DNA from: an uncultured Clostridia bacterium | GTDB lineage: Bacteria > Bacillota > Clostridia > Oscillospirales > Acutalibacteraceae | NCBI GenBank assembly: GCA_904399395.1 | Contig: CAJFPJ010000005.1 | Location: 1-64,000, forward strand | Direction of reading: 5' to 3' | Length of the DNA stretch: 64,000 bases | Shown: piece by piece, positions 1 to 64,000 of the stretch | Position numbering within the stretch: position 1 is the first letter of the stretch | Layout of the letters: the number at the start of each line of letters is the position of its first letter | Program-made: the position numbers and the translations under genes | The notes under the pieces: generated by a model | What the model was told of the DNA's origin: nothing | The model's database searches: none | Seen by the model: only the letters and a program-made list of their open reading frames with translations

Positions 1-7
1 GCATAGA

Positions 8-34
8 AAGAGGCCGCGCACTGTGCGGCCTCTT
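8..34 (+). terminator. Hairpin terminator of an upstream gene
   Basis: Perfect 10-bp inverted repeat AAGAGGCCGC / GCGGCCTCTT with a 7-nt loop, followed by a T-containing stretch. It probably terminates a gene that lies before the window. Confidence 0.55.
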
Positions 35-557
35 CATATTTCGAGGGCGACTGCGGAGCCCGAGCTCAAGGGGGAAGCAGCATAAAATCCGTGATAAAGT
101 GTTCTCTCAGCAAAAGGAGGGAGGAGTTCCAACATGAGGGGTTGTGCCGGTGAAACCGGCGCAGGCCGAATTGTGATAATCCTCACAATTCGCCATTATG
201 TCTCTTCTTGGGCGCATCTTTGCTAACTTTCTGGGCGAAAGCATTTATATAGGGAAGCGTACCGTATGGCATGCTTCCCACGTGCCCGAAGGGCACGAAG
301 CCTTTTGCGGCTTGAGCAAGTACAAGAGGTAGAAATCTATCTTTTATAAAAGGTTGGGAGACCGCAAAATGTAAAAGCGATACATAAATAAAAAATTTGA
401 AAACAGGCACTCCCTCGTGGAGACAGGTCTGCCAGCCCCAAAGATATATACGATACAAAGACCCCCTATGATGCCTTACTGCTCTCTGTTGGAAGTTTCC
501 CGCAGATTTATCCCGTTTTCATAGCCAATTTTTCCCTTTATCCGCGCTGAAGCAACG
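35..557. other. Non-coding stretch with a weak small ORF
   Basis: I see no convincing gene here. The ORF track offers a 91-residue minus-strand ORF (183-458), but it has no recognisable domain and composition unlike a normal protein. Its stop codon lies inside a perfect hairpin (CGAATTGTGA / TCACAATTCG, about 169-194). A second small hairpin (GCCGG TGAAA CCGGC) sits near 148-162. This could be a decayed gene or a repeat-type element; I cannot assign it. Confidence 0.3.
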
Positions 558-592
558 AAGGCCGCCCTCTCCTGCATGGAGAGAGCGGCCTT
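558..592 (-). terminator. Hairpin downstream of the alcohol dehydrogenase
   Basis: Inverted repeat AAGGCCGCcCTCTCC / GGAGAGaGCGGCCTT, 114 nt past the stop codon of the minus-strand dehydrogenase. It lacks a strong T-run, so its terminator role is inferred from position and stem strength. Confidence 0.45.
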
Positions 593-705
593 CCTGTCGT
601 TCTATTCACTGTTTTGTTTGAATATATCCGTATTCCGGAGAGCCACTGCAGCTCAGTCGGCTTCCCCGGCGCTGTGCCAAAGAAATGAGCTGTATGCTTT
701 CAGCC

Positions 706-1764
706 TCAGAATACTACGGCCACCTTGCCGCAATCGCCCTTGGCCATAAGAGCATATGCCTCCCCGGCCTTTTCCAGGGGGAATTCATGGGTAATAAGCT
801 CTTCCGGATGGATCCCCCAACGGACAAGCCTTTCCACCAGCTCTTCCATCCGCCACAAGCTGGTGACCCAGGAGCCATAAATGGTCTTCTGCCCATGGAT
901 AATATCCGGGCTGGGATTAAAGGTGCAGGTGTTTCCCTCGCCCACAAAGGCGATCTTGCCCCAAGGCCGGGTAGCTCGGATGGCAAGCTGGCGGCCGGGA
1001 TCGCTGGCGCTGGCGTCAATAGCCTTTTCCACCCCATGGCCTCCTGTCACCCGCAAGATCTCCTCCAGAGCGCTGTCTCCGGGCTTGAAGATATAATCGG
1101 CAAGGCCCAGCTTTTTGGCAAGCTCGATCCTGTATTCATTCATTTCCACGCCGATCAGCTGGCTGGCCCCCATGGCCTTGGCCAGCATCAGGGCCGCCAG
1201 GCCCACAGGCCCCAAACCCGTCACCAAAACGGCATCGTTCCCCGAAACGCCTATTTTCTCGATAGCTTCATAGACAGTTCCGAAACCACAGGCAACCTGG
1301 GCGCCATCCTTATAGGTGAGCTCCTCCGGCAAAAGGATCAGATCTTTTTCCTCCGCCAGAATATAGGGGGCCATGCCGCCGTTGCGCTGCCAGCCGTAGG
1401 CGCGGCGATAAGGGCTCGTGCAGGAAATATAATACCCTCGGCGGCAGTCGTTGCACACACCGCAGCCGGATATGTGGTATACAATCACTCTATCTCCTTT
1501 TTTGAAACGCCGCAGGCCTTCGCCCTCTTCCACAATGATGCCGCAGGGTTCATGCCCCGCCACCATTCCGGGAATATATCCCTCCGGGCCTTTGCCCACA
1601 TGCTCTCTGTAAATGCAGCGAATATCGCTTCCGCAGATAGTGGAAGCCTTCGTCTGGATCAGCACCTCGCCATGGCCGGGCTTTGGCACCTCAAATTCCT
1701 TCAGCTCCACCGTGCTGTTCCCGGGCAGTGTAGCGCCCAGCATTGTCTTTGGGATCTGCTCCAT
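706..1764 (-). CDS. Zinc-binding alcohol dehydrogenase family protein
   Basis: Medium-chain, zinc-dependent NAD(P)-linked alcohol/polyol dehydrogenase of 352 residues, the usual family length. Catalytic zinc ligands are visible at about Cys44 (TICGSD) and His71-Glu72 (AGHEPCG). Four structural-zinc cysteines lie at about 101, 104, 107 and 115 (CGVCNDC...SC). The Rossmann nucleotide-binding motif GLGPVG is near residue 183. I chose the internal ATG at 1764 because it follows AAGGAGGAGATACT; the longer ORF in the track has no ribosome site. The substrate cannot be read from sequence; threonine, sorbitol or another secondary alcohol dehydrogenase are all possible. It stands alone on the minus strand. 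The 439-residue plus-strand ORF opposite is a shadow. Confidence 0.9.
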   Translation of the reverse strand: MEQIPKTMLGATLPGNSTVELKEFEVPKPGHGEVLIQTKASTICGSDIRCIYREHVGKGPEGYIPGMVAGHEPCGIIVEEGEGLRRFKKGDRVIVYHISGCGVCNDCRRGYYISCTSPYRRAYGWQRNGGMAPYILAEEKDLILLPEELTYKDGAQVACGFGTVYEAIEKIGVSGNDAVLVTGLGPVGLAALMLAKAMGASQLIGVEMNEYRIELAKKLGLADYIFKPGDSALEEILRVTGGHGVEKAIDASASDPGRQLAIRATRPWGKIAFVGEGNTCTFNPSPDIIHGQKTIYGSWVTSLWRMEELVERLVRWGIHPEELITHEFPLEKAGEAYALMAKGDCGKVAVVF

Positions 1765-2098
1765 AGTATCTCCTCCTTGCAAATTAGGCGGAAATGGCCG
1801 TTTTACCCCGGCTTCTTCCACTCTTCGGTATTTCCGCTTTTCGGATTTCCAGATGCCTGGGCACTTTCCGCCCAAACATTTCTCTTTTCTGCCTCCATTA
1901 TACCCCTTTTCCAAGAATCTGTAATAGATACTTGCGACATATTTTCCTTCTGTGTGTCGTATTATCGAAGGTTTTATGCTGCAACTTTGCCATTTCTTCC
2001 CTGAACTCAAAATTTAAACCAATATGTTTCAAAGCTGAGAGCAAATTGTAAATATACATAAAAATAATACACAATATATAAAATAATAGCGCATACTA

Positions 2099-2126
2099 TT
2101 GACTTTATTGAACTTGGGTATATAAT
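2099..2126 (+). promoter_or_regulatory. Sigma-A promoter for the protease islet
   Basis: TTGACT, 16-nt spacer, TATAAT. It lies in an AT-rich stretch just upstream of the S1 protease and is the only clear promoter I see for the three-gene islet. Confidence 0.7.
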
Positions 2127-2186
2127 GAAAATATAGAAATTTTAAGGTAAAGGAGTGTTTCGGGTAAAAAAGTCGGCAAAAAAATC

Positions 2187-3482
2187 GTGTCCGCTGTTTT
2201 GGCAGCTTCCCTCCTTATAACAGGAGGAAGCCTTTCCTTTGCGTCTGAGCAGGAACCGATTGAGCTCATGGGCGGCATGGGATTGGCGGAAGCCGGAAAC
2301 CAAGCGCCGGAAGAAGAAACAAAAGCAACCGCGCTAACAGGCATTTCAGCTACAGAAGAAGCCCTTTTCGAAGCTCGCATGCTTTCTCAGGAGGAAGCCT
2401 TGGAAGCTCACTCCTTGCTGTGGGCCTCCTTTCCCAAGGATGAAAACGGCTGGCCTTCCTCGTATCCGGAGGATTACGCGGGTTGCTATATCGACGAAGC
2501 CAGCGACCTGGTGATCCTGCTGGTGAACCCAACAGAGAAATCCAAAGAGGCATATAAGGAGCTCTGCGGCAATTCCAGCCGGGTCAAATTCAAGGCCGCC
2601 CAGTATTCCATGGAGGAATTGGAAAGTTATAACGACGAGGCTATGAAACTCTATGAGGAAGGTTATGACCTGGTTTCATGGGGAGTCAACGAAAAAAACA
2701 ATCAATTTAAAATTCGGGTGAATGAAGAGGATTATAATAAATTGTCTTCACAGTTCATCCAAACAAGAAGTACTTCTCCTGTTGTAATCGAAGAAAGCAA
2801 ATCATATATTGAACCTACGGCCACTAATCTGTATGGCGGGCAAAAATGTGAATTTGCTGGTAATTCAGCAGGAACAATTGGAATTGGTGGAACCTATAAT
2901 GGAAAAGATGCGATTATTACAGCAGGTCATTGTCCATATAAAAATTCCGTATATGTATATAATGCAAATAATCAAATAATAGGAACCGTTGTGAAACGGA
3001 AATTTGATAACTGGTCAGCTGGCGATTATGCAATTATACAGTTAAATAACAATTTTAAATCTACTAATAAGCTCTGGCCAATCGATGCAAATATTATTTC
3101 TATTGAGGGAGTAAGGCCTAATATACCAGTTGGAACAACCATCCGCAAATATGGAGCTGTTACAGGATATTCATATGGAACATTAAAAGATATGGGTGCT
3201 AATGTTACCTACAAATATAAAGATGAAGACGGAAGGGAACGGGATGTAGTAATTTATAACCTATGTATAGCTGCGATGCCAAATACATCTTCTAATAAAA
3301 CATTACCAGGAGACAGCGGAGGCCCTGTATGTGTAATTTCAGGCAGTAAGTATATGATAACAGGGACAGTCTCAGGCAGTAATTTGGATAAAATTAGTTC
3401 TGGCGCCAGCGAATATGAGATGGCCTACTGCGACATTACATATCCTAGCGGAGGTGGTTTCAAAGTAAAGACCAGTAGCTAA
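2187..3482 (+). CDS. Secreted S1-type (chymotrypsin-like) serine protease
   Basis: Trypsin-fold serine endopeptidase, probably exported and made as a proenzyme. From the annotated GTG, the catalytic triad is at about His248 (ITAGHC), Asp280 (GDYAIIQL) and Ser377 (GDSGGP). Residues 20-200 would be a pro-region. The signal peptide is odd: the hydrophobic core starts at once, and the expected basic n-region (KKVGKK) is encoded in frame upstream (2166-2183) but no ATG, GTG or TTG precedes it before the TAA at 2148. AGGAG at 2151-2155 would fit a start near 2163, which reads GGT. GC content drops abruptly around residue 165: one 60-nt block at 2401 has 34 G/C, one at 2701 has 18, suggesting a mosaic origin. 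Two paralogous membrane proteins follow. Confidence 0.85.
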   Translation: MSAVLAASLLITGGSLSFASEQEPIELMGGMGLAEAGNQAPEEETKATALTGISATEEALFEARMLSQEEALEAHSLLWASFPKDENGWPSSYPEDYAGCYIDEASDLVILLVNPTEKSKEAYKELCGNSSRVKFKAAQYSMEELESYNDEAMKLYEEGYDLVSWGVNEKNNQFKIRVNEEDYNKLSSQFIQTRSTSPVVIEESKSYIEPTATNLYGGQKCEFAGNSAGTIGIGGTYNGKDAIITAGHCPYKNSVYVYNANNQIIGTVVKRKFDNWSAGDYAIIQLNNNFKSTNKLWPIDANIISIEGVRPNIPVGTTIRKYGAVTGYSYGTLKDMGANVTYKYKDEDGRERDVVIYNLCIAAMPNTSSNKTLPGDSGGPVCVISGSKYMITGTVSGSNLDKISSGASEYEMAYCDITYPSGGGFKVKTSS

Positions 3483-3530
3483 TATGTTAGTAATTTTTTA
3501 GTTAAATAGAACTTGATAGGAGCCTTCTTC

Positions 3531-4274
3531 ATGAAATCAAAAAAAATAATATTAGGTCTTCTTATTTTTTCTATTTTTCTCCTTTATATCGCCTGTATTC
3601 ATATTCTTCTCCCTCAGCTTAATTGCTGGAAGCTATTGTTACAGGGAAAAAAGAATTCATATCTGCAATTTCAACCACTAAACGGTGATGTCCTATATAC
3701 CGAGCTATCTGAAGCGGCGGGAAATCAATGGAGTGTCATCCTATCTTCTCCAAGTATCAATGAGGTAATTGTACCAAAGAAAGATATCTATTATTATAAT
3801 TCCCCCAATGATCCTGTTCCTGCCTATATAGTACATGCTGGCAAACTATATGAGGACGAACCTATTGGGGGATACGGGTTTCTTACTTGGCCTACAGGAG
3901 ACGCAGAATGGAGATATGGGAGGCCCTTTATAGAAGGAAAACGAGGAGAGACATTAACACCAATAGAGGACATAGAAGGCCTTCCGTATTACTATGTCCG
4001 GTATTCCGATCTAATAAATCTAGGAAATGATATCCCAAATTCTCGGTATTCCAACAAAAATTATATGGAGCACTACGATTGGCTTCTCTATCAAGCGGGG
4101 CTCTACTATTCCCCCAACCTGCACATTCTAATTTTTGACACCTGGAACTTAGGTTTCCTTGTCGCAGGCCTCTTGCTTTTGGGCGTTACCCTTTTCTGGA
4201 TGCACAAAAGCCGTAAAAGAGACGTCGTTTCTCAAGAGCTTGTGAAAAAAATCCCCGGGAAAAAACTAGCATAA
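3531..4274 (+). CDS. Membrane protein of unknown function (copy A)
   Basis: 247-residue protein I do not recognise. An N-terminal hydrophobic segment (about residues 5-24) and a C-terminal one (about 205-228, LGFLVAGLLLLGVTLFW) flank an extracytoplasmic region rich in Tyr and Trp; a basic tail follows. The start is the ATG at 3531 behind TAGGAG, not the track's longer ORF. It is AT-rich like the protease domain upstream, from which it is separated by 48 nt, so the three genes are probably co-transcribed. It is a clear paralog of the next gene. A role in handling, anchoring or restraining the protease is possible but rests only on position. Confidence 0.7.
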   Translation: MKSKKIILGLLIFSIFLLYIACIHILLPQLNCWKLLLQGKKNSYLQFQPLNGDVLYTELSEAAGNQWSVILSSPSINEVIVPKKDIYYYNSPNDPVPAYIVHAGKLYEDEPIGGYGFLTWPTGDAEWRYGRPFIEGKRGETLTPIEDIEGLPYYYVRYSDLINLGNDIPNSRYSNKNYMEHYDWLLYQAGLYYSPNLHILIFDTWNLGFLVAGLLLLGVTLFWMHKSRKRDVVSQELVKKIPGKKLA

Positions 4275-4314
4275 CTAAATAGAAATTAGGATAAAAACAA
4301 GGGGGCTACCCCAC

Positions 4315-5007
4315 ATGAAAAACAGAAAAGGGCAAAAATTCTTCCTTTGTCTTTCCCTCTTCCTACTAACAATAGCATCAGCTCACATCTTCTTTCCCCA
4401 GTTGAACAATTGGAAGCTAAAACTATCTGAAAAAGATAGTTCCTATCTGCAGCTAAGGCCTTTGGATGGAACTGTTCTGTCGCAGGAGATCAACGCCGCC
4501 GAAGATTACCCAGGTGAAGCATATCCTGTGGGAAGTTCAACCGATACAGCTCTTTTTATTCCCAACAAAACAATTCATTACTATACTTCTCCCGGAGATA
4601 TTCAGCCTGCTTATACCGTATATGCAGGAAAATCCTATGCCCATACTTTTTTCTGGGGTTACGGATTTACAAGTTGGCCTACCTACAGCAAGGAATGGCG
4701 ATATGTGCAGCCTTTTCAACCATATTCCGATGTGCAAAACAGCTATGATAAACTACACGCCTTGCCGTATTACTATGTCCGGTATTCCGACTTGTTGGCA
4801 TTGTCAGAGGAAAATGAAAGAGATATGCTATACTATGACCAGTGGCTATACAAACTAGGGCTATATTATTCCCCTAACCTGCCGTTATTTCTGGATATTT
4901 GGAACATTTCCTTCCTTGCCGCAGGCCTCTTGCTTTTGGGCGTCACCCTCTTTTGGACGTGTAAATCCCTAAAAAGGCAGCAGTCTCAATATGGAGAACT
5001 GAAATAA
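4315..5007 (+). CDS. Membrane protein of unknown function (copy B)
   Basis: 230-residue paralog of the preceding gene with the same plan: N-terminal membrane segment, Tyr/Trp-rich outer region, C-terminal membrane segment, basic tail. Shared blocks include PQLN-WKL near the N-terminus, LPYYYVRYSDL in the middle and the AAGLLLLGVTLFW helix. The start ATG follows AAGGGGG. It starts 40 nt after copy A. Two DNA blocks shared with copy A are almost identical although the rest has diverged, which suggests gene conversion. No family assignment. Confidence 0.7.
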   Translation: MKNRKGQKFFLCLSLFLLTIASAHIFFPQLNNWKLKLSEKDSSYLQLRPLDGTVLSQEINAAEDYPGEAYPVGSSTDTALFIPNKTIHYYTSPGDIQPAYTVYAGKSYAHTFFWGYGFTSWPTYSKEWRYVQPFQPYSDVQNSYDKLHALPYYYVRYSDLLALSEENERDMLYYDQWLYKLGLYYSPNLPLFLDIWNISFLAAGLLLLGVTLFWTCKSLKRQQSQYGELK

Positions 5008-5258
5008 AGAAGAAATCGCAAAAATTCTCAGACAGCTCCCTATTTGCATACAACCCGGAAACATTCATTCAAAAAGAAAGTAAAGATATACCTGTCTCTG
5101 CGCCGGGGGCTACCCCTAGGAGTAGGAGGGAAGCGGCAAGGTATTCTGGCAATTCGGCGTTTTGGGTTGCAGTAAAGGCGCTGGTTATTCTAGCTGCATA
5201 TAGACGCAGTTAGAAGGAAGCACAAGACTAAAGATTCCAAAGAAATCCACTTTCATAG

Positions 5259-5287
5259 AAACGGGCGGGGAAATCCTGTCCGTTTTT
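5259..5287 (+). terminator. Terminator after the protease islet
   Basis: AAACGGGCGGGG, short loop, TCCTGTCCGTTTTTC: a stem with two G-U pairs ending in a T-run. The rest of 5008-5484 shows no gene; 5100-5220 is GC-richer non-coding sequence and may be a gene remnant. Confidence 0.6.
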
Positions 5288-5484
5288 CTTGACGCATCTC
5301 CTAGCCACTGATATGCTTTAGATACCGGTAAGATGCTCGCACTACAGTGCATACTGTATCCGGAACGCTGAAAATCCCAGGTATAGCTTTACATTTTTCC
5401 TCGAAATGTTGGCACAACAGACTTACGGCTTGTAGTATAAAAGTAGGAAAAAGAATGCTGCCCTCACGAAAAGGAGCTGGTTAA

Positions 5485-6426
5485 ATGAAGGAATATAAAA
5501 ACGGAACTTTTTATGAGGGGCTTCCGCTGGAATTTTTTCTAGGCGGTATCCGGTGCCGGGCTCTGCGGATTTCTTTCGAGACTTACCACCAGCCCATTCC
5601 CAGTCATAGCCACAGCAGCAACGGATGGGAACTGCATCTGGTCTCTGGCGGAAAAGGGCGTATCACCCTCAATGGCAGGGCTTGTGGTGTAACCACCGGC
5701 AGTTTTTTTGTCACCGGCCCCCATGTGGAACACTCTCACATATCCGATCCATCGGATCCCATCTCTGAATACTGCGTCTATCTAAAAATAGAGCCACCTA
5801 AACCCCTCGGAAGCAAAAAGCGCGAAATTCCCGCTTTTTTACAGCTCTTTTTGGAAACACCCTACTGGTTGGGCCCGGATTCCCAGCTTCTGCGGCCGGT
5901 GATGGAACAGCTTCTCAAGGAACTGGATAGTCGGAAAACAGGATATCTGACCCAATGCGTTTCTCTTCTCCGGCAACTTCTCGTTCTGGCCGCCAGATGT
6001 TATGAAAACGGAAATGACAGAAAAGGTGAAATGCAAAGCAAAGAGAACCGCCAGCTTCCCAACTCGCTGCCTTCAGAAGAGCTCCCTTTTCCGGAACAGA
6101 ATTATTCCCTAATCGAAGAACTGTTCCTCTATGGATACCGGGAACTAACCCTGGAGGATCTGGCCTCACAGCTGGGGCTCAGCCCCCGCCAGACAGAGCG
6201 CCTTCTGCGCGCTCAGTATGGAAAGTCCTTTCGCCAAAAAAAGAACGATGCAAAAATGTCCGCCGCTCTTCTCCTTCTGGAGGAAGACGGCCGTAGCATA
6301 ACCGAAACGGCCCTCGCCCTGGGCTATTCTTCTCCCGAGCATTTTTCTGCCGCATTCCGACGGTATTTTGGGCTCTCTCCCCGAAGCTGGAAAAAACAGC
6401 ATGTCAGCTCCCGGCAAATTTTCTAA
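5485..6426 (+). CDS. AraC family transcriptional regulator
   Basis: 313-residue one-component regulator. The N-terminal half (about 10-110) is a cupin-like sensor domain with HSHSSNGWELHLV and a GSFFVTGPHVEHSH motif, typical of AraC ligand-binding barrels. The C-terminal 100 residues form the double helix-turn-helix: first helix pair LTLEDLASQLGLSPRQTERLL, second ITETALALGYSSPEHFSAAFRRYFGLSPRSW. The start ATG follows AAAAGGAGCTGGTTAA. The gene is monocistronic, with a strong hairpin after it. Its target is unknown; the nearest neighbour is a convergent MATE transporter. Confidence 0.9.
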   Translation: MKEYKNGTFYEGLPLEFFLGGIRCRALRISFETYHQPIPSHSHSSNGWELHLVSGGKGRITLNGRACGVTTGSFFVTGPHVEHSHISDPSDPISEYCVYLKIEPPKPLGSKKREIPAFLQLFLETPYWLGPDSQLLRPVMEQLLKELDSRKTGYLTQCVSLLRQLLVLAARCYENGNDRKGEMQSKENRQLPNSLPSEELPFPEQNYSLIEELFLYGYRELTLEDLASQLGLSPRQTERLLRAQYGKSFRQKKNDAKMSAALLLLEEDGRSITETALALGYSSPEHFSAAFRRYFGLSPRSWKKQHVSSRQIF

Positions 6427-6448
6427 TACATATCCTTGTTATGCAAAG

Positions 6449-6482
6449 CAGAGCCGCTTCCCAAAATCGGGAAGCGGCTCTG
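6449..6482 (+). terminator. Hairpin terminator after the AraC gene
   Basis: Perfect 14-bp stem CAGAGCCGCTTCCC / GGGAAGCGGCTCTG with a 6-nt loop. No strong T-run follows, but it lies between two convergent genes. Confidence 0.6.
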
Positions 6483-6596
6483 TCAGTGTATTTGATGAAA
6501 AAGCTGTATACTGCACACAACTCAGATTCAACAGAAAGCCTTATTCTTTAAATAAACTCTCCGAGCGCCTTCTTTAACCCTATTATTCTCAGATTT

Positions 6597-8000
6597 TCAT
6601 TGCCCGCTGGCCACACTAAGAGCTTTCTGACGCCATTTTCCTCTGCGGTATAAGAACCAAGTGATCAGTGCGCCCAGGATCCAGGAAGCTAAGAGAGAAA
6701 TATAGAGGCAATCGGGGTTTCCAGTGCCCAGATTGGATTTATCGGCCGCTGTAAACCAAGCGATACCATAGGCAATGGGGACGCGAATAATCACTGTAGT
6801 AATAATAGAAATCCACATAGGCGTCATAGTATCCCCAGCCCCGCGCATTACGCCGGAAAGCACCTGCGTAATCGACATGGCGATATATCCCACCGCCAGG
6901 ATGCACATAAAATGGAAGCTGGTATCCACCACCTCCGGCGTGTTAGTAAACATTCCCATCAGCGGTCTTCCGAAAATCAGAATCATCGCCGTCAGGATAG
7001 TAGCGGCTACCACGCCCATAATGGTTCCGTCCCTGGTGCCCTGATGCACGCGGTCCATTTGCCGGGCCCCGATATTCTGGCCGGTGAAGGTGGTCATAGC
7101 GGTGCCAAAGGTGAAATTCGGCATCATGGCAAAGCCATCCACACGCATAACCACAATGCTGCTGGCAATTACCGCTGTGCTGAAGGAATTGGTAAGGGAC
7201 TGCACCACCATGGCAGCTAGGGAAAAAATCGCCTGACTTAGTCCGGCCGGCAGACCCAAGCGGGTGAGCTCCCAAACCAGCTCCTTATGCAGCCGCAGGG
7301 AAGAACGCTTTACCAGAACTATATTCTTCATATGCAAAAGCCGGATAAGGCACAGAATGCCAGAAAGAATCTGAGAAATTACCGTGGCAATGGCCACACC
7401 GGCCACATCCCAATGGAAAACCACAACGAAAAGCAGATCAAGAACAATATTCAATCCACAGGCGATCATGAGATATACCAACGGCCAGAAGGAATCTCCC
7501 AGGCCACGGAGAACACCTGAAAGGATATTATAAGCCGCTGCCCCTATTATTCCCACAAAAATAATCACCAGATAGGTTTCAGAATAACCAAAGATATCGC
7601 TGGGCGTATTCAACAGGGAAAGGAGAGGGCCGGTGATAAAAGGCCCCAGAACCATGATTACTGCCGATGACACAATCGTCAGAACAATGGTGTTTCCCAC
7701 AGTTTTAGAAAGCAAATCTCCTTGGCGAGCGCCGAAATACTGAGAGACCATCACTGTGGCGCCGGTGGCGATGCCCATAAAGAGAACCAGAAGAAGGTTC
7801 AGGATAGGTCCGCTGGCTCCTACAGCCGCCAGCGCCGTATCGCCGACATATTTACCCACAACGATGGAATCCACCGTATTATAAAGCTGCTGAGCCAGAT
7901 TGCCTATCAAAAGCGGAACGGCAAACTGAATCAAACCATTGAGAGGTTTTCCCTTGGTCAGATCCTGCGCTCCAAAAAACGATGATATTCTTCCTGCCAT
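6597..8000 (-). CDS. MATE family efflux transporter
   Basis: 467-residue multidrug/toxin extrusion antiporter with about 12 hydrophobic helices. Family signatures include the N-terminal PLNGLIQFAVPLLIGNLAQQLYNTVDSIVVGKYVG and an equivalent repeat in the second half (GQNIGARQMDRV, VLSGVMRGAGDTMTP). It probably exports cationic or organic compounds using a Na+ or H+ gradient; the substrate is unknown. The start ATG at 8000 follows AGGGAGGAATTGCATAC. A second, distinct MATE gene lies at 25.8-27.2 kb. It is not obviously in an operon. Confidence 0.93.
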   Translation of the reverse strand: MAGRISSFFGAQDLTKGKPLNGLIQFAVPLLIGNLAQQLYNTVDSIVVGKYVGDTALAAVGASGPILNLLLVLFMGIATGATVMVSQYFGARQGDLLSKTVGNTIVLTIVSSAVIMVLGPFITGPLLSLLNTPSDIFGYSETYLVIIFVGIIGAAAYNILSGVLRGLGDSFWPLVYLMIACGLNIVLDLLFVVVFHWDVAGVAIATVISQILSGILCLIRLLHMKNIVLVKRSSLRLHKELVWELTRLGLPAGLSQAIFSLAAMVVQSLTNSFSTAVIASSIVVMRVDGFAMMPNFTFGTAMTTFTGQNIGARQMDRVHQGTRDGTIMGVVAATILTAMILIFGRPLMGMFTNTPEVVDTSFHFMCILAVGYIAMSITQVLSGVMRGAGDTMTPMWISIITTVIIRVPIAYGIAWFTAADKSNLGTGNPDCLYISLLASWILGALITWFLYRRGKWRQKALSVASGQ

Positions 8001-8090
8001 ATGTATGCAATTCCTCCCTGTTTTCAGATATCCGTTTTACATCTTCAGCATTTCCGTCCGGGCTGGGCCTAAGCGCCCATTGTTTCGCCC

Positions 8091-8135
8091 TAAAAAGAGA
8101 GAACCACCTCCGTCCAGCGCCGGAAGCGGTTCTCT
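8091..8135 (-). terminator. Terminator of the F420 ligase-family gene
   Basis: On the minus strand AGAGAACC ... GGTTCTCT, with inner CTTCC / GGAGG pairing, is followed by CTTTTT. It sits 120 nt after the stop of the 8257-9456 gene and before the MATE start. Confidence 0.65.
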
Positions 8136-8256
8136 TTTCAGAATTCATCCGTTTACATAAGGCCGCTTCCATATGTTCCCTTTTGCATATATTTCTGCAA
8201 AGAGGCATCGGAAGCCGTCTTTTGTTTCTTTCCTTTGCTCTTTCAGCCTTTTATGC

Positions 8257-9456
8257 TTATTTTGTGTAGTTGTCGAAATATCCCTGGATATAGATAATAG
8301 GGGTACCTTTGTCGCCGCTGCCAGAAGTCAAATCTGCCAAGCTGCCAATCAGATCCGTAAGCCTGCGGGGCGTGGTGCCCTGGGTCACCATAGTGCCCTT
8401 GAGGCTCTCTGCCTTTTCGTCCTTCTGATGGATATACTCTCTAATGGCCTCCCGCAGCTCCTCGCCGGAAAGGCTGGCAAAATCATTATCCGCCAAATAT
8501 TTGAGCTTCACCTCGTTGGGAGTACCCTCCAACCCGGAAGTATAAGCAGGAGAAACCACCGGATCCGCCAGCTCCCAGATCTTCCCTACTGGATCTTTAA
8601 AAGCTCCGTCACCGTATACCATTACCTCCACATGCTTTCCGGTCTTTTCCAGCATAGAACGCTGAACAGCCTCCACCAGCTCGCTGCAGTGAATGGGGAA
8701 GAGCTTCACAGTATCCTCTGTAGCTTTATTGGAACCTAAGAGGCCATATTTGTCGTTATAGCCGCTGCCATTCACGCTTTCCCTGAGGATATCATCCAAA
8801 GAATAGACCTTTTCCGCTCCCGCTTCCCGCAGGATACGCTTGGTCCGCTCCCGGGTGTGAATATCACAGCAGAGCACACTTTTGGTATAAGAAAGGATCG
8901 CCTTGGGATTGTTGGCAAAAACAATCTCCACCTCGGCGCCACACTCTTCTATCAATTTTTTATAGTATTCCACATAGTCCACACCAGTGAACACATGTTT
9001 CTCATATCCAAAATACTTCCTGTATTCTTCCTCAGAAAGCACGTCCGTCCAGGGATTCACACCCGTTCTGTCCAAAACATCCAAATCAATAAGATGGTTG
9101 CCCACCTCGTCCGAAGGGTAACTCAGCATCAGGATCACCTTGTGGCAGCCCTTAGCGATACCCTTAAGGCAAATAGCAAAACGGTTCCGGCTGAGGATGG
9201 GGAAAAGCACCCCCACAGTATCGTCTCCGAACTTTCCGTGCACATCCGCAGCGATCTGGTCAATATGAGCGTAATTTCCCTGGGCACGGGCTACTACAGC
9301 CTCAGTGACTGCGATCACATCTTTGTCGCGGATTTCAAAAGGCTCTGCCCCAGCAGCGGCCAAAACAGAATCCACCACAATCTTCGCAAGGTCATCCCCC
9401 TGCCGAATAATGGGCGCCCGGATACCACGGGATACAGTTCCAACCATTCGATCCAT
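8257..9456 (-). CDS. Coenzyme F420-0:L-glutamate ligase family protein (CofE-like)
   Basis: 399-residue protein resembling the F420 ligase-type proteins common in Firmicutes. The opening ([19 protein letters not shown], then [15 protein letters not shown]) fits the CofE fold, which forms gamma-glutamyl linkages in archaea and actinobacteria. Most gut Clostridia are not known to make F420, so the true substrate here is uncertain and the name should be read as family membership. The start is the ATG at 9456, preceded by AGGAGGAATTAAGA; the track's extra 17 residues have no ribosome site. It is a single-gene unit with its own terminator. Confidence 0.75.
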
Positions 9457-9983
9457 TCTTAATTCCTCCTGCCTGTATTCACAGCTTTCTGCATCTTGCG
9501 GATGCATTCCATAGTCTTCCTATAAAGCCCCGCCCATTCTGGCAGAAGCCCCTTACCAGAGATTGTTAACAAATCTTCCGGCCAAACAATAGTATTATAC
9601 CGGTTTCTAAAGCCGGAATCAATCCGTTATGCACATATATTCCCAGTATTTTTTAAACTTTTCCCATTTTCTTGCTTTATTTTCCCCCTCACCTGAACCT
9701 GAAGTGCTATTCTCGGCCCCCAAGCCCCCACTTGCAGGATCTCTTCGGGCCTGCACGGCAGACCTCATTTAAAAAAAGCGATCTTACCTTTTCTTTACAA
9801 AATTTAAACCAAGTTCTTACAATCCCGCATAAAATCCATCGAAGCATACATGTATACTGTAAAATTCCGCCTCCTACTCATCGATTTGAAACCAGAATTT
9901 AACAGAATCCCGATTTCAGATTTTATATTTCTATTGCATACTGATGATGTCGAAAGTTTGAAAGAAAAGGAGACAAGTAGTGT
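9457..9983. other. Intergenic region without a gene
   Basis: About 530 nt between the divergent F420 ligase-family gene and the TasA-like gene. It is AT-rich and pyrimidine-rich and should hold both promoters, but I cannot place either with confidence. A short palindrome ATACATGTAT lies near 9847. Confidence 0.4.
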
Positions 9984-10997
9984 ATGAAAAAGAAAACTGT
10001 TCTTGCTCTGGGCCTGACGGCCGCTGTGGCCGTATCCGGCATGAGCCTTGGATTCGCTTCCTGGAAAACAGACGTATCTGCTTCCGGCGATGTGACTGCT
10101 TCCGGCAAATGGGATATTGCCCTGACCGGCGCTGCACTAGAAACTTCCACAGGCACTGAGATCTCTGTGAAAGACTATGCTTTTGCCCGCACCGGTGAGA
10201 TGAACGACGCACTTATCGCCGCCACTATCTGCACATCGGGCAACGCTTCTCAATCCGGTACTCAGTCCGACGAAGCTATGAGCGATTATGTAAATTATTA
10301 TGCCATCGACACAAGCAAATTCAGCGTGGATTACCTGAAGACCTGCGACAAGGAAATGATGGACGCCGTCCGGGCTGATGCTACCAGCGTGGATCTGGAT
10401 AGATATCTGAATGCGTATTACCGTCATTATACTGCCGAACCAGAATATAGTAACGAGCAGGCTACTAAGGTTGTAAATAATTTCTTGACCGATTCTGAAG
10501 CTCTCCTGAAGGAAATGTTCCCGGATACATATCAGAATTATATCCTGGTGGATGCGGGGACCGGCGCTTGGAACCAGTTTAGGCACATTTTTGCAGATAT
10601 GGACGAGATTACCCTCACCGGTGATGCTGTTTCAGAAGACGATCTGGCATCCATTGACGGTGAAACAGTGGATTTTGCAGATGTAAACTTCCAGATTCCC
10701 GATTCATGGGCAGCATACAGCATTACAGTCACTAATAACGGTACCGTAAACGCCAGCCTGGCTGACGCTGAGATCTACCTGGATACAGAAGACGGCGATC
10801 AGCTCACAGTAGACGCCCCCGACCTTTCTAACGAGGTTCTGGAGCCCGGCGAATCCTGCACGGTGAAGGCAGTTGTCAAGGCTCTGGACAATGGTTCCGA
10901 CGAGCTGGATGCATCCGGCTCTCTGGTGATGCGCCTCCCCTATGCACAGGAAACCATTGAATCCGCTCCCTCTGCTTCTCACATTCACACAAAATAA
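9984..10997 (+). CDS. SipW-dependent (TasA/camelysin-like) exported protein
   Basis: 337-residue exported protein. Residues 1-26 are a signal peptide (KKKTVLALGLTAAVAVSGMSLGFA) followed directly by SWKTDVSASGDVTASGKWDIALTGA, the sequence style seen after SipW-type cleavage in TasA, camelysin and relatives. The rest is acidic, with few Cys, and fits a beta-rich extracellular protein (SITVTNNGTVNASLADAEIYL looks like an Ig-like strand repeat). TasA proteins in Bacillus form biofilm fibres; whether this one does is inference. The start ATG follows AAGGAGACAAGTAGTGT. The SipW-type signal peptidase lies 336 nt downstream, beyond a terminator. Confidence 0.82.
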   Translation: MKKKTVLALGLTAAVAVSGMSLGFASWKTDVSASGDVTASGKWDIALTGAALETSTGTEISVKDYAFARTGEMNDALIAATICTSGNASQSGTQSDEAMSDYVNYYAIDTSKFSVDYLKTCDKEMMDAVRADATSVDLDRYLNAYYRHYTAEPEYSNEQATKVVNNFLTDSEALLKEMFPDTYQNYILVDAGTGAWNQFRHIFADMDEITLTGDAVSEDDLASIDGETVDFADVNFQIPDSWAAYSITVTNNGTVNASLADAEIYLDTEDGDQLTVDAPDLSNEVLEPGESCTVKAVVKALDNGSDELDASGSLVMRLPYAQETIESAPSASHIHTK

Positions 10998-11156
10998 GCT
11001 GCCTGCCTCATATTAAAGCAGCGAACCTGAAAAGAAACGGCGGTTGCCATAAACCGCTCTTCCTGATCCGTTCTTTCTCTCTTAAATTACATGTACGATT
11101 CCATTGAGATAACCCTCATTCCCATTTTCCTTACATTTCTCCCGGAAAAGCCGGGA

Positions 11157-11199
11157 AAAGGAGCCAACCGGTCAAAGCCGGTTGGTTTCTCCTTTTTTC
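11157..11199 (+). terminator. Terminator after the TasA-like gene
   Basis: AAAGGAG-CCAACCGG, 6-nt loop, CCGGTTGG-ttt-CTCCTTTTTT. A strong stem with a T-run separates the TasA-like gene from the signal peptidase, so the latter may have its own promoter or depend on read-through. Confidence 0.75.
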
Positions 11200-11333
11200 T
11201 AAAAGCGATGTAGCGGCAATATAAAGAAAAGAGGAATTTCCCTTTCCATTTCTCCCTTGCCCCTGTCTCTCTATGCGAACAGCAGTTGTATACTAAGCCG
11301 CGCATACAGCAATCTGTATAGGAGGTTTTTCAT

Positions 11334-11831
11334 ATGCCTGCAGCGTTATCCAAGCCAGAAACACCCGTTGACCAGGCGCCTTCTGGAATTTCATCGGAGC
11401 CGGTCACAGCAGCTCCCTCCAGCCGGAAATCCACCTGTATATCCCATCTCTGTTGGGGTGGTTTGTTCTGCCTGCTGCTCCTGCTTCTTGCCTTTCTCAG
11501 GGGCTGGCTGCCCATTGCGCCTGTAGCTGTGGCTACAGGCAGTATGGAGCTTTCTATTCATATCGGCGATGCTGTCATCGTCTGCCAGACAGATCCTCTT
11601 TCCCTGCAGGTTGGGGATATCATCCAGTATGAGCGAAACGGAATGTATGTGATCCACCGGATCGTGGAAAAGACAGAAACAGAAATGGGTGAATCAGGCT
11701 TTATTACCCAGGGAGACAGCAACAATGCCCCGGATGAGGGTATTGTCTCTCCGGATGAAGTCCGGGGCAAGGTGCTGTGCACCATTCCAAAAGTGGGCTA
11801 TGTCAGTCTATGGCTGCAAGGCCAGCTCTAG
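11334..11831 (+). CDS. sipW: SipW-type (ER-type) signal peptidase I
   Basis: 165-residue membrane signal peptidase of the S26B type, which uses a Ser-His pair instead of the Ser-Lys pair of ordinary bacterial enzymes. The single N-terminal membrane helix (about 38-58, GLFCLLLLLLAFLRGWLPI) is followed by the nucleophile box ATGSMELSIHIGDAVIV, where the usual Pro after SME is replaced by Leu. The catalytic His box is YVIHRIVEK, and a conserved ITQGDSNNAPD block follows. A proline- and serine-rich cytoplasmic tail precedes the helix. The start ATG follows ATAGGAGG. It very likely processes the TasA-like protein encoded just upstream. Confidence 0.85.
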   Translation: MPAALSKPETPVDQAPSGISSEPVTAAPSSRKSTCISHLCWGGLFCLLLLLLAFLRGWLPIAPVAVATGSMELSIHIGDAVIVCQTDPLSLQVGDIIQYERNGMYVIHRIVEKTETEMGESGFITQGDSNNAPDEGIVSPDEVRGKVLCTIPKVGYVSLWLQGQL

Positions 11832-11880
11832 GGCCACTGGGCGCATTCTTAGAAACCATAAAATCTATAGCAAAGAAAAA

Positions 11881-11931
11881 ACAGCCCCTTCTCTGCAACG
11901 ACGTCGTATCAGAGAAGGGGCTGTTCCTTTT
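11881..11931. terminator. Bidirectional terminator between sipW and trxA
   Basis: Perfect 15-bp stem ACAGCCCCTTCTCTG / CAGAGAAGGGGCTGT with a 14-nt loop, between two convergent genes. T-rich on the plus side (TCCTTTT). Confidence 0.8.
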
Positions 11932-11961
11932 AACTATGTCTATATGTGATATGTGGTGATC

Positions 11962-12297
11962 TTACATGGCAGAAGCTTCCGCTGCCATCCGCACCACATC
12001 CTCTTTTGAGCGGAGACCAACAGAGGTGGAAACCACCTTTCCATCCTTTATAACTGCCAGGGTGGGGATGCTCATCACCCCGAACTGCTGGGCGAGGCTG
12101 GGTTCCTCATCCACATTGACTTTTACGATTTTTGCTTTTGCACCCAATTCCGCGGCCACTTCCTCTAAAATAGGGGAAAACATGCGGCAGGGTCCGCACC
12201 AGGAAGCCCAAAAATCCACGAGCACAGGAACGGCGGCCGAGGCGGAAAGAACCTCCGCCTGGAATGTTTCGGTACGGACAGACTGAATTGCAGACAT
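11962..12297 (-). CDS. trxA: Thioredoxin
   Basis: 111-residue thioredoxin with the redox motif WCGPC at about residues 33-37 (FWASWCGPCRMF) and the cis-proline loop MSIPT. It reduces cytoplasmic disulfides and is normally recycled by thioredoxin reductase, which is not in this window. The start ATG at 12297 follows AAAAGGAGAATGCCAT. It appears monocistronic, convergent with sipW. Confidence 0.95.
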   Translation of the reverse strand: MSAIQSVRTETFQAEVLSASAAVPVLVDFWASWCGPCRMFSPILEEVAAELGAKAKIVKVNVDEEPSLAQQFGVMSIPTLAVIKDGKVVSTSVGLRSKEDVVRMAAEASAM

Positions 12298-12529
12298 ATG
12301 GCATTCTCCTTTTCCGGCGGCGGTTTTAGTCTTTCCGCCGTTTATAGTTATATCTGAATGATTTGAGACTGAAGCCGGAAAACGCTTTTCCCGGAAAACT
12401 GCGGTCCTTTTGGCCTTCCCTCTGCTTCAGTGTCTTCAGTATACCCTATCCCCGCATATTTTTCCGTGACCATGTCACACTTGTTCCGGTCTTTTCTGTG
12501 CTTTGGATTTCTGTTGAAAAACAAAAAAT

Positions 12530-13132
12530 TCAGGATTTAGAGCCGGGCATATCCTTCATTACTTTTGGAAAAAGCGGATTCGAATTATCAATAACCAAAT
12601 CGCTTTTTTCCCTTGGCTTATACATTTCCAAATACTTTTTCTGAACAGGAATATACTTTTCCCGATATTTGGCCAGAATCTCAGCTCCAAATCGAGGCAC
12701 ATCCCTGGCTTCTGCTCTGCGCAGCATTTCGTCAAAACCTATGTCCAGAAAAATCTTATAGTCAATGAATTCTTCCAAAGGCGGCCGGTATAAAAGGACA
12801 CCTTCAAATAATACCAAAGAATCGCTCTCTATAGTGTATTCCTTCCGATTGATATACAGATCTGTATCCAAATCCAAAAGCGTAAGCATTGCCGAGACCC
12901 TTCCGAATCTTCTAAGAGGAAGGAGCAGAGCGTTTATTATGGAAGATGTGTCAAAAGCATTGGAAAAATAAGCGGTAACTTCATCCTTTCCCTGAAGGCG
13001 CAGGGCCTTAGGGTTATGAAAATCATCTAGATGGATGACAGAAACCTTCCGGCCTTTGTATTTCAAAAAGATAGAAAAATCATCCGTAAACATGCTCTTC
13101 CCGGATGTATCAATTCCATTGATACAATGCAT
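12530..13132 (-). CDS. Uridine kinase-like P-loop kinase
   Basis: 200 residues with a Walker A motif at the very N-terminus (NGIDTSGKS, residues 5-13), a LDDFHNP motif after the second strand as in uridine kinase and phosphoribulokinase folds, LLFEGVLLYRPPL, and a late RAEARDVPRFG block like the kinase lid. The strand that normally precedes Walker A is missing from this frame, but the overlapping HAD frame reads KRPVVKCI just there. The first 69 nt overlap the HAD gene. It is either translated by coupling from the internal ATG at 13132 or is the C-terminal half of a HAD-kinase fusion split by a frameshift at the AAAA run near 13133. A nucleoside substrate is inferred from the fold only. Confidence 0.75.
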   Translation of the reverse strand: MHCINGIDTSGKSMFTDDFSIFLKYKGRKVSVIHLDDFHNPKALRLQGKDEVTAYFSNAFDTSSIINALLLPLRRFGRVSAMLTLLDLDTDLYINRKEYTIESDSLVLFEGVLLYRPPLEEFIDYKIFLDIGFDEMLRRAEARDVPRFGAEILAKYREKYIPVQKKYLEMYKPREKSDLVIDNSNPLFPKVMKDMPGSKS

Positions 13133-13845
13133 TTTACAACAGGCCGCTTCCGGAGCTCCTCATAGATCTGCGCAAACAAAGTAATTCTTACCACCCATGA
13201 ATATACAGCAAACGGCGTATCGGCGGCAAAAAACATATGTTTCTTTTCATTTTCCGTGCCGTATCCATAGCGGGCTCCCACAAAGGGCAAATCATTTTTG
13301 CAGGCGGCTTCCAAATCGCCGGCCCTGTCCCCAACCACAATGACATTCCTGCAAGGAGTAAGACTAAGCTTTATATGTAAGGCATGCGACTTGCTTTCAT
13401 AGTCCCGAGCGGAAAGAATTTCGTCAAAATATTTCTCAATTCCACCTCTTTTAAGAGCCACCGTGCTATATTCCACACTGCCGCTTGAACAAATCCACAG
13501 CTGAAAGCCTTCCTTTCTGAGTTGAGCCAAAACTTCGGGGACCCCTTTGTATAGCTGCCCCTCTTTTGCCAGATATTCCCGTTCTACTTTGCGAAAATCC
13601 TTCTTGAGCAGCTGAAAATCCCTGCAATCCGGGGCAATGGCGCGTAAAAAGGTGGTGGAATCTTCTCCTATATGCATTCGAATGCGTTCATCCTCCACGT
13701 CCGGCAACGAATGGAGGGCCAATACCTCGTGTACCGCCCTGCATACATGTATATGCGTGCAAAGCAGTGTCCCATCCAGATCAAAAACCACTATTCCTTT
13801 CACTGCCTCTTCCCCCGTATGTTTCTGCTTTTCCTCAGCACTCAT
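13063..13845 (-). CDS. HAD family hydrolase (phosphoglycolate phosphatase-like)
   Basis: 260-residue haloacid dehalogenase-type phosphatase. Motif I is FDLDGTLL near residue 22; motif II is the SSGS of LWICSSGSVEY; motif III/IV is VVGDRAGDLEAA. The cap between motifs I and II is helical, as in phosphoglycolate phosphatase relatives. The chosen start ATG at 13845 overlaps the last 11 nt of the GNAT gene (ATGAGTGCTGA), which implies translational coupling. The last 20 codons after KRPVVKCIV overlap the kinase and look like the wrong frame for a natural C-terminus; see the kinase entry. Confidence 0.82.
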   Translation of the reverse strand: MSAEEKQKHTGEEAVKGIVVFDLDGTLLCTHIHVCRAVHEVLALHSLPDVEDERIRMHIGEDSTTFLRAIAPDCRDFQLLKKDFRKVEREYLAKEGQLYKGVPEVLAQLRKEGFQLWICSSGSVEYSTVALKRGGIEKYFDEILSARDYESKSHALHIKLSLTPCRNVIVVGDRAGDLEAACKNDLPFVGARYGYGTENEKKHMFFAADTPFAVYSWVVRITLFAQIYEELRKRPVVKCIVSMELIHPGRACLRMIFLSF

Positions 13846-15034
13846 CCTGCTTCCACAAAAAGAGCGGCAAGGGCAGCCAGCTTTTAACAGCCGGGGAGAG
13901 CTTCTTGACCTGCTCCGGGGAAAGTTCTCTCCATCCGCCGGGAGCAAACAGGAGGCGGCAGGCTTCCAAAGCTGTGAGGCGGAACAAAGGCTCCCCCGCT
14001 TCCTTCTCCGGAACCATCCGGGCAGAAGCTGCGCCGTCTTTCACCTGCAGGCGCAGAATGCCGCGTCCTTCAATGGCAAACAAGAGCTCTCCTTCCGGCA
14101 AGGGGCCTTCCGGGGATGCCTGCTTCATCTGCAGGAAGGCACCCGCTGTCTTCTCAAAATCCATCACCCGGAAATTTCCCGAGCTCACTATGGTCATTTC
14201 TCCGCTGAGCCTTCCCAATTCGGGGGAAAGGCGTCCTTCCCAAAGGGGAAGGGCAATATGCAGCTCTGGAAGCCCCATTTTTTCCATTAGGGCCTTCAAC
14301 ACCTGAGGCAGTCGCTTTTCTTCCTGCTGTTCCTCGCCCGGCCGGGGCTGAAAAAGCATTTCCAGCACAGTATTCCCCACAAGGCATAGATACCCAATCC
14401 ACTCCCCAGAAAAGAAGATCCCATACGCTTCCCCGTGCCAGGAACGAAGAAGATCAAAAAATTCCTCCTGTTTCCGCTCTATCCGGGCAGTCTGCCCCTG
14501 GTGAAGCTCCCAGGCCTTCTGCAGCCAGGGCGCATCCTTTTCCGCCTTCTCAAATGTCACCATGGAAGCGTCCGCTTTCCCATACCGGTGCCGGATATTG
14601 TCCCATTCCACCGTATATTCCCATACGGGCCCTGCCGGGGCATATCCAAAATATTCATATCGCTGCCGCTGGCCGCTGAGAGCGCTGAAAGCGACGCCTT
14701 CCTTTTCCATATCTTTCAAGGCCCAATTCATCAGGGCCTTCATATATCCCTTTCCCTTGCAGGAAGAATGCACGCTGACTGAGCCTACGCCGTTGACCTT
14801 CAGCACCTCGCTGCCCACCCGGTATTCCATGGGCACAACACACACCATTCCCCGGATGACGCCGTCCTCCTTCACAAGGTAATGATACTGCTGGGTTCGT
14901 TTTCCCTCTCCATAGAGATTGGGCAGCTGCCTTCTAAAATCGTGAGGCCTGTGGCTTTTACTGAACACCAGATCCGCAAAATCCACAATAGCCTGCTCGT
15001 CCTCCGGTGTTCCTTTGCAATAGGTTACATTCAT
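13835..15034 (-). CDS. GNAT N-acetyltransferase, Eis-like with sterol-carrier C-domain
   Basis: 399 residues. The N-terminal GNAT domain (about 1-150) has the acetyl-CoA loop VNGVGSVSVHSSCKGKGYMKALM; a second GNAT-like part follows, and the last 100 residues (LQVKDGAASARMVPE... LTALEACRLLFAPGGW) resemble the SCP2-like domain of Eis proteins. Eis family enzymes acetylate amines such as aminoglycosides or peptide lysines; the substrate here is unknown. It is the first gene of a tight operon with the HAD and kinase genes. The start ATG lies behind AAGGAAGAATTGAA. Confidence 0.85.
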   Translation of the reverse strand: MNVTYCKGTPEDEQAIVDFADLVFSKSHRPHDFRRQLPNLYGEGKRTQQYHYLVKEDGVIRGMVCVVPMEYRVGSEVLKVNGVGSVSVHSSCKGKGYMKALMNWALKDMEKEGVAFSALSGQRQRYEYFGYAPAGPVWEYTVEWDNIRHRYGKADASMVTFEKAEKDAPWLQKAWELHQGQTARIERKQEEFFDLLRSWHGEAYGIFFSGEWIGYLCLVGNTVLEMLFQPRPGEEQQEEKRLPQVLKALMEKMGLPELHIALPLWEGRLSPELGRLSGEMTIVSSGNFRVMDFEKTAGAFLQMKQASPEGPLPEGELLFAIEGRGILRLQVKDGAASARMVPEKEAGEPLFRLTALEACRLLFAPGGWRELSPEQVKKLSPAVKSWLPLPLFLWKQDEC

Positions 15035-15314
15035 TTCAATTCTTCCTTTCTCTTCTTCTTTCTTTGCTCTCCAGGCCGGGAATCCGGGTACCTTTCCGTA
15101 ACCCGCACTCCACCGAAATTCGTCACCATAGTATACCGTTGCAGCCGCAAAAAGCTCTGTCTTTGTCTATTATGAAATTCCCTAAAAATTGTATCATGGG
15201 CCGGAAGCAAAGGCAAGAAAACAGAATGAAAAAAGCCCCATTTCTATTTTGCTGTTTTTCGCTAATACTTCTTAAAAAATTGCAGTTTTTTGTTGTAAAA
15301 ACCAAGAATAAATC
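15035..15314. other. Divergent intergenic region
   Basis: No gene. It holds the promoter of the GNAT operon (minus), not placed with confidence, and AT-rich sequence leading into the carboxylesterase promoter. Confidence 0.4.
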
Positions 15315-15343
15315 TTGATTTTCTCAGCTGTAAAGCATATAAT
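15315..15343 (+). promoter_or_regulatory. Sigma-A promoter of the carboxylesterase
   Basis: TTGATT, 17-nt spacer, TATAAT. The transcription start should fall near 15350, immediately before the TTAGCTAA palindrome. Confidence 0.75.
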
Positions 15344-15355
15344 TTATATATAAAA

Positions 15356-15381
15356 TTTTAGCTAAAATATATATTTTTAGC
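15356..15381 (+). promoter_or_regulatory. Candidate operator TTTTAGCTAAAA plus half site
   Basis: Perfect 12-bp palindrome TTTTAGCTAAAA (15356-15367) followed by a half site TTTTTAGC (15374-15381). Placed just downstream of the -10 box, as expected for repression. The same core occurs twice at the MFS promoter. Confidence 0.6.
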
Positions 15382-15473
15382 ATATGCAGTGCTCAACAAA
15401 ACTGGAAGCATAAAAAGTCCTTCGGCTGCTGGCCGGGCACTGCAGGAAACGGAAAGGAGTTGTTACATATCGC

Positions 15474-17024
15474 ATGTTGAGAAAGGTTCTCACCGAAAAC
15501 GGCTGGGTGGAAGGCATCCCCGCCGCAGATCCCCGGATCACCGCCTTTAAAGGCATTCCCTTCGCCGCGCCTCCCGTAGGCGATCTGCGCTGGAGAGCTC
15601 CCCAACCTGCAAAAAACTGGGAAGGCGTGCGGAAGGCCTATACCTTCGCCCCTATCTCCATGCAGGAGACCCCCGGAGCCGGCGACCCGGAAGCTCTTTA
15701 TAACAAGGAATGGCATGTAGATCCCGAAATCCCCATGGGGGAAGACTGCCTCTATCTGAATGTGTGGACGCCCGCCAAAACCGGGAAGGAAAAGCTCCCT
15801 GTGCTCTTCTGGATCTTCGGCGGCGGTCTCCAGTGCGGCTACCCGGCGGAAATGGAATTCGATGGGGAGCGTATTGCCCGGCGGGGCGTTATCCTAGTGA
15901 GCGTCAACTATCGAGTGAACGTGTTCGGCTTCTTCGCCCACCCGGAGCTCACCGCGGCGGCTGGGGATGAACCCTGCGCCAATTTCGGCCTGCTGGATCA
16001 GCGCGCCGGAATGGAATGGGTGAAGCGCAATATCGCCGCCTTCGGCGGGGATCCGGAGAATATCACCATTTTCGGCCAGTCCGCTGGGGGAGGCAGCACC
16101 ACCGCCCATGTAACATCCCCCATGGATGAAGGCCTCTTCCAGAAGGCTATTATTCAAAGCGGCGGCGGATTCTGCCCGGGCTTTAACCAGGATTACAACA
16201 GCTTGGAGCAGCAGGAAAAAATTGGCGAAGGCTTCCTTCAGTATCTGGGTGTTTCTTCTATCGAAGAAGCCCGGAAGATCGACGCTAAAACCCTCTATGA
16301 AAAGGCCGTGGAATACCCTGTGCCCATAAAGAATGGCAGGCCCTCTCTGAAGTGGAACATGGTCATAGACGGGAAATTCCTCAAGGAGGATCCGGTCAGC
16401 GCCATTCTTCACAAACGTCGCTGGCCCGTTCCCCTTATGATGGGAAACACTCTGGATGAATTCCCGGCTGTTCCGCCTTTCTCCTCTCTGGAGGATGTAA
16501 AAACCTATGCCCAGGCGGAATTCGGGGAAAATGCCGGTGAATATCTCTCCCTTTGTGATTTTGCTTCAGGCGATTTGGAGCATATCCGCCAAAAGGCCAC
16601 TTACAATGCCTTTGAGCTTGGAAACCTGCTTTGGGCGGAAAAGAACGCCGACCTTGGGAAGCTTCCCATCTATCTCTATCGTTTCAATCCCGAGATGCCC
16701 GGCGACAGCAGCGGTTCCTTCCATTCCTCCGAGCTCTGGTTCGTCTTTGAGACCTTAGCCAAATGCTGGCGGCCCTTCCGTGGCAAGCACTACGACTTGG
16801 CCCGGCAAATTTGCAATTACTGGGCGAACTTTGCCAAAACGGGAAATCCCAACGGCCCGGATGACGACGGTTCTCCCATGCCATACTGGGAACCGTATAC
16901 GGAAAGCAGCCCCCGGGCCATGTATTTTGGAGATGCTCCCGCCATGGATGAAGAAGGATATTCCGACCTTATGCACTTTCTGCTAAAGGAAGGGCTCAAA
17001 AAGCTGGATTGCAGAAAAGAATAA
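15474..17024 (+). CDS. Carboxylesterase/lipase family protein (type B)
   Basis: 516-residue alpha/beta-hydrolase of the cholinesterase/type-B carboxylesterase family, with no signal peptide and hence probably cytoplasmic. The N-terminal signature (AFKGIPFAAPPVGDLRWRAPQP) and EDCLYLNVWTP are diagnostic. The oxyanion hole is in WIFGGGLQCG, the nucleophile elbow is FGQSAGG (about residue 203) and the catalytic His is in FHSSELWFVF near 420. It hydrolyses carboxylic esters; with the GH43-like gene and three other esterases nearby, acylated plant glycosides are a plausible substrate (inference). AAAGGAG lies about 14 nt before the ATG, a little far. Its promoter carries the TTAGCTAA palindrome. 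Confidence 0.92.
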   Translation: MLRKVLTENGWVEGIPAADPRITAFKGIPFAAPPVGDLRWRAPQPAKNWEGVRKAYTFAPISMQETPGAGDPEALYNKEWHVDPEIPMGEDCLYLNVWTPAKTGKEKLPVLFWIFGGGLQCGYPAEMEFDGERIARRGVILVSVNYRVNVFGFFAHPELTAAAGDEPCANFGLLDQRAGMEWVKRNIAAFGGDPENITIFGQSAGGGSTTAHVTSPMDEGLFQKAIIQSGGGFCPGFNQDYNSLEQQEKIGEGFLQYLGVSSIEEARKIDAKTLYEKAVEYPVPIKNGRPSLKWNMVIDGKFLKEDPVSAILHKRRWPVPLMMGNTLDEFPAVPPFSSLEDVKTYAQAEFGENAGEYLSLCDFASGDLEHIRQKATYNAFELGNLLWAEKNADLGKLPIYLYRFNPEMPGDSSGSFHSSELWFVFETLAKCWRPFRGKHYDLARQICNYWANFAKTGNPNGPDDDGSPMPYWEPYTESSPRAMYFGDAPAMDEEGYSDLMHFLLKEGLKKLDCRKE

Positions 17025-17090
17025 ACAAACCTTTTTTATCATGAAGGAAGCCAAAACTACAAATGCGTATCTATTCCGGCAGTCATATAA

Positions 17091-17133
17091 AAGCAGCCGC
17101 CCTCTTTCATAGTGAAAAGGAGGGCGGCTGCTT
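17091..17133. terminator. Terminator after the carboxylesterase
   Basis: 14-bp stem AAGCAGCCGCCCTC / GAGGGCGGCTGCTT between convergent genes. Confidence 0.7.
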
Positions 17134-17160
17134 CCCCTGTATAGTTTATCTGTTCATATG

Positions 17161-17195
17161 AAAACGGAAAGAGGCACTTCCTCTTTCCGTTTTTC
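17161..17195. terminator. Second terminator between convergent genes
   Basis: AAAACGGAAAGAGG, 5-nt loop, CCTCTTTCCGTTTTT. Symmetric with T/A runs on both sides, so it can serve both the carboxylesterase and the MFS gene. Confidence 0.8.
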
Positions 17196-17228
17196 TCTTC
17201 CTATTCTATAGATTCTATCATGTCCCTT

Positions 17229-18524
17229 TCACTGCTCTGCGGCCGGCGCTGGTTCACCCGGTTCACCCGCCTCACCGGACCGTTCAGCAAAAACTCCGGG
17301 AAATAGTTTCTCCCGTTTCTGATACAGATTAAATACCAAAAGACCTGCCGCCAGGATCGCCGCCGTCATCCAGAAGGCCGCCTCGCACCCCCAAGCAGAC
17401 GATACGGCCCCACCGATCACCGGGCCGATACCCTGGCCGATATCAGCCCCTATGTAGAAGGTGCTGGCTGCTACGCCGGAACGAAGAGGCCCCGCTTTCT
17501 TGATACATTCCGCCTGCAGGGATATCTGGCCCCCTCCCTGACCCGCAGCCTTCAGAACAGCCGCCGCCAGGATCATGGGCAATACAAAAGCCCTGCCAAT
17601 CAGCGCCATTGCCGCAACGGATGCCAGAAGCGAAAGGTTCACAATCCAAGTGAGGCCGTTTTTATCCGCCAGCCGCCCGATCAGCAGCCGCATTCCAAAA
17701 AGGACTACCGCGCTGACTGTAAAGAAAGACATATATCCCTCAATACCGCGTTCATCACAGAAAATCTTCAAAAAGGAATTCACAATACCGTTTGCAAAGG
17801 AAAACAGTCCCCCTATCAGGGCAAAAACGGCTACATCCAAAGCGATAAGATTCCGCCAGGAAAAAGAATGCTTTTTTTGTCCGCCGGTTTTATCTGCTGA
17901 AACTTCGCTTTCCTTTTCTTCTTTATACGGGAATTGAATCAACAGAAGAACGCCCACTGCTGTCAGGCCCGCAATCAGGAAAAACAAAGTTCTATAACCG
18001 AAGGCTTCCTCAATAGCCGCCCCCATGCCGGGACCAACTGCCTGAGCAAAAACCTGCCCCAAACCGTAAAAACCCAGCCCTTCCCCCATGCGGCTTTTGG
18101 GAATGCAGGTGCTCACAAGGGCAATGTTGGCGGTTCCGCTCACACCGAAGGCCGCGCCGTGCAGGATACGCATGATAAGCATGGAGGAAACATCCGGGAC
18201 CAGAGCATATCCCACCGCCGAAAGGGCAATGACCCCCGTGGCAAGGACGCAGATCCATTTTTTATTAAAACGATCTGCCGCGGCTCCCGCAAAGGGACGG
18301 ACACAAAGGGCTGTTATGGAAAATATGCCCGCTATGAGGCCCGATATGGTCAACCCGGCCCCTAGGGAATTTTGGGAATATTCCACAATCATAGTATATA
18401 CCATGTTGAAACCGATAGCCGTGATAAAACTAACCAGAATCAAAAATAGGAACTGACCGCTCCAAAGCCGTTCTTTTTTGCGGCTGTTTTCTCTATTGTT
18501 GCCAAGAGAATCTTTTTTCTCCAT
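17229..18524 (-). CDS. MFS transporter
   Basis: 431-residue major facilitator with about 12 helices. It has the loop 2-3 signature region PFAGAAADRFNKKW, the N-terminal half ending in a charged central loop (EEKESEVSADKTGGQKK), and a related motif in the second half (RLLIGRLADKNG). Exporters and sugar importers are both possible. The chosen ATG at 18524 follows AAGGGGCGGAGCT; the track's upstream TTG lacks spacing. Its promoter carries two TTAGCTAA sites in the same position as in the convergent carboxylesterase, so both genes are likely co-regulated and the transporter may handle the esterase's substrate. Confidence 0.88.
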   Translation of the reverse strand: MEKKDSLGNNRENSRKKERLWSGQFLFLILVSFITAIGFNMVYTMIVEYSQNSLGAGLTISGLIAGIFSITALCVRPFAGAAADRFNKKWICVLATGVIALSAVGYALVPDVSSMLIMRILHGAAFGVSGTANIALVSTCIPKSRMGEGLGFYGLGQVFAQAVGPGMGAAIEEAFGYRTLFFLIAGLTAVGVLLLIQFPYKEEKESEVSADKTGGQKKHSFSWRNLIALDVAVFALIGGLFSFANGIVNSFLKIFCDERGIEGYMSFFTVSAVVLFGMRLLIGRLADKNGLTWIVNLSLLASVAAMALIGRAFVLPMILAAAVLKAAGQGGGQISLQAECIKKAGPLRSGVAASTFYIGADIGQGIGPVIGGAVSSAWGCEAAFWMTAAILAAGLLVFNLYQKREKLFPGVFAERSGEAGEPGEPAPAAEQ

Positions 18525-18546
18525 AGCTCCGCCCCTTTTCAACTTA

Positions 18547-18580
18547 TTTTTAGCTAATATATAATTAATATTAGCTAATA
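18547..18580 (-). promoter_or_regulatory. Two candidate TTAGCTAA operators at the MFS promoter
   Basis: Two exact TTAGCTAA cores at 18550-18557 and 18571-18578, 21 nt centre to centre (two helical turns), both just downstream of the -10 box on the minus strand. Matches the palindrome at the carboxylesterase promoter. Confidence 0.65.
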
Positions 18581-18583
18581 TTT

Positions 18584-18613
18584 ATTATACATTAGCACCA
18601 TTTACTATTGCAA
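18584..18613 (-). promoter_or_regulatory. Promoter of the MFS gene
   Basis: On the minus strand TTGCAA, 18-nt spacer, TATAAT. Confidence 0.65.
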
Positions 18614-18699
18614 TAGATCTTATGAACAAAAATTACACACACGTATTTAAACCATAAAAACTATAAAAATATTCAGAAAAATTTTTCAAATACACATTC

Positions 18700-18740
18700 T
18701 GATAGTCAAAGCTAAATTTTAGTTAAATATTGTCTTTATT
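18700..18740. promoter_or_regulatory. Degenerate site AGCTAAATTTTAGTTAA
   Basis: Imperfect inverted repeat related to TTAGCTAA, in the AT-rich region between the MFS and GH43-like promoters. No promoter is clearly attached to it. The rest of 18614-18921 shows no gene. Confidence 0.3.
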
Positions 18741-18921
18741 GAAAGTTTCACTAAGCAATCCAATAAAAAAACAGCTAACCCATTTTGTTTCTCCATCAGA
18801 TAAAAACAGCTTGGCTTTCTATACTTTCTATGGCATATGCAGTAATTTACAGAGTCTCTGGTGAAGATACTTAAACATTTTTGTCAACCTTGCATTTTTT
18901 TGTCTACTTCCTTTTGCTTTC

Positions 18922-18950
18922 TTGTCTTTGCCAGACGAAAATAGTACAAT
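18922..18950 (+). promoter_or_regulatory. Promoter of the GH43-like gene
   Basis: TTGTCT, 17-nt spacer, TACAAT. An inverted repeat ACAATAC (18946-18952) / GTATTGT (18965-18971) overlaps the -10 box and start site and could be a repressor site. Confidence 0.6.
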
Positions 18951-19065
18951 ACTTCTGTATCGTTGTATTGTCACTGTTGGCCGGAGATACAGCAGTGCAG
19001 AGATTTGTTCTTTCCATCCGTACTGCTGGGCCCGGGCAAACAAAGAGGAACAGGGAGGAATTAAA

Positions 19066-20103
19066 ATGAAAAACGCAACCAAGTATCCCGTTCACGTGCG
19101 GGATCTGAACACGCGGGATATCTGCATCGTCCCCGTGGAAGAAACACAAACCTATTATTTGATCGACTGTAAGCCCCGCCCAGGGCAGAAAAAACGCTGC
19201 GTCAATATCCGCGAAAGCAAGGATCTCATGTGGTGGAGCGAATCCGAGCTGATCTATGAACCCGATGAGGAATACTGGGGCCAGCTGGATTACTGGGCAC
19301 CTGAGGTACACCGCTGGAGAGGCAAATATTATCTTGTAAGCTCCTTCCGCAAGCCGGGCGGCTGCCGGGGCTGCCAATTCCTGGTGGCGGATTCCATTAA
19401 GGGCCCTTATAAACCCATGGTAAACCACCCTGCCACCCCCGAAAACTGGCATTGTCTGGACGGCACCCTTTATGAAGACAAAAACGGCCAGCCCTGGATG
19501 GTTTTCTGTCATGAATGGACCCAGGTGCAGGATGGACAGATGTGCGCTATCCGTATGAAGGATGATCTTTCCGATTCCATCGGCGAACCCATCATCCTTT
19601 TCAGAGCCTCGGAAGCACCCTGGAAATTCACCGACGACAAAGGACTGTGGGAGTTCAGCGACCCTCAGTACAATGTGGGCTGGGCCCGCATTACGGACGG
19701 ATGCTATATGTACCGGGCTAAAAACGGCGAGCTTCTCATGACCTGGACCAGCTATTCCAACACTGCCTACACCACTGGCTATGCTCGCTCTCTTTCCGGA
19801 GAAATACAGGGTCCCTGGGTGCAGGAACCGGAACCTCTTTTCAGCCAGGACGGCGGCCACGCCATGTTCTTCCATCGGTTCGACGGCACCCTGATGATGG
19901 TGCTTCACAGCCCCAATCGGCCTGGTAAGGAACATATGCTCCTCTTCGAGATGGAAGATAACAACGGCAAGCTTTTCATCAAAAATGAACTTACAGGGAA
20001 TTTCCTTTGGATTTACAACGAGCGGGATCAGAGATATCTGAATTCTCTGCAGGAGGCTGCCCCTGAAGAGAAAAAAGTTTCTGAAGAGGCGCCAAAGGAA
20101 TAA
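19066..20103 (+). CDS. Glycoside hydrolase family 43-like protein
   Basis: 345-residue cytoplasmic protein of the five-bladed GH43/62/32/68 superfamily. Repeated blade motifs are visible: DYWAPEVHRWRGKYYLVSSF (about 75-94), the LDGTLYEDKNGQPWMVFCHEW block (about 130-150) and WTSYSNTAYTTGYARS. GH43 enzymes release arabinose or xylose from plant oligosaccharides. The exact linkage is not readable, and the acidic residues suggested (Asp near 14, Glu of CHEW) need a structural check. The start ATG follows GGGAGGAATTAAA; the track's longer N-terminus overlaps the promoter. The C-terminal 30 residues are charged and low-complexity. No signal peptide, so the substrate would be imported oligosaccharides. 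Confidence 0.82.
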   Translation: MKNATKYPVHVRDLNTRDICIVPVEETQTYYLIDCKPRPGQKKRCVNIRESKDLMWWSESELIYEPDEEYWGQLDYWAPEVHRWRGKYYLVSSFRKPGGCRGCQFLVADSIKGPYKPMVNHPATPENWHCLDGTLYEDKNGQPWMVFCHEWTQVQDGQMCAIRMKDDLSDSIGEPIILFRASEAPWKFTDDKGLWEFSDPQYNVGWARITDGCYMYRAKNGELLMTWTSYSNTAYTTGYARSLSGEIQGPWVQEPEPLFSQDGGHAMFFHRFDGTLMMVLHSPNRPGKEHMLLFEMEDNNGKLFIKNELTGNFLWIYNERDQRYLNSLQEAAPEEKKVSEEAPKE

Positions 20104-20149
20104 TCATACGTACCCCCGTTTTGTGCTTCGCAAAGCCATATGCAAAGCA

Positions 20150-20190
20150 GAACCGGCTGTCCCCCGTTTAGGACAGCCGGTTCCCTTTTT
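20150..20190 (+). terminator. Terminator of the GH43-like gene
   Basis: 13-bp stem GAACCGGCTGTCC / GGACAGCCGGTTC followed by CCTTTTT. Confidence 0.85.
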
Positions 20191-20395
20191 GCGGTAAAGA
20201 TACTCATTCGCTTGGGCTCAGCCTGCTTCTATTATTTCTGTCACCCGCTTCCTCCGCCTTTCCGCCCCCTTAAGGCCATAAAACTTCCCTGTATGCATCC
20301 TACGCCTTCAGAAAAACGCACTCTACTGCTGCTATCCATCTGACGAGCTTTACAGACAGCAGACAGGAGCTCCCTTCTTACATGCAAACAGAGGC

Positions 20396-20442
20396 AAAAG
20401 GGCCCGCGCATCCTGTAATTCTATGGAAACGCGGGCCCTTTT
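20396..20442 (-). terminator. Terminator of the LacI-type regulator
   Basis: 13-bp stem AAAAGGGCCCGCG / CGCGGGCCCTTTT, about 58 nt past the LacI stop codon on the minus strand. The region 20191-20395 shows no gene. Confidence 0.75.
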
Positions 20443-20499
20443 CAATTTCTGTTTTCTAATACACTAAACACACAAAATAGAATTATGCCGCATATGGGC

Positions 20500-21543
20500 T
20501 CACTCTTCCGGGAAGCCTCCACAGGTCTTTCGGAAATTCATAGTAAGGGGCATAACCCGGGTAAGGGGACGGCGGTCCCCATTGTGAACGGCCTCCGATA
20601 CCATCCGAAGGCATTCAGCGCTCATCTCCTCCACCGGCATAGATATGCTGGAAACAGCGGGCTCTGTATATGCCTCCATTACGCCTCCAAAGGAGAGAAC
20701 CTCCATATCCTCCGGGATGCGAATCCCATACTGCAGGAAGGTTTTCACAGCCCCCACAGCCATATCGCTGATTTGAGCAAAAACAGCGGTGGGCAAGGCC
20801 TTCCCCTGCTCCAGAAAACGCTTTGCAGCACGGATTCCGCCTTCCGTGCTGATGTATTCCTCCTGCAAAAATGCAGTCTCCAGAGTAAGGCCCAGAAAAC
20901 GGCAGCCATCCATAAACCCCATTTTGCGCAAACTGCCGGATTTGTTCAAATTGGTGGGCAGAATGAGCCCCACTCTCTCATGCCCTCTGGCTTTAAAAAG
21001 GGAAGCTGCTTTCCTGCCCGCCTCATAGTCATCCACAGATACTGTGCTGTATTTTTCCGTGGGATGGTTATAGAGTACCACAGGAATATCAAAAGTATTT
21101 TTCAAAAGAAAAGGTATATCCTCTTCCTCAGACATACCTAACACAATGGCACCGTGACAGCTTTGAGAGGAAAAAAGGCGGCTGCATTTTTCCAGCTCCC
21201 GGAACCGGTATGGCCGGATAAGCAGATCGATGGGGCGACCTTCCTCAAGCACCACCTGCTGAAGCCCGTAAAGTACACGCCCCACTATGATTTTCACATC
21301 TGGGATATAGGGGATGTATACGGCGATTGTGAGCCTGTCCCCCCGTTCCGGGCGCCCCTGCCGCCTGCGGGAACGCACGGCGGGCTCATACCCCATCTCC
21401 TTTGCACCCTCCAAAACCTTTTTCTGTGTGGCCTTCGAAATGCGCATTTCATCTCCTCTCCCGTTGAGAACGATAGAGATCGTTCCCTGAGAGAGCCCCA
21501 GGGCTTCGGCCAATTCTTTTATCCGAATTGATTTCTTTTTCAT
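20500..21543 (-). CDS. LacI family transcriptional regulator
   Basis: 347-residue repressor. The N-terminal helix-turn-helix IRIKELAEALGLSQGTISIVLNG and hinge (ISKATQKKVLEGAKEMGYEP) are typical; a periplasmic-binding-protein-like sugar sensor follows from about residue 70 (DRLTIAVYIPYIP ... GHERVGLILPTNLN ... PVEEMSAECLRM). The start was set at the ATG at 21543, 9 nt behind GAGG; an ATG at 21549 is an alternative. Its promoter (-10 at 21642-21647 on minus) overlaps a perfect palindrome AGTATACTGTATACT that may be its own operator. It lies amid the esterase genes and is the best local candidate to sense a sugar from their substrates. Confidence 0.9.
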   Translation of the reverse strand: MKKKSIRIKELAEALGLSQGTISIVLNGRGDEMRISKATQKKVLEGAKEMGYEPAVRSRRRQGRPERGDRLTIAVYIPYIPDVKIIVGRVLYGLQQVVLEEGRPIDLLIRPYRFRELEKCSRLFSSQSCHGAIVLGMSEEEDIPFLLKNTFDIPVVLYNHPTEKYSTVSVDDYEAGRKAASLFKARGHERVGLILPTNLNKSGSLRKMGFMDGCRFLGLTLETAFLQEEYISTEGGIRAAKRFLEQGKALPTAVFAQISDMAVGAVKTFLQYGIRIPEDMEVLSFGGVMEAYTEPAVSSISMPVEEMSAECLRMVSEAVHNGDRRPLTRVMPLTMNFRKTCGGFPEE

Positions 21544-21641
21544 CCGCATTTTCCTCGCTATTCTGCAGCCTTCTCTCAAAACAGATCCATCTCCCGTAAA
21601 CATGAAAAATCCGGGCCTTTTCTAATCGGGCTACTATGTCC

Positions 21642-21670
21642 AGTATACTGTATACTACAGGAAAATGCAA
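21642..21670 (-). promoter_or_regulatory. LacI gene promoter with overlapping palindrome
   Basis: On the minus strand TTGCAT, 17-nt spacer, TATACT. The 15-nt perfect palindrome AGTATAC-T-GTATACT (21642-21656) covers the -10 box, suggesting autoregulation. A half site ATTTAGCAAC lies just upstream (21672-21681). Confidence 0.55.
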
Positions 21671-21690
21671 ATATTTAGCAACTTTTTCTG

Positions 21691-22863
21691 TTACCAGCGG
21701 AAGAGCCGTGGAAGCATGGCTGCAGCCGCCTTGCGCCAAACATCCCATTCATGATAGCCTGGAAAAGTTACATACTCCACATTATATCCCATCTCTCTGA
21801 GCTCTCTTGTCTGAGGTTCCGTAAACTGATGGCGGGGATCCTGTTCCCCACAGGCAATAAAAGTCAGAAGCATGTTTTTATTATATTCTTCAGGCGTAGT
21901 AAAAATATCAGAAAAATCATAAGGAACGCCCAATATGTCCCTTCCTTTGATGCTGAACCCAGCCCCGCAACTAAACATACCAAGGGAAGCAAAAAGTTCC
22001 TTATGATGGAAAGCTATCTCCCGGGCGTGGCTCGCTCCCATAGAAAGCCCTGCAGCACACCTGTATTCCCGCTGTGCCTTCGTTCGAAAGGCAGTATCTA
22101 TAAACGGAACGCAATCCTCCGCAATCACTCTGTCGATAGGCTTGGAAACAAAGGTGCCGCCCCCATCTGCTACATACGCATAGCCGGAATTCATTACAAC
22201 GATCATTTTCCGGCATCGTCCTTCGGCAATCAGATTATCCAAAATATAATGGATTTTTCCCTGCCAAACCCAACCGCATTCATTCTCCCCGCCTCCATGC
22301 TGTAGGTAAAGGACAGGGTACCGTTCATCCCCTTGATCATAGCCCGGGGGTGTATACACCCAGCAGGCCCGTTCCCTTCCTGTCACAGAAGATGCATATT
22401 GTTCCAGACGCACGCTTCCATGAGGGACATTCCGAATACAGTATTCGTCAAATTCCGGATCCGGCACCTCAAAATAATTAATTGCCCGGCCGCACCCATA
22501 GCCAACGGGTGCGATCGGGTTTATGGTTTCCACGCCGTTTACACGGTAACTGTGGTAGTGGAAACCCGGAGCTATTCCTTCCAGATATGCCTCCCAATAT
22601 CCGGAACCATCTTCCATAGGAGTAAGCGAATAACTTCCCTCCATAGATCCTCCCATTCCAACGATCTGAACAGAAGAAACCCCCGGCGCATAATACAGGA
22701 CCCGGATCCTTCCATCCTCCATTAGGGAAATCCCCGGCCTGTCTTCCAAGCCCACCTTTCGGATTTCGGGAAGTCCGTCTCCCGTCCTCACTCCATAAAA
22801 AGGATCATAGTAGAGCATTTGCTGCATAAAAATCTGATTGTTCCCAGCGAATTTGGAAGCCAT
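21691..22863 (-). CDS. Alpha/beta-hydrolase esterase, paralog 1
   Basis: 390-residue enzyme resembling enterochelin/feruloyl-type esterases: an N-terminal Ig-like (E-set/CBM48-like) domain (about 50-120, RVLYYAPGVSSVQIVGMGGSMEGSY) followed by an esterase D-like alpha/beta-hydrolase. Visible motifs: ACWVYTPPGY, YLQHGGGENECGW (oxyanion loop), nucleophile AAGLSMGAS, and catalytic His in FPGYHEWDVW. No signal peptide, so cytoplasmic. The start ATG at 22863 follows AAGGAGAATGAAA. It is divergent from paralogs 2 and 3 and transcribed toward the LacI gene. Removal of acyl groups from imported oligosaccharides is the likely role; the acyl group is unknown. Confidence 0.85.
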   Translation of the reverse strand: MASKFAGNNQIFMQQMLYYDPFYGVRTGDGLPEIRKVGLEDRPGISLMEDGRIRVLYYAPGVSSVQIVGMGGSMEGSYSLTPMEDGSGYWEAYLEGIAPGFHYHSYRVNGVETINPIAPVGYGCGRAINYFEVPDPEFDEYCIRNVPHGSVRLEQYASSVTGRERACWVYTPPGYDQGDERYPVLYLQHGGGENECGWVWQGKIHYILDNLIAEGRCRKMIVVMNSGYAYVADGGGTFVSKPIDRVIAEDCVPFIDTAFRTKAQREYRCAAGLSMGASHAREIAFHHKELFASLGMFSCGAGFSIKGRDILGVPYDFSDIFTTPEEYNKNMLLTFIACGEQDPRHQFTEPQTRELREMGYNVEYVTFPGYHEWDVWRKAAAAMLPRLFRW

Positions 22864-23085
22864 TTTCATTCTCCTTTCATCATTTCCCGGATGATATTCC
22901 AAGTGGTTTGGAAAATATTTATACTGTTGGTCAGGCTTGAGTCACACTTCTCCCGCCGCTTCCTTTTGCCGCATATCCGAAGTTTCTCCATTTTTCTGCG
23001 GCCTTTTCATATGGAATATCAAAATTTTGCAGCAGTCTGCTGGGATATGCCGGCCACTGCATATATCTATTGTATTTTTACATAC

Positions 23086-23115
23086 ATAATACAGAAACTT
23101 CGCTATATATGTCAA
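23086..23115 (-). promoter_or_regulatory. Promoter of esterase paralog 1
   Basis: On the minus strand TTGACA, 18-nt spacer, TATTAT. A TTTAGCAA half site lies at 23121-23128, and TGTATGTAAAAATACA, an inverted repeat, follows the -10 box. Confidence 0.6.
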
Positions 23116-23231
23116 TATAATTTAGCAATTTAATTACTATTTTATTTGTATATATGACTATATTTTGCAACAATAATTTATCTTAATATCCCATTTTGTC
23201 CTATATACTCTAGATTATCTTCAATATTCTC

Positions 23232-23282
23232 TTGACAAACTAGCTAAATATATTACAATTATAGTGATTAAAAGTTTAGCTT
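23232..23282 (+). promoter_or_regulatory. Promoter of esterases 2-3 with TTAGCTAA-like sites
   Basis: TTGACA (23232-23237), 16-nt spacer, TACAAT (23254-23259). A near match CTAGCTAAAT lies in the spacer, and a half site TTTAGCTT at 23275-23282 lies downstream of the start. This pattern resembles the operators at the carboxylesterase and MFS promoters. Confidence 0.6.
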
Positions 23283-23363
23283 CTTGAAGTCCGCTCCTCA
23301 TGATCCTCATTAAAGATCAGCAAGTAGCACGCAGAGTAGAAGAAGCCGAAAGGAGAAGTTATA

Positions 23364-24512
23364 TTGAAAAAAGAAATTGTAGAAAATCAAACCCTCAATT
23401 CCCATATGCTGTTTTTCGACCCTCTCAACAAGGTGGCCGTCATAGACAGAAAAGGGAGCGAAATGCCCTCAATCCGGTATGTGGATGTGAAGCCCGGTAT
23501 CCGGGTCTATGAAAACGGGGATACGGAATTCACCTTCTACGCTCCCGACGCCAAAAGCGTCCAGGTAGCGGGGATAGGCGGCTTCATGGGTAAAACCCGT
23601 TACGATATGAAAAAGGGTGAAGACGGCCATTGGAGCGTAACCGTTCCCGGCATCCACGAAGGTTTCCACTACCATGAATACTATGTAGACGGCAACCGCT
23701 GCATTAACCCCGACGCCCCGGTGGGCTACGGTTGTTTTTACCCCATCAACTATTTTGAAATGCCCGGTGACGATTCTTCCTTTTACCTTATGCGGGACGT
23801 CCCCCACGGAGATGTGCGCATGGAGCTATACCGCTCCTCCCTTACAGGCAGAATGAAAGCCTGCTGGGTCTATACGCCCCCCGGCTATGAAGAGCACCCG
23901 GAAAAGCAATATCCTGTTCTCTATATCCAGCACGGAGTAGGCGAAAACGAAACCGGCTGGATCTGGCAGGGCAAGCTGAACCTGATTGCCGATAACCTTT
24001 TGGCAGAAGGAAAATGCAAAGAAATGCTTATTGTTATGAACAGCGGCTATGCTTTTGTGGAAGGCGAAGACCCCCGTTTCTTCCCCGGGGATTTCGACGC
24101 TGAGCTCACAAAAGACTGCATTCCCTTTATCGATAAAAAATACCGTGTGGCCCCGGGAAAGGAAAACCGTGGCATCGCGGGCCTCTCCCTTGGATCCGCT
24201 CAGGCCTTCCTCTCCGGCATGAAACATCCGGAGCTTTTCACTCACGTGGGTGTGTTCAGCGGTGGATTCCCCATCACCCGGCCTGAATATGATTACTCGG
24301 AATTTTTCAGCGATCCGGAACGGGTAAATTCCACCTATAAGGCATTTTTCATTTCCGGCGGCGACCAGGAGGGCTACTGCGAGAACACCCTCCCCATTGT
24401 GGAAAAACTCCAGAAGGCAGGAGCTAACATCACAGGCTATCATCATGAGGGCTACCACTGCTGGGATATCTGGCGTTACAGCCTTCACGCTTTCCTGCCC
24501 CTTCTGTTTTAG
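23364..24512 (+). CDS. Alpha/beta-hydrolase esterase, paralog 2
   Basis: 382-residue paralog of the flanking esterases: an E-set-like N-terminal domain (TEFTFYAPDAKSVQVAGIGGFMG, about 50-75) and an alpha/beta-hydrolase with ACWVYTPPGYEE, YIQHGVGENETGW, nucleophile IAGLSLGSAQ and catalytic His in HHEGYHCWDIW. The start is TTG at 23364, behind AAAGGAGAAGTTATA; there is no better ATG. The third paralog follows 48 nt downstream, so both form an operon. The nucleophile elbow GLSLGS differs from GLSMGG/GLSMGA in the others, and the oxyanion loop has Val for Gly (HGVGEN), hinting at a different specificity. Confidence 0.85.
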   Translation: MKKEIVENQTLNSHMLFFDPLNKVAVIDRKGSEMPSIRYVDVKPGIRVYENGDTEFTFYAPDAKSVQVAGIGGFMGKTRYDMKKGEDGHWSVTVPGIHEGFHYHEYYVDGNRCINPDAPVGYGCFYPINYFEMPGDDSSFYLMRDVPHGDVRMELYRSSLTGRMKACWVYTPPGYEEHPEKQYPVLYIQHGVGENETGWIWQGKLNLIADNLLAEGKCKEMLIVMNSGYAFVEGEDPRFFPGDFDAELTKDCIPFIDKKYRVAPGKENRGIAGLSLGSAQAFLSGMKHPELFTHVGVFSGGFPITRPEYDYSEFFSDPERVNSTYKAFFISGGDQEGYCENTLPIVEKLQKAGANITGYHHEGYHCWDIWRYSLHAFLPLLF

Positions 24513-24560
24513 GAGTAAAGCTGAAGCAGGCCGATTATCTGAGAAAGGAAGAATTGACGC

Positions 24561-25721
24561 ATGAATATACAAAAAGAAATCATAGATAACCAGACTCTTC
24601 ATTCCCACGCCCTTTTCTTTGACCCAGTGGAGAAGGATCTGGTGCTGGCTTCGGATGAAAAGGGGCGCCCTATGGGTCGCTATGTGCCGAAACCCACCGG
24701 TGTGCAGGTTTTAGAAAACGGAGACGTTATTTTCCGCTATTACGCCCCCAATGCCAAAAGCGTCCAGGTGGCAGGAATAGGCGGCACTATGGGAACCCAA
24801 CGCTATGATCTTTCCCCTCGGGGTGACGGTTACTGGGAGGCCACTGTCTCCGGCATCGGCCCCGGTTTCCATTACCATGATTATTATGTGGATGGCAACC
24901 GCGCCTGCAGCGACCTGGCTCCCTATGGATACGGCTGCTTCCGAGTGCTGAACTATTTTGAAATGCCCGATATTTATTCAGATTTTTATCTTCTGCAGGA
25001 TGTGCCCCACGGCACCATTCGCATGGATTACTACAAATCTTCTGTAACAGGCCGCATACGAAACTGCTTTGTCTATACCCCGCCCGGCTACGAGGAACAT
25101 CCGGAAAAGCGCTACCCTGTTTGGTATCTGCAGCATGGCGGCGGCGAAGATGAAACCGGCTGGATCTGGCAGGGAAAAATTAACTATATTCTCGATAATC
25201 TTCTGGCCTCGGGCCAATGCCGGGAAATGATTGTGGTCATGAATTGCGGCTACGCCTTTTTCCCCGATGGTTCCGGCCATCACTCCCGGGGGCAGATCGG
25301 TGATGTGCTGGTAAAGGACTGCATCCCCTTTATCGATAAAAAATACCGCACCCTCCCTCATCGCAGGGCACGGGCCATGTCGGGCCTTTCTATGGGCGGT
25401 TTCCAAAGCCAGAGCACAGTGTTCCAGTACCCAGAATATTTTGCTTCCGTAGGCCTTTTCAGTTCTAATTTCATCGTAAAGAATGAAGAGGATGACTATA
25501 CGGAACTTCTTTCCGATCCTAAAGCTTTTAATGAACTCTTTGATCTCTGTTTTGTTTCTTGGGGTGATCAGGAGGATATGAAGGCCTCCAACGGTCCCCT
25601 TCTCTCCAGCCTTAGGGAAAAGGGCTTCCGGATCGTTTCCTATGTAACGCCCGGCTACCATGAATGGGCCGTGTGGCGATACAGCGCTCGGGAGTTTGCA
25701 AAACTTCTTTTTCGAAAATAA
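24561..25721 (+). CDS. Alpha/beta-hydrolase esterase, paralog 3
   Basis: 386 residues, highly similar to paralog 2 from the first residues onward (IxxNQTLxSHxLFFDPxxK). E-set-like domain with VIFRYYAPNAKSVQVAGIGGTMG, then NCFVYTPPGYEEHPEKRYP, YLQHGGGEDETGW, nucleophile MSGLSMGGFQ and catalytic His in TPGYHEWAVW. Cytoplasmic by absence of a signal peptide. The start ATG follows AAAGGAAGAATTGACGC. Last gene of the esterase operon, ended by a strong terminator. Confidence 0.87.
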   Translation: MNIQKEIIDNQTLHSHALFFDPVEKDLVLASDEKGRPMGRYVPKPTGVQVLENGDVIFRYYAPNAKSVQVAGIGGTMGTQRYDLSPRGDGYWEATVSGIGPGFHYHDYYVDGNRACSDLAPYGYGCFRVLNYFEMPDIYSDFYLLQDVPHGTIRMDYYKSSVTGRIRNCFVYTPPGYEEHPEKRYPVWYLQHGGGEDETGWIWQGKINYILDNLLASGQCREMIVVMNCGYAFFPDGSGHHSRGQIGDVLVKDCIPFIDKKYRTLPHRRARAMSGLSMGGFQSQSTVFQYPEYFASVGLFSSNFIVKNEEDDYTELLSDPKAFNELFDLCFVSWGDQEDMKASNGPLLSSLREKGFRIVSYVTPGYHEWAVWRYSAREFAKLLFRK

Positions 25722-25768
25722 TTTGATTCTTGCATAGCATATAGGAAGACTGCATGCAAAAACAGGCA

Positions 25769-25810
25769 AAAGAGAGCGCCGATGCGGCCAAACGCACCAG
25801 CGCTCTCTTT
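25769..25810. terminator. Terminator between esterase 3 and MATE 2
   Basis: 11-bp stem AAAGAGAGCGC / GCGCTCTCTTT with a 20-nt loop, between convergent genes and flanked by A and T runs. Confidence 0.75.
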
Positions 25811-25816
25811 CCATTT

Positions 25817-27211
25817 TTATTCTGTGATCTTTTCCCTCTTCCGATTCTTCCCAAAGCTATAAGGCGAAAAATCCCCGTTGTGCGTCCGCTTCAACAAGAT
25901 ATACGCCACAATGGAAGCGCAGAGCTCAGAAATGGGGAAGGAGGCCCAAATGCCCGCCGGGCCCCAGAAACGGGATAGGAGAAATCCCAAGGGAATGGTA
26001 ATGGCAAACTGCCGCAAAAGGGAGATAATCAGGGATTCTCTTCCCATTCCCAGAGCCTCAAACGTTCCCGAATGGATAACTCCAATGGTGGAAACAAGGA
26101 AGCCAAGGCCAATAATGCGCAATGCCTCCACTCCCGCCTCCAGAAGGGTGGGTTCCGCATCAAAAAGGGCAAATATCTGCCCCGGAATGAAAAGAGCAGC
26201 AACTGTCCCTATCAGCATAATTGCAGCCGTATACAGCAGACTGTGCCGGACAGCCTTGCGAACCCGGGCGTACTCCCCGGCCCCGTAATTATATCCCACA
26301 ACGGGCCTCATTCCCTGAACGATACCGTTGGCCGGTAGATAAATAAAGGTCTGCAGTTTGAAATAGACCCCCAAAACGGCTACATATACGTCAGAAAAAG
26401 CCGCAAGGAAGCCATTCAACGCGCTGATCAAAACAGAAGGAAGGGCAGTCATAATCGTGGAAGGGATACCCACGGAATATATCTGCTTTATGATACCCCA
26501 ATCCATCTTGAGATATGTAGGGTGAATCGTCACCGGAAAAGCCTTTCTTTTTTTCATATACACCACAACATAGAGGAAAAAAGCGCCTATCTGGCCGATG
26601 ACGGTGGCTATAGCCGCGCCCGCCACGCCCATGGGTGGAATACCTGCAAAGCCGAAAATCAGAATAGGATCCAAAACAATATTGATGACACATCCTGTGG
26701 CCAAAAGAACCATGGTGGTTTTCATGGCCCCCACAGCCTGGAAAATCTTTTCCATAGCGATCTGCAACAGATTCCCGAAGGAAACGCACAGGACGATATA
26801 CGTATATTGGCAAGCCATTTCCAGAGTGACTGTGTCGTTGGTGAAAAGTTCCAAAAAGGGCCTGGTGACAAATATGCCGAATACTACAAACAGAATGCAA
26901 TGAAGCACCGTGAGAGCCATTCCTATAGTGGCGGCGCGGTTTGCTTCTTCCTGCCTTCTGGCGCCCAGATGGATGGAAACCGCGGAGGTAATGCCCACAC
27001 CCACGCCTACAGCTACAGACAACACGATATTCTGCAAAGGAAAAGCCAGCGAAACGGCGGTGAGAGCCTGGGTTCCCAAGCGCGAAACATAGATGCTATC
27101 CACAATATTGTAGAGGGACTGGATCAGCATAGAAAGCATCATGGGTATGGACATGCTCATCAAAAGCTTTGATATGGGGCGCATTCGCATAAAATCATTA
27201 TTCTGTTCCAT
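25817..27211 (-). CDS. MATE family efflux transporter (second)
   Basis: 464-residue antiporter with about 12 helices and the two-fold repeat of the family (PMMLSMLIQSLYNIVDSIYVSRLG in the first half, GMRPVVGYNYGAGEYARVRKA in the second). It is only distantly similar to the 6.6-8.0 kb copy and belongs to another MATE subgroup. The chosen ATG at 27211 follows AAAGGATGCAATTA; the track's start (ATG CAA) is too close to the ribosome site. Substrate unknown. Confidence 0.92.
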   Translation of the reverse strand: MEQNNDFMRMRPISKLLMSMSIPMMLSMLIQSLYNIVDSIYVSRLGTQALTAVSLAFPLQNIVLSVAVGVGVGITSAVSIHLGARRQEEANRAATIGMALTVLHCILFVVFGIFVTRPFLELFTNDTVTLEMACQYTYIVLCVSFGNLLQIAMEKIFQAVGAMKTTMVLLATGCVINIVLDPILIFGFAGIPPMGVAGAAIATVIGQIGAFFLYVVVYMKKRKAFPVTIHPTYLKMDWGIIKQIYSVGIPSTIMTALPSVLISALNGFLAAFSDVYVAVLGVYFKLQTFIYLPANGIVQGMRPVVGYNYGAGEYARVRKAVRHSLLYTAAIMLIGTVAALFIPGQIFALFDAEPTLLEAGVEALRIIGLGFLVSTIGVIHSGTFEALGMGRESLIISLLRQFAITIPLGFLLSRFWGPAGIWASFPISELCASIVAYILLKRTHNGDFSPYSFGKNRKREKITE

Positions 27212-27362
27212 TAATTGCATCCTTTCAGCGGTTTTCCTTCATGAGATATGCTGGGTCATATGGCCGCAGGCATCCAGGCACAAAGCGGCAGCCTACGGAT
27301 ACAGGAAATCTTACCCCCGCTTTTCACCTGCAGCCTTTATATATCGCCTCTGCATATCCCAC

Positions 27363-27420
27363 AAAAAAGGGGCTATATACTGCTGTTTGAAGGAATCAGA
27401 AACAGCAAAATATATAGCCC
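27363..27420 (-). terminator. Terminator of the small hypothetical gene
   Basis: On the minus strand GGGCTATATA ... TGCTGTTT / AAACAGCA ... TATATAGCCC followed by CCTTTTTT. Long, nearly perfect stem. Confidence 0.85.
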
Positions 27421-27540
27421 TAATAGCAAATTCATTATATCGTATTTTTTCCGGCCCGTCAAGGATTGCACCGGCACGGCACTATCCGGCCCCGCCGAAA
27501 ACTGTAACCTTGCAGGTAGGATGCAACGGGGTCCAAACCG

Positions 27541-27870
27541 TTACATTCCCGCAACAGCCGCCCGTATTTTTTCAATAGTTCCTTTTACAGACTTTTTGGG
27601 GACAGCGCCCACAATGCCACTCAGATCCCGCTCTTTTCCTCCTACGGAGCCAACCCCGATCTGAACCCAGCCCGAAAGATGGAGAACATTCCCCACATAT
27701 TCCACCTTAATAAAATGCATGGCCGTCATCACGCCGGTTCCCTTTTTCCACACCACTTCTGTATTATAGTTGATTTCCCTGTAGTCATCGCTTATCAGCA
27801 CATTTTTTACTACTGCATCTGCTGCGGCGATATCCCCCTGAAGGGGAATATCCACAAACGTTCTTGCCAT
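27541..27870 (-). CDS. Conserved small hypothetical protein
   Basis: 109 residues, soluble, no signal peptide or membrane segment. Alternating hydrophobic strands (HFIKVEYVGNVLHLSGWVQIGVGS) suggest a beta-rich fold, and a C-terminal helix (KKSVKGTIEKIRAAVAGM) follows. I do not recognise the family. The start ATG follows AAAAGGAGATGCGGAT and the gene has its own terminator, both supporting that it is real. Confidence 0.7.
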   Translation of the reverse strand: MARTFVDIPLQGDIAAADAVVKNVLISDDYREINYNTEVVWKKGTGVMTAMHFIKVEYVGNVLHLSGWVQIGVGSVGGKERDLSGIVGAVPKKSVKGTIEKIRAAVAGM

Positions 27871-28199
27871 ATCCGCATCTCCTTTTCAACACTGATGATT
27901 TCTCTTGCCAGCCATTCTTTTTTCGTAAAGCGCGGCCAGTTATACTATACAAAAAGTATGCCATATTTTCAACTGTTTTTCAATGGTTTTTCATCTATTT
28001 ATACAGTTTTTCAGCAATACATTCTGCCCGACAGCACATATATACCTGCTGCAGAAGTCGGCGCAGCCGTCTGTAAACTTTAAATCCTTCCTCTTCTCTG
28101 TACCCTTTCAAAGAATCCGTCTTCCGAAGAGTATACACCACCGCTTCTTGCTGAGAGCAGATATGTTTCCGCACATGCCTCACACGCACCCATATCATC
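27871..28199. other. Intergenic region without a gene
   Basis: About 330 nt between two minus-strand genes. Several plus-strand ORFs in the track overlap here but have no ribosome sites or domains. It probably carries the promoter of the small hypothetical gene. Confidence 0.4.
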
Positions 28200-29453
28200 T
28201 TATTTTTCCGATGCCGCAAAGCTGAGGCTATCCGCTTTTTTCAGCATTCCGGAGGAGGCCATCCATTTCACCGTATCCTTCAGGGTATCATAGAGATCCC
28301 TGGGATGATACCCCAATTCCCGGTCAGCTTTTTCATGGGAAAATTTATCGTTGCTCCGCAGCACCCGAAGAGAATATTGTGTATAAAGCGGTTTGGTATT
28401 TTTTCGCCTAGCGTTCCATTCACAGAAGGGAACACCCACGGCCGCCAGTTTCAGAGGAAGAGCAGGGCACGCTCTCCGAATCCCGCTGATCTGACCCAAC
28501 ATACGGAGAATTTCCTTCATATCATAATGCCGGTTGGAAAGGATATAGCATTCCCCCGGGCGTCCTTTTTCCAGAGCGTCTATGCAGCCCTCCGCCACAT
28601 CGCGCACATCCACAAAATCGTATCCTCCCCTGACACAGGCCGGCAGTTTCCGATTGAGATACGAACGGATCATTTCCATAAGATGATTACCACCGCCTTC
28701 ATCCCATGGGCCAATGATGCCCGAAGGATGCACTACTCTGGCAGGGAGCCCTTCCCTGGCCGCCTCCAGCACCAGTCTTGTAGCGGCCGCCTTAGTCTTA
28801 GCATATCCGCCCTCCACCAGCTCCGGCTGAAAATCCTCCGGCGCCGAAAATTCCCGGATCACCCGCAGATCCTTCCCCACTGGCAGGGCGTGGACAGAAC
28901 TTACATACAGGAACGAAGTCACCCTCTGCCGGAAAGCGGAACGTATTACATTCAAGGTGCCGTTCACATTCACATCGTAAACGATGGGCTTCACATCCGA
29001 GGCAATGGTGACAATCCCCGCCGCATGGATAGCCAGCACCTGGCTTTCCTTCTCCCGGCGGAAAAAGGCATCCATAGTATCCGGATCCCGCACATCGCCT
29101 CTAAAAATTTCCAGTTGACCGGAATCTCGGTTTTCCAGAGAGGAGCAGGCATCGCCCGGAAGCGCCAGTGCCCGCACTCTTTCCCCCCTCTTTAACAAAG
29201 CTCGGACAATTGTATTCCCCAAATGGCCAAACGCTCCTGTTACGGCGTAAATCTTTTTCCCTGCCGATTCACAGTCTTGCCCTTTCTCCTGCATGCCGCT
29301 AATCGCAGTGTTCGTTGCGTGGAGGCTCCCTTCCTCCTCTTGAGAGCATGCCGCTTCTTCCACGTCTTTCCCGTATTCGGTCCGAGTTGATAAAATTCGG
29401 GGCAGCCTCTCTATATCCCACAGCCCTTTATTCTTCATTTCCTTCATACGCAT
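28200..29453 (-). CDS. NAD-dependent epimerase/dehydratase (extended SDR)
   Basis: 417-residue extended short-chain dehydrogenase, similar in plan to dihydroflavonol reductases and sugar epimerases. The Rossmann core begins near residue 68 with the nucleotide motif VTGAFGHLGN; the active-site pair is SSVHAL (Ser) and YAKTK (Tyr-x-x-x-Lys). A DVRDVAEGCIDALEKGRPGECYILSN block is typical. The N-terminal 65 residues are an unusual charged extension; no internal ATG there has a ribosome site, whereas the ATG at 29453 follows AGAGGTTTTCACC. It is divergent from a TetR regulator, which may control it. Confidence 0.85.
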   Translation of the reverse strand: MRMKEMKNKGLWDIERLPRILSTRTEYGKDVEEAACSQEEEGSLHATNTAISGMQEKGQDCESAGKKIYAVTGAFGHLGNTIVRALLKRGERVRALALPGDACSSLENRDSGQLEIFRGDVRDPDTMDAFFRREKESQVLAIHAAGIVTIASDVKPIVYDVNVNGTLNVIRSAFRQRVTSFLYVSSVHALPVGKDLRVIREFSAPEDFQPELVEGGYAKTKAAATRLVLEAAREGLPARVVHPSGIIGPWDEGGGNHLMEMIRSYLNRKLPACVRGGYDFVDVRDVAEGCIDALEKGRPGECYILSNRHYDMKEILRMLGQISGIRRACPALPLKLAAVGVPFCEWNARRKNTKPLYTQYSLRVLRSNDKFSHEKADRELGYHPRDLYDTLKDTVKWMASSGMLKKADSLSFAASEK

Positions 29454-29554
29454 GGTGAAAACCTCTTTTCTTCCTTGAAAACAACGGAGAAGTATCCTTT
29501 TTCCCTCTTTGTCTCTCCCGGCAAAGACACATTTTTTTCATAGCTCATTCATAT

Positions 29555-29596
29555 ATTGTACACAATGTTGATTATCCATACACTATGTATTATAAT
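29555..29596 (+). promoter_or_regulatory. TetR gene promoter with palindromes
   Basis: TTGATT (29568-29573), 17-nt spacer, TATAAT (29591-29596). The spacer contains ATACACTATGTAT, near-palindromic, and ATTGTACACAAT lies just upstream (29555-29566). These are candidate TetR operators in the region shared with the divergent epimerase. Confidence 0.55.
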
Positions 29597-29695
29597 TATA
29601 TGCAAACACACCTCTCGCTTCAATCATCAGATTTTTGTGAAATGAAGGTTATTATACACAGAAGGAAGTCTTTGTCAGAAAGGAGACAGGAGTTT

Positions 29696-30364
29696 ATGAA
29701 TTCGTTGAATATCTTTTCTATTTCCCCTTCAAAAGATCCGGTTGTCCCATCAGAAGCCTCTTCTTCTGCCAAAAGCCCCGCCTCCAAAAAACTGGATCAC
29801 CGCGTTTTGATGACTCGCCGCCTCTTCCGTCAGGCCCTGACCGAACTCCTGCGGCAGAAGCCTTTGCAAAGCATCACCGTAAAGGAACTCTGCCAGAAGG
29901 CTGGCGTCAACCGGGGAACTTTCTATTCTCATTACACTGATATTTTCGCTTTGATGGAGCAAATCGAGGGCGAGGTATCAAGAGAGCTTTCTGACACGCT
30001 GGAAGATTTTACATCCCGCAATCCACAAAGCTCTCCATTTTCCGTCTATACCTCTATCCTGCAATTTTTCCGCAAGAATTCCGATATATGCACGGTTCTC
30101 CTCAGCGGTTACGGAGATCGCAGCTTTTTGGAAAAACTCTTTCAGACCGGCCGGGAATCCTGCACATCCGTTTATGGGGAAATGTTTCCCAGCGCTTCCC
30201 AGGAGCAACTGGAAATGTTTTATACCTTCGTCTCTTCCGGGTGCGTAGGTCTGCTGCGCTACTGGATTGATACCGGAATGGCCCTTCCGGAGGAGTCTTT
30301 GGCAAAATGCTTAGAGTATATGGTGACCGGCTCCCTTCAGTATCTGCAGGCATCCCAATCCTGA
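29696..30364 (+). CDS. TetR/AcrR family transcriptional regulator
   Basis: 222 residues. After a serine-rich 35-residue N-terminus, the TetR helix-turn-helix is clear (LTELLRQKPLQSITVKELCQKAGVNRGTFYSHYTDIFALMEQIE, about 55-98). The C-terminal ligand domain fits the subgroup with a TetR_C_33-like fold (FYTFVSSGCVGLLRYWIDTGMALPEESLA). The start ATG at 29696 follows AGGAGACAGGAGTTT. It is divergent from the epimerase gene, 240 nt away, and probably regulates it and itself. Confidence 0.88.
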   Translation: MNSLNIFSISPSKDPVVPSEASSSAKSPASKKLDHRVLMTRRLFRQALTELLRQKPLQSITVKELCQKAGVNRGTFYSHYTDIFALMEQIEGEVSRELSDTLEDFTSRNPQSSPFSVYTSILQFFRKNSDICTVLLSGYGDRSFLEKLFQTGRESCTSVYGEMFPSASQEQLEMFYTFVSSGCVGLLRYWIDTGMALPEESLAKCLEYMVTGSLQYLQASQS

Positions 30365-30546
30365 GCATCAAAGTTCCGGGGTCACGGGATTCCGGAAATC
30401 CGAACGCCTTAAACCGGGCTGGCAGCCGATTTTGCATACAGCATATGGACCATGCAGCCTACAATGCCTCTTGCCCATCCCATCTCCCTCATATCTTGGG
30501 CTCCAGCCGAAATTACCGCTATAAGTTCTAAAAATAGGTATACATG

Positions 30547-30589
30547 AAAAGCGCCGGGAGTATGGATTTTTCAACTCCCGGCGCTTTTT
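30547..30589. terminator. Terminator between TetR gene and tadA
   Basis: AAAAGCGCCGGGAGT / ACTCCCGGCGCTTTTT, 15-bp stem, A and T runs on both sides, between convergent genes. Confidence 0.85.
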
Positions 30590-30600
30590 ACAGCCACAAT

Positions 30601-31122
30601 TTAAAGTTCTTCTTTGTTTTCAGTGCTTTTCTCCCGCCTGCGCTTTTCTCTGAGGCAGGAAAAAAACGACTTCAGAATTCCGGAGCATTCCTCTTCCAAA
30701 ATGCCGGCTTCCACCTGAGGCCGGTGGTTATAGGGGAGGGAAAAAAGATCTACCACCGATTCGCAAGAGCCAGCCTTGGGATCTCTCGCACCGTAAACCA
30801 GCCGGGGAATCCGGGCATTGATCACCGCCCCGGCACACATGGGGCAGGGCTCCAGCGTCACATACAGCGTGCACTGCCAGAGCCGCCATCCGCCCAAAGC
30901 GCGGCATGCCCCGGCAATAGCCTCCAGCTCAGCATGAGAAAGAGCATTCTTATCCTTTTCTCTGCGGTTCCTTCCCCGAGCTATCACACGCCCCTCATAT
31001 ACTACCACGGCGCCTACAGGCACTTCTCCCTCCGCGGCCGCCTCCTGAGCCAGCAGAAGAGCCTCCCTCATGAAAGCCTCGTCTCCGGCTTGAAGCCCAT
31101 TTGCAGTTCTCTCTGCTTCCAT
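30601..31122 (-). CDS. tadA: tRNA-specific adenosine deaminase
   Basis: 173-residue zinc deaminase that converts A34 to inosine in tRNA-Arg(ACG). Zinc and catalytic residues: HAE at about 63-65 and PCPMC with Cys93 and Cys96. The VPVGAVVV and MCAGAVINARIPRLVYGARDPKAGS blocks are diagnostic for TadA over other cytidine deaminases. The C-terminal 20 residues are highly charged. The start ATG at 31122 follows GGAAGGGAGCTCAAGAGT. A CPBP protease gene lies 56 nt upstream in the same direction. Confidence 0.93.
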   Translation of the reverse strand: MEAERTANGLQAGDEAFMREALLLAQEAAAEGEVPVGAVVVYEGRVIARGRNRREKDKNALSHAELEAIAGACRALGGWRLWQCTLYVTLEPCPMCAGAVINARIPRLVYGARDPKAGSCESVVDLFSLPYNHRPQVEAGILEEECSGILKSFFSCLREKRRREKSTENKEEL

Positions 31123-31177
31123 ACTCTTGAGCTCCCTTCCTCTTTCATAGGGATAGTCACAATGCCGCTTAGCAACT

Positions 31178-32386
31178 TTAATACAGAACCATTACGGTTA
31201 GAAAACTGAAAGCTGTATAGACCAAGAAAACGATGCAGCCCGGGTTCAAAAGAAAATCCAGAATCTTCTGCCCTCCGGAGAGAATCCCCCGGCGCCCCAT
31301 CGAAGAAAAGAACCCCTTTTTCAGGAATACCAACAGAATCAAGGAAAGCAATCCCAGCGCCAGAATAGCCAATGTCGCACAGTTTGAAAAGGCATTTGCC
31401 GCCGCAGTCCCCACGCTTACGGCCAGCATGCTCCAGGCGCAGGAAAGCCCATTGTTAATAAAATGCACCGCAACAGGAACCCAGATGCAGTTGGTCCTCA
31501 CCAATAAAAACCCCAGCACCAGGCCGCAAATGAGTGCAAAAACAGATTGAGCCAGATTCCCATGAAAGAGGGAAAAAAGCACAGCAGAGGCCACAACCGC
31601 AAATCCGTCCCCAAACCGCCGGAACATGCGCAGGACAGCACCGCGGAAGAAGAATTCCTCCACCAACGCAGGAAGAACAGCTACAGAGAAAAAATAGAGG
31701 AGCTGCACGGCAGGCTCGGCGCTGACCTCATAAGAGGGAATCACTCCGCTGTAACCCATGGACTGCTGCCACTGAATCACCCATTCCGCCGGGTAATTGG
31801 CCAGTGTGCAAACAAAAGCTCCTAAGCAGACGGCCAGGAATGCCGTGGAAAAAGGCGTTTTTTCCATGGGGACGGCCTCCTGCAAGCAGATACCGTGCAT
31901 TTTCAAAAGTAAAAATGGCGGCAGCACAAGCCCTGTTAGATACGCAAGGCTTTCCGCCAGAAAGAAAAACTCCAGGGGAAGGTAGAATGCAGAGGACCCT
32001 GTGCCGGCTTGGATACCAAAAGCATGGAGCATCTGGGCCAAAAGCGTCATTGTGCAGCTCATGAGGAACGCCGCGGCCAGCATAGTCCAGCAAACCCGGT
32101 TGGAAGTCTTTCGCAGAAGCTTCCCTTCCCATTTCTGCAGTAGCCTGTTTGGCGGCTGAGGACAGAACGCTCCTCTTCCCTCATATTCGGCATCCGATCT
32201 ATATTCCCAGCCATTGGGGCTTTGAGGCACGGTTCCTTCTCCATATGAAACAACCGGCTCACGAGCTTCGTACGCTCCCCAAGGGATAGGGCCGGGGGCC
32301 ACTGGCCGCCTTTCATTTTCATTACAGGTCTGGGAGGGCGGGTCCCAAGACGCATTAGACTTCTGGGGATTGGTATAAGGTTCCAT
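31178..32386 (-). CDS. CPBP family intramembrane metalloprotease
   Basis: 402-residue membrane protein of the CAAX protease/bacteriocin-processing (Abi) family. The first 75 residues are hydrophilic, rich in Pro, Asn, Tyr and Gly; about eight hydrophobic helices follow. The glutamate motif EEFFFRGAVL (near residue 260) and the downstream FSLFHGNLAQ and HFINNG histidine motifs mark the active site. The start ATG at 32386 follows AAAGAGGAATACAGG. Members process proteins or confer bacteriocin immunity; the role here is unknown. The putative promoter on the minus strand is TTGCGG-N18-TACAAT (32468-32497), next to an ATAGCTAA sequence. Confidence 0.87.
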   Translation of the reverse strand: MEPYTNPQKSNASWDPPSQTCNENERRPVAPGPIPWGAYEAREPVVSYGEGTVPQSPNGWEYRSDAEYEGRGAFCPQPPNRLLQKWEGKLLRKTSNRVCWTMLAAAFLMSCTMTLLAQMLHAFGIQAGTGSSAFYLPLEFFFLAESLAYLTGLVLPPFLLLKMHGICLQEAVPMEKTPFSTAFLAVCLGAFVCTLANYPAEWVIQWQQSMGYSGVIPSYEVSAEPAVQLLYFFSVAVLPALVEEFFFRGAVLRMFRRFGDGFAVVASAVLFSLFHGNLAQSVFALICGLVLGFLLVRTNCIWVPVAVHFINNGLSCAWSMLAVSVGTAAANAFSNCATLAILALGLLSLILLVFLKKGFFSSMGRRGILSGGQKILDFLLNPGCIVFLVYTAFSFLTVMVLY

Positions 32387-32630
32387 CCTGTATTCCTCTT
32401 TTCCATGAAAATCAGGGGTCAAAGAGAGTGGCTTTTCCACCCGCTGCAATATGCAGAATATAGCTAAATTGTAGCACATAAGCGGTAAGACCCGCAAGAG
32501 AAGGAAAAATTCATAAAAATTCTATGGTCAACGCCCAATTTTTGCAGTATAATAAAAGAATCCGGATTTAGTTGCTTTTCCCAACAAAGTCTCCGGAACA
32601 TTACTAATGAAAGAGACAGGATGTTTACGT

Positions 32631-34046
32631 ATGAAACGATTTGCTTCCCTCTGCGCTGTCCTCCTTCTTGTGGTCTTCTCCGCTCTGCCGGTTTTTGCGG
32701 CGGCCGAAACTTCGGAAGCAGGCAGTTCCTCTCAGGCCTCCTCCACAACAGAGGAAGGCACGGAATACACCATTCCCGATCTGAACATAACCGTGCGGAT
32801 CCCGGATTCCATGTATGTCTTTGAAAAAGATACATTTACTCTCAACGACCCCAATCTTTCCAAGGCAGGCATAACCGATCTGAACGAATTTGCTGCAAAA
32901 TTTACCGATTACAACCTTTTTCTGGATGCCATTTCGGAGGATGCCTCCCTGGAAATAGGCTTTTATAAAAAGGAAACGGATGAAACTCGTTCGTATTACA
33001 ATCTGAAAGATCTTTCTGAAGAGGAATACGATGAATTTCTGAAAAAGATGCAGCCGGATGAAGCCTATCAAGAGGAAAACAATCTGAGCATGCAGGTGGA
33101 AAGCTATGACGATCACCCTGAGACCCGCTTTTTCATCACCCGCATTGAAATGGATAAAAGCGAATCCTATAACCACTCTATCTCAGAGATATGCTATGCC
33201 ACCATCATAAATGGCTATACGCTCACTGTGGATGCCGTGGTGCTCGACGGCAAAATCAGCCCCGAGCAGGAGGCTCTTATAAAGCAGATTGTGGATAGTA
33301 TCCACATTACCAAACTTATAGATAAATCGGAGGCTCAGCTTTCTTCCTCGCTTACTCCGCAGGATTACTTCACGGCTATCGGTTCCTTGATCCTTATCGT
33401 AGGCGTTATTATAGCTCTGATCGTTACCCATATCAGACGCAAGAGAGCGGAACGGGAAAGACGTCTTCTGGCGGATAAACTGGCTCAGTATCGCTTTGAG
33501 GAGCAGGAAAAGCAGGAACAGGCAGAAAAGGAAGGCCGTACCCTCCCCGAACCCGAGACGATCTGCAGCAACCATACGGAGTATTCGGAGGCTGCCGTGC
33601 GCAGCTTTATAGCCTATCATATGTCTCATAGAAGGCTCTCTACCATCCTGATCTATACGGTCGTTTCCATTGCATTTCTTCTCTTCGCAGCCCTCTCCAA
33701 TATGGATACAGTCATGCGGATTCTTATGGCGGCTTTGGCCATTATCATTCTAATTTGGGAATTCCTCATTCCCAGTAAACTGAAAAAGGCGCAGATGGCT
33801 CTCCTTAAGAGTTCTCCCAACAAATATAATGATTATTATTTCCATAAGAGAGATTTCCGCGTAACGGGCATGCAGTCCTCTTCTCTGTATCCCTACTTCC
33901 AGATTACTCATCTTGGCGAAAACAAAGAGTATTTCTTCCTCTATTTTGGGGAAGAAACCGCCTATTATGTTTCAAAGAAAGGCTTTACCGACACCGACGC
34001 AAACGCTTTCCGCGACTTTATCCGGGAACGCATCAAACAGGCCTGA
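32631..34046 (+). CDS. Exported membrane protein with C-terminal YcxB-like domain
   Basis: 471 residues. Signal peptide 1-25 (KRFASLCAVLLLVVFSALPVFAAA), an acidic extracellular domain (about 40-240), one membrane helix (about 247-267, IGSLILIVGVIIALIVTHI), a charged coiled-coil-like stretch rich in Arg, Glu and Gln (270-305), then two more helices and a final YcxB-like domain (KKAQMALLKSSPNKYNDYYFHKRDFRVTGMQSSS... YYVSKKGFTDTDANAFRDFIRERI). The joining of an outer domain to YcxB is unusual. The ATG at 32631 fits the signal peptide; an ATG at 32607 is possible. Function unknown. Confidence 0.75.
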   Translation: MKRFASLCAVLLLVVFSALPVFAAAETSEAGSSSQASSTTEEGTEYTIPDLNITVRIPDSMYVFEKDTFTLNDPNLSKAGITDLNEFAAKFTDYNLFLDAISEDASLEIGFYKKETDETRSYYNLKDLSEEEYDEFLKKMQPDEAYQEENNLSMQVESYDDHPETRFFITRIEMDKSESYNHSISEICYATIINGYTLTVDAVVLDGKISPEQEALIKQIVDSIHITKLIDKSEAQLSSSLTPQDYFTAIGSLILIVGVIIALIVTHIRRKRAERERRLLADKLAQYRFEEQEKQEQAEKEGRTLPEPETICSNHTEYSEAAVRSFIAYHMSHRRLSTILIYTVVSIAFLLFAALSNMDTVMRILMAALAIIILIWEFLIPSKLKKAQMALLKSSPNKYNDYYFHKRDFRVTGMQSSSLYPYFQITHLGENKEYFFLYFGEETAYYVSKKGFTDTDANAFRDFIRERIKQA

Positions 34047-34153
34047 TTGATCTGAAAGCAGGCATCGCGATTCACCATCCTGCTTTCCGACCTCACTTTC
34101 TGCCCGGTTGAAGAACTTTCATAATCCTGTATCCGAATTCATTCCAACAAACA

Positions 34154-34193
34154 GCCCCGCAAGAGCTTCGAAAAAGCTCTGCGGGGCGTTTTT
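34154..34193 (+). terminator. Terminator after the YcxB-like gene
   Basis: GCCCCGCAAGAGCTT / AAGCTCTGCGGGGC followed by GTTTTTC; strong stem and T-run. Confidence 0.85.
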
Positions 34194-34296
34194 CTTGCAC
34201 CAAAAGGCCAGATTTTCCAGCAATATGCCCACACCAGGGAAAAATTTCTGAAAAATGGCGCAAACTATTTCTACACCCGATCCACCCGGTTTCATC

Positions 34297-34325
34297 TTGA
34301 CGGTATACATGAAAAGCCTTATAAT
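34297..34325 (+). promoter_or_regulatory. Promoter of the DegV gene
   Basis: TTGACG, 17-nt spacer, TATAAT, giving a leader of about 180 nt before the ATG. The leader is AT-rich with no obvious riboswitch. Confidence 0.65.
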
Positions 34326-34511
34326 CAAGTTATAATTATTATATTATGTAGTTTCAAATATTGTATTTTTAAATTCAAAATTTCTTGTTTGATCATATAG
34401 TAAGCAAGAAGTCAGAGCTCTGTTATGAAAAATAAAGCACAGGGTATCAGATCCGGCAACAGGGCCTATTGCTGTAAATACAAAACTTGAAAAGAAAATG
34501 GAGAATAACCT

Positions 34512-35363
34512 ATGAATCGAGAAAAAGCCGTCATCCTTGCGGACTCTGGGTGTGATGTGCCCCAAAACCTGCGGGAAAGATATGATATCCGGGTGCTGCC
34601 CTTAAAAATCATTTACCCCGAGGATGAATATCTGGATCAAGTGACTATCACGGCTCAACAGGTCTACGACCGCTTCCCGGAAACACCCAAGACCTCTCTT
34701 CCCGATGGAGAGACGGTTCTAAGTGCGTTGGAAAAGGCCCGGGCGGACGGTTACGAAAAAGCCCTGATCGTCTGTATTTCCTCCGGGCTTTCCGGAACAT
34801 ATTCCATGATCCGCAATTTGTGCGAGGAATACGACGGCATGGAAACCTTCGTGTTGGATACCCGGAATATCTCTATCGGCAGCGGGATGCTGGCCCTTTT
34901 AGCCGCCCGCTGGCTGGAGCAGGGTATCAGCTGGCCCGCTCTTTTGGATGAACTTCCAAAGCAGGTTCCCAATTCCAAGGTTTTTTTCTGCGTGGATACC
35001 CTGGAATATCTTCGCAGGGGCGGCCGTCTGGGCCTTGTGGCCGCCGTTATGGGAACAGCTCTGAAGCTCAAACCCATTATCTCCTGTAACGAAGATGGCG
35101 TATATTATATTGCCGGAAAAACCCTGGGCAGAAAACAATCCATAGACCGGCTGCTGAAAATGGCCGCCGCCTTCGCAGGGGATACGGATCCTTGTGGGCT
35201 GGCCGTTATGAACGGAGCGGCTCCCGAGGAAGCGGAAGCTCTGTGCGCCCCCCTGTTGGAAAAGGTGCCTCTGGGCCGGATCCTTGCTAAGGGGCAGATC
35301 AGCCCGGCGCTCGTGGTCCACACAGGCCCCGGCCTTCTGGGCATCGGGGTTCTCAAACGGTAA
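34512..35363 (+). CDS. DegV family fatty-acid-binding protein
   Basis: 283-residue protein of the DegV (FakB-like) family, which binds fatty acids and presents them to a fatty acid kinase for phosphorylation. Signatures: VILADSGCDVPQNL at the start, TSLPDGETVLSALEKA, CISSGLSGTYSMI and FCVDTLEYLRRGGRLG. The start ATG follows AAAATGGAGAATAACCT. It is a single gene with its own promoter. No FakA partner is in the window. Confidence 0.92.
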   Translation: MNREKAVILADSGCDVPQNLRERYDIRVLPLKIIYPEDEYLDQVTITAQQVYDRFPETPKTSLPDGETVLSALEKARADGYEKALIVCISSGLSGTYSMIRNLCEEYDGMETFVLDTRNISIGSGMLALLAARWLEQGISWPALLDELPKQVPNSKVFFCVDTLEYLRRGGRLGLVAAVMGTALKLKPIISCNEDGVYYIAGKTLGRKQSIDRLLKMAAAFAGDTDPCGLAVMNGAAPEEAEALCAPLLEKVPLGRILAKGQISPALVVHTGPGLLGIGVLKR

Positions 35364-35367
35364 TTCC

Positions 35368-35396
35368 TTGACACCTATTTATATTCTAGCTATAAT
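35368..35396 (+). promoter_or_regulatory. Exact-consensus sigma-A promoter
   Basis: TTGACA, exactly 17 nt, TATAAT: both boxes match the consensus. Starts only 5 nt past the DegV stop codon and drives a short leader with a tiny ORF and a terminator. Confidence 0.85.
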
Positions 35397-35431
35397 ATCA
35401 ACTATAGATAGAGAAAGGCAGGTGAAGCAAT

Positions 35432-35479
35432 ATGATGCATCCAAAAAGAAAAATCAGAATCCATATTGCTTTACCGTGA
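35432..35479 (+). CDS. Candidate 15-residue leader peptide
   Basis: Tiny ORF starting ATGATG and encoding a very basic peptide (MMHPKRKIRIHIALP), behind GGCAGGTGAAGCAAT. It lies between the consensus promoter and an intrinsic terminator, upstream of a GNAT gene. A leader peptide controlling attenuation, or a small peptide gene, would both fit. Evidence is positional only. Confidence 0.35.
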   Translation: MMHPKRKIRIHIALP

Positions 35480-35552
35480 GAAGAAAACCGGAGGATTTCT
35501 TTCCTTTATACTGCCGCCCTCTCTCACAAATCCATAGATGATACAGCAGTGA

Positions 35553-35584
35553 AAGTGTTTCTGATTTTTCAGAAGCACTTTTTT
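35553..35584 (+). terminator. Leader terminator upstream of the GNAT gene
   Basis: AAGTG-TTTCTGA / TCAGAA-g-CACTTTTTT: stem with a T-run, about 190 nt after the promoter start and 63 nt before the GNAT start codon. Confidence 0.7.
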
Positions 35585-35646
35585 ATTGGCGTTTACATCC
35601 TCATACGAACAACAGGCAGGGCGGCTGGAAAAGGAGATAAACAGAT

Positions 35647-36132
35647 ATGAATATGCAAATTATCCGGTACTCATCTTCACAAGAAGTGGTCTTTCGCAGC
35701 CAATTTCTTTCCTATTTTTTGGAAGATCTCAAAATACCTCTTACTCCCCGGCAAGTAAATGAAAAAATTTGCACCTTTCTGCTTCGGCAGGTGGAAAAAG
35801 GGGTCGTTTTCCTGGATCTCTTATACAGGGATGAAACCCCCATCGGTTTTTGTCTTTATCAAATCGACAAAAATGAAAGCGACTGGTGTAAGCGGGAAGG
35901 CTGGGGCTTCATACGGGAGTTCTATATAGAGCAGTCGGAACGCAGACAAAGCTGTGGAACGTATTTGTGCAGGGCTGTAGAAAAGCGGCTCTATGAAATG
36001 GGGGCAAACGATCTTTATCTTACCGCAGACAGCGCCGTTCCTTTCTGGGAAGCCAACGGCTATAGTAAGGAGGGCCCTGCAGATATGGAAGGAATCTTTA
36101 CTTTAAGCAAACGAGCCGGAAAGAGATGTTAA
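35647..36132 (+). CDS. GNAT family N-acetyltransferase
   Basis: 161-residue single-domain acetyltransferase. The GWGFIREFYIEQSERRQSCGTYLCRAVEKRL block is the beta4-motif A acetyl-CoA region, with degenerate glycine spacing (RRQSCG for the usual R/QxxGxG). DLYLTADSAVPFWEANGY is motif B. The substrate is unknown; small-molecule amines including antibiotics are possible. The start ATG follows AAAAGGAGATAAACAGAT. The upstream leader suggests induced expression. Confidence 0.82.
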   Translation: MNMQIIRYSSSQEVVFRSQFLSYFLEDLKIPLTPRQVNEKICTFLLRQVEKGVVFLDLLYRDETPIGFCLYQIDKNESDWCKREGWGFIREFYIEQSERRQSCGTYLCRAVEKRLYEMGANDLYLTADSAVPFWEANGYSKEGPADMEGIFTLSKRAGKRC

Positions 36133-36305
36133 AAAAGTAACCATTACATATTTTGGGGCCTAAAAAGGGGCTATACAATGTTTTTTCTGGACTATTTATT
36201 CCTCATAGCTTACAATTATAAAAAAGCCCCAAAAGCCCCGGAGTTTCTTCTCGCTTTATGCGAGCGAGCCGATTCTGAAAAAATGCTTGGAGGTCCTCTT
36301 TCTTC

Positions 36306-37250
36306 ATGGAAAATCTTGTTTTCAGCCTAAACGCCACCATGCCCATCTTTCTAACCATGCTCATCGGGCTGGCACTGAAAAAGCTGGGCCTTTTCAGCGA
36401 GAGCTTTGTGAATGTTCTGAATAAATTCGTATTTACGGCAGCTCTGCCCGCTCTTCTTTTCCAGGATATCAGCTCAGCAGATTTTTACGACGTATGGGAT
36501 GGAAAATTTGTCCTTTTCTGCTTCTGCGCCACACTGATCTGCATCTTTGCGGCCATGGGGCTTTCCTTCCTGCTGAAAAACAAAGCTCTTCAAGGGGAAT
36601 TCATCCAGGCCTCCTACCGGAGCTCTGCCGCTATTTTGGGTATCGCCTTTATTCAGAACATTTACGGAAACTCCGGCATGGCCCCCCTTATGATTATCGC
36701 TACCGTTCCTCTTTACAATGTAATGGCCGTAGTTACTCTCAGCTTCTTCAGACCCGACCGCGGGAAATTCAGCAAAGGGCTGCTTCTTTCCACCCTGAGG
36801 GGGATCGTCACCAATCCCATCATTCTGGGGATCCTGGCAGGCATGCTTTGGTCCGTTCTGCGCATCCCCAAACCCGTGATCCTGGATAAAACCGTAGAAA
36901 ACCTGGGCTGCCTGGCCACGCCTTTAGGGCTCATGGCCATGGGCGCCAGCTTTGAGTATAAAAAAGCCTTTTCCAACATAAAGCCCGCCCTTTGCTGCAG
37001 TGTGCTGAAGCTTTTTGTCTTCTGCGCCGTTTTTCTCCCTCTGGCTGTCTTTTTAGGTTTCCGGCAGGAAGCCTTGATCGCCATATTAGTGATGCTGGGC
37101 TCTTCCACCACCGTAAGCTGCTTTATCATGGCCAAAAATATGGGCTATGAAGGAACCCTCACCTCCAGCGCCATTATGATTACCACCTTTTTTAGCGCCT
37201 TTACTCTTACAGGATGGCTCTACCTTTTAAAAACACTGGCCCTGATCTAA
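36306..37250 (+). CDS. AEC family transporter (auxin efflux carrier-like)
   Basis: 314-residue membrane protein of about 10 helices in the AEC family, which moves small carboxylates such as malate or malonate. Characteristic parts: the N-terminal MPIFLTMLIGLALKKLGLFSESFVNVLNKFVFTAALPALLFQDI and the C-terminal GSSTTVSCFIMAKNMGYEGTLTSSAIMITTFFSAFTLTGWL. The start ATG follows GGAGGTCCTCTTTCTTC. The phosphotransferase gene follows 48 nt later, so they may share a transcript. A long imperfect hairpin (GGGGCCT...AAGCCCC, about 36155-36235) precedes it. Confidence 0.92.
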   Translation: MENLVFSLNATMPIFLTMLIGLALKKLGLFSESFVNVLNKFVFTAALPALLFQDISSADFYDVWDGKFVLFCFCATLICIFAAMGLSFLLKNKALQGEFIQASYRSSAAILGIAFIQNIYGNSGMAPLMIIATVPLYNVMAVVTLSFFRPDRGKFSKGLLLSTLRGIVTNPIILGILAGMLWSVLRIPKPVILDKTVENLGCLATPLGLMAMGASFEYKKAFSNIKPALCCSVLKLFVFCAVFLPLAVFLGFRQEALIAILVMLGSSTTVSCFIMAKNMGYEGTLTSSAIMITTFFSAFTLTGWLYLLKTLALI

Positions 37251-37298
37251 CCGCCCCCCTCTCGGCGGTATCAACCAAGGGCAAAAGGAGGCTTTGTC

Positions 37299-38135
37299 AT
37301 GCAGAATACCTTTTTCGATCGCTCCGGTTCGCAAAAGCTCACGGAGGAAATGCTGGCCGGAGGCAGTCAAAACCAAGTGGCAAAGGCCGGTTCCACCGTC
37401 CACCGCAGGATCCAAGGGCATCCGGCCCTTCACAAATACCTGCTTTATCTGGAAAAAGAAGGCATGGAAGGCGTCCCGCGTTTTTTGGGAATAGATGAAG
37501 AGGGCCGGGAGATTCTCACCTATCTGCCCGGGGAAACCATGGGGCGGGATTTCCCTCCCACTCATCCATGCCTGCATTCCGACGCAACCCTGGCTGCACT
37601 GGGGCGTTTTATGCGCCGGCTCCACGATGCTTCCGCAGGCTTTCTGCCGGAAGCTCTCCGGTTCTCTTGGAAAAGCCCCTTCCCCGACGAACCCTGCGAC
37701 ACTATTTGCCATGGAGACGCCGCTATCTGGAATTTCGTTTTCCAGGGCGGTCTGCCTGTGGGGCTCTTTGATTTCGACCAGGCCCACCCCGGAACACGCC
37801 TGTGGGATCTGACAACCACACTCTTCAGCGCTATCCCGCTTACATACTTCACCTATGATCGCGAAACCCAAGAGATGAGGGAATATAGCCCGGAAAAGGA
37901 TGCCGCAGAGCGCAGGCGTCGGATTCATCTTTTCTTTACATCCTATGGCATTCCCTGCCCACGGAATAGTATTGAACTCACCGCTCTGCGCATTGAAAAA
38001 GATTTCTGCGGCCAAATGCGAGAGGGGGCTGCAGCCGGGGATGAAACCTGTATCCGCATGATCCGGGAGGGGCAGCTGCGTCACTATGAAAAGGTCCTGG
38101 CTCACCTGCGGGAACACGGCGGGGAATGGATATAG
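37299..38135 (+). CDS. Aminoglycoside phosphotransferase (APH) family protein
   Basis: 278-residue kinase-like phosphotransferase. The nucleotide-anchoring part is short; the Brenner-type catalytic loop is CHGDAAIWNFVF and the metal-binding motif is LFDFDQAHPGTRLWDL (FDFD in place of the common IDWE/D). The first 45 residues (VAKAGSTVHRRIQG) are typical of the subgroup with AGSTVRRP-like openings. It phosphorylates a small molecule such as a sugar, choline or aminoglycoside; resistance is not implied. The start ATG follows AAAAGGAGGCTTTGTC. Confidence 0.85.
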   Translation: MQNTFFDRSGSQKLTEEMLAGGSQNQVAKAGSTVHRRIQGHPALHKYLLYLEKEGMEGVPRFLGIDEEGREILTYLPGETMGRDFPPTHPCLHSDATLAALGRFMRRLHDASAGFLPEALRFSWKSPFPDEPCDTICHGDAAIWNFVFQGGLPVGLFDFDQAHPGTRLWDLTTTLFSAIPLTYFTYDRETQEMREYSPEKDAAERRRRIHLFFTSYGIPCPRNSIELTALRIEKDFCGQMREGAAAGDETCIRMIREGQLRHYEKVLAHLREHGGEWI

Positions 38136-38248
38136 AGGCTCGGTTCCCTGCTCGCTGCTCTCTCTTTCCCCTTTCGCCTTCCGGATACACCGCATCCTCC
38201 CAGATTCGGGGGCAGATGGTCTTCCCACACTATTGGGAAATAAAAAGC

Positions 38249-38297
38249 AAAAAGGAATCCGGGGTTGGAATGTCAAAAAACATTCCGGCCCCGGATT
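38249..38297 (-). terminator. Terminator of the maf transcript
   Basis: On the minus strand AATCCGGGG ... GGAATGT / ACATTCC ... CCCCGGATT followed by CCTTTTTG. Two-part stem, 70 nt past the maf stop. Confidence 0.75.
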
Positions 38298-38366
38298 TGT
38301 CATATTTTCAAAAGCGCCGCCTTCCGTATTCCGGCGGCTTACGGGTTTACAGGCTTTAAGCACTTT

Positions 38367-38933
38367 TTATTCTTCGGCCTGTTCCAGCTTTCTGAGCCGG
38401 CGGATGACTTCTGCCGCAGGCAGGCCCATCACGGTGTAATAATCCCCCCGGATCCCCCTAACCAGCACGCAGCCCCGGCCCTGGATGCCATAGGCACCGG
38501 CCTTGTCCATAGGCTCTCCCGTTGCGATATATGCTCGGATTTCCTCTTCCGTAAGAGGATAGAACTCCACCTCTGCTTCGCTTACAAAGGTTTCGCTTCT
38601 CCCCGCTGTGCGCAGGCAGCAACCCGTATACACCCTGTGCACCCTGCTGGAAAGTGCCGAAAGCATAGAAAAGGCCTCCCCCTCCGAAGAAGGCTTTCCC
38701 AAAAGCCGGCCGTCCAAAGCCACAAGCGTATCGGCTCCCAGAACAATATCCCCGGGCCCGGGGGAAACCTCGGCGGCAAATGCCTTGCGCCTTGCTAGCT
38801 CCTGCACAAGCTCCCCGGGGGAAAGCTCCGGCGGCCGGCTCTCATCCCCATAGGAGGGAACCACCTCAAAGCGCTCCCCGGCCATCTGCAGAATTTCCCT
38901 CCTTCTGGGGGAAGCCGACGCCAAATACAGCAT
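38367..38933 (-). CDS. maf: Maf family nucleoside triphosphate pyrophosphatase
   Basis: 188 residues. The N-terminal LYLASASPRRREILQMAG is the Maf signature; VLGADTLVALDGRLLGKP holds the catalytic Asp, and YIATGEPMDKAGAYGIQGRG the conserved C-terminal motif. Maf proteins hydrolyse non-canonical or excess NTPs such as dTTP or UTP and were first linked to septum inhibition. The start was set at the ATG at 38933, 7 nt behind AAGGAG. DUF4321 and dut lie upstream on the same strand. Confidence 0.92.
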   Translation of the reverse strand: MLYLASASPRRREILQMAGERFEVVPSYGDESRPPELSPGELVQELARRKAFAAEVSPGPGDIVLGADTLVALDGRLLGKPSSEGEAFSMLSALSSRVHRVYTGCCLRTAGRSETFVSEAEVEFYPLTEEEIRAYIATGEPMDKAGAYGIQGRGCVLVRGIRGDYYTVMGLPAAEVIRRLRKLEQAEE

Positions 38934-38974
38934 ATACATTCTCCTTTCTTTTCCGTCTCTGAGATGTACCAGCT

Positions 38975-39241
38975 TCAGTCCTTGACGCGGATACGGCTAT
39001 ATACCAGAATGGCGATCAAAAGCAAAATTGCCTGGGCTGTATTCAACTCGATCCGGGCTCCAAACGTGAAGTTTACGATAGCCAGATCCAAAGTTGTGGG
39101 ATCCAGCCCGAAGGAAGCGGAAAGAGAAAGCCAATCCAGAAACGCTACATTGGCGCATACATCCCCCAGAACTTTTCCCAGCACTACCGCCAGTAAGAGC
39201 AAAACAATCAAAAGCAGTGTTTTCACTAAATTTCGTTTCAT
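38975..39241 (-). CDS. DUF4321 domain-containing small membrane protein
   Basis: 88 residues with an N-terminal membrane helix (LVKTLLLIVLLLLAVVLGKVLG) and a C-terminal one (AQAILLLIAILVYSRIRV). The SFGLDPTTLDLAIVNFTFG middle is the DUF4321 hallmark. Such genes often sit near maf and the mre genes in Clostridia, as here. Function unknown. It ends 42 nt before maf. Confidence 0.8.
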   Translation of the reverse strand: MKRNLVKTLLLIVLLLLAVVLGKVLGDVCANVAFLDWLSLSASFGLDPTTLDLAIVNFTFGARIELNTAQAILLLIAILVYSRIRVKD

Positions 39242-39329
39242 GCGTCTTCAGATCCCCCTGTCAGCCTGTTTATCTATTTATCCGTTGGCCAGTCTACCTT
39301 AAAGATGCCACCATGCGGCTCTTATCGCT

Positions 39330-39842
39330 TTAAAGTTTCCCCGTGGATCCAAAGCCTCCTGCACCCCGAGCGGTTTCATCCAACTCTGCAGTCTCCACCA
39401 CAGGCAGCAGCGCCACCGGCATGACCACCATCTGAGCGATCCGTTCCCCAGGCTGCACAGTGTAGGGCTCTTTGCCCACGTTGCACAGACCTACGCAGAT
39501 CTCCCCCCGGTAGTCGCTGTCTACCACGCCTACGCCATTGGAAAGGCAGATCCCATGCTTTACTCCCAGGCCGCTGCGGGCAAAGAGAAAAATCGCCAGC
39601 TCCGGCCCCGGCAGAGCTGCAGCTATACCTGTTGGAATTTTTACAAGCCCGCCGGGAGCTATAGTCACCGGTTCCTCCAGGCAGGCGCAGAGATCCATTC
39701 CCGCAGACCCCGGCGTTCCCCGAAAGGGAAGAACTGCCTCCGGACGCATCCGTTTGATGCGCAGGCTCCCCAGGCCCCCAGGCTCTTTTATCCCCCCTGC
39801 GGCCTGCGGTGTATGTATCCAATCCTTCTGATTTTTTTCCAT
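39330..39842 (-). CDS. dut: dUTP diphosphatase
   Basis: 170-residue trimeric-type dUTPase that hydrolyses dUTP to dUMP and diphosphate. The five family motifs are visible: GSAGMDLCA, FARSGLGVKHGI, NGVGVVDSDYRGEI, GERIAQMVV and the C-terminal GAGGFGSTGKL. A 30-residue N-terminal extension precedes the core, whereas most family members start near RIKRM. The start ATG follows AAAGGAAAGCGTT. It lies between the U32 peptidase and DUF4321 genes. Confidence 0.95.
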   Translation of the reverse strand: MEKNQKDWIHTPQAAGGIKEPGGLGSLRIKRMRPEAVLPFRGTPGSAGMDLCACLEEPVTIAPGGLVKIPTGIAAALPGPELAIFLFARSGLGVKHGICLSNGVGVVDSDYRGEICVGLCNVGKEPYTVQPGERIAQMVVMPVALLPVVETAELDETARGAGGFGSTGKL

Positions 39843-39993
39843 AACGCTTTCCTTTCTATCTTTTCAGTATCCTGTTATTCTCGTTATATCTGCACGATTC
39901 TGCTGGTTCATCCTGCTCTTGTATTTTCCGGTGGGCTGTGGAAAATTGAGTGCCGGATTTGCTACTCCCCACACTGCGCCATAGGGCATACGC

Positions 39994-42192
39994 TCATTTC
40001 TTTTTCCCCTCGCCGCTTCCAAAGCCCCGGCGGGAAAGCCCCCGGGTGTATTCCCCCTCCGGGGCGCCGCCGGCAAAATACCGGCGAAGAACAGAAACCT
40101 GTTCTTTCTTGCTCTCCGTGGTAAAGCGCATCACGCCGAAATCCAGATTCCGGAAGGAAGAAAGCATGTCCGAAAGCTCCAAAGGCAGAGAATTGAGCAC
40201 CTCTGAGCAGCTTCCTGTGCATTGAACAGGGAAACGGATGCCTTTTCTATCCGTCAACCAGGGAATTTTCCCCGTTTTTCTGCAATGCAGGCAGCCGGAT
40301 GGCCCGTTTGCCGCTGAGCAATTCCTAGTGAGCATCAACGGCAGCCGCCCGTAAACCAGCACACCTCTGGGCAGCTCCCCGCCCAGCCGGTACGCCTGCG
40401 GCAGAGAGAGCTCAAAGCTCAGCTCCGCATCCGCAAGGCCCTGTTCCGACAACCAAAGAAGAGACTGGCTGTTCACTGCGTTCAGAGAAAAGCCCCCGTG
40501 GACCGTGAGACCCGCCTCCTTTGCAAGGCGCACTGAGCCGATATTTCCGGCCCACACGTGAGAAAATCCTTTTTCCTTCCAGAGCCGCAGCTTCTCCCCA
40601 GCCGCCCTCTCCACGCCGAAAAGGCCTCTCGGTATTTCCAGCCCCAGAGAAAAGCCCTCTCCACGGAGCCGTTCCCAATCCTCAGGGCCCGTCTCCCAGG
40701 GAATGTAGCACAATTCGCAGGAACGGGCCTCTCCAGGCAGATCCGGGGAAGAAAACCGGGCCCGCAGCGGAAGGGTATCCGTCTTTGCCCGATGAGCAGA
40801 GACCTGCAGCAGCCCCTCCAAGGCCTCCTTATCCAAGGAGATGGGCGGCCTTTCCTCTCGTTTCTGCAGAAGCTTTTCCAGAACCTCCCGGCGAAGATGG
40901 TTCAGGGAAGAAAGGGGCAGGGAAAGCCCCTCCCCCAGCTGCAGAGAAAAACGCTCCACGCGAAAAGGGGTTCCCCCCGTCTTTGTCAGCTGAGTCCGGC
41001 AGCGTTCCTCATCTAAAGGGCGCGTAAGAGCAGCCTGAGGAACCTCTCCGAGGGCAGACACCCGTCTGCCCTCCCTATCGTGCACCGTAAGCCTGGCAGG
41101 CTCTCCCGGCAGGATGGAGCATTCCATTTCTAAGGATACCCGTTGGGCCTCTTCCCGGTAAAGGCCCCGCAGAGCCCCGAACACCTGAGAAGAAGCGGCC
41201 TCCACATCCTCCTTGGAGCGAATCCCAAACATTTCCCTTCCTCTTTTTCCGTCCGGATACCCGCTGGTGAATCCGGAGCGGGAAAACACCGCCTCCAGGT
41301 TCCGGGTCAGCTCACCGGGAACAGGCTCCCCATCCGCAGCGCGGCGGCAGGCAGAAACGGCGGCTGCCACATATTCCGGCCGCTTCATACGCCCTTCGAT
41401 CTTAGCACACACCACTCCCGCCCGGGAAAGGTCCCCCATCCGCCGGATCATGGAAAGATCCTTGAGGCTCAGATCGTGGCCCGTTCCCCCTTCACAGGAA
41501 AAAGGCAGGCGGCAGGGCTGGGCACAAAGGCCCCGATTTCCGCTCCGCCCTCCCAGCACAGAGCTCATATAGCATTGGCCGGAAACAGACATGCACAAAG
41601 CCCCATGCACAAAGGCTTCCAGTTCCACCGGAACAGCCTTTGAAACCTCCCCTATCTCCGAAAGAGACATTTCCCGGGAAAGGACCACCCGGGAACAACC
41701 CGCCTCCCAGAGCGCCCTGGCCCCTGCCGGGGTGTGAATGCTCATCTGTGTGGAAGCATGTAAGGGGAGGCCCGGAGTAAGGCGCTTCAAAAGCCGCAGA
41801 AGACCCATATCCTGCACCAGGATCGCATCCACCGGCAGAGAGGCGGCAAAGGCCGCCGCCTCTACCGCTTTGGGAAGTTCTTCTTCCAGCAGAAGGGTAT
41901 TTAAAGCCAGATAGACCTTTACGCCCCGCCCATGGCAATACCTGACTGCCTCCCGGAGCTCTTCCTCCCCGAAATTCTGGGCATTAGCCCGGGCGGAAAA
42001 CTGGATCCCGCCAAGATAGACTGCGTCCGCCCCGCAGCGCACAGCCGCCCGAAGGCTCTCCATGGAACCGGCCGGCGCCAGAACTTCCATGGGCGTAGCC
42101 AGATCTTTCTTCAGGCTGCACGACATCCTCTCCCCAGGCTTATTCTCCTGTTCTTCTTTGGCACCCCAGCCTGCCCGCATATTCTTCTTCAC
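39994..42192 (-). CDS. U32 family peptidase with DUF3656-like C-terminus
   Basis: 732 residues. The U32 domain (about 35-320) opens with MEVLAPAGSMESLRAAVRCGADAVYLGG and contains VHGALCMSVSGQCYMSSVLGGRSGNRGLCAQPCR, whose cysteines probably bind a cofactor. The long C-terminal part matches the extended clostridial form. U32 relatives act in tRNA or 23S rRNA hydroxylation (YegQ/RlhA) or ubiquinone synthesis; this form may modify RNA rather than cut proteins. The start was set at the GTG at 42192, 8 nt behind AAGGAGG. An intrinsic terminator separates it from zapA. Confidence 0.88.
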   Translation of the reverse strand: MKKNMRAGWGAKEEQENKPGERMSCSLKKDLATPMEVLAPAGSMESLRAAVRCGADAVYLGGIQFSARANAQNFGEEELREAVRYCHGRGVKVYLALNTLLLEEELPKAVEAAAFAASLPVDAILVQDMGLLRLLKRLTPGLPLHASTQMSIHTPAGARALWEAGCSRVVLSREMSLSEIGEVSKAVPVELEAFVHGALCMSVSGQCYMSSVLGGRSGNRGLCAQPCRLPFSCEGGTGHDLSLKDLSMIRRMGDLSRAGVVCAKIEGRMKRPEYVAAAVSACRRAADGEPVPGELTRNLEAVFSRSGFTSGYPDGKRGREMFGIRSKEDVEAASSQVFGALRGLYREEAQRVSLEMECSILPGEPARLTVHDREGRRVSALGEVPQAALTRPLDEERCRTQLTKTGGTPFRVERFSLQLGEGLSLPLSSLNHLRREVLEKLLQKREERPPISLDKEALEGLLQVSAHRAKTDTLPLRARFSSPDLPGEARSCELCYIPWETGPEDWERLRGEGFSLGLEIPRGLFGVERAAGEKLRLWKEKGFSHVWAGNIGSVRLAKEAGLTVHGGFSLNAVNSQSLLWLSEQGLADAELSFELSLPQAYRLGGELPRGVLVYGRLPLMLTRNCSAANGPSGCLHCRKTGKIPWLTDRKGIRFPVQCTGSCSEVLNSLPLELSDMLSSFRNLDFGVMRFTTESKKEQVSVLRRYFAGGAPEGEYTRGLSRRGFGSGEGKKK

Positions 42193-42213
42193 GGCCACGC
42201 CCTCCTTATGGAA

Positions 42214-42263
42214 AAAATAGAAAGAGCCGCGGCATATCCCACTCCGCCGGAATATGCCGCGGC
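42214..42263 (-). terminator. Terminator between zapA and the U32 gene
   Basis: On the minus strand a perfect 12-bp stem GCCGCGGCATAT / ATATGCCGCGGC is followed by TCTTTCTATTTTTT. It limits read-through from zapA into the U32 peptidase. Confidence 0.85.
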
Positions 42264-42305
42264 AGCGCACAGCTTCACAGGGCCATTTCCCGTGCCTTCA
42301 GCCCT

Positions 42306-42815
42306 TTACTTTTCCTGCCCATGATCTTCAAAAAAGCTCATAAAACCTTCCTGCTCCTGAAGTTCACTGCTTTTTACTGCAGGGCGGGAGTAGCTCCCCG
42401 TTTTGGCAGCCTGCTGCACGGGGGCTTCGGATGGGTGGGCAGCCGCCGCAGGGGCAGTTTCCTCTCCTTCTCCAGAAAGGCGGCTTCTCAGGGTTTGGAT
42501 CTCCCGGCGAAGGCGCTCAATCTCCCGGCGGGATTCATCCGCTTCCATTCTGGATTTAGAAGAATCCTCCAGATAATCTTTAATCTGAGAGCGGAGATTG
42601 TCCGCAGAATCCTTTGCCTTGCGGGCATCGTCACAAAAACTCAGGGCGGCAATCACTGCGGCCATAGTTGTGGAGATCCTGTCGTTTTTCGACATAACCC
42701 CATTCATGGCCTTTTGCACCTCATCCCCCACGGAAAGAACGTAGGATTCCGGGTCGTCCGAACCCACCACACATTCGATCCCACAGATTGTCAGATGGAC
42801 CTTATTTTTATTCAA
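42306..42815 (-). CDS. zapA: Cell division protein ZapA
   Basis: 169 residues. The N-terminal ZapA domain (NKNKVHLTICGIECVVGSDDPESYVLSVGDEVQKAMNGVM) and the coiled coil (about 65-120, AALSFCDDARKAKDSADNLRSQIKDYLEDSSKSRMEADESRREIERLRREIQTL) are clear; a Pro/Ala-rich tail of about 50 residues ends it. ZapA bundles FtsZ at the division ring. The start was set at the TTG at 42815, 8 nt behind AAAGGG, because the track's GTG at 42824 is only 1 nt from it and the family starts at MNKNK. Confidence 0.88.
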   Translation of the reverse strand: MNKNKVHLTICGIECVVGSDDPESYVLSVGDEVQKAMNGVMSKNDRISTTMAAVIAALSFCDDARKAKDSADNLRSQIKDYLEDSSKSRMEADESRREIERLRREIQTLRSRLSGEGEETAPAAAAHPSEAPVQQAAKTGSYSRPAVKSSELQEQEGFMSFFEDHGQEK

Positions 42816-42824
42816 TGGTGTCAC

Positions 42825-43225
42825 CCTTTCTTCATCCCTTACCTTTGGTCGTTTTGCGGCGCCAGTTCCAGCATTTTCAGCGCATACATATTCCCAGCCT
42901 GAAGGCCTTTGCGCACTTTACTATATATTCTTTTTTATTATAGTCTATTTTACCAGAATGCGGAAGCCCCTTTTACAGGAAAAGCACTGAATTTCAGTAC
43001 CCAAAGCTTTATTTTCAGTATACACAGCAAATTTTGTGGATACTGAACAGCAAAATTTCGCCGTTTTCGGTGCGAATGATAAATTTTGTTTATTTTCCAT
43101 AAAATTTTAAATACCAATTTCTATAATACGCCTCAGAAAAATCTTGTGCAGAATTTCTGAAAAAGTCCATTCCCAGGCTGATTTCTGGCGCATTCCCCCA
43201 TTTTTCAAATCCCCGCTTTCGCGTA
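42825..43225. other. Intergenic region with an inverted repeat
   Basis: No gene. It contains the inverted repeat TCAGTAT-a-CACA ... TGTG-g-ATACTGA at 43015-43046 plus nearby copies of TTTCAGTA, and AT-rich sequence before the glgP promoter. The zapA promoter should lie in its left part but was not placed. Confidence 0.4.
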
Positions 43226-43254
43226 TTGAATAATCCTATATTTTGGTATATAAT
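43226..43254 (+). promoter_or_regulatory. Promoter of glgP
   Basis: TTGAAT, 17-nt spacer, TATAAT. Gives a leader of about 170 nt. Confidence 0.65.
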
Positions 43255-43307
43255 AAACATAATTGCTAACGGCTGTCATACTCTGTGGGGAAGCTGCCGC
43301 AATGACC

Positions 43308-43372
43308 GGCCAGCTTTTTGCCTACTCACGTCACTTCCCCTGATTCCAGCCGCCGGCTGGCAAGCTTTTTTT
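43308..43372 (+). promoter_or_regulatory. Candidate attenuator in the glgP leader
   Basis: CCAGCC-gcc-GGCTGG (43346-43360) followed by CAAGC and a run of seven T is an intrinsic terminator inside the leader. GCCAGC at 43308-43313 can pair with GCTGGC (43356-43361), giving a mutually exclusive antiterminator. The signal is unknown. Confidence 0.4.
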
Positions 43373-43432
43373 CATTCACCCTTCCCCTGCAGAGGCTGAA
43401 GAGGTGAAAATTCAGCAGAAGGACGGATCCGT

Positions 43433-45880
43433 ATGAACTATATGCTGTCTGTAAAAGAAATCCGGAATCAAATTGTAGACCGGTTGTATCACAGCTTCGG
43501 CGTAAGCCCTGAAAACGCTACCGATGAGCATTATTATAAGGCTGTAGCCCTTGTTCTTGGGGATATGATGAGCCGCGGCCGCACCGAGACAAAACACGAA
43601 GCCCAGGATACAGGAACAAAGCAGATCTACTATCTCTGTATGGAATTTCTCATGGGCCGCTCTCTGAAAAACACTCTTTTCAACCTGCATTTAACAGAGC
43701 ATTTCCGGGAAGCTCTCAAAGAACTGGAAATCGATTTGGATGATCTATATGAGCAGGAGCCGGACGCAGGCCTCGGTAACGGCGGGCTGGGAAGGCTGGC
43801 CGCATGCTTCCTGGATGGTCTGGCTTCCCAGGGATATCCGGCCATTGGATATTCCCTTCTCTATGAATATGGCATCTTCAGCCAGAAGCTGGTGGATGGA
43901 TGGCAGACGGAGCTGCCCGATTTCTGGCTTCCCGGCGGAAAGGTGTGGCTCCATGAAGTTCCTGAAAAGGCTGTGGAAGTTCATTTTGACGGCCATATCG
44001 AAGAAAGCTGGAACAACCAATATCATGTGGTGCGCCACAAAGATTACACCAATGTTCTCGCCATTCCCTACGATATGTTCGTGGCCGGTCTGGATGGCCG
44101 CAGCATCAGCAAACTGCGCATCTGGTCCGCCCGTTCCCCGGAATTCGATATGAAGATGTTCAACTCCGGCAACTATATGCGTGCTATGGAACAGAACGCC
44201 ATGGCGGAGGTTATCACTAAAGTCCTTTATCCGGAAGATAACCACTTGGAAGGCAAGAGCCTGCGCCTTTCCCAGCAGTATTTCCTGGTTTCCGCCACCA
44301 TTCAGGATATCATCCGCCGCCATCTCTTCAAATTCAGCACCCTCGATAATCTGCCGGATACAGTGGCGATTCACCTGAATGATACGCACCCCGTTCTGGC
44401 TATTCCGGAAATGATGCGCATCATGCTGGATGAATGCGGTTATGGCTGGGATGCAGCGTGGGATATCGTCACCCGCACTATCGCCTACACCAACCACACC
44501 GTTATGGCTGAGGCTCTGGAGTGCTGGGGGCAGGATATGTTCCGCCTGCGCTTACCCCGCATTTATCAGATCGTGGAGGAAATCAACCGCCGGTTCTGCG
44601 CCAGCATGCACGAAAAGGGTGTGGACGGTTACAAGGTGGGCCGCATGGCGCCCCTGAACGACGGCTATGTGAAAATGGCCAATCTGGCCGTGGTGGCTTC
44701 CCACTCTGTAAACGGCGTATCCGCCCTTCACAGCGACATTCTGAAGGAAAGCGTCTTCCACGACTTTTACACGGAGATGCCTGAGAAATTTACCAACGTG
44801 ACCAACGGCATTGCTCACCGCCGCTGGCTCTGCCAGAGCAACCCCAAGCTCAGCGAGCTGATCTCTTCCCTGATTGGGGATGGTTTCATCCGCGATGCTT
44901 CCGAGCTGAAAAAGCTTATGGACTTCACCGATGATACCTCCGTTCTCAAGCAGCTTTCCGAAATCAAACTAGAAAACAAAAAACGCCTTGCGGCATATGT
45001 GAAGAAACAAAACGGCATTGAAATCGACCCCAATTCCGTTTTCGATATTCAGGTCAAGCGCATGCATGAATACAAACGCCAACACCTGAACGCCTTGGAG
45101 ATTCTTTCCACTTATCTGTGGCTGCGGAAGAATCCCGATGCAGATTTTACTCCCCATACCTATATCTTCGGCGCCAAGAGCGCTCCCGGCTATTATTTTG
45201 CCAAGCAGATGATTCGCTTTATCGTGAAGCTGGGGGATCTGATCAACAGTGACCCCCTGGTAAATAAAAAAATGAAGGTCGTCTATGTGGAAAATTACTC
45301 CGTTACCCTGGCGGAGCTGATGATCCCCGCGGCGGATATTTCTGAGCAAATCTCCCTGGCAGGCACGGAAGCCAGCGGCACCAGCAACATGAAATTCATG
45401 ATCAACGGCACCGTCACCCTTGGCACTCTGGATGGAGCCAATGTGGAAATTCATGAATCCGTGGGCGATGAAAATATCATCCTCTTCGGCATGACCACTC
45501 CTCAGGTGAATCAACTCAAGCAGCAATGCTACCATCCGGAGCTCATAGCGCAGAATACCCCTCAGGTTCGTGAAGCCCTGGAGTTTCTGGAAAAGGGCAT
45601 CGGCGGCGTGGATTTCCACGACATTGTCAACTCTCTGCGGAATGTGGATCCCTATATGGTTCTGGCAGATTTTGATTCTTACGCAAAAGCCCGCAGAAAA
45701 GCGGTTGAGCTCTATCAGGATCAGGAGCGGTGGCAGAAAATGTGCCTTGTGAACATCGCAAATGCAGGCCGCTTCTCCGCAGACCGTGCCATTCGGGAAT
45801 ATGCGGAAAACATTTGGCACGCTAAACCTCTTGAAGAGCATGCTTCTGAAAAGAAATCTTCTTCCAAACGCCACCGCTGA
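43433..45880 (+). CDS. glgP: Glycogen/starch/alpha-glucan phosphorylase
   Basis: 815-residue GT35 phosphorylase that releases glucose-1-phosphate from glycogen or maltodextrins. EPDAGLGNGGLGRLAACFLDG and the pyridoxal-phosphate site EASGTSNMKFMINGTVTLGTLDGANVEI (Lys near 655) are diagnostic; FDIQVKRMHEYKRQHLN lies before it. Length is normal for the family. The start ATG lies 5 nt behind GGACGGATCCGT with weak complementarity to 16S rRNA. No other glycogen gene is adjacent; mreB follows far downstream. Confidence 0.96.
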   Translation: MNYMLSVKEIRNQIVDRLYHSFGVSPENATDEHYYKAVALVLGDMMSRGRTETKHEAQDTGTKQIYYLCMEFLMGRSLKNTLFNLHLTEHFREALKELEIDLDDLYEQEPDAGLGNGGLGRLAACFLDGLASQGYPAIGYSLLYEYGIFSQKLVDGWQTELPDFWLPGGKVWLHEVPEKAVEVHFDGHIEESWNNQYHVVRHKDYTNVLAIPYDMFVAGLDGRSISKLRIWSARSPEFDMKMFNSGNYMRAMEQNAMAEVITKVLYPEDNHLEGKSLRLSQQYFLVSATIQDIIRRHLFKFSTLDNLPDTVAIHLNDTHPVLAIPEMMRIMLDECGYGWDAAWDIVTRTIAYTNHTVMAEALECWGQDMFRLRLPRIYQIVEEINRRFCASMHEKGVDGYKVGRMAPLNDGYVKMANLAVVASHSVNGVSALHSDILKESVFHDFYTEMPEKFTNVTNGIAHRRWLCQSNPKLSELISSLIGDGFIRDASELKKLMDFTDDTSVLKQLSEIKLENKKRLAAYVKKQNGIEIDPNSVFDIQVKRMHEYKRQHLNALEILSTYLWLRKNPDADFTPHTYIFGAKSAPGYYFAKQMIRFIVKLGDLINSDPLVNKKMKVVYVENYSVTLAELMIPAADISEQISLAGTEASGTSNMKFMINGTVTLGTLDGANVEIHESVGDENIILFGMTTPQVNQLKQQCYHPELIAQNTPQVREALEFLEKGIGGVDFHDIVNSLRNVDPYMVLADFDSYAKARRKAVELYQDQERWQKMCLVNIANAGRFSADRAIREYAENIWHAKPLEEHASEKKSSSKRHR

Positions 45881-45956
45881 GTCGTTCTCCGGCTTAATCT
45901 TTCTTATCCTTTTTTGTAAAAGCAGCAAAACCATGGCTCCGGTCTATGTTTCCCCG

Positions 45957-45982
45957 AAAGGGGCCGCTTTAGCGGCCCCTTT
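45957..45982 (+). terminator. Terminator of glgP
   Basis: AAAGGGGCCGCT / AGCGGCCCCTTT, 12-bp perfect stem with a 2-nt apex. The region 45983-46271 shows no gene. Confidence 0.8.
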
Positions 45983-46271
45983 CCTAGTGTATGCATCTCC
46001 CAAAACAAAAGCATCGCAAGCCGGCCTGCCGTTGGGGCATGAAAAAGCATGCCTATGTATTCTGTTCATATGGATGGATTCGTGATTAATTTTCTTTTCG
46101 GGTGCCATACTGTTTACAGATAGTGTTTTAAAAGAGGTTGCACTCTGTTTCTTAGAGGAAACCGACGGACCGGAGCATCTGCGGCTTATCTGAAACATGG
46201 CAAAAGCGAAACGGGAAAGGCTGCTTCATCCAAATTTTTGAAAATTTCCCCGTAAGTTCACAAAATTTTCA

Positions 46272-47623
<1,352 letters not shown>

Positions 47624-47766
47624 CCGGAAACTGGCAGAAAGCTGTAAGACGGCCTGGCGTCTGTAACGGCAGCGGGCCGCGGAAAATCAGCATTCTGAGG
47701 AATCAATGCACATCCCAGCACCAGAGATACAGACACAACACCGCCCGGTCCGGCGGCGGAGATTAG

Positions 47767-47813
47767 AGGGTGGAACCTGCATGCGCCGCACGCCATGCTT
47801 CCACCCTGTTTTT
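47767..47813 (+). terminator. Hairpin terminator between mreB and mreC
   Basis: AGGGTGGAA ... GCATG / CATGC ... TTCCACCCT followed by GTTTTTC. It may attenuate transcription so that MreB is made in excess of MreC and MreD. No clear second promoter is visible before mreC. Confidence 0.65.
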
Positions 47814-47967
47814 CTATGTACATGCTGCAGAAAGGGAGCTCTGCAGTCTGCAGGCAGGCCTTAAAGAGAATTTAGACTATCTCTTCTCCCACAAGCTTTT
47901 AGCAGAGGCATACAAAGCACGGCCTCCAGTTGTTAGCATTAAGCCCCTGAAAGGAGTGAGGCTCAGC

Positions 47968-48978
47968 ATGAAAGAAGTGCTGCATACCAAAAAATTTAAG
48001 ACATTGCTGTTTGCAGTGCTCATCCTGTTCGGTGTTTCCATTTTTTCAGGGAACGGCGGGCTGGTTGCCAGCGCTCTGAGCATTTTTTCCGTTCCCACCC
48101 AAAGGGTCAGCACTCTAGTCTCTAACAACGCATATACGGCGGCCGAAAACGCGGCTGCTTCAAAGGACGATCTTCTGGCCGAAAATCGGGCACTGCGGGA
48201 GCGGATCTCCGAATTGGAAACCCAGCTGGTGGATTATTATGACCTTAAAAAGGAAAACGCCCAGCTTTATAAATATCTGGATATGAAACAGGAGAATCCG
48301 GATTTCAAACCTGTGGCGGCCTCCGTCATCGGAAGGGATCCCAATACCTTCTACTGTTTCACCATAGATCAGGGGACAAACGCGGGCATTTCTGTCAACG
48401 ACCCTGTGGTCACGGATGAAGGCGTAGTGGGGTGGGTCTCCGCCGTCAATTCCATTTCGGCCAAGGTAACCACGCTCCTTTCCCCAGATACAAAAATCGG
48501 CGGTCTCACAGAATCCGGCACCTCCGCAGGGGCCACGGACAAAGTCACAGGAGACTCTGGTGTGATCGGGACCAATATCAAGCTTTCTGACCAAGGCCTC
48601 ATAAAACTTCAATATCTGACAGCCGAAACAAAAGCCAAGGCCGGTGATATTGTAGTGACCAGCGGCCTTGGCGGCCTATATCCCGCCAATCTGAAAATCG
48701 GCAGGATTACCTCTGTGGAGCATGAGGAATACGACGTTTCCCTCTATGCCCTGGTAGAGCCTTTTGTGGATGTAACCACTGTCCGGGATGTGATGGTGCT
48801 GACAGAATTCGATGGCCAGGGTGAAATTCTTTCTGCCGGAGATTCCTCCAGCAATGCAGGATCTGCCTCCTCTTCCGAAGCCCCCTCTTCCTCTTCTTCT
48901 CCGGCCTCTTCAAGCACTGCCGGCTCTTCTGAAAATTCATCTGCTTCTTCCGGGAGTTCCACAGCTTCTTCCCGTTAA
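47968..48978 (+). CDS. mreC: Rod shape-determining protein MreC
   Basis: 336 residues. N-terminal membrane anchor (about 10-32, LLFAVLILFGVSIFS), coiled coil (about 60-95, LLAENRALRERISELETQLVDYYDLKKENAQLYKYL), then the beta-barrel core (VAASVIGRDPNTFYCFTIDQGTNAGI ... VVTSGLGGLYPANLKIGRI). The last 55 residues are a Ser/Ala low-complexity tail. MreC links MreB to the cell wall synthases outside the membrane. The start ATG at 47968 follows AAAGGAGTGAGGCTCAGC. Confidence 0.95.
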   Translation: MKEVLHTKKFKTLLFAVLILFGVSIFSGNGGLVASALSIFSVPTQRVSTLVSNNAYTAAENAAASKDDLLAENRALRERISELETQLVDYYDLKKENAQLYKYLDMKQENPDFKPVAASVIGRDPNTFYCFTIDQGTNAGISVNDPVVTDEGVVGWVSAVNSISAKVTTLLSPDTKIGGLTESGTSAGATDKVTGDSGVIGTNIKLSDQGLIKLQYLTAETKAKAGDIVVTSGLGGLYPANLKIGRITSVEHEEYDVSLYALVEPFVDVTTVRDVMVLTEFDGQGEILSAGDSSSNAGSASSSEAPSSSSSPASSSTAGSSENSSASSGSSTASSR

Positions 48979-49048
48979 TCCGCTGGATTACTTACAAATC
49001 GATGACCGGCATTTTTAAATGTATAAAGAAAGGAGGCGGCGCCAGGCC

Positions 49049-49558
49049 TTGAACCGTTATTCCATACTCCGGTGGCTGGCCTATGGGCTGGAACTTTTTA
49101 TCCTCTTTATTCTGCAGGAAACGCCGGGCCTCTCTATTTCCATCCTTGGGGAAAAGGCCTTTCTGCTTCTTCCCGCCGCCCTTTCCATAGCGTTGTTTGA
49201 AACGAATCTGCCGGCCATGTCTTTCGGCATTGTAGCCGGAGTGCTAGCGGATTTCGGCATGGGCCACGGGCCCGGATTCCATGCCATTCTGCTGGCTGTT
49301 TTGTGCTTTTTTCTCAGCGAGCTGGCCACCAACCTTATCCGCACCAATTTTCTCACCGGCCTTCTCACCGGTATTTTGGGATGCGCTGCCATTCTCTTTC
49401 TGCAATGGTTTGTGTTTTGCCTGATGGCTGGCAGCGAATTTCCCGGATATATCCTCACCCATCACTATCTGCCCCGGCTTTTGTGCACGGTTATCCCTGT
49501 TCCTATCCTCTATTATTTCAACCGGGCACTTGGGCTGTTTATCCGTGAAAAGGAATAA
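49049..49558 (+). CDS. mreD: Rod shape-determining protein MreD
   Basis: 169-residue integral membrane protein of about five helices (ELFILFILQETPG, LLPAALSIALFETNLPAM, IVAGVLADFGMGHGPGFHAIL, FLTGLLTGILGCAAILFLQW, LCTVIPVPILYYF). The start is uncertain: TTG at 49049 gives the usual MNRYSILRW opening and lies 12 nt behind AGGAGG, while the track's ATG at 49019 has no ribosome site. It lies between mreC and the PBP2 gene. Confidence 0.85.
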   Translation: MNRYSILRWLAYGLELFILFILQETPGLSISILGEKAFLLLPAALSIALFETNLPAMSFGIVAGVLADFGMGHGPGFHAILLAVLCFFLSELATNLIRTNFLTGLLTGILGCAAILFLQWFVFCLMAGSEFPGYILTHHYLPRLLCTVIPVPILYYFNRALGLFIREKE

Positions 49559-49626
49559 GGAATCTAGCTTTTCTCACGCCGCCGGAATAAATTCGGTGTT
49601 CTTTTCCCGCAAAGGAGGTCTCTTAT

Positions 49627-51744
49627 ATGGAAGAAAAAAAGAAATCCAAGGGCCGCACTCTTCTTCTGGTGCTGATGCCCCTTCTTATACTGGGTGTATA
49701 TGTGCTGCGCCTTTACGACTGGCAGATCCTCAACGGTGCGGAGTGGCTGGCTACCGCAGACCATTCCACCCAGACCGTAGTTCCCATGGAGGCCGCTCGA
49801 GGTGAGATTCTGGACTGCAACGGCAATCCTCTGGCCGTAAACAAGACCAGTTACTCCGTAGTATTCAACTGGCTCTATATGAAACAAGAAACCTCTGAAG
49901 AGACGGTTAAAACGGAAAATGCCACCATCCTGAGCCTTATACAGCTGTTGGATGAAGAAAATATTCCCTGGCTGGATACACTCCCTATCACCATCGATAA
50001 AGACGGCAACTATCAGTTTAAAGAGGATTCCGACCGGGAAATCAACACTCTGAAAGGCAAGGACTATGCAGATGTAAACAGCTATGCCTCTGCGGAAATC
50101 TGCATGCAAAATCTGATTGAAAAATATCAGGTGGAGGGATACTCCAAGGAAGAAACCAGGGATATTGTCTCTGTGCGCTACAATATGGTAAAGGAGCAGT
50201 TCGGCATCTCCTCCCCCTATACCTTTGCAGAGGATATCCCCTTGGATCTGGTCACCGTTATCAGCGAAAATTCCTCTAAACTTCCGGGCGTCACTGTGGA
50301 TGTTACCACCACCCGAGAATATTACGATACGTCTCTCATTCCACAGATCGTGGGTCAGATGGGCAAAATCAACTCCCTTGAAGAATACAATGAGTTGAAG
50401 GATAAAGGATATTCCTACGACGATTTATTGGGTAGAAGCGGTATCGAAGGGGCCTACGAAGATACTCTCAGAGGGAAGGCCGGGGAAAAGCTTGTGGAAA
50501 CCACCTCTACAGGCCAGCTGGCCAGCGAAACCGTGACAAAAGCACCCGAGGCCGGCAGCACCATTTATCTCACCATAGACAGCAATCTGCAGCGGGTGGC
50601 CAATGCCTCTCTGGAAAAAAACATAAAAGCCACCCGTGAAAATGGAGAAAGGCTCTGTGCCCAGAATTACAGAGGCTCGGATTCGGGCTGGGGTGAAGAC
50701 TGCTGGGAAGGCGGCGCCGTGGTTCTGGATGTAAAGACCGGTGGTGTGCTGGCAGCAGGCTCCGCGCCTGGATATGACGGTCTCAAGGCCCAGGAGGATT
50801 CTAACTACTATGCTTCTCTGCTAGAGCAAAAGGGTAATCCTCTGGTGAACAAGGCCTTTAGTGGAACCTTCACCCCCGGTTCCTGCTTCAAACCTGTCGT
50901 GGCCTGTGCCGCCCTGGAAGAAGGCTGCATCACCAATTCCACCGTGATCACCTGCCGCAGAAAATACGACCGATTTGAAAACGACAATTTCCACACCTGT
51001 CTAGGGTATCACGGGCCCATCACCCTGCGGACCGCACTGGCCAAATCCTGTAACGTATTTTTTTATGAAACAGGCTACCGGCTGGGTATCGATGCTCTCA
51101 ATCTCTACTGCCAACGTTTTGGCCTAGGTGTAAAGACCGGTGTAGAAACCGGGGAAAGCGCTGGTATTTTAGCGGGCCCCGAAACGAAAAACGGCGTCTG
51201 GCGGGATGGCGACACACTGAACGCTGCTATCGGCCAGAGCGACTATACCTTCACCCCCCTGCAACTGGCCACTATGGCGGCCACTATCGCTAATGATGGC
51301 ACCCGCCTGAAGACCACTGTCATCAAGCAGATCACCGATTATACCCGCACCGAAGTGCTGGAGGAAATAACGCCTACCGTAGCTGATACAGTGGAGGTAT
51401 CGCAGGAAAATATCGATTATGTTAAAGACGGCATGGAGGCCGTTGTCACTGAAGGTACGGCGGAAACTTCTCTGGGAAACTATCCTGTGAAGGTAGCGGG
51501 TAAGACCGGCACCGCCCAGACCAACGGCTCTGACAACGTAGTCTTCGTCGGATATGCTCCGGCAGATAACCCCGAGATCGCCGTGGCCGTTGTTCTGGAT
51601 CACGGAGCTACCAGCTCCTATTGCCAAAATGTGGTGGTCGATATACTCAATGCGTATTTTTACGATGCCACTGTGGATGAAGAGGGTAATATCGTAGTGC
51701 CAAGCAAAGATGAGGGCAACAGTGGTTCCTCTTCCGCAGAATAA
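49627..51744 (+). CDS. mrdA: Penicillin-binding protein 2 (elongasome transpeptidase)
   Basis: 705-residue class B PBP that cross-links peptidoglycan during elongation. N-terminal membrane helix (about 11-28), a pedestal domain with the long insert typical of clostridial PBP2, and a transpeptidase domain with SxxK at Ser419-Lys422 (PGSCFKP), SxN at 474-476 (KSCNVFF) and KTG at 626 (GKTGTAQT). The start ATG follows AAAGGAGGTCTCTTAT. Usually paired with RodA, which is not in the window. Confidence 0.95.
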   Translation: MEEKKKSKGRTLLLVLMPLLILGVYVLRLYDWQILNGAEWLATADHSTQTVVPMEAARGEILDCNGNPLAVNKTSYSVVFNWLYMKQETSEETVKTENATILSLIQLLDEENIPWLDTLPITIDKDGNYQFKEDSDREINTLKGKDYADVNSYASAEICMQNLIEKYQVEGYSKEETRDIVSVRYNMVKEQFGISSPYTFAEDIPLDLVTVISENSSKLPGVTVDVTTTREYYDTSLIPQIVGQMGKINSLEEYNELKDKGYSYDDLLGRSGIEGAYEDTLRGKAGEKLVETTSTGQLASETVTKAPEAGSTIYLTIDSNLQRVANASLEKNIKATRENGERLCAQNYRGSDSGWGEDCWEGGAVVLDVKTGGVLAAGSAPGYDGLKAQEDSNYYASLLEQKGNPLVNKAFSGTFTPGSCFKPVVACAALEEGCITNSTVITCRRKYDRFENDNFHTCLGYHGPITLRTALAKSCNVFFYETGYRLGIDALNLYCQRFGLGVKTGVETGESAGILAGPETKNGVWRDGDTLNAAIGQSDYTFTPLQLATMAATIANDGTRLKTTVIKQITDYTRTEVLEEITPTVADTVEVSQENIDYVKDGMEAVVTEGTAETSLGNYPVKVAGKTGTAQTNGSDNVVFVGYAPADNPEIAVAVVLDHGATSSYCQNVVVDILNAYFYDATVDEEGNIVVPSKDEGNSGSSSAE

Positions 51745-51877
51745 AAAATATGAAGGTGCACAGAACACAGAAGACTAAGCTTCTGCTGCGGCGTGGATAC
51801 TGGGAAGTGTCCACATGTGCGTTATAACATAAATTCTTTCTTTTTTGTTGATTCTGCTGTTTTATCTTTCGGTCATT

Positions 51878-51930
51878 CCGGGAATTCATACAGAGGGCTT
51901 GTGCATCTTGCTGGGAATTCCCGGTTCCTT
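51878..51930 (+). terminator. Terminator after the PBP2 gene
   Basis: 10-bp stem CCGGGAATTC / GAATTCCCGG with a 27-nt loop, followed by TTCCTTTT. Confidence 0.6.
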
Positions 51931-51982
51931 TTGGTATTCATACTGAAAAATACAAAGAACGCCGTCTTCCTGCAAAAAGTTT

Positions 51983-52011
51983 TTGCTTTCTTGGGCGGTT
52001 TGTGTTAGTAT
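51983..52011 (+). promoter_or_regulatory. Promoter of the minD-like gene
   Basis: TTGCTT, 17-nt spacer, TAGTAT, just before the minD-like start codon at 52030; the transcript leader would be very short. Confidence 0.5.
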
Positions 52012-52029
52012 TAAGATGAGGTTGTATCT

Positions 52030-52776
52030 ATGGGAGCTGTTACGTGCATAACATCAGGAAAGGGTGGAGTGGGGAAATCCTCCCTGTGCGCTGGTTTAGG
52101 CGCCGCCCTTACGAAACGCGGCCGGAGAGTCCTTCTAATAGACGGGGACGCCGGTCTTCCTGCGTTGGATGTGTTTCTCTCCTGTGCAGAGGAGAGGGTC
52201 TATGACATTGCCGACGTGATAGCAGGCCGTGCCTCCATAAAAGACGCCCTATACTCCTGCCCATGGGCAGAGGGATTATGGCTTCTGCCCGCTCCTTCCC
52301 GGGAAGAGGATTGTATCAGCCCCCTTCTTATGAAGCAGGTGGCGGATCTTTTAATTCCTTATTACGACCATATCCTGATCGATTGTCCCGCCGGGCTGGG
52401 AACCGGTTTCCAAAGCGCCTCCTCTGCTGCTCAGCGGGCTTTGGTGGTTGCTACGCCTGATCCGGTCTGTATCCGAGCCAGCGCCAAAACCCGGTTGGAA
52501 CTGGAAGCGGCGGGAATTTCTCAGCAACGGCTGGTTATCAATCGCTTTCGAGCGGAAAGCTTCCGATCCCAGAAGGTATTCCCCGATTTGGACGCTGTGA
52601 TCGACTCCGCAGGGATCCGATTGATCGCTGTTATTCCGGAGGATGGGGAGTTGCCTTCCTGTGAAGCCTCCGGTACTCCTCTGCCTTCCCATTCCAAAGC
52701 CGCCCTGGCCTTTGACCGGCTGGCTGCCCGGCTGGAGGGAGAGCAGATTCCTCTTGCTCCCTTGCATAAGTTCTAA
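52030..52776 (+). CDS. MinD-like P-loop ATPase
   Basis: 248-residue deviant-Walker ParA/MinD ATPase. The P-loop is TSGKGGVGKSSLCAG (near residues 8-22), followed by LLIDGDAGLPALDVFL; the switch is LIDCPAGLGTGFQSA. Position after mreBCD-pbp2 fits septum placement. Unlike typical MinD, the C-terminus (RLEGEQIPLAPLHKF) does not look like an amphipathic membrane-targeting helix, and no minC or minE lies beside it. It may be a degenerate MinD or another ParA-like protein. The gene has weak upstream complementarity (GATGAGG). Confidence 0.8.
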   Translation: MGAVTCITSGKGGVGKSSLCAGLGAALTKRGRRVLLIDGDAGLPALDVFLSCAEERVYDIADVIAGRASIKDALYSCPWAEGLWLLPAPSREEDCISPLLMKQVADLLIPYYDHILIDCPAGLGTGFQSASSAAQRALVVATPDPVCIRASAKTRLELEAAGISQQRLVINRFRAESFRSQKVFPDLDAVIDSAGIRLIAVIPEDGELPSCEASGTPLPSHSKAALAFDRLAARLEGEQIPLAPLHKF

Positions 52777-52839
52777 GGTTAGAGCTAGCCGCTTTGGCTG
52801 GCACATCTTATTATCATTCTATAAAGGAGGAACTCATAG

Positions 52840-53238
52840 ATGAATATTGCGCTGATCGCTCACGATTCCAAGAAAGAATTAATGGTTCAGTTCTGCATTG
52901 CTTATTGCGGCGTATTGAGCCGCCATTTTCTCTGCGCTACAGGTACTACCGGCAAAATGGTATCCGAGGCGACCGGCCTGCAGATCCAAAAGTTTTTAAG
53001 CGGCCCTCAGGGCGGGGATCAGCAGATCGCAGCCCGGATCGCCTGTAACGAAGTGGATTTGCTTCTTTTCTTCCGGGATCCTCTTACTCCCAAGCCCCAT
53101 GAACCCAATGATATGAATCTTCTCCGCCTCTGTGATGTGCATAATATCCCTGTGGCTACCAATATCGCCACGGCAGAGGTTCTGATCCATGGCCTGGAGC
53201 GGGGCGATTTGGATTGGAGAAACTACGTGCGGGAATAA
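52840..53238 (+). CDS. mgsA: Methylglyoxal synthase
   Basis: 132-residue enzyme converting dihydroxyacetone phosphate to methylglyoxal plus phosphate, a bypass used when phosphate is low or sugar phosphates build up. [40 protein letters not shown] (catalytic Asp) and [15 protein letters not shown] are diagnostic. The start ATG follows AAAGGAGGAACTCATAG. It follows the minD-like gene by 63 nt and may share its transcript. Confidence 0.95.
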
Positions 53239-53454
53239 TCTTTTCCAGTGCTGGGCTTTGCAATTTTGCAGAATTCCAGTATCTTGACACGTGAATTTTT
53301 GCGTTTTTCAGACATCTTTGCGATGTTAAAGACCTTAAAAAAGTTTTATCGTATTCTCCCGTTCTTATGCCGCTGCATTGGTATGTGTAATACACACTTG
53401 CATACTTTGTGCAGCACCCGTCAGATTCTTCACTGGAAAAACAGACAGAAGAAT
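53239..53454. other. Intergenic region before the T-box
   Basis: No gene. A possible promoter for the T-box transcript is TTGGTA-N17-CATACT near 53379-53407; TGTGTAATACACA, a small palindrome, lies in its spacer. Confidence 0.35.
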
Positions 53455-53837
53455 TAAAAGAACACCACGACACCGGCATGCAGAATATGGGATCTGCCGA
53501 TGAGCCGCTGAAGTGCAGGTAAGAGATCCCTTGTTATACCGGGTGCTGAACGGACCGAGTAACCGATTTTTCCCGCCACAGAGAGGGGTGCAAAGTTGAG
53601 AGCGCCCTGCGAAGGAGATCGGTGAAGACAGCCGGGAGCCCGGGCGCTTCCCTCCGCTTGAGGGAGAAAAAAGGGAAAGCTGAAGGAATCCTTTCTTCCT
53701 CCGTTATCCTTGTTGCGGTTTTCTCCGCATGGATGCAGAGGCACATTAGAAGTACAGAACTCAGTTTTCTGAAAAAGGGTGGCACCGCGGGGTTGATTCC
53801 TCGTCCCTTTGCATTTGCGGGGACGGGGTTTTTTTCT
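53455..53837 (+). ncRNA. T-box riboswitch leader of hisS-aspS-queH
   Basis: Classic T-box architecture. The T-box motif AAAAAGGGTGGCACCGCGG is at 53772-53790, followed by the competing terminator CCTCGTCCC / GGGACGGGG with a T7 run (53799-53837). A stem I region precedes (about 53460-53575). It senses uncharged tRNA and allows read-through. Candidate specifier codons are GAC (Asp) at 53553-53555 in the 3' half of stem I; CAC/GAC overlap also in CACGACACC on the 5' side. I could not fold it to decide. Confidence 0.9.
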
Positions 53838-54006
53838 ATCTATATATTACTGTATTATTGTATTTCTATCCCGCGTTGTTTTCATTTCTCCATCTCAATT
53901 ACCTCCGATAGAAAAGAACAAAGCAAAATTATACAATTCGTATTTAATTTTTCCATTAATATAATTTGTATATATTCAGGCAAACAGAAAGAAAGGATGA
54001 TTACAA

Positions 54007-55323
54007 ATGGCACTGCTCACACAGGCCCCCAGGGGCACACAGGACATCCTGCCGGCAGAAGCAGTCAAATGGCAGAAGCTGGAAGAGATTATGCGTCAGG
54101 AAGCCCACCTGCAAGGCTTCGGGGAAATACGCACCCCTGTGTTTGAGCATACAGAGCTCTTTCTGCGCAGCGTAGGGGAAACCACAGACGTGGTGCAGAA
54201 GGAAATGTATACCTTTAAAGATAAGGGGGATCGTTCCATCACCTTGCGGCCTGAGGGCACAGCGGGTGCTGTTCGCGCTATGCTGGAGCATGGCCTGTAT
54301 AACGATGGTCTCCCTCTGAAGCTTTACTATTTCACTTCCTGCTATCGCTACGAAAAGGCTCAGAAGGGCCGCCTGCGGGAGTTCCATCAATTTGGTGTGG
54401 AGATGTTCGGCAGCGCCTCTCCTCTGTCGGACGCACAGGTGATCGCTCTGGCAGCATCTGTCTTTCAGAGGCTGGGAATCCGGGATCTTAGCCTGGAGAT
54501 CAATTCCATAGGCTGCCCCACTTGCAGATCCCGTTATACCGCCGCTCTGAAAGAATATTTTTCCGCTTACAAAGATCAGCTCTGTGACACCTGCCTTTCC
54601 CGGCTGGATAGGAACCCCATGCGTATTCTGGACTGCAAAAGCCCTGTATGCGCCGGGATTGCAGAAGGGGCGCCCCACGTGCTGGATTATTTGTGTGAGG
54701 ATTGCGCCGCCCATTTTGAAGGCGTTAAGCGCTCGTTGGAGGAAATCGGCATTCCCTTTACAGTAAATCCCACCATCGTGCGCGGGTTGGATTATTACAC
54801 CCGCACCGTGTTCGAGTTTGTCAGCCGGGCCACCGGCTCCCCTCTTACTGTCTGCGGCGGCGGCCGCTACGATGGCCTGGTAGAGGAAATAGGCGGGCCC
54901 TCCATGCCGGCGCTGGGCTTCGGCCTTGGCCTGGAGCGGGCTCTCATGGTTCTGGACGCCCAAAAGGTAAAGCTGGAGGATACGAACCCTTGCAAGGTAT
55001 TTATCGCTGCTCTGGGGGAAAAGGCATCCTTTGCGGCCTTCCGCATGGCTCACGAGCTGCGCCTTTCCGGCATACCGGCTGCCTGCGATGTCAACGGCAG
55101 GGGCCTTAAGGCGCAGATGAAATACGCTGATAAAATCCACGCGGCCTATAGTATGGTTCTAGGAGATAATGAGCTGGAAAGCGGGGAGGCCGTTCTCAAA
55201 AATATGGAAACGGGAGAAAAACACACTGTCTTTATCGGGGATGGCTTCCTGGAACAATTTGCAGCTATCGAAGCGGAGGACGATCTGAAAAGAGATTTCC
55301 CCCAGCTTACCCAGGAAGAATAA
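54007..55323 (+). CDS. hisS: Histidine-tRNA ligase
   Basis: 438-residue class II synthetase. Motif 1 region (EIRTPVFEHTELFLRSVGETTDVV), motif 2 (YYFTSCYRYEKAQKGRLREFHQFGVEMFG), the His-specific block GLDYYTRTVFEF and motif 3 (ALGFGLGLERALMVL) are visible, with a C-terminal anticodon domain. The start ATG follows AAAGGATGATTACAA. First gene after the T-box; aspS follows after 210 nt that contain a hairpin (CCAGCCC-GAA / TTC-GGGGCTGG) without a T-run. Confidence 0.97.
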   Translation: MALLTQAPRGTQDILPAEAVKWQKLEEIMRQEAHLQGFGEIRTPVFEHTELFLRSVGETTDVVQKEMYTFKDKGDRSITLRPEGTAGAVRAMLEHGLYNDGLPLKLYYFTSCYRYEKAQKGRLREFHQFGVEMFGSASPLSDAQVIALAASVFQRLGIRDLSLEINSIGCPTCRSRYTAALKEYFSAYKDQLCDTCLSRLDRNPMRILDCKSPVCAGIAEGAPHVLDYLCEDCAAHFEGVKRSLEEIGIPFTVNPTIVRGLDYYTRTVFEFVSRATGSPLTVCGGGRYDGLVEEIGGPSMPALGFGLGLERALMVLDAQKVKLEDTNPCKVFIAALGEKASFAAFRMAHELRLSGIPAACDVNGRGLKAQMKYADKIHAAYSMVLGDNELESGEAVLKNMETGEKHTVFIGDGFLEQFAAIEAEDDLKRDFPQLTQEE

Positions 55324-55533
55324 TTCTGAAAGCGAGGCTCGGGCACTCCAGCTCAATGGTGGTATTGCTGTATTGTTGCCAGCCCGAAAGGATTCGGGGC
55401 TGGAACATGCGGAAATAGTAAACACATGGAGCCGATTGGATACATCGCGTACCGGGCATGTGCCCGAGCATTTGGCTTGAAGCAGCCAGAAACATCAAAA
55501 AAGAGTATCAAAGGAATTTCGGAGGGAACTGAT

Positions 55534-57363
55534 ATGGAAAATACAGGATTTGCGGAAACTATGGCGGGCATTTCCCGCACCCATTACTGCGGGGAGCTCC
55601 GCCCCGCTCATATCGGCCAGGAGGTTACTGTCTGCGGGTGGGTCCAGCGCCAGAGGGACCTGGGACAGCTGATCTTTATCGACCTGCGGGACAGAACCGG
55701 CATTGTGCAGCTGGCCTTTGATGATGAAAGCAAAACCGATCTTTTTGAAAAAGCCTTCACGGCCCGAGCGGAATTTGTGCTGGCTGCAAAAGGCCTCGTG
55801 CGGGAGCGGGCCTCCAAGAATATGGAGATCCCCACCGGTGAAATCGAGATAGAGGTCAGCGAGCTGCGGGTGCTGGCCCGGTCCGAAACACCTCCCTTTG
55901 CTATTGAAGAGGATTCCAACGTAAATATGGCTACCCGGCTGAAATACCGCTATCTGGATCTCCGGCGGCCGGACATGCAGCGCATTCTTATGGCTCGCCA
56001 CCGTATAGCCAAGACGGCCCGGGACTATTTTGATGAAAACGGCTTTTTGGAGATTGAGACCCCCGATCTGATCAAATCCACCCCTGAGGGTGCCAGGGAT
56101 TATCTGGTGCCCAGCCGCGTATTCCCCGGGGAATTCTTTGCCCTTCCCCAGAGCCCCCAGCTCTATAAACAGCTTTTGATGGTCTCTGGTTTCGACCGCT
56201 ATATGCAGGTGGCCCGCTGCTTCCGGGACGAGGATCTCCGGGCCGACCGGCAGCCGGAATTCACCCAGATTGACTTTGAAATGAGCTTTGTGGAACAGGA
56301 AGATGTGATGGCTATAGGAGAAGGCTTTATCCAGAGAGCCTATAAAGAAGTGCGGGGTATCGATATCCCCCTTCCTCTGCCCAGAATGACCTGGCAGGAG
56401 GCCATGGAGCGCTTCGGCTCTGATAAGCCTGATCTCCGTTTCGGAATGGAGCTCCGCAACGTAAGCAGCTGTGTGGAAAAGACAGAATTCAAAGTGTTCC
56501 AGGGCGCTTTGCAGGGCGGCGGCTCTGTGCGGGGCATTAACGGCAAGGGCCTTGCGGAAAAACTCTCCCGCAAAGAAATCGATAAGCTGGGAGAATGGAT
56601 CAAGGCTTACGGCGCCAAGGGTCTGGCATGGACCAGGCTTGCGGAAAAGGAAACCAGCAGCTATGAAAAGTTTCTCTCGCCGGAAGAGGCTGCCGCTATT
56701 CGGGAAGCTCTTTCCGCTCAGCCTGGAGACGTGCTGTTCCTGGTGGCCAGCGATGAGGATGCAACTGTCTTTGCCGCTCTGGGCGCTTTGCGCTGCGAGC
56801 TGGCCCGCCGTTTCGAGCTCATCGATGCAAGCCGCCCCTGCCTGCTGTGGGTGACGGACTTCCCTATGTTTGAATACAGCAAGGAGGAAGGGCGCTGGAT
56901 GGCCACGCATCATCCCTTTACCATGCCCAACCCAGAGGATCTGGATAAGCTGGAAAGCGATCCGGGCTCTGTGCGCTCCCTTGCCTACGATATGGTCATA
57001 GACGGCTATGAGGCGGGCGGCGGCAGCATTCGTATCCATGACACCAACCTGCAGGAGCGTATGCTGGAGGCACTGGGCTTTGAAAAGGAGGATGCCCAGA
57101 ACCGCTTCGGCTTCCTGCTGGATGCCTTGAAATTTGGCGCTCCGCCCCATGGCGGAATGGCCTGGGGTCTGGAACGGCTGGTGATGGTGCTTATGGGCGT
57201 CAGCGATATGCGCGATGTGATCGCCTTCCCCAAGGTGGCTTCTTCCGCCGACCTGATGAGCCAGGCTCCCGCGCCTGTGGACGAAAAACAGCTGGAAGAA
57301 CTGGGAATCCGTTTGGCGCCTCAGGATACCTCTAAAGCACAGAGAGAGGAAACCGCAGACTGA
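55534..57363 (+). CDS. aspS: Aspartate-tRNA ligase
   Basis: 609-residue bacterial-type AspRS: OB-fold anticodon domain (about 15-125, VTVCGWVQRQRDLGQLIFIDLRDRTGIVQLAF), class II core with FLEIETPDLIKSTPEGARDYLVPSR, QSPQLYKQLLMVSGFDRYMQVARCFRDEDLRADRQPEFTQID, the GAD insert, and motif 3 GMAWGLERLVMVL. The chosen ATG at 55534 follows GGAGGGAACTGAT; the track's longer start has no ribosome site. Bacteria with this form may be discriminating or non-discriminating; that is not decided here. Confidence 0.97.
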   Translation: MENTGFAETMAGISRTHYCGELRPAHIGQEVTVCGWVQRQRDLGQLIFIDLRDRTGIVQLAFDDESKTDLFEKAFTARAEFVLAAKGLVRERASKNMEIPTGEIEIEVSELRVLARSETPPFAIEEDSNVNMATRLKYRYLDLRRPDMQRILMARHRIAKTARDYFDENGFLEIETPDLIKSTPEGARDYLVPSRVFPGEFFALPQSPQLYKQLLMVSGFDRYMQVARCFRDEDLRADRQPEFTQIDFEMSFVEQEDVMAIGEGFIQRAYKEVRGIDIPLPLPRMTWQEAMERFGSDKPDLRFGMELRNVSSCVEKTEFKVFQGALQGGGSVRGINGKGLAEKLSRKEIDKLGEWIKAYGAKGLAWTRLAEKETSSYEKFLSPEEAAAIREALSAQPGDVLFLVASDEDATVFAALGALRCELARRFELIDASRPCLLWVTDFPMFEYSKEEGRWMATHHPFTMPNPEDLDKLESDPGSVRSLAYDMVIDGYEAGGGSIRIHDTNLQERMLEALGFEKEDAQNRFGFLLDALKFGAPPHGGMAWGLERLVMVLMGVSDMRDVIAFPKVASSADLMSQAPAPVDEKQLEELGIRLAPQDTSKAQREETAD

Positions 57364-57412
57364 ATCTGCCTTATATTACACTAACCGGCAGAGGGGGAAA
57401 GGAGGAAATCCC

Positions 57413-58141
57413 ATGGAAAAGGACTTAAAAGCCCGTCGGCCCAAGATTAATTATCAGAAGAAGCTGGAAGGTATCTTAGCTTCTATTGCCGAGCGGATCG
57501 GGCGGGGAGAGCCTCCCCCCACCCTTTTGCTCCATGGCTGCTGCGCTCCCTGCAGCAGCTATGTGCTGGAATATCTCTCCCGGTATTTTTCTATTACAGA
57601 GCTGTATTATAACCCGAATATTTCTCAAAAAGCAGAGTATGAAAAGCGGGCGGCGGAGCTTCTCCGGCTCACTGCCTCCATGCCCCAGATATACCCTGTG
57701 AAAGTGGAGATTCCACCATGGGATCCAGAACCTTTTCAGCGTATCTCCAATGGCCTGGAAGAAGAACCGGAAGGCGGCGCCCGCTGCCGGGCCTGTTTTG
57801 CCCTGCGTCTGAGGGAAGCAGCCTATGCAGCAAAGGTTGGAGGGTTCGATTATTTTTGCACCACCCTTTCCATCAGCCCTCTGAAGGATTCCCAGCTTCT
57901 GAACCAATTGGGAGAGGCCATTGGGAAGGAACAGGGGGTGCCCTATCTGCCATCGGATTTTAAAAAGAAAGAGGGTTACAAGCGTTCTATAGAACTTTCC
58001 AGAGAATACGGCCTTTACAGGCAGGATTATTGCGGCTGTGAGTTTTCCCAGCGGGAGCGGCTTCGCCAGAAAGTCTCCCAGCAGAAACTATCGGCTGCAA
58101 CTGATGTGGAAAAACCTTCCCTTCTGGAATCTCGCCCATAG
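57413..58141 (+). CDS. queH: Epoxyqueuosine reductase QueH
   Basis: 242-residue QueH (DUF208) enzyme, which reduces epoxyqueuosine to queuosine at position 34 of tRNAs with GUN anticodons. Conserved cysteines: LLHGCCAPCSSYV near residue 40, ARCRACFALRL near 125, and YCGCEFS near the C-terminus; these bind an iron-sulfur cluster. FDYFCTTLSISPLKDSQ is also typical. The start ATG follows AAAGGAGGAAATCCC, 50 nt after aspS, so it is very likely in the T-box operon. Confidence 0.93.
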   Translation: MEKDLKARRPKINYQKKLEGILASIAERIGRGEPPPTLLLHGCCAPCSSYVLEYLSRYFSITELYYNPNISQKAEYEKRAAELLRLTASMPQIYPVKVEIPPWDPEPFQRISNGLEEEPEGGARCRACFALRLREAAYAAKVGGFDYFCTTLSISPLKDSQLLNQLGEAIGKEQGVPYLPSDFKKKEGYKRSIELSREYGLYRQDYCGCEFSQRERLRQKVSQQKLSAATDVEKPSLLESRP

Positions 58142-58186
58142 GATGACGGTTCTTTCTTGAATTTGTGTTTTTCCGGCCGCAGGTGG

Positions 58187-58215
58187 TTGTCCTCTCCTGT
58201 TTAACTTGGTATAAT
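58187..58215 (+). promoter_or_regulatory. Promoter of the HxlR gene
   Basis: TTGTCC, 17-nt spacer, TATAAT. Implies a leader of about 235 nt. Confidence 0.6.
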
Positions 58216-58458
58216 AGAGTAAATAAGATTTTCCCATCACTGGGGCGCCAGATAAGCCGCGTCATACCGGCACAAAAGGAAAGGGGCGCCCCCATTTCCA
58301 TTTCAAGGGAACCCTGCAGCAAATGATGAACGTAAAAAGCAGGTCCTTGTGCGCTGGATACCAGCGCAGAAATCAGATATGGCGCAGAGAGTGTTTGAAA
58401 ATGATTCCATCCGCCTGCGGAAATGCCGCGGCCCGATGGCCAAGGGGGTACGTGTGCT

Positions 58459-58953
58459 TTGAAGAAAGAGAAGGATAGGGAAAAAGAGAAAAAGAAAAAA
58501 CGCATAAAAAAAACCTCTAAAATTCTGGAAAAGACCGGTTTCACAGCTGGCACTGCTTCCTCGAAATCTGCCGGAAAGGAAGCTCTGGACGAAAATACAG
58601 ATCTTTCTCTGCCGGAGCCTTTGGAATATTTTCTTCAATGTGTAGGCGGTAAATGGAAAATGCGTATCCTGTGGGCTTTAAAGGAAGAGGGCAGCTTACG
58701 TTATCGCCTGATACGCAACAAAGTGACCGGTATCACCGATATGATGCTCAGCCAAAGCCTGCGGGAACTTACGGAGTGCGGGCTCACCATTCGCCGCCAG
58801 TTTCAGGAAATTCCCCCCAGGGTGGAATACGAGATTACCGCCGCCGGGCGTGAACTGCTCCCCATATTTGAAAAAATTGTGGAGTGGGAGAAAACTTTCC
58901 GCCCCCTTCTGGAGGAACAGAAAAAAGCTTCTGCTGAATCAGGGAATGACTAA
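58459..58953 (+). CDS. HxlR family winged-helix regulator
   Basis: 164 residues. The HxlR domain (about 50-145) is clear: PLEYFLQCVGGKWKMRILWALKEEGSLRYRLIRNKVTGITDMMLSQSLRELTECGLTIRRQFQEIPPRVEYEITAAGREL. The first 45 residues are extremely Lys/Glu-rich and may be disordered. The start is uncertain: TTG at 58459 lies 10 nt behind AAGGGGG, whereas the track's ATG at 58423 has no ribosome site. Targets unknown; its relatives sense aldehydes or oxidants. Confidence 0.85.
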   Translation: MKKEKDREKEKKKKRIKKTSKILEKTGFTAGTASSKSAGKEALDENTDLSLPEPLEYFLQCVGGKWKMRILWALKEEGSLRYRLIRNKVTGITDMMLSQSLRELTECGLTIRRQFQEIPPRVEYEITAAGRELLPIFEKIVEWEKTFRPLLEEQKKASAESGND

Positions 58954-59038
58954 CTTCCCTTTTCCCTCCTACAAAGGCTGCCGCGGGAAAAGCATTGAAT
59001 GCAGATCCGAGGATGAAACTGCCGCTATATAAAAAATA

Positions 59039-59070
59039 AAGGAGCTGTGCAAAAGCACAGCTCCTTTTTT
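59039..59070 (+). terminator. Terminator of the HxlR gene
   Basis: 12-bp stem AAGGAGCTGTGC / GCACAGCTCCTT with a 4-nt loop and TTTTTT. Confidence 0.9.
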
Positions 59071-59091
59071 GCAACGTTTTTGGTCGAGCCG

Positions 59092-59120
59092 TTGCTTGTT
59101 TTTCTCCTGTATGCTATATT
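59092..59120 (+). promoter_or_regulatory. Promoter of the lipoprotein gene
   Basis: TTGCTT, 17-nt spacer, TATATT, giving a leader of about 140 nt. Confidence 0.5.
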
Positions 59121-59268
59121 GAAAATGCGAATAGAAACTCTTTCATCGCTTGGTGTTATCGATATATTCCATTTTCCATACTGCAGAAGTAAAGAATGCC
59201 GGCGATTGCAATATCTCCCGTTACCTGCGCAGCACATAAAATGCATCTATAAAGAAGGAGGCTTCATC

Positions 59269-59874
59269 ATGAAGAAAGGTGCCGCTTTCGTCTTTCCCCT
59301 TCTTGTAGTATTCCTACATCTTTTCGCCTCCTGCTCCTATGCCCCTTCCGATCCCACTCCCTATATCCCCCAGGAATATAGAGATGCATTTCTGTGTAGC
59401 GGTTCCTTTACTCTGGAGGAAACGAAAGAAGCGGCTCCAGAGGAGGGGAGAAGCTCCCCGTCCCTTCCCCAGGTTCTTTCCGCCTCCTACCGCGTGCGGC
59501 AGGGAAATGCCTTTTACGACATTCGATACAGGGAGGGAGAAAGCCTTTCTGCGGAGCCTGTTTCCGTGGGCCTTTCTTCCCCGGTCACCGCTCCTTCTGA
59601 GCTATCCCTGGAAGGAATTCCAAGCCTTCTGAAAACGATTTGGGAGTTCTCGAAAGTTTCTGAAGGCAGAGAAAAAATTTTTGTTTCCTTTTCTTCTGCG
59701 GGGGAACTCTTCGACCATCTCCCAAACCAGGGGCTTCCCTGCTATGTCTATTCTCTCTCGGAAGAAACGCTTTTCGCCCTTTCCGGCTCGTATGAGGGGA
59801 ATCGTTCTATGGGAACCTGCACTATATCGTCTGAGGATTCCGGAACCCTTTTCTATATTCTAATAGATCTCTGA
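59269..59874 (+). CDS. Putative lipoprotein of unknown function
   Basis: 201 residues. A short N-terminal signal (KKGAAFVFPLLVVFLHLFASC) ends in a lipobox-like FASC, so it is probably a membrane-anchored lipoprotein. The mature part is Ser/Glu-rich with beta-strand-like stretches (FYDIRYREGESLSAEPVSVGLSS) and no domain I recognise. The start ATG at 59269 follows AAGAAGGAGGCTTCATC. It stands alone and is convergent with pckG. Confidence 0.7.
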   Translation: MKKGAAFVFPLLVVFLHLFASCSYAPSDPTPYIPQEYRDAFLCSGSFTLEETKEAAPEEGRSSPSLPQVLSASYRVRQGNAFYDIRYREGESLSAEPVSVGLSSPVTAPSELSLEGIPSLLKTIWEFSKVSEGREKIFVSFSSAGELFDHLPNQGLPCYVYSLSEETLFALSGSYEGNRSMGTCTISSEDSGTLFYILIDL

Positions 59875-59990
59875 CCAGCCAATAGCCAGCGCCCAAACAC
59901 ATTGGCAACAGGCAGAATACAGCCATACTCCTAAGGAATTAAGCAGACACAACCCCGATTTCCCATCTGAAAACAAAGAAATAAAGGACA

Positions 59991-60029
59991 AAAACAGCCC
60001 CCGCAATCCCTTTCGGGATCTGCGGGGGC
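59991..60029 (-). terminator. Terminator of pckG
   Basis: GCCCCCGCA-ATCCC / GGGAT-c-TGCGGGGGC; on the minus strand it is followed by TGTTTTTG. Lies 120 nt past the pckG stop. Confidence 0.8.
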
Positions 60030-60150
60030 CGTTGTATATCTGCATAGTATGAAGCAATACCCCGCCGGTCAATCAGGCAATCAAAGAAAACACCTTACAG
60101 ACACTCCTGCCTTTTTGCCGGTTTAGCAAATGCTTGCCAGCCATACACAA

Positions 60151-61914
60151 TTACTGCAGGCGGGACTTCAGAGCTTCCAGCTGATCCTTCAGCTCCTGGG
60201 GCAGACGATCGAAGGTCTTGAAGTATTCGGTGATCTCGTCCGCTTCCTTGGTCCACTCGTCGTTCTTGACTTCCAGGATGCCCTTCAGGTCTTCGATGGT
60301 GAAGTCCTCCAGGCCCTCCAGGTTGATATCCTCAGCATTGGGAACATAGCCGATAGCGGTTTCCTTAGCATCCACAGTGCCTTCGCAGCGCTTGAGGATC
60401 CATTCCAGAACGCGGAGGTTGTCGCCGAAGCCGGGCCAAATGAAGTGGCCTTCGTCATCAAGACGGAACCAGTTTACATTGAAGATCTTAGGAGCCTTGT
60501 CGCCCAGCTTCTGGCCCATCTCGATCCAGTGTGCAAAATAGTCGCCCATGTTATAGCCGCAGAAAGGCTTCATAGCCATGGGGTCATGACGGAGCACACC
60601 CACAGCGCCGGTAGCAGCGGCGGTGGTCTCAGAAGCCATGATGGAACCTACGAACACACCGTTGTTCCAATCGCGGGACTGATACACCAGAGGCGTGGTC
60701 TGTGCACGGCGGCCGCCGAACACAATAGCAGAAATCGGCACGCCAGTGCCCTTATCAAACTCATCGCTGATGCAGGGGCAGTTCTTAGCAGGAGCAGTAA
60801 AGCGGCTGTTGGGATGTGCACCCTTCACATCGCTGGTCTTACCATTCCAGGGATTGCCCTTCCAATCCACAGCATTCTCCGGAGGATTCTTATCCAGGCC
60901 TTCCCACCACACAGTGTTGTCATCCAGATTATGGGCAACATTGGTGAAGATGGTGCCGGATTTGGTGGTAGCCAGAGCGTTGGGGTTGGACTTGTTGTTG
61001 GTGCCGGGAGCCACGCCGAAGAAGCCGTTTTCAGGGTTGATAGCCCACAGGCGGCCGTCGGGCCCGATGCGCATCCAGGCGATATCATCGCCAACTGTCC
61101 ATACCTTATAGCCCTTTGCCTTGTATCCCTCGGGGGGAATCAGCATAGCCAGGTTGGTCTTGCCGCAAGCAGAGGGGAATGCAGCAGAAATATACTTGAT
61201 CTCGCCCTGAGGATTCTCAACGCCCAGGATCAGCATATGCTCAGCCATCCAGCCCTCGTTCTTGCCCAGGAAGGAAGCGATACGCAGAGCGAAGCACTTC
61301 TTGCCCAGCAGAACATTTCCGCCGTAACCGGAGTTCACAGAAATAATGGTGTTATCCTCAGGGAAGTGGCAGATATAGCGCTTCTCCTCGTTGATTTCAC
61401 ACTTGCAGTGCAGACCGCGCACCCAGTCATTGCTGTCGCCAAGAGCTTCCACTACTGCCTTGCCCACACGGGTCATGATGGCCATGTTGAGCACAACATA
61501 GATAGAATCGGTCAGCTCAATGCCGATCTTAGAGAAGGGGGAGCCCACAGGGCCCATGGAATAGGGGATCACATACATGGTGCGGCCCTTATAGCTGCCT
61601 CTGGCAATATCATAGAGCATCTTATAGGCCTTTTCAGGATCCATCCAGTTGTTGGTGGGGCCTGCGTCTACTTCCTTTTTGGAGCAGATGTAGGTTCTGC
61701 CCTCTACACGGGCAACGTCATTCACAGCGGTGCGGTGCAGATAGCAGCCCGGGAGCTTCTCCTCATTCAATTTGATCATTTCGCCGGTGGAGCAGGCCTC
61801 CTTGCGGAGAGCTTCCAGCTGCTCCTCAGAACCGTCAATCCACAGGACCTGATCCGGATTGACGAGATCTTTCATGTTCTCGATCCAAGTCAGGACAGAC
61901 TGATTTTTCGTCAT
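60151..61914 (-). CDS. pckG: Phosphoenolpyruvate carboxykinase (GTP)
   Basis: 587-residue GTP-dependent PEPCK interconverting oxaloacetate + GTP with PEP + CO2 + GDP. In fermenting gut anaerobes it often runs toward oxaloacetate and succinate. The kinase loop FPSACGKTNLAMLIPP and the metal/substrate regions (IPYSMGPVGSPFSKIGIELTDS, FVGSIMASETTAAATGAVGVLRHDPMAMKPFCGYNMGDYFAHW) identify the GTP class, not the ATP class. The start was set at the ATG at 61914, 10 nt behind AAAGGAG; the track's TTG at 61920 is an alternative. Monocistronic. The large plus-strand ORF opposite is a codon-bias shadow. Confidence 0.97.
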   Translation of the reverse strand: MTKNQSVLTWIENMKDLVNPDQVLWIDGSEEQLEALRKEACSTGEMIKLNEEKLPGCYLHRTAVNDVARVEGRTYICSKKEVDAGPTNNWMDPEKAYKMLYDIARGSYKGRTMYVIPYSMGPVGSPFSKIGIELTDSIYVVLNMAIMTRVGKAVVEALGDSNDWVRGLHCKCEINEEKRYICHFPEDNTIISVNSGYGGNVLLGKKCFALRIASFLGKNEGWMAEHMLILGVENPQGEIKYISAAFPSACGKTNLAMLIPPEGYKAKGYKVWTVGDDIAWMRIGPDGRLWAINPENGFFGVAPGTNNKSNPNALATTKSGTIFTNVAHNLDDNTVWWEGLDKNPPENAVDWKGNPWNGKTSDVKGAHPNSRFTAPAKNCPCISDEFDKGTGVPISAIVFGGRRAQTTPLVYQSRDWNNGVFVGSIMASETTAAATGAVGVLRHDPMAMKPFCGYNMGDYFAHWIEMGQKLGDKAPKIFNVNWFRLDDEGHFIWPGFGDNLRVLEWILKRCEGTVDAKETAIGYVPNAEDINLEGLEDFTIEDLKGILEVKNDEWTKEADEITEYFKTFDRLPQELKDQLEALKSRLQ

Positions 61915-62192
61915 AGTCAATTTTCTCCTTTCAGCCGAAAGAGGCTAAACGCATTCTTGCAAATATTATACTATATCGTTAAGAAATAATCAACTGAACA
62001 ATTTATGAATAAACAAAGGCAGAACGACGAATCGAAAGGCAAAATACCAGAAGTTTTTTGCAATATTCCTAATATGCTCTCCATATCGCGTGCCATAGGC
62101 CTTTTTCGCTTGGAAAATGCATCCGTTATAGAAGGAATTGCAAAAAAGAGCAAAGATTTCCGTCCCTCTGTTTTTCATTTTCCCATTTTTCT
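61915..62192. other. Intergenic region without a gene
   Basis: About 280 nt between tsaD and pckG, both on the minus strand. AT-rich; it should contain the pckG promoter. No gene seen. Confidence 0.4.
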
Positions 62193-62228
62193 AAATATGC
62201 AGGATGGAAGCGCTTATCCTGCATATTT
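62193..62228 (-). terminator. Terminator of tsaD
   Basis: Perfect 12-bp stem AAATATGCAGGA / TCCTGCATATTT with a 12-nt loop, 55 nt past the tsaD stop on the minus strand. Confidence 0.7.
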
Positions 62229-62282
62229 AGGCTGTCATATGCCGGAAACAGAAGTCCTCTTCTTTTTAGAGGAAATTCCCCG

Positions 62283-63293
62283 TTACCCTTCGTCAATAGA
62301 GACGGCTGCGCAGCCGTTGAGCTCCATGCCCGCGGTTTTTCCCGCAAGATATTCATAATAGGCCTGGGAGCCGATCATGGCGGCATTATCCCCGCAGAGG
62401 CTTAGATCCGGCCTGTAAAACGCCCAGCCCTGGCTGGCGCACTCCTTCTCCAAAACGCGGCGCAGAAGGGAATTGGCCGAAACACCTCCGGCGATCACCA
62501 GCTTTTTTGCACCTGTATCCTCTGCGGCACGGATAAAATTCCCTGTGAGGCAGTCCACAACCGCTTTCCGGTAAGAAGCAGAAAGATCGGGAATAGAAAT
62601 CTCCTCCCCTCTTTGCTCAGCTGTGTGCAACAGATTGATCACAGCTGTTTTCAGGCCGGAAAAGCTGAAATCATACGGAGCCCCCACCACGGACGGTCTC
62701 GGGAGTCGGAAGGCCTCCGGGTCGCCTGTCTCCGCCAGCTTATCCATGGCGATCCCCCCTGGATAAGGCATCCCCATAGCACGGGCGGCCTTGTCAAAGG
62801 CTTCGCCGGCGGCATCGTCTCTGGTGCGGCCCAAAACATGCAGTTCCGTGTAACTTTTCACCTGGATGATATGGCTGTGGCCGCCCGATACTACAAGGCA
62901 GAGAAAGGGCGGTTCCAGCTCCGGGCTCGTCAGATAATTGGAGGCTATGTGCCCCCGCAGATGATGCACCGGGATTAAAGGCTTCCCCGCAGCCAGGGAA
63001 AGACCCTTTGCAAAATTCACTCCTACCAGCAGGGCTCCGATCAGGCCCGGCGCATAGGTAACGGCAATCGCGTCCACCTCTGAAAGCTCCATCCCCGCCT
63101 CCTGCAGAGCCTGCCGGGTCACGGGGACCACCGCCTCACTGTGGCGGCGGGATGCAATCTCCGGCACCACACCTCCATAGAGCCTGTGTTCCTCCACCTG
63201 AGAAGCGACTACAGAGGAAAGTATCTTTCTCCCATCCTCTACCACCGCCGCCGCAGTCTCATCACAGGACGACTCCAAAGCCAGTATACGCAT
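62283..63293 (-). CDS. tsaD: tRNA N6-threonylcarbamoyladenosine synthase subunit TsaD
   Basis: 336-residue ASKHA-fold protein that, with TsaB, TsaC and TsaE, installs t6A37 on ANN-decoding tRNAs. ILALESSCDETAAAVV, VTYAPGLIGALLVGVNFAKGL, the metal-binding HHLRGHIAS, LVVSGGHSH and LVIAGGVSANSLLR are diagnostic. The start ATG at 63293 follows GGAGGAACAAAAA and matches the family's MRILALESSCDET opening. Partners are not in the window. Confidence 0.97.
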   Translation of the reverse strand: MRILALESSCDETAAAVVEDGRKILSSVVASQVEEHRLYGGVVPEIASRRHSEAVVPVTRQALQEAGMELSEVDAIAVTYAPGLIGALLVGVNFAKGLSLAAGKPLIPVHHLRGHIASNYLTSPELEPPFLCLVVSGGHSHIIQVKSYTELHVLGRTRDDAAGEAFDKAARAMGMPYPGGIAMDKLAETGDPEAFRLPRPSVVGAPYDFSFSGLKTAVINLLHTAEQRGEEISIPDLSASYRKAVVDCLTGNFIRAAEDTGAKKLVIAGGVSANSLLRRVLEKECASQGWAFYRPDLSLCGDNAAMIGSQAYYEYLAGKTAGMELNGCAAVSIDEG

Positions 63294-63448
63294 TTTTTGT
63301 TCCTCCATACTCCAAAACCGGATTCTCACCGGAAAGTTTCAACATTGAGAAAGCCTTGCGGCCTTCCTTTTCCACGTTTATAGATCTGCAGAGCTACCGA
63401 GGTGCAAATACAGAACTGCAGAACTCAAAAGTCTGCGGACGCACAAGC

Positions 63449-64000
63449 CTAGAGGCATTCGATAATAGGCACCGTCAGGAAGACCAGCCAGCCCGGGTGC
63501 CACAGGCCCCAAACGCACCCCAAAACAAGAAAAATCATGGCGCAGCAGACAGGCCATGTTGCTTTTAAGGCCGTTTTGAAGTTTCCTGTCCCGTACATAC
63601 ATCCTTCAAAAGTATAGTAAATGGGGATAGTCAAAAAAACCAGCCAACCGGGATGCCACAAATTCCACAGGAAACCAATAAGCAGGTAAATGAGGGCGCA
63701 CAGCACCGGATAGGAACCCTCAAACCAACCTCTTTTTTTCTTTTTCTTGCTCTTCTTTTTCACAGGCACGCCGTCGAAGCTCTCCAGCGGTTCATCCATG
63801 CCGTTTTTGCCGGGGACCTCTGTTCCCTCAAGACGGAATTTTTTCAGCAGCTCTTCCGTCTCCGGGTCGTTAGGTTCCAGACCGTCAAAATGAAGAGATT
63901 TCTTCCCATCTTTTTCTATAACCGTCACTGAGCGCCCCTGTGAATCCGTTACCGTAACAGTGACCTCATCTCCCTTGCGGCAGGTCTCCACCCGGCTGCC
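63449..64000 (-). CDS. Membrane protein with duplicated WHPGWLVFLT motif (5' partial)
   Basis: The reading frame is open to the window edge (GSRVETCRKGDEV), so the start lies outside. At least 183 residues are visible: an acidic soluble part with VTVTVTDSQGRSVTVIEKDG, a Lys-rich stretch (VKKKSKKKKKRG), then two similar hydrophobic hairpins, LIYLLIGFLWNLWHPGWLVFLTIPIYYTFEG and MIFLVLGCVWGLWHPGWLVFLTVPIIE. The duplication is internal. Function unknown; such membrane hairpins are seen at the end of envelope-stress proteins in Firmicutes, but I do not assign it. Confidence 0.75.
   Translation of the reverse strand, partial: GSRVETCRKGDEVTVTVTDSQGRSVTVIEKDGKKSLHFDGLEPNDPETEELLKKFRLEGTEVPGKNGMDEPLESFDGVPVKKKSKKKKKRGWFEGSYPVLCALIYLLIGFLWNLWHPGWLVFLTIPIYYTFEGCMYGTGNFKTALKATWPVCCAMIFLVLGCVWGLWHPGWLVFLTVPIIECL

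Follow-up and report, generated by a model that had tools for sequence, protein, structure and literature searches.

CytR of Escherichia coli is a LacI-family repressor that acts with CRP on nucleoside genes and tolerates a variable arrangement of half-sites, as is proposed for the locus described here. A title in the reference list of PMC2329647 describes it as a highly flexible member of the LacI family. The EbgR-like repressors LacR, GalR and RafR of Lactobacillus plantarum exert local control of carbohydrate genes, and in them the hinge leucine and the central CG of the operator are absent together (PMC2329647); the LacI-family protein of the present locus lacks the same leucine, its sites lack the CG, and it too would act locally on carbohydrate genes, whereas its half-site differs (GCTAA) and most of its own subfamily keeps leucine and CG. 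XynR, the xylan regulator of Anaerocellum bescii, likewise places hemicellulose enzymes, esterases and transporters under LacI-family control, with an operator of the type tttagaaatcgttttctaaa as against GCTAAAACG in the subfamily studied here (PMC12285236). We compared the published XynR and GlyR2 operators with that of the cluster, and both differ from it. CinR of Butyrivibrio fibrisolvens (Dalrymple and Swadling 1997, cited in PMC4132294) is, by the title of that paper, a local repressor of the hydroxycinnamoyl esterase gene cinB, an arrangement like the one described below; it is grouped with MarR-family proteins, whereas our candidate is a LacI.

The window analysed here is a 64,000-nucleotide stretch of DNA from an uncultured Clostridia bacterium, and it contains a cluster of esterase, transporter and glycosidase genes with a lacI gene among them (Table 1). 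A sequence-only reading had proposed that a shared operator, TTAGCTAA, marks an undescribed esterase/transporter regulon in this cluster. We conclude that the TTAGCTAA words are very probably paired GCTAA/TTAGC operator half-sites, recognised by the LacI-family repressor that the cluster itself encodes.

Table 1. Genes of the cluster and proposed operator elements along it, with an AraC-type gene that lies 9 kb away (positions in the window).
Feature	Position	Strand	Remark
AraC-type gene	5485-6426		in the window
TTAGCTAA, two overlapping GCTAA half-sites	15358..15365	.	downstream of carboxylesterase -10
TTTTAGC, second half-site	15375..15381	-	with 15361 makes GCTAAAATATATATTTTTAGC (15361-15381)
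Carboxylesterase (COesterase, PF00135)	15474..17024	+	structural relatives are p-nitrobenzyl/carboxyl esterases
MFS transporter	17229..18542	-
TTAGCTAA in MFS promoter region	18550..18557	.
TTAGCTAA adjoining MFS -10	18571..18578	.
TTAGC, third MFS half-site	18592..18596	-	between MFS -35 and -10
GCTAAATTTTAGT, imperfect inverted pair	18711..18723	.	MFS/GH43 intergenic region; half-site at 18711
GH43-type glycosidase	19064..20103	+
LacI-family repressor	20500..21603	-	proposed reader of the half-sites
TTGCTAAATATTTGCA abutting lacI -35	21666..21681	-	proposed autoregulatory operator
CE1-type esterase 1	21691..22902	-	related to feruloyl esterases
TTGCTAAA half-site	23121..23128	-	directly upstream of esterase 1 -35
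CTAGCTAA (GCTAA half-site)	23240..23247	+	esterase 2-esterase 3 -35/-10 spacer
TTAGC half-site	23276..23280	-	downstream of esterase 2 -10
CBM48-CE1 esterase 2	23364..24512	+	closest solved relatives are CBM48-CE1 feruloyl esterases
CBM48-CE1 esterase 3	24561..25721	+

Results

Exact copies of TTAGCTAA were found at the three positions at which the sequence-only reading had placed them, and each lies, as it had also stated, downstream of a -10 element: the carboxylesterase promoter (TTGATT-17-TATAAT) ends at 15343, and the MFS promoter on the minus strand (TTGCAA-18-TATAAT) occupies 18613-18584, with its sites at 18578-18571 and 18557-18550, a geometry drawn from consensus matches only. The near matches reported for the promoter of esterases 2 and 3 are likewise present (CTAGCTAA, in the spacer of TTGACA-16-TACAAT, and TTTAGCTT at 23275-23282), as are the TTTAGCAA half-sites at 23121-23128 and 21674-21681. 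Three half-sites in the MFS promoter stand in exact 21-bp steps (18550, 18571 and 18592; also given as 18553, 18574 and 18595). Elements that had been missed are the TTTTAGC downstream of the carboxylesterase site, the TTAGC between the MFS -35 and -10 elements, and GCTAAATTTTAGT between the MFS and GH43 genes.

Within the window alone the three copies of TTAGCTAA are not significant, at least three being reached in 7 of 100 shuffles. Their significance is genome-wide, because the 2.93-Mb genome, searched with word patterns, holds only 5 copies as compared to 35 of the reversed control word, and the two that lie outside the cluster are inside the coding sequences of clpX and metK. The 12-mer WWTTAGCTAAWW occurs in the genome only at the 15358, 18550 and 18571 sites. 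Rfam gave no match within 12000-28000. A literature search with the operator words returned nothing relevant, and to that extent only can the regulon be called undescribed.

An ortholog of the MFS transporter was present in 4 of 300 genomes of the family, and the same four hold a LacI of at least 48% identity. Comparison of the orthologous promoters revealed that half-sites are kept in G031, G103 and G204. In G031, a member of the same genus, the whole cluster is syntenic except for the esterase 2-esterase 3 pair, and half-sites precede esterase 1/lacI and the genes for the MFS transporter, the GH43 enzyme, the carboxylesterase and a sugar ABC binding protein; they are also found at an unlinked gene for a beta-lactamase-fold serine hydrolase adjoining a carboxylesterase paralog. 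This genome lacks WWTTAGCTAAWW, and the examined stretch of its cluster has only two exact copies of TTAGCTAA, which counts against LacI as the reader. In G204, from another genus, half-sites precede carboxylesterase/MFS and the esterases; its lacI has no half-site directly upstream, a further point against LacI. Three unlinked loci spread over 480 kb bear half-sites in G103 (lacI at 1.406 Mb, esterases 2 and 3 at 1.60 Mb, carboxylesterase/MFS at 1.885 Mb), and the second of these was found by a blind genome-wide pattern search before its genes were known to encode esterases (73% and 71% identical). In G155, also of the same genus, LacI and MFS are absent and the single WWTTAGCTAAWW falls inside an open frame. 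Genome-wide rarity and conservation in orthologous promoters together support the view, first put forward in the sequence-only reading, that these promoters share an operator and that the esterase and transporter genes form one regulon.

On sequence evidence, the underlying unit is the GCTAA(A)/TTTAGC half-site, TTAGCTAA being two overlapping GCTAA half-sites and not a full operator. The cluster promoters (1508 bp) carry 15 half-sites, whereas the remaining intergenic DNA of the window (11025 bp) carries 5 (Fisher p 1.5e-10, uncorrected for AT content, the cluster promoters being the more AT-rich at 34% vs 45% GC). When 5-mers were ranked against dinucleotide shuffles, GCTAA came first in the orthologous promoters of G031, G103 and G204 and fourth in the genome under study, and GCTAAA was the first-ranked 6-mer in the orthologous regions of G103 and G204; because the regions were picked with the motif in view, this ranking supports GCTAA and does not discover it. 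In each of the four genomes the pattern GCTAAN{1,14}TTAGC has fewer genome-wide occurrences than its reversed control, so that it is informative by location only. Distances from GC to GC in the LacI clade concentrate at 11-13 and 21 bp, and the half-sites of this clade give a high Rayleigh value at 10.5 bp, with the reservation that pairs within one array are not independent. In the genome under study the spacing is irregular (overlapping, 19, 21 and 36 bp), unlike that of a single fixed LacI palindrome, and this too weighs against assigning the sites to LacI.

In the neighbourhood of 42 distant LacI homologs, GCTAAAACG has 51 noncoding and 5 coding occurrences, as compared to a mean of 1.1 and a maximum of 4 noncoding occurrences for 60 permuted words, and no other 9-mer is as common upstream of lacI. 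The consensus operator at these distant lacI loci is TTGCTAAAACGAAAtaGCaA, and the operator TTGCTAAAACGAAATAGCAA stands beside lacI, MFS and esterase genes in relatives from Paenibacillus, Lachnospiraceae and Ruminiclostridium. A matching operator next to the repressor gene is found repeatedly among other Firmicutes, in many of them. MFS transporters and esterases, CBM9-linked or of PHB type, are among the genes behind the distant sites, so the LacI-MFS-esterase regulon appears to recur in relatives from Paenibacillaceae, Lachnospiraceae and Ruminiclostridium. When eight genomes were searched with a strict 16-mer, GCTAAAWCGWWWWWGC, four gave matches (Paenibacillus xylaniclasticus, P. woosongensis, Candidatus Eisenbergiella intestinipullorum and G458), with 7 of 7 matches at the lacI locus; its absence from the other four (G103, G204, G435 and CE91-St56) counts against the LacI assignment. 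Ancestrally, the operator in this LacI subfamily may be put at about TTGCTAAAACGAAATAGCAA. In the genome under study GCTAAAACG has 10 copies, most of them in coding sequence, and none was recognised close to genes of the cluster type; the canonical operator is thus seemingly unused there.

The LacI protein matches PF00356 (27.8 bits, cut-off 27) and PF13377 (87.9 bits), that is, the LacI helix-turn-helix and a periplasmic-binding-protein-like domain, and its PDB relatives are CcpA and PurR. Its GDEMRIS stretch may be an EbgR-like insertion before helix 3. Inverted-repeat operators near the repressor's own gene and local targets characterise the LacI/GalR family; the TTGCTAAAACGAAATAGCAA consensus lies at the lacI of relatives and the candidate operator TTGCTAAATATTTGCA at the lacI of the cluster. 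A recognition-helix Arg pairs with G at NT-6 (PMC2978694), and its replacement goes with T at operator position -6 (PMC2329647). The subfamily has mostly Ile, in some members Val or Leu, in place of this Arg (the helix reads TISI, TVSI, TVSV or TVSL), and its operator has T as the sixth base from the centre, which fits the published -6 rule.

Hinge leucine and central CG are present in most of the subfamily and are a common, though not universal, LacI/GalR trait. The hinge PN...ARRLRQ is replaced in the genome under study (EPAVRSRRRQ) and in G031; the LacI of the cluster has YEPAVRSRRRQG where relatives show YQPNIYARRLRQ and so lacks the leucine, its half-site regions are without GCTAAANCG, and the central CG is missing from its sites, as it is from those of G031 with one exception (TTTAGCTAAACGAC). 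Since most of the subfamily keeps both features, their loss here looks secondary. On the LacI tree, the genome under study forms one clade with G031, G103, G204, L049 and L058 (100/99 support), and three changes are required to account for the no-leucine label; the leucine is retained in G103 and G204, whose sites are of both kinds, with and without CG. A one-to-one link between leucine and CG was not obtained, given that L068 keeps the leucine with CG absent and that in L049, which lacks the leucine, CG sites lie at a distance of about 9 kb and one of these adjoins other LacI paralogs. Read from these sequences, the joint loss is a lead and not proof.

Discussion

The sequence shows where the sites lie, how rare and how conserved they are, and that they are associated with lacI; from this we infer binding, repression and an inducer as follows. 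In the absence of inducer, the LacI dimer would bind helically phased half-sites that overlap or adjoin the promoters and would block transcription of the carboxylesterase, the MFS transporter, the CE1 esterases and lacI itself; a ligand that stems from the esterified plant polysaccharide, and is plausibly an oligosaccharide in acylated or deacylated form, would release it. Loss of the central CG would in this genus have accompanied that of the hinge leucine, and half-sites at several spacings would be what remains. One could go further and suppose that this joint loss turned a fixed palindrome into helically phased GCTAA arrays, with G103 and G204 as intermediates in a natural series, a suggestion that we hold only tentatively and with more doubt than conviction.

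Alternatively, one could envision two regulators, LacI reading single GCTAA sites and a second protein, for example an AraC-type activator, reading TTAGCTAA or the 21-bp series. The exact direct spacing of 21 bp in the MFS promoter resembles AraC-type spacing, and the window contains an AraC-type gene; however, that gene is 9 kb distant, overlapping GCTAA half-sites explain TTAGCTAA fully, and the half-sites are helically phased across the LacI clade, making a second reader improbable.

The sequence-only reading had itself favoured one repressor, perhaps of MarR type and encoded elsewhere. TTAGCTAA does resemble the SlyA site, and the genome has ten MarR_2 genes. CinR of Butyrivibrio, which by the title of the cited paper represses the cinnamoyl esterase gene cinB, would be a functional precedent. 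However, when we scanned the ten MarR_2 loci none contained TTAGCTAA, one-mismatch forms occurring only in isolation, and the sites track LacI orthologs across species and adjoin lacI. With a LacI gene inside the cluster that co-occurs with the MFS ortholog, and with relatives carrying the operator beside their own genes, this part of the earlier proposal is not supported, and a MarR/SlyA-type reader encoded elsewhere seems to us very unlikely. That AT-rich promoters yielded TTAGCTAA by chance, to be read by no protein, would agree with the lack of significance of three copies in the window alone but is strongly contradicted by the genome-wide exclusivity, the orthologous conservation and the independent operator at distant LacI loci, and is scarcely credible.

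With LacI as the probable reader, a regulator and an operator can be assigned to a predicted feruloyl-esterase-type, plant-fibre esterase/transporter cluster of a Clostridia-type bacterium. For Paenibacillus, Cohnella, Ruminiclostridium and Lachnospiraceae, TTGCTAAAACGAAATAGCAA is a specific operator from which a LacI-MFS-esterase regulon may be predicted. Whether hinge helix and operator centre change jointly can be tested directly in the derived clade and, if true, the co-loss series would show how LacI operators change architecture.

Elements in and near gene leaders

The surroundings of the carboxylesterase, GH43-type glycosidase and CE1-type esterase 1 leaders have a second word in common, ATATGCAG / ACTGCATA, of which three copies were observed against about 0.1 expected from shuffles. 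Folding of the first two leaders gave GC-rich hairpins, GCAGTGC...GCACTGC for carboxylesterase (z-score -1.8) and CAGCAGTGC...ACTGCTG for GH43 (z-score -2.9), neither of which matched an Rfam family.

Locations of leader elements, regulator genes and the G031 sugar ABC transporter
Feature	Location
Second word, near carboxylesterase leader	window, about 15383
Second word, near GH43 leader	window, about 18835
Second word, near esterase 1 leader	window, about 23058
Carboxylesterase 5' leader	window, 15382-15473
GH43 5' leader	window, 18957-19066
AraC-type regulator gene	window, 5485-6426
Three LacI-family genes	L049:9965-18244
Sugar ABC transporter in the cluster of G031	L027:1-3535

Related clusters and regulators

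About 9 kb separate the cluster from a gene for an AraC-type regulator. A Lachnospiraceae MAG (L049) carries, in about 8 kb, three LacI-family genes of the same type as the cluster's; their hinge motifs differ, and sites with and without a central CG are mixed there.

The syntenic cluster of the same-genus genome G031 contains a sugar ABC transporter (binding protein and two permeases), with TTAGCTAA directly upstream of the binding protein gene; none of this type was seen adjoining the cluster in the window. The family genome G103 has the cluster in three pieces at separate loci (L121, L081, L028) across 480 kb, and the half-sites (GCTAA/TTAGC) are retained.
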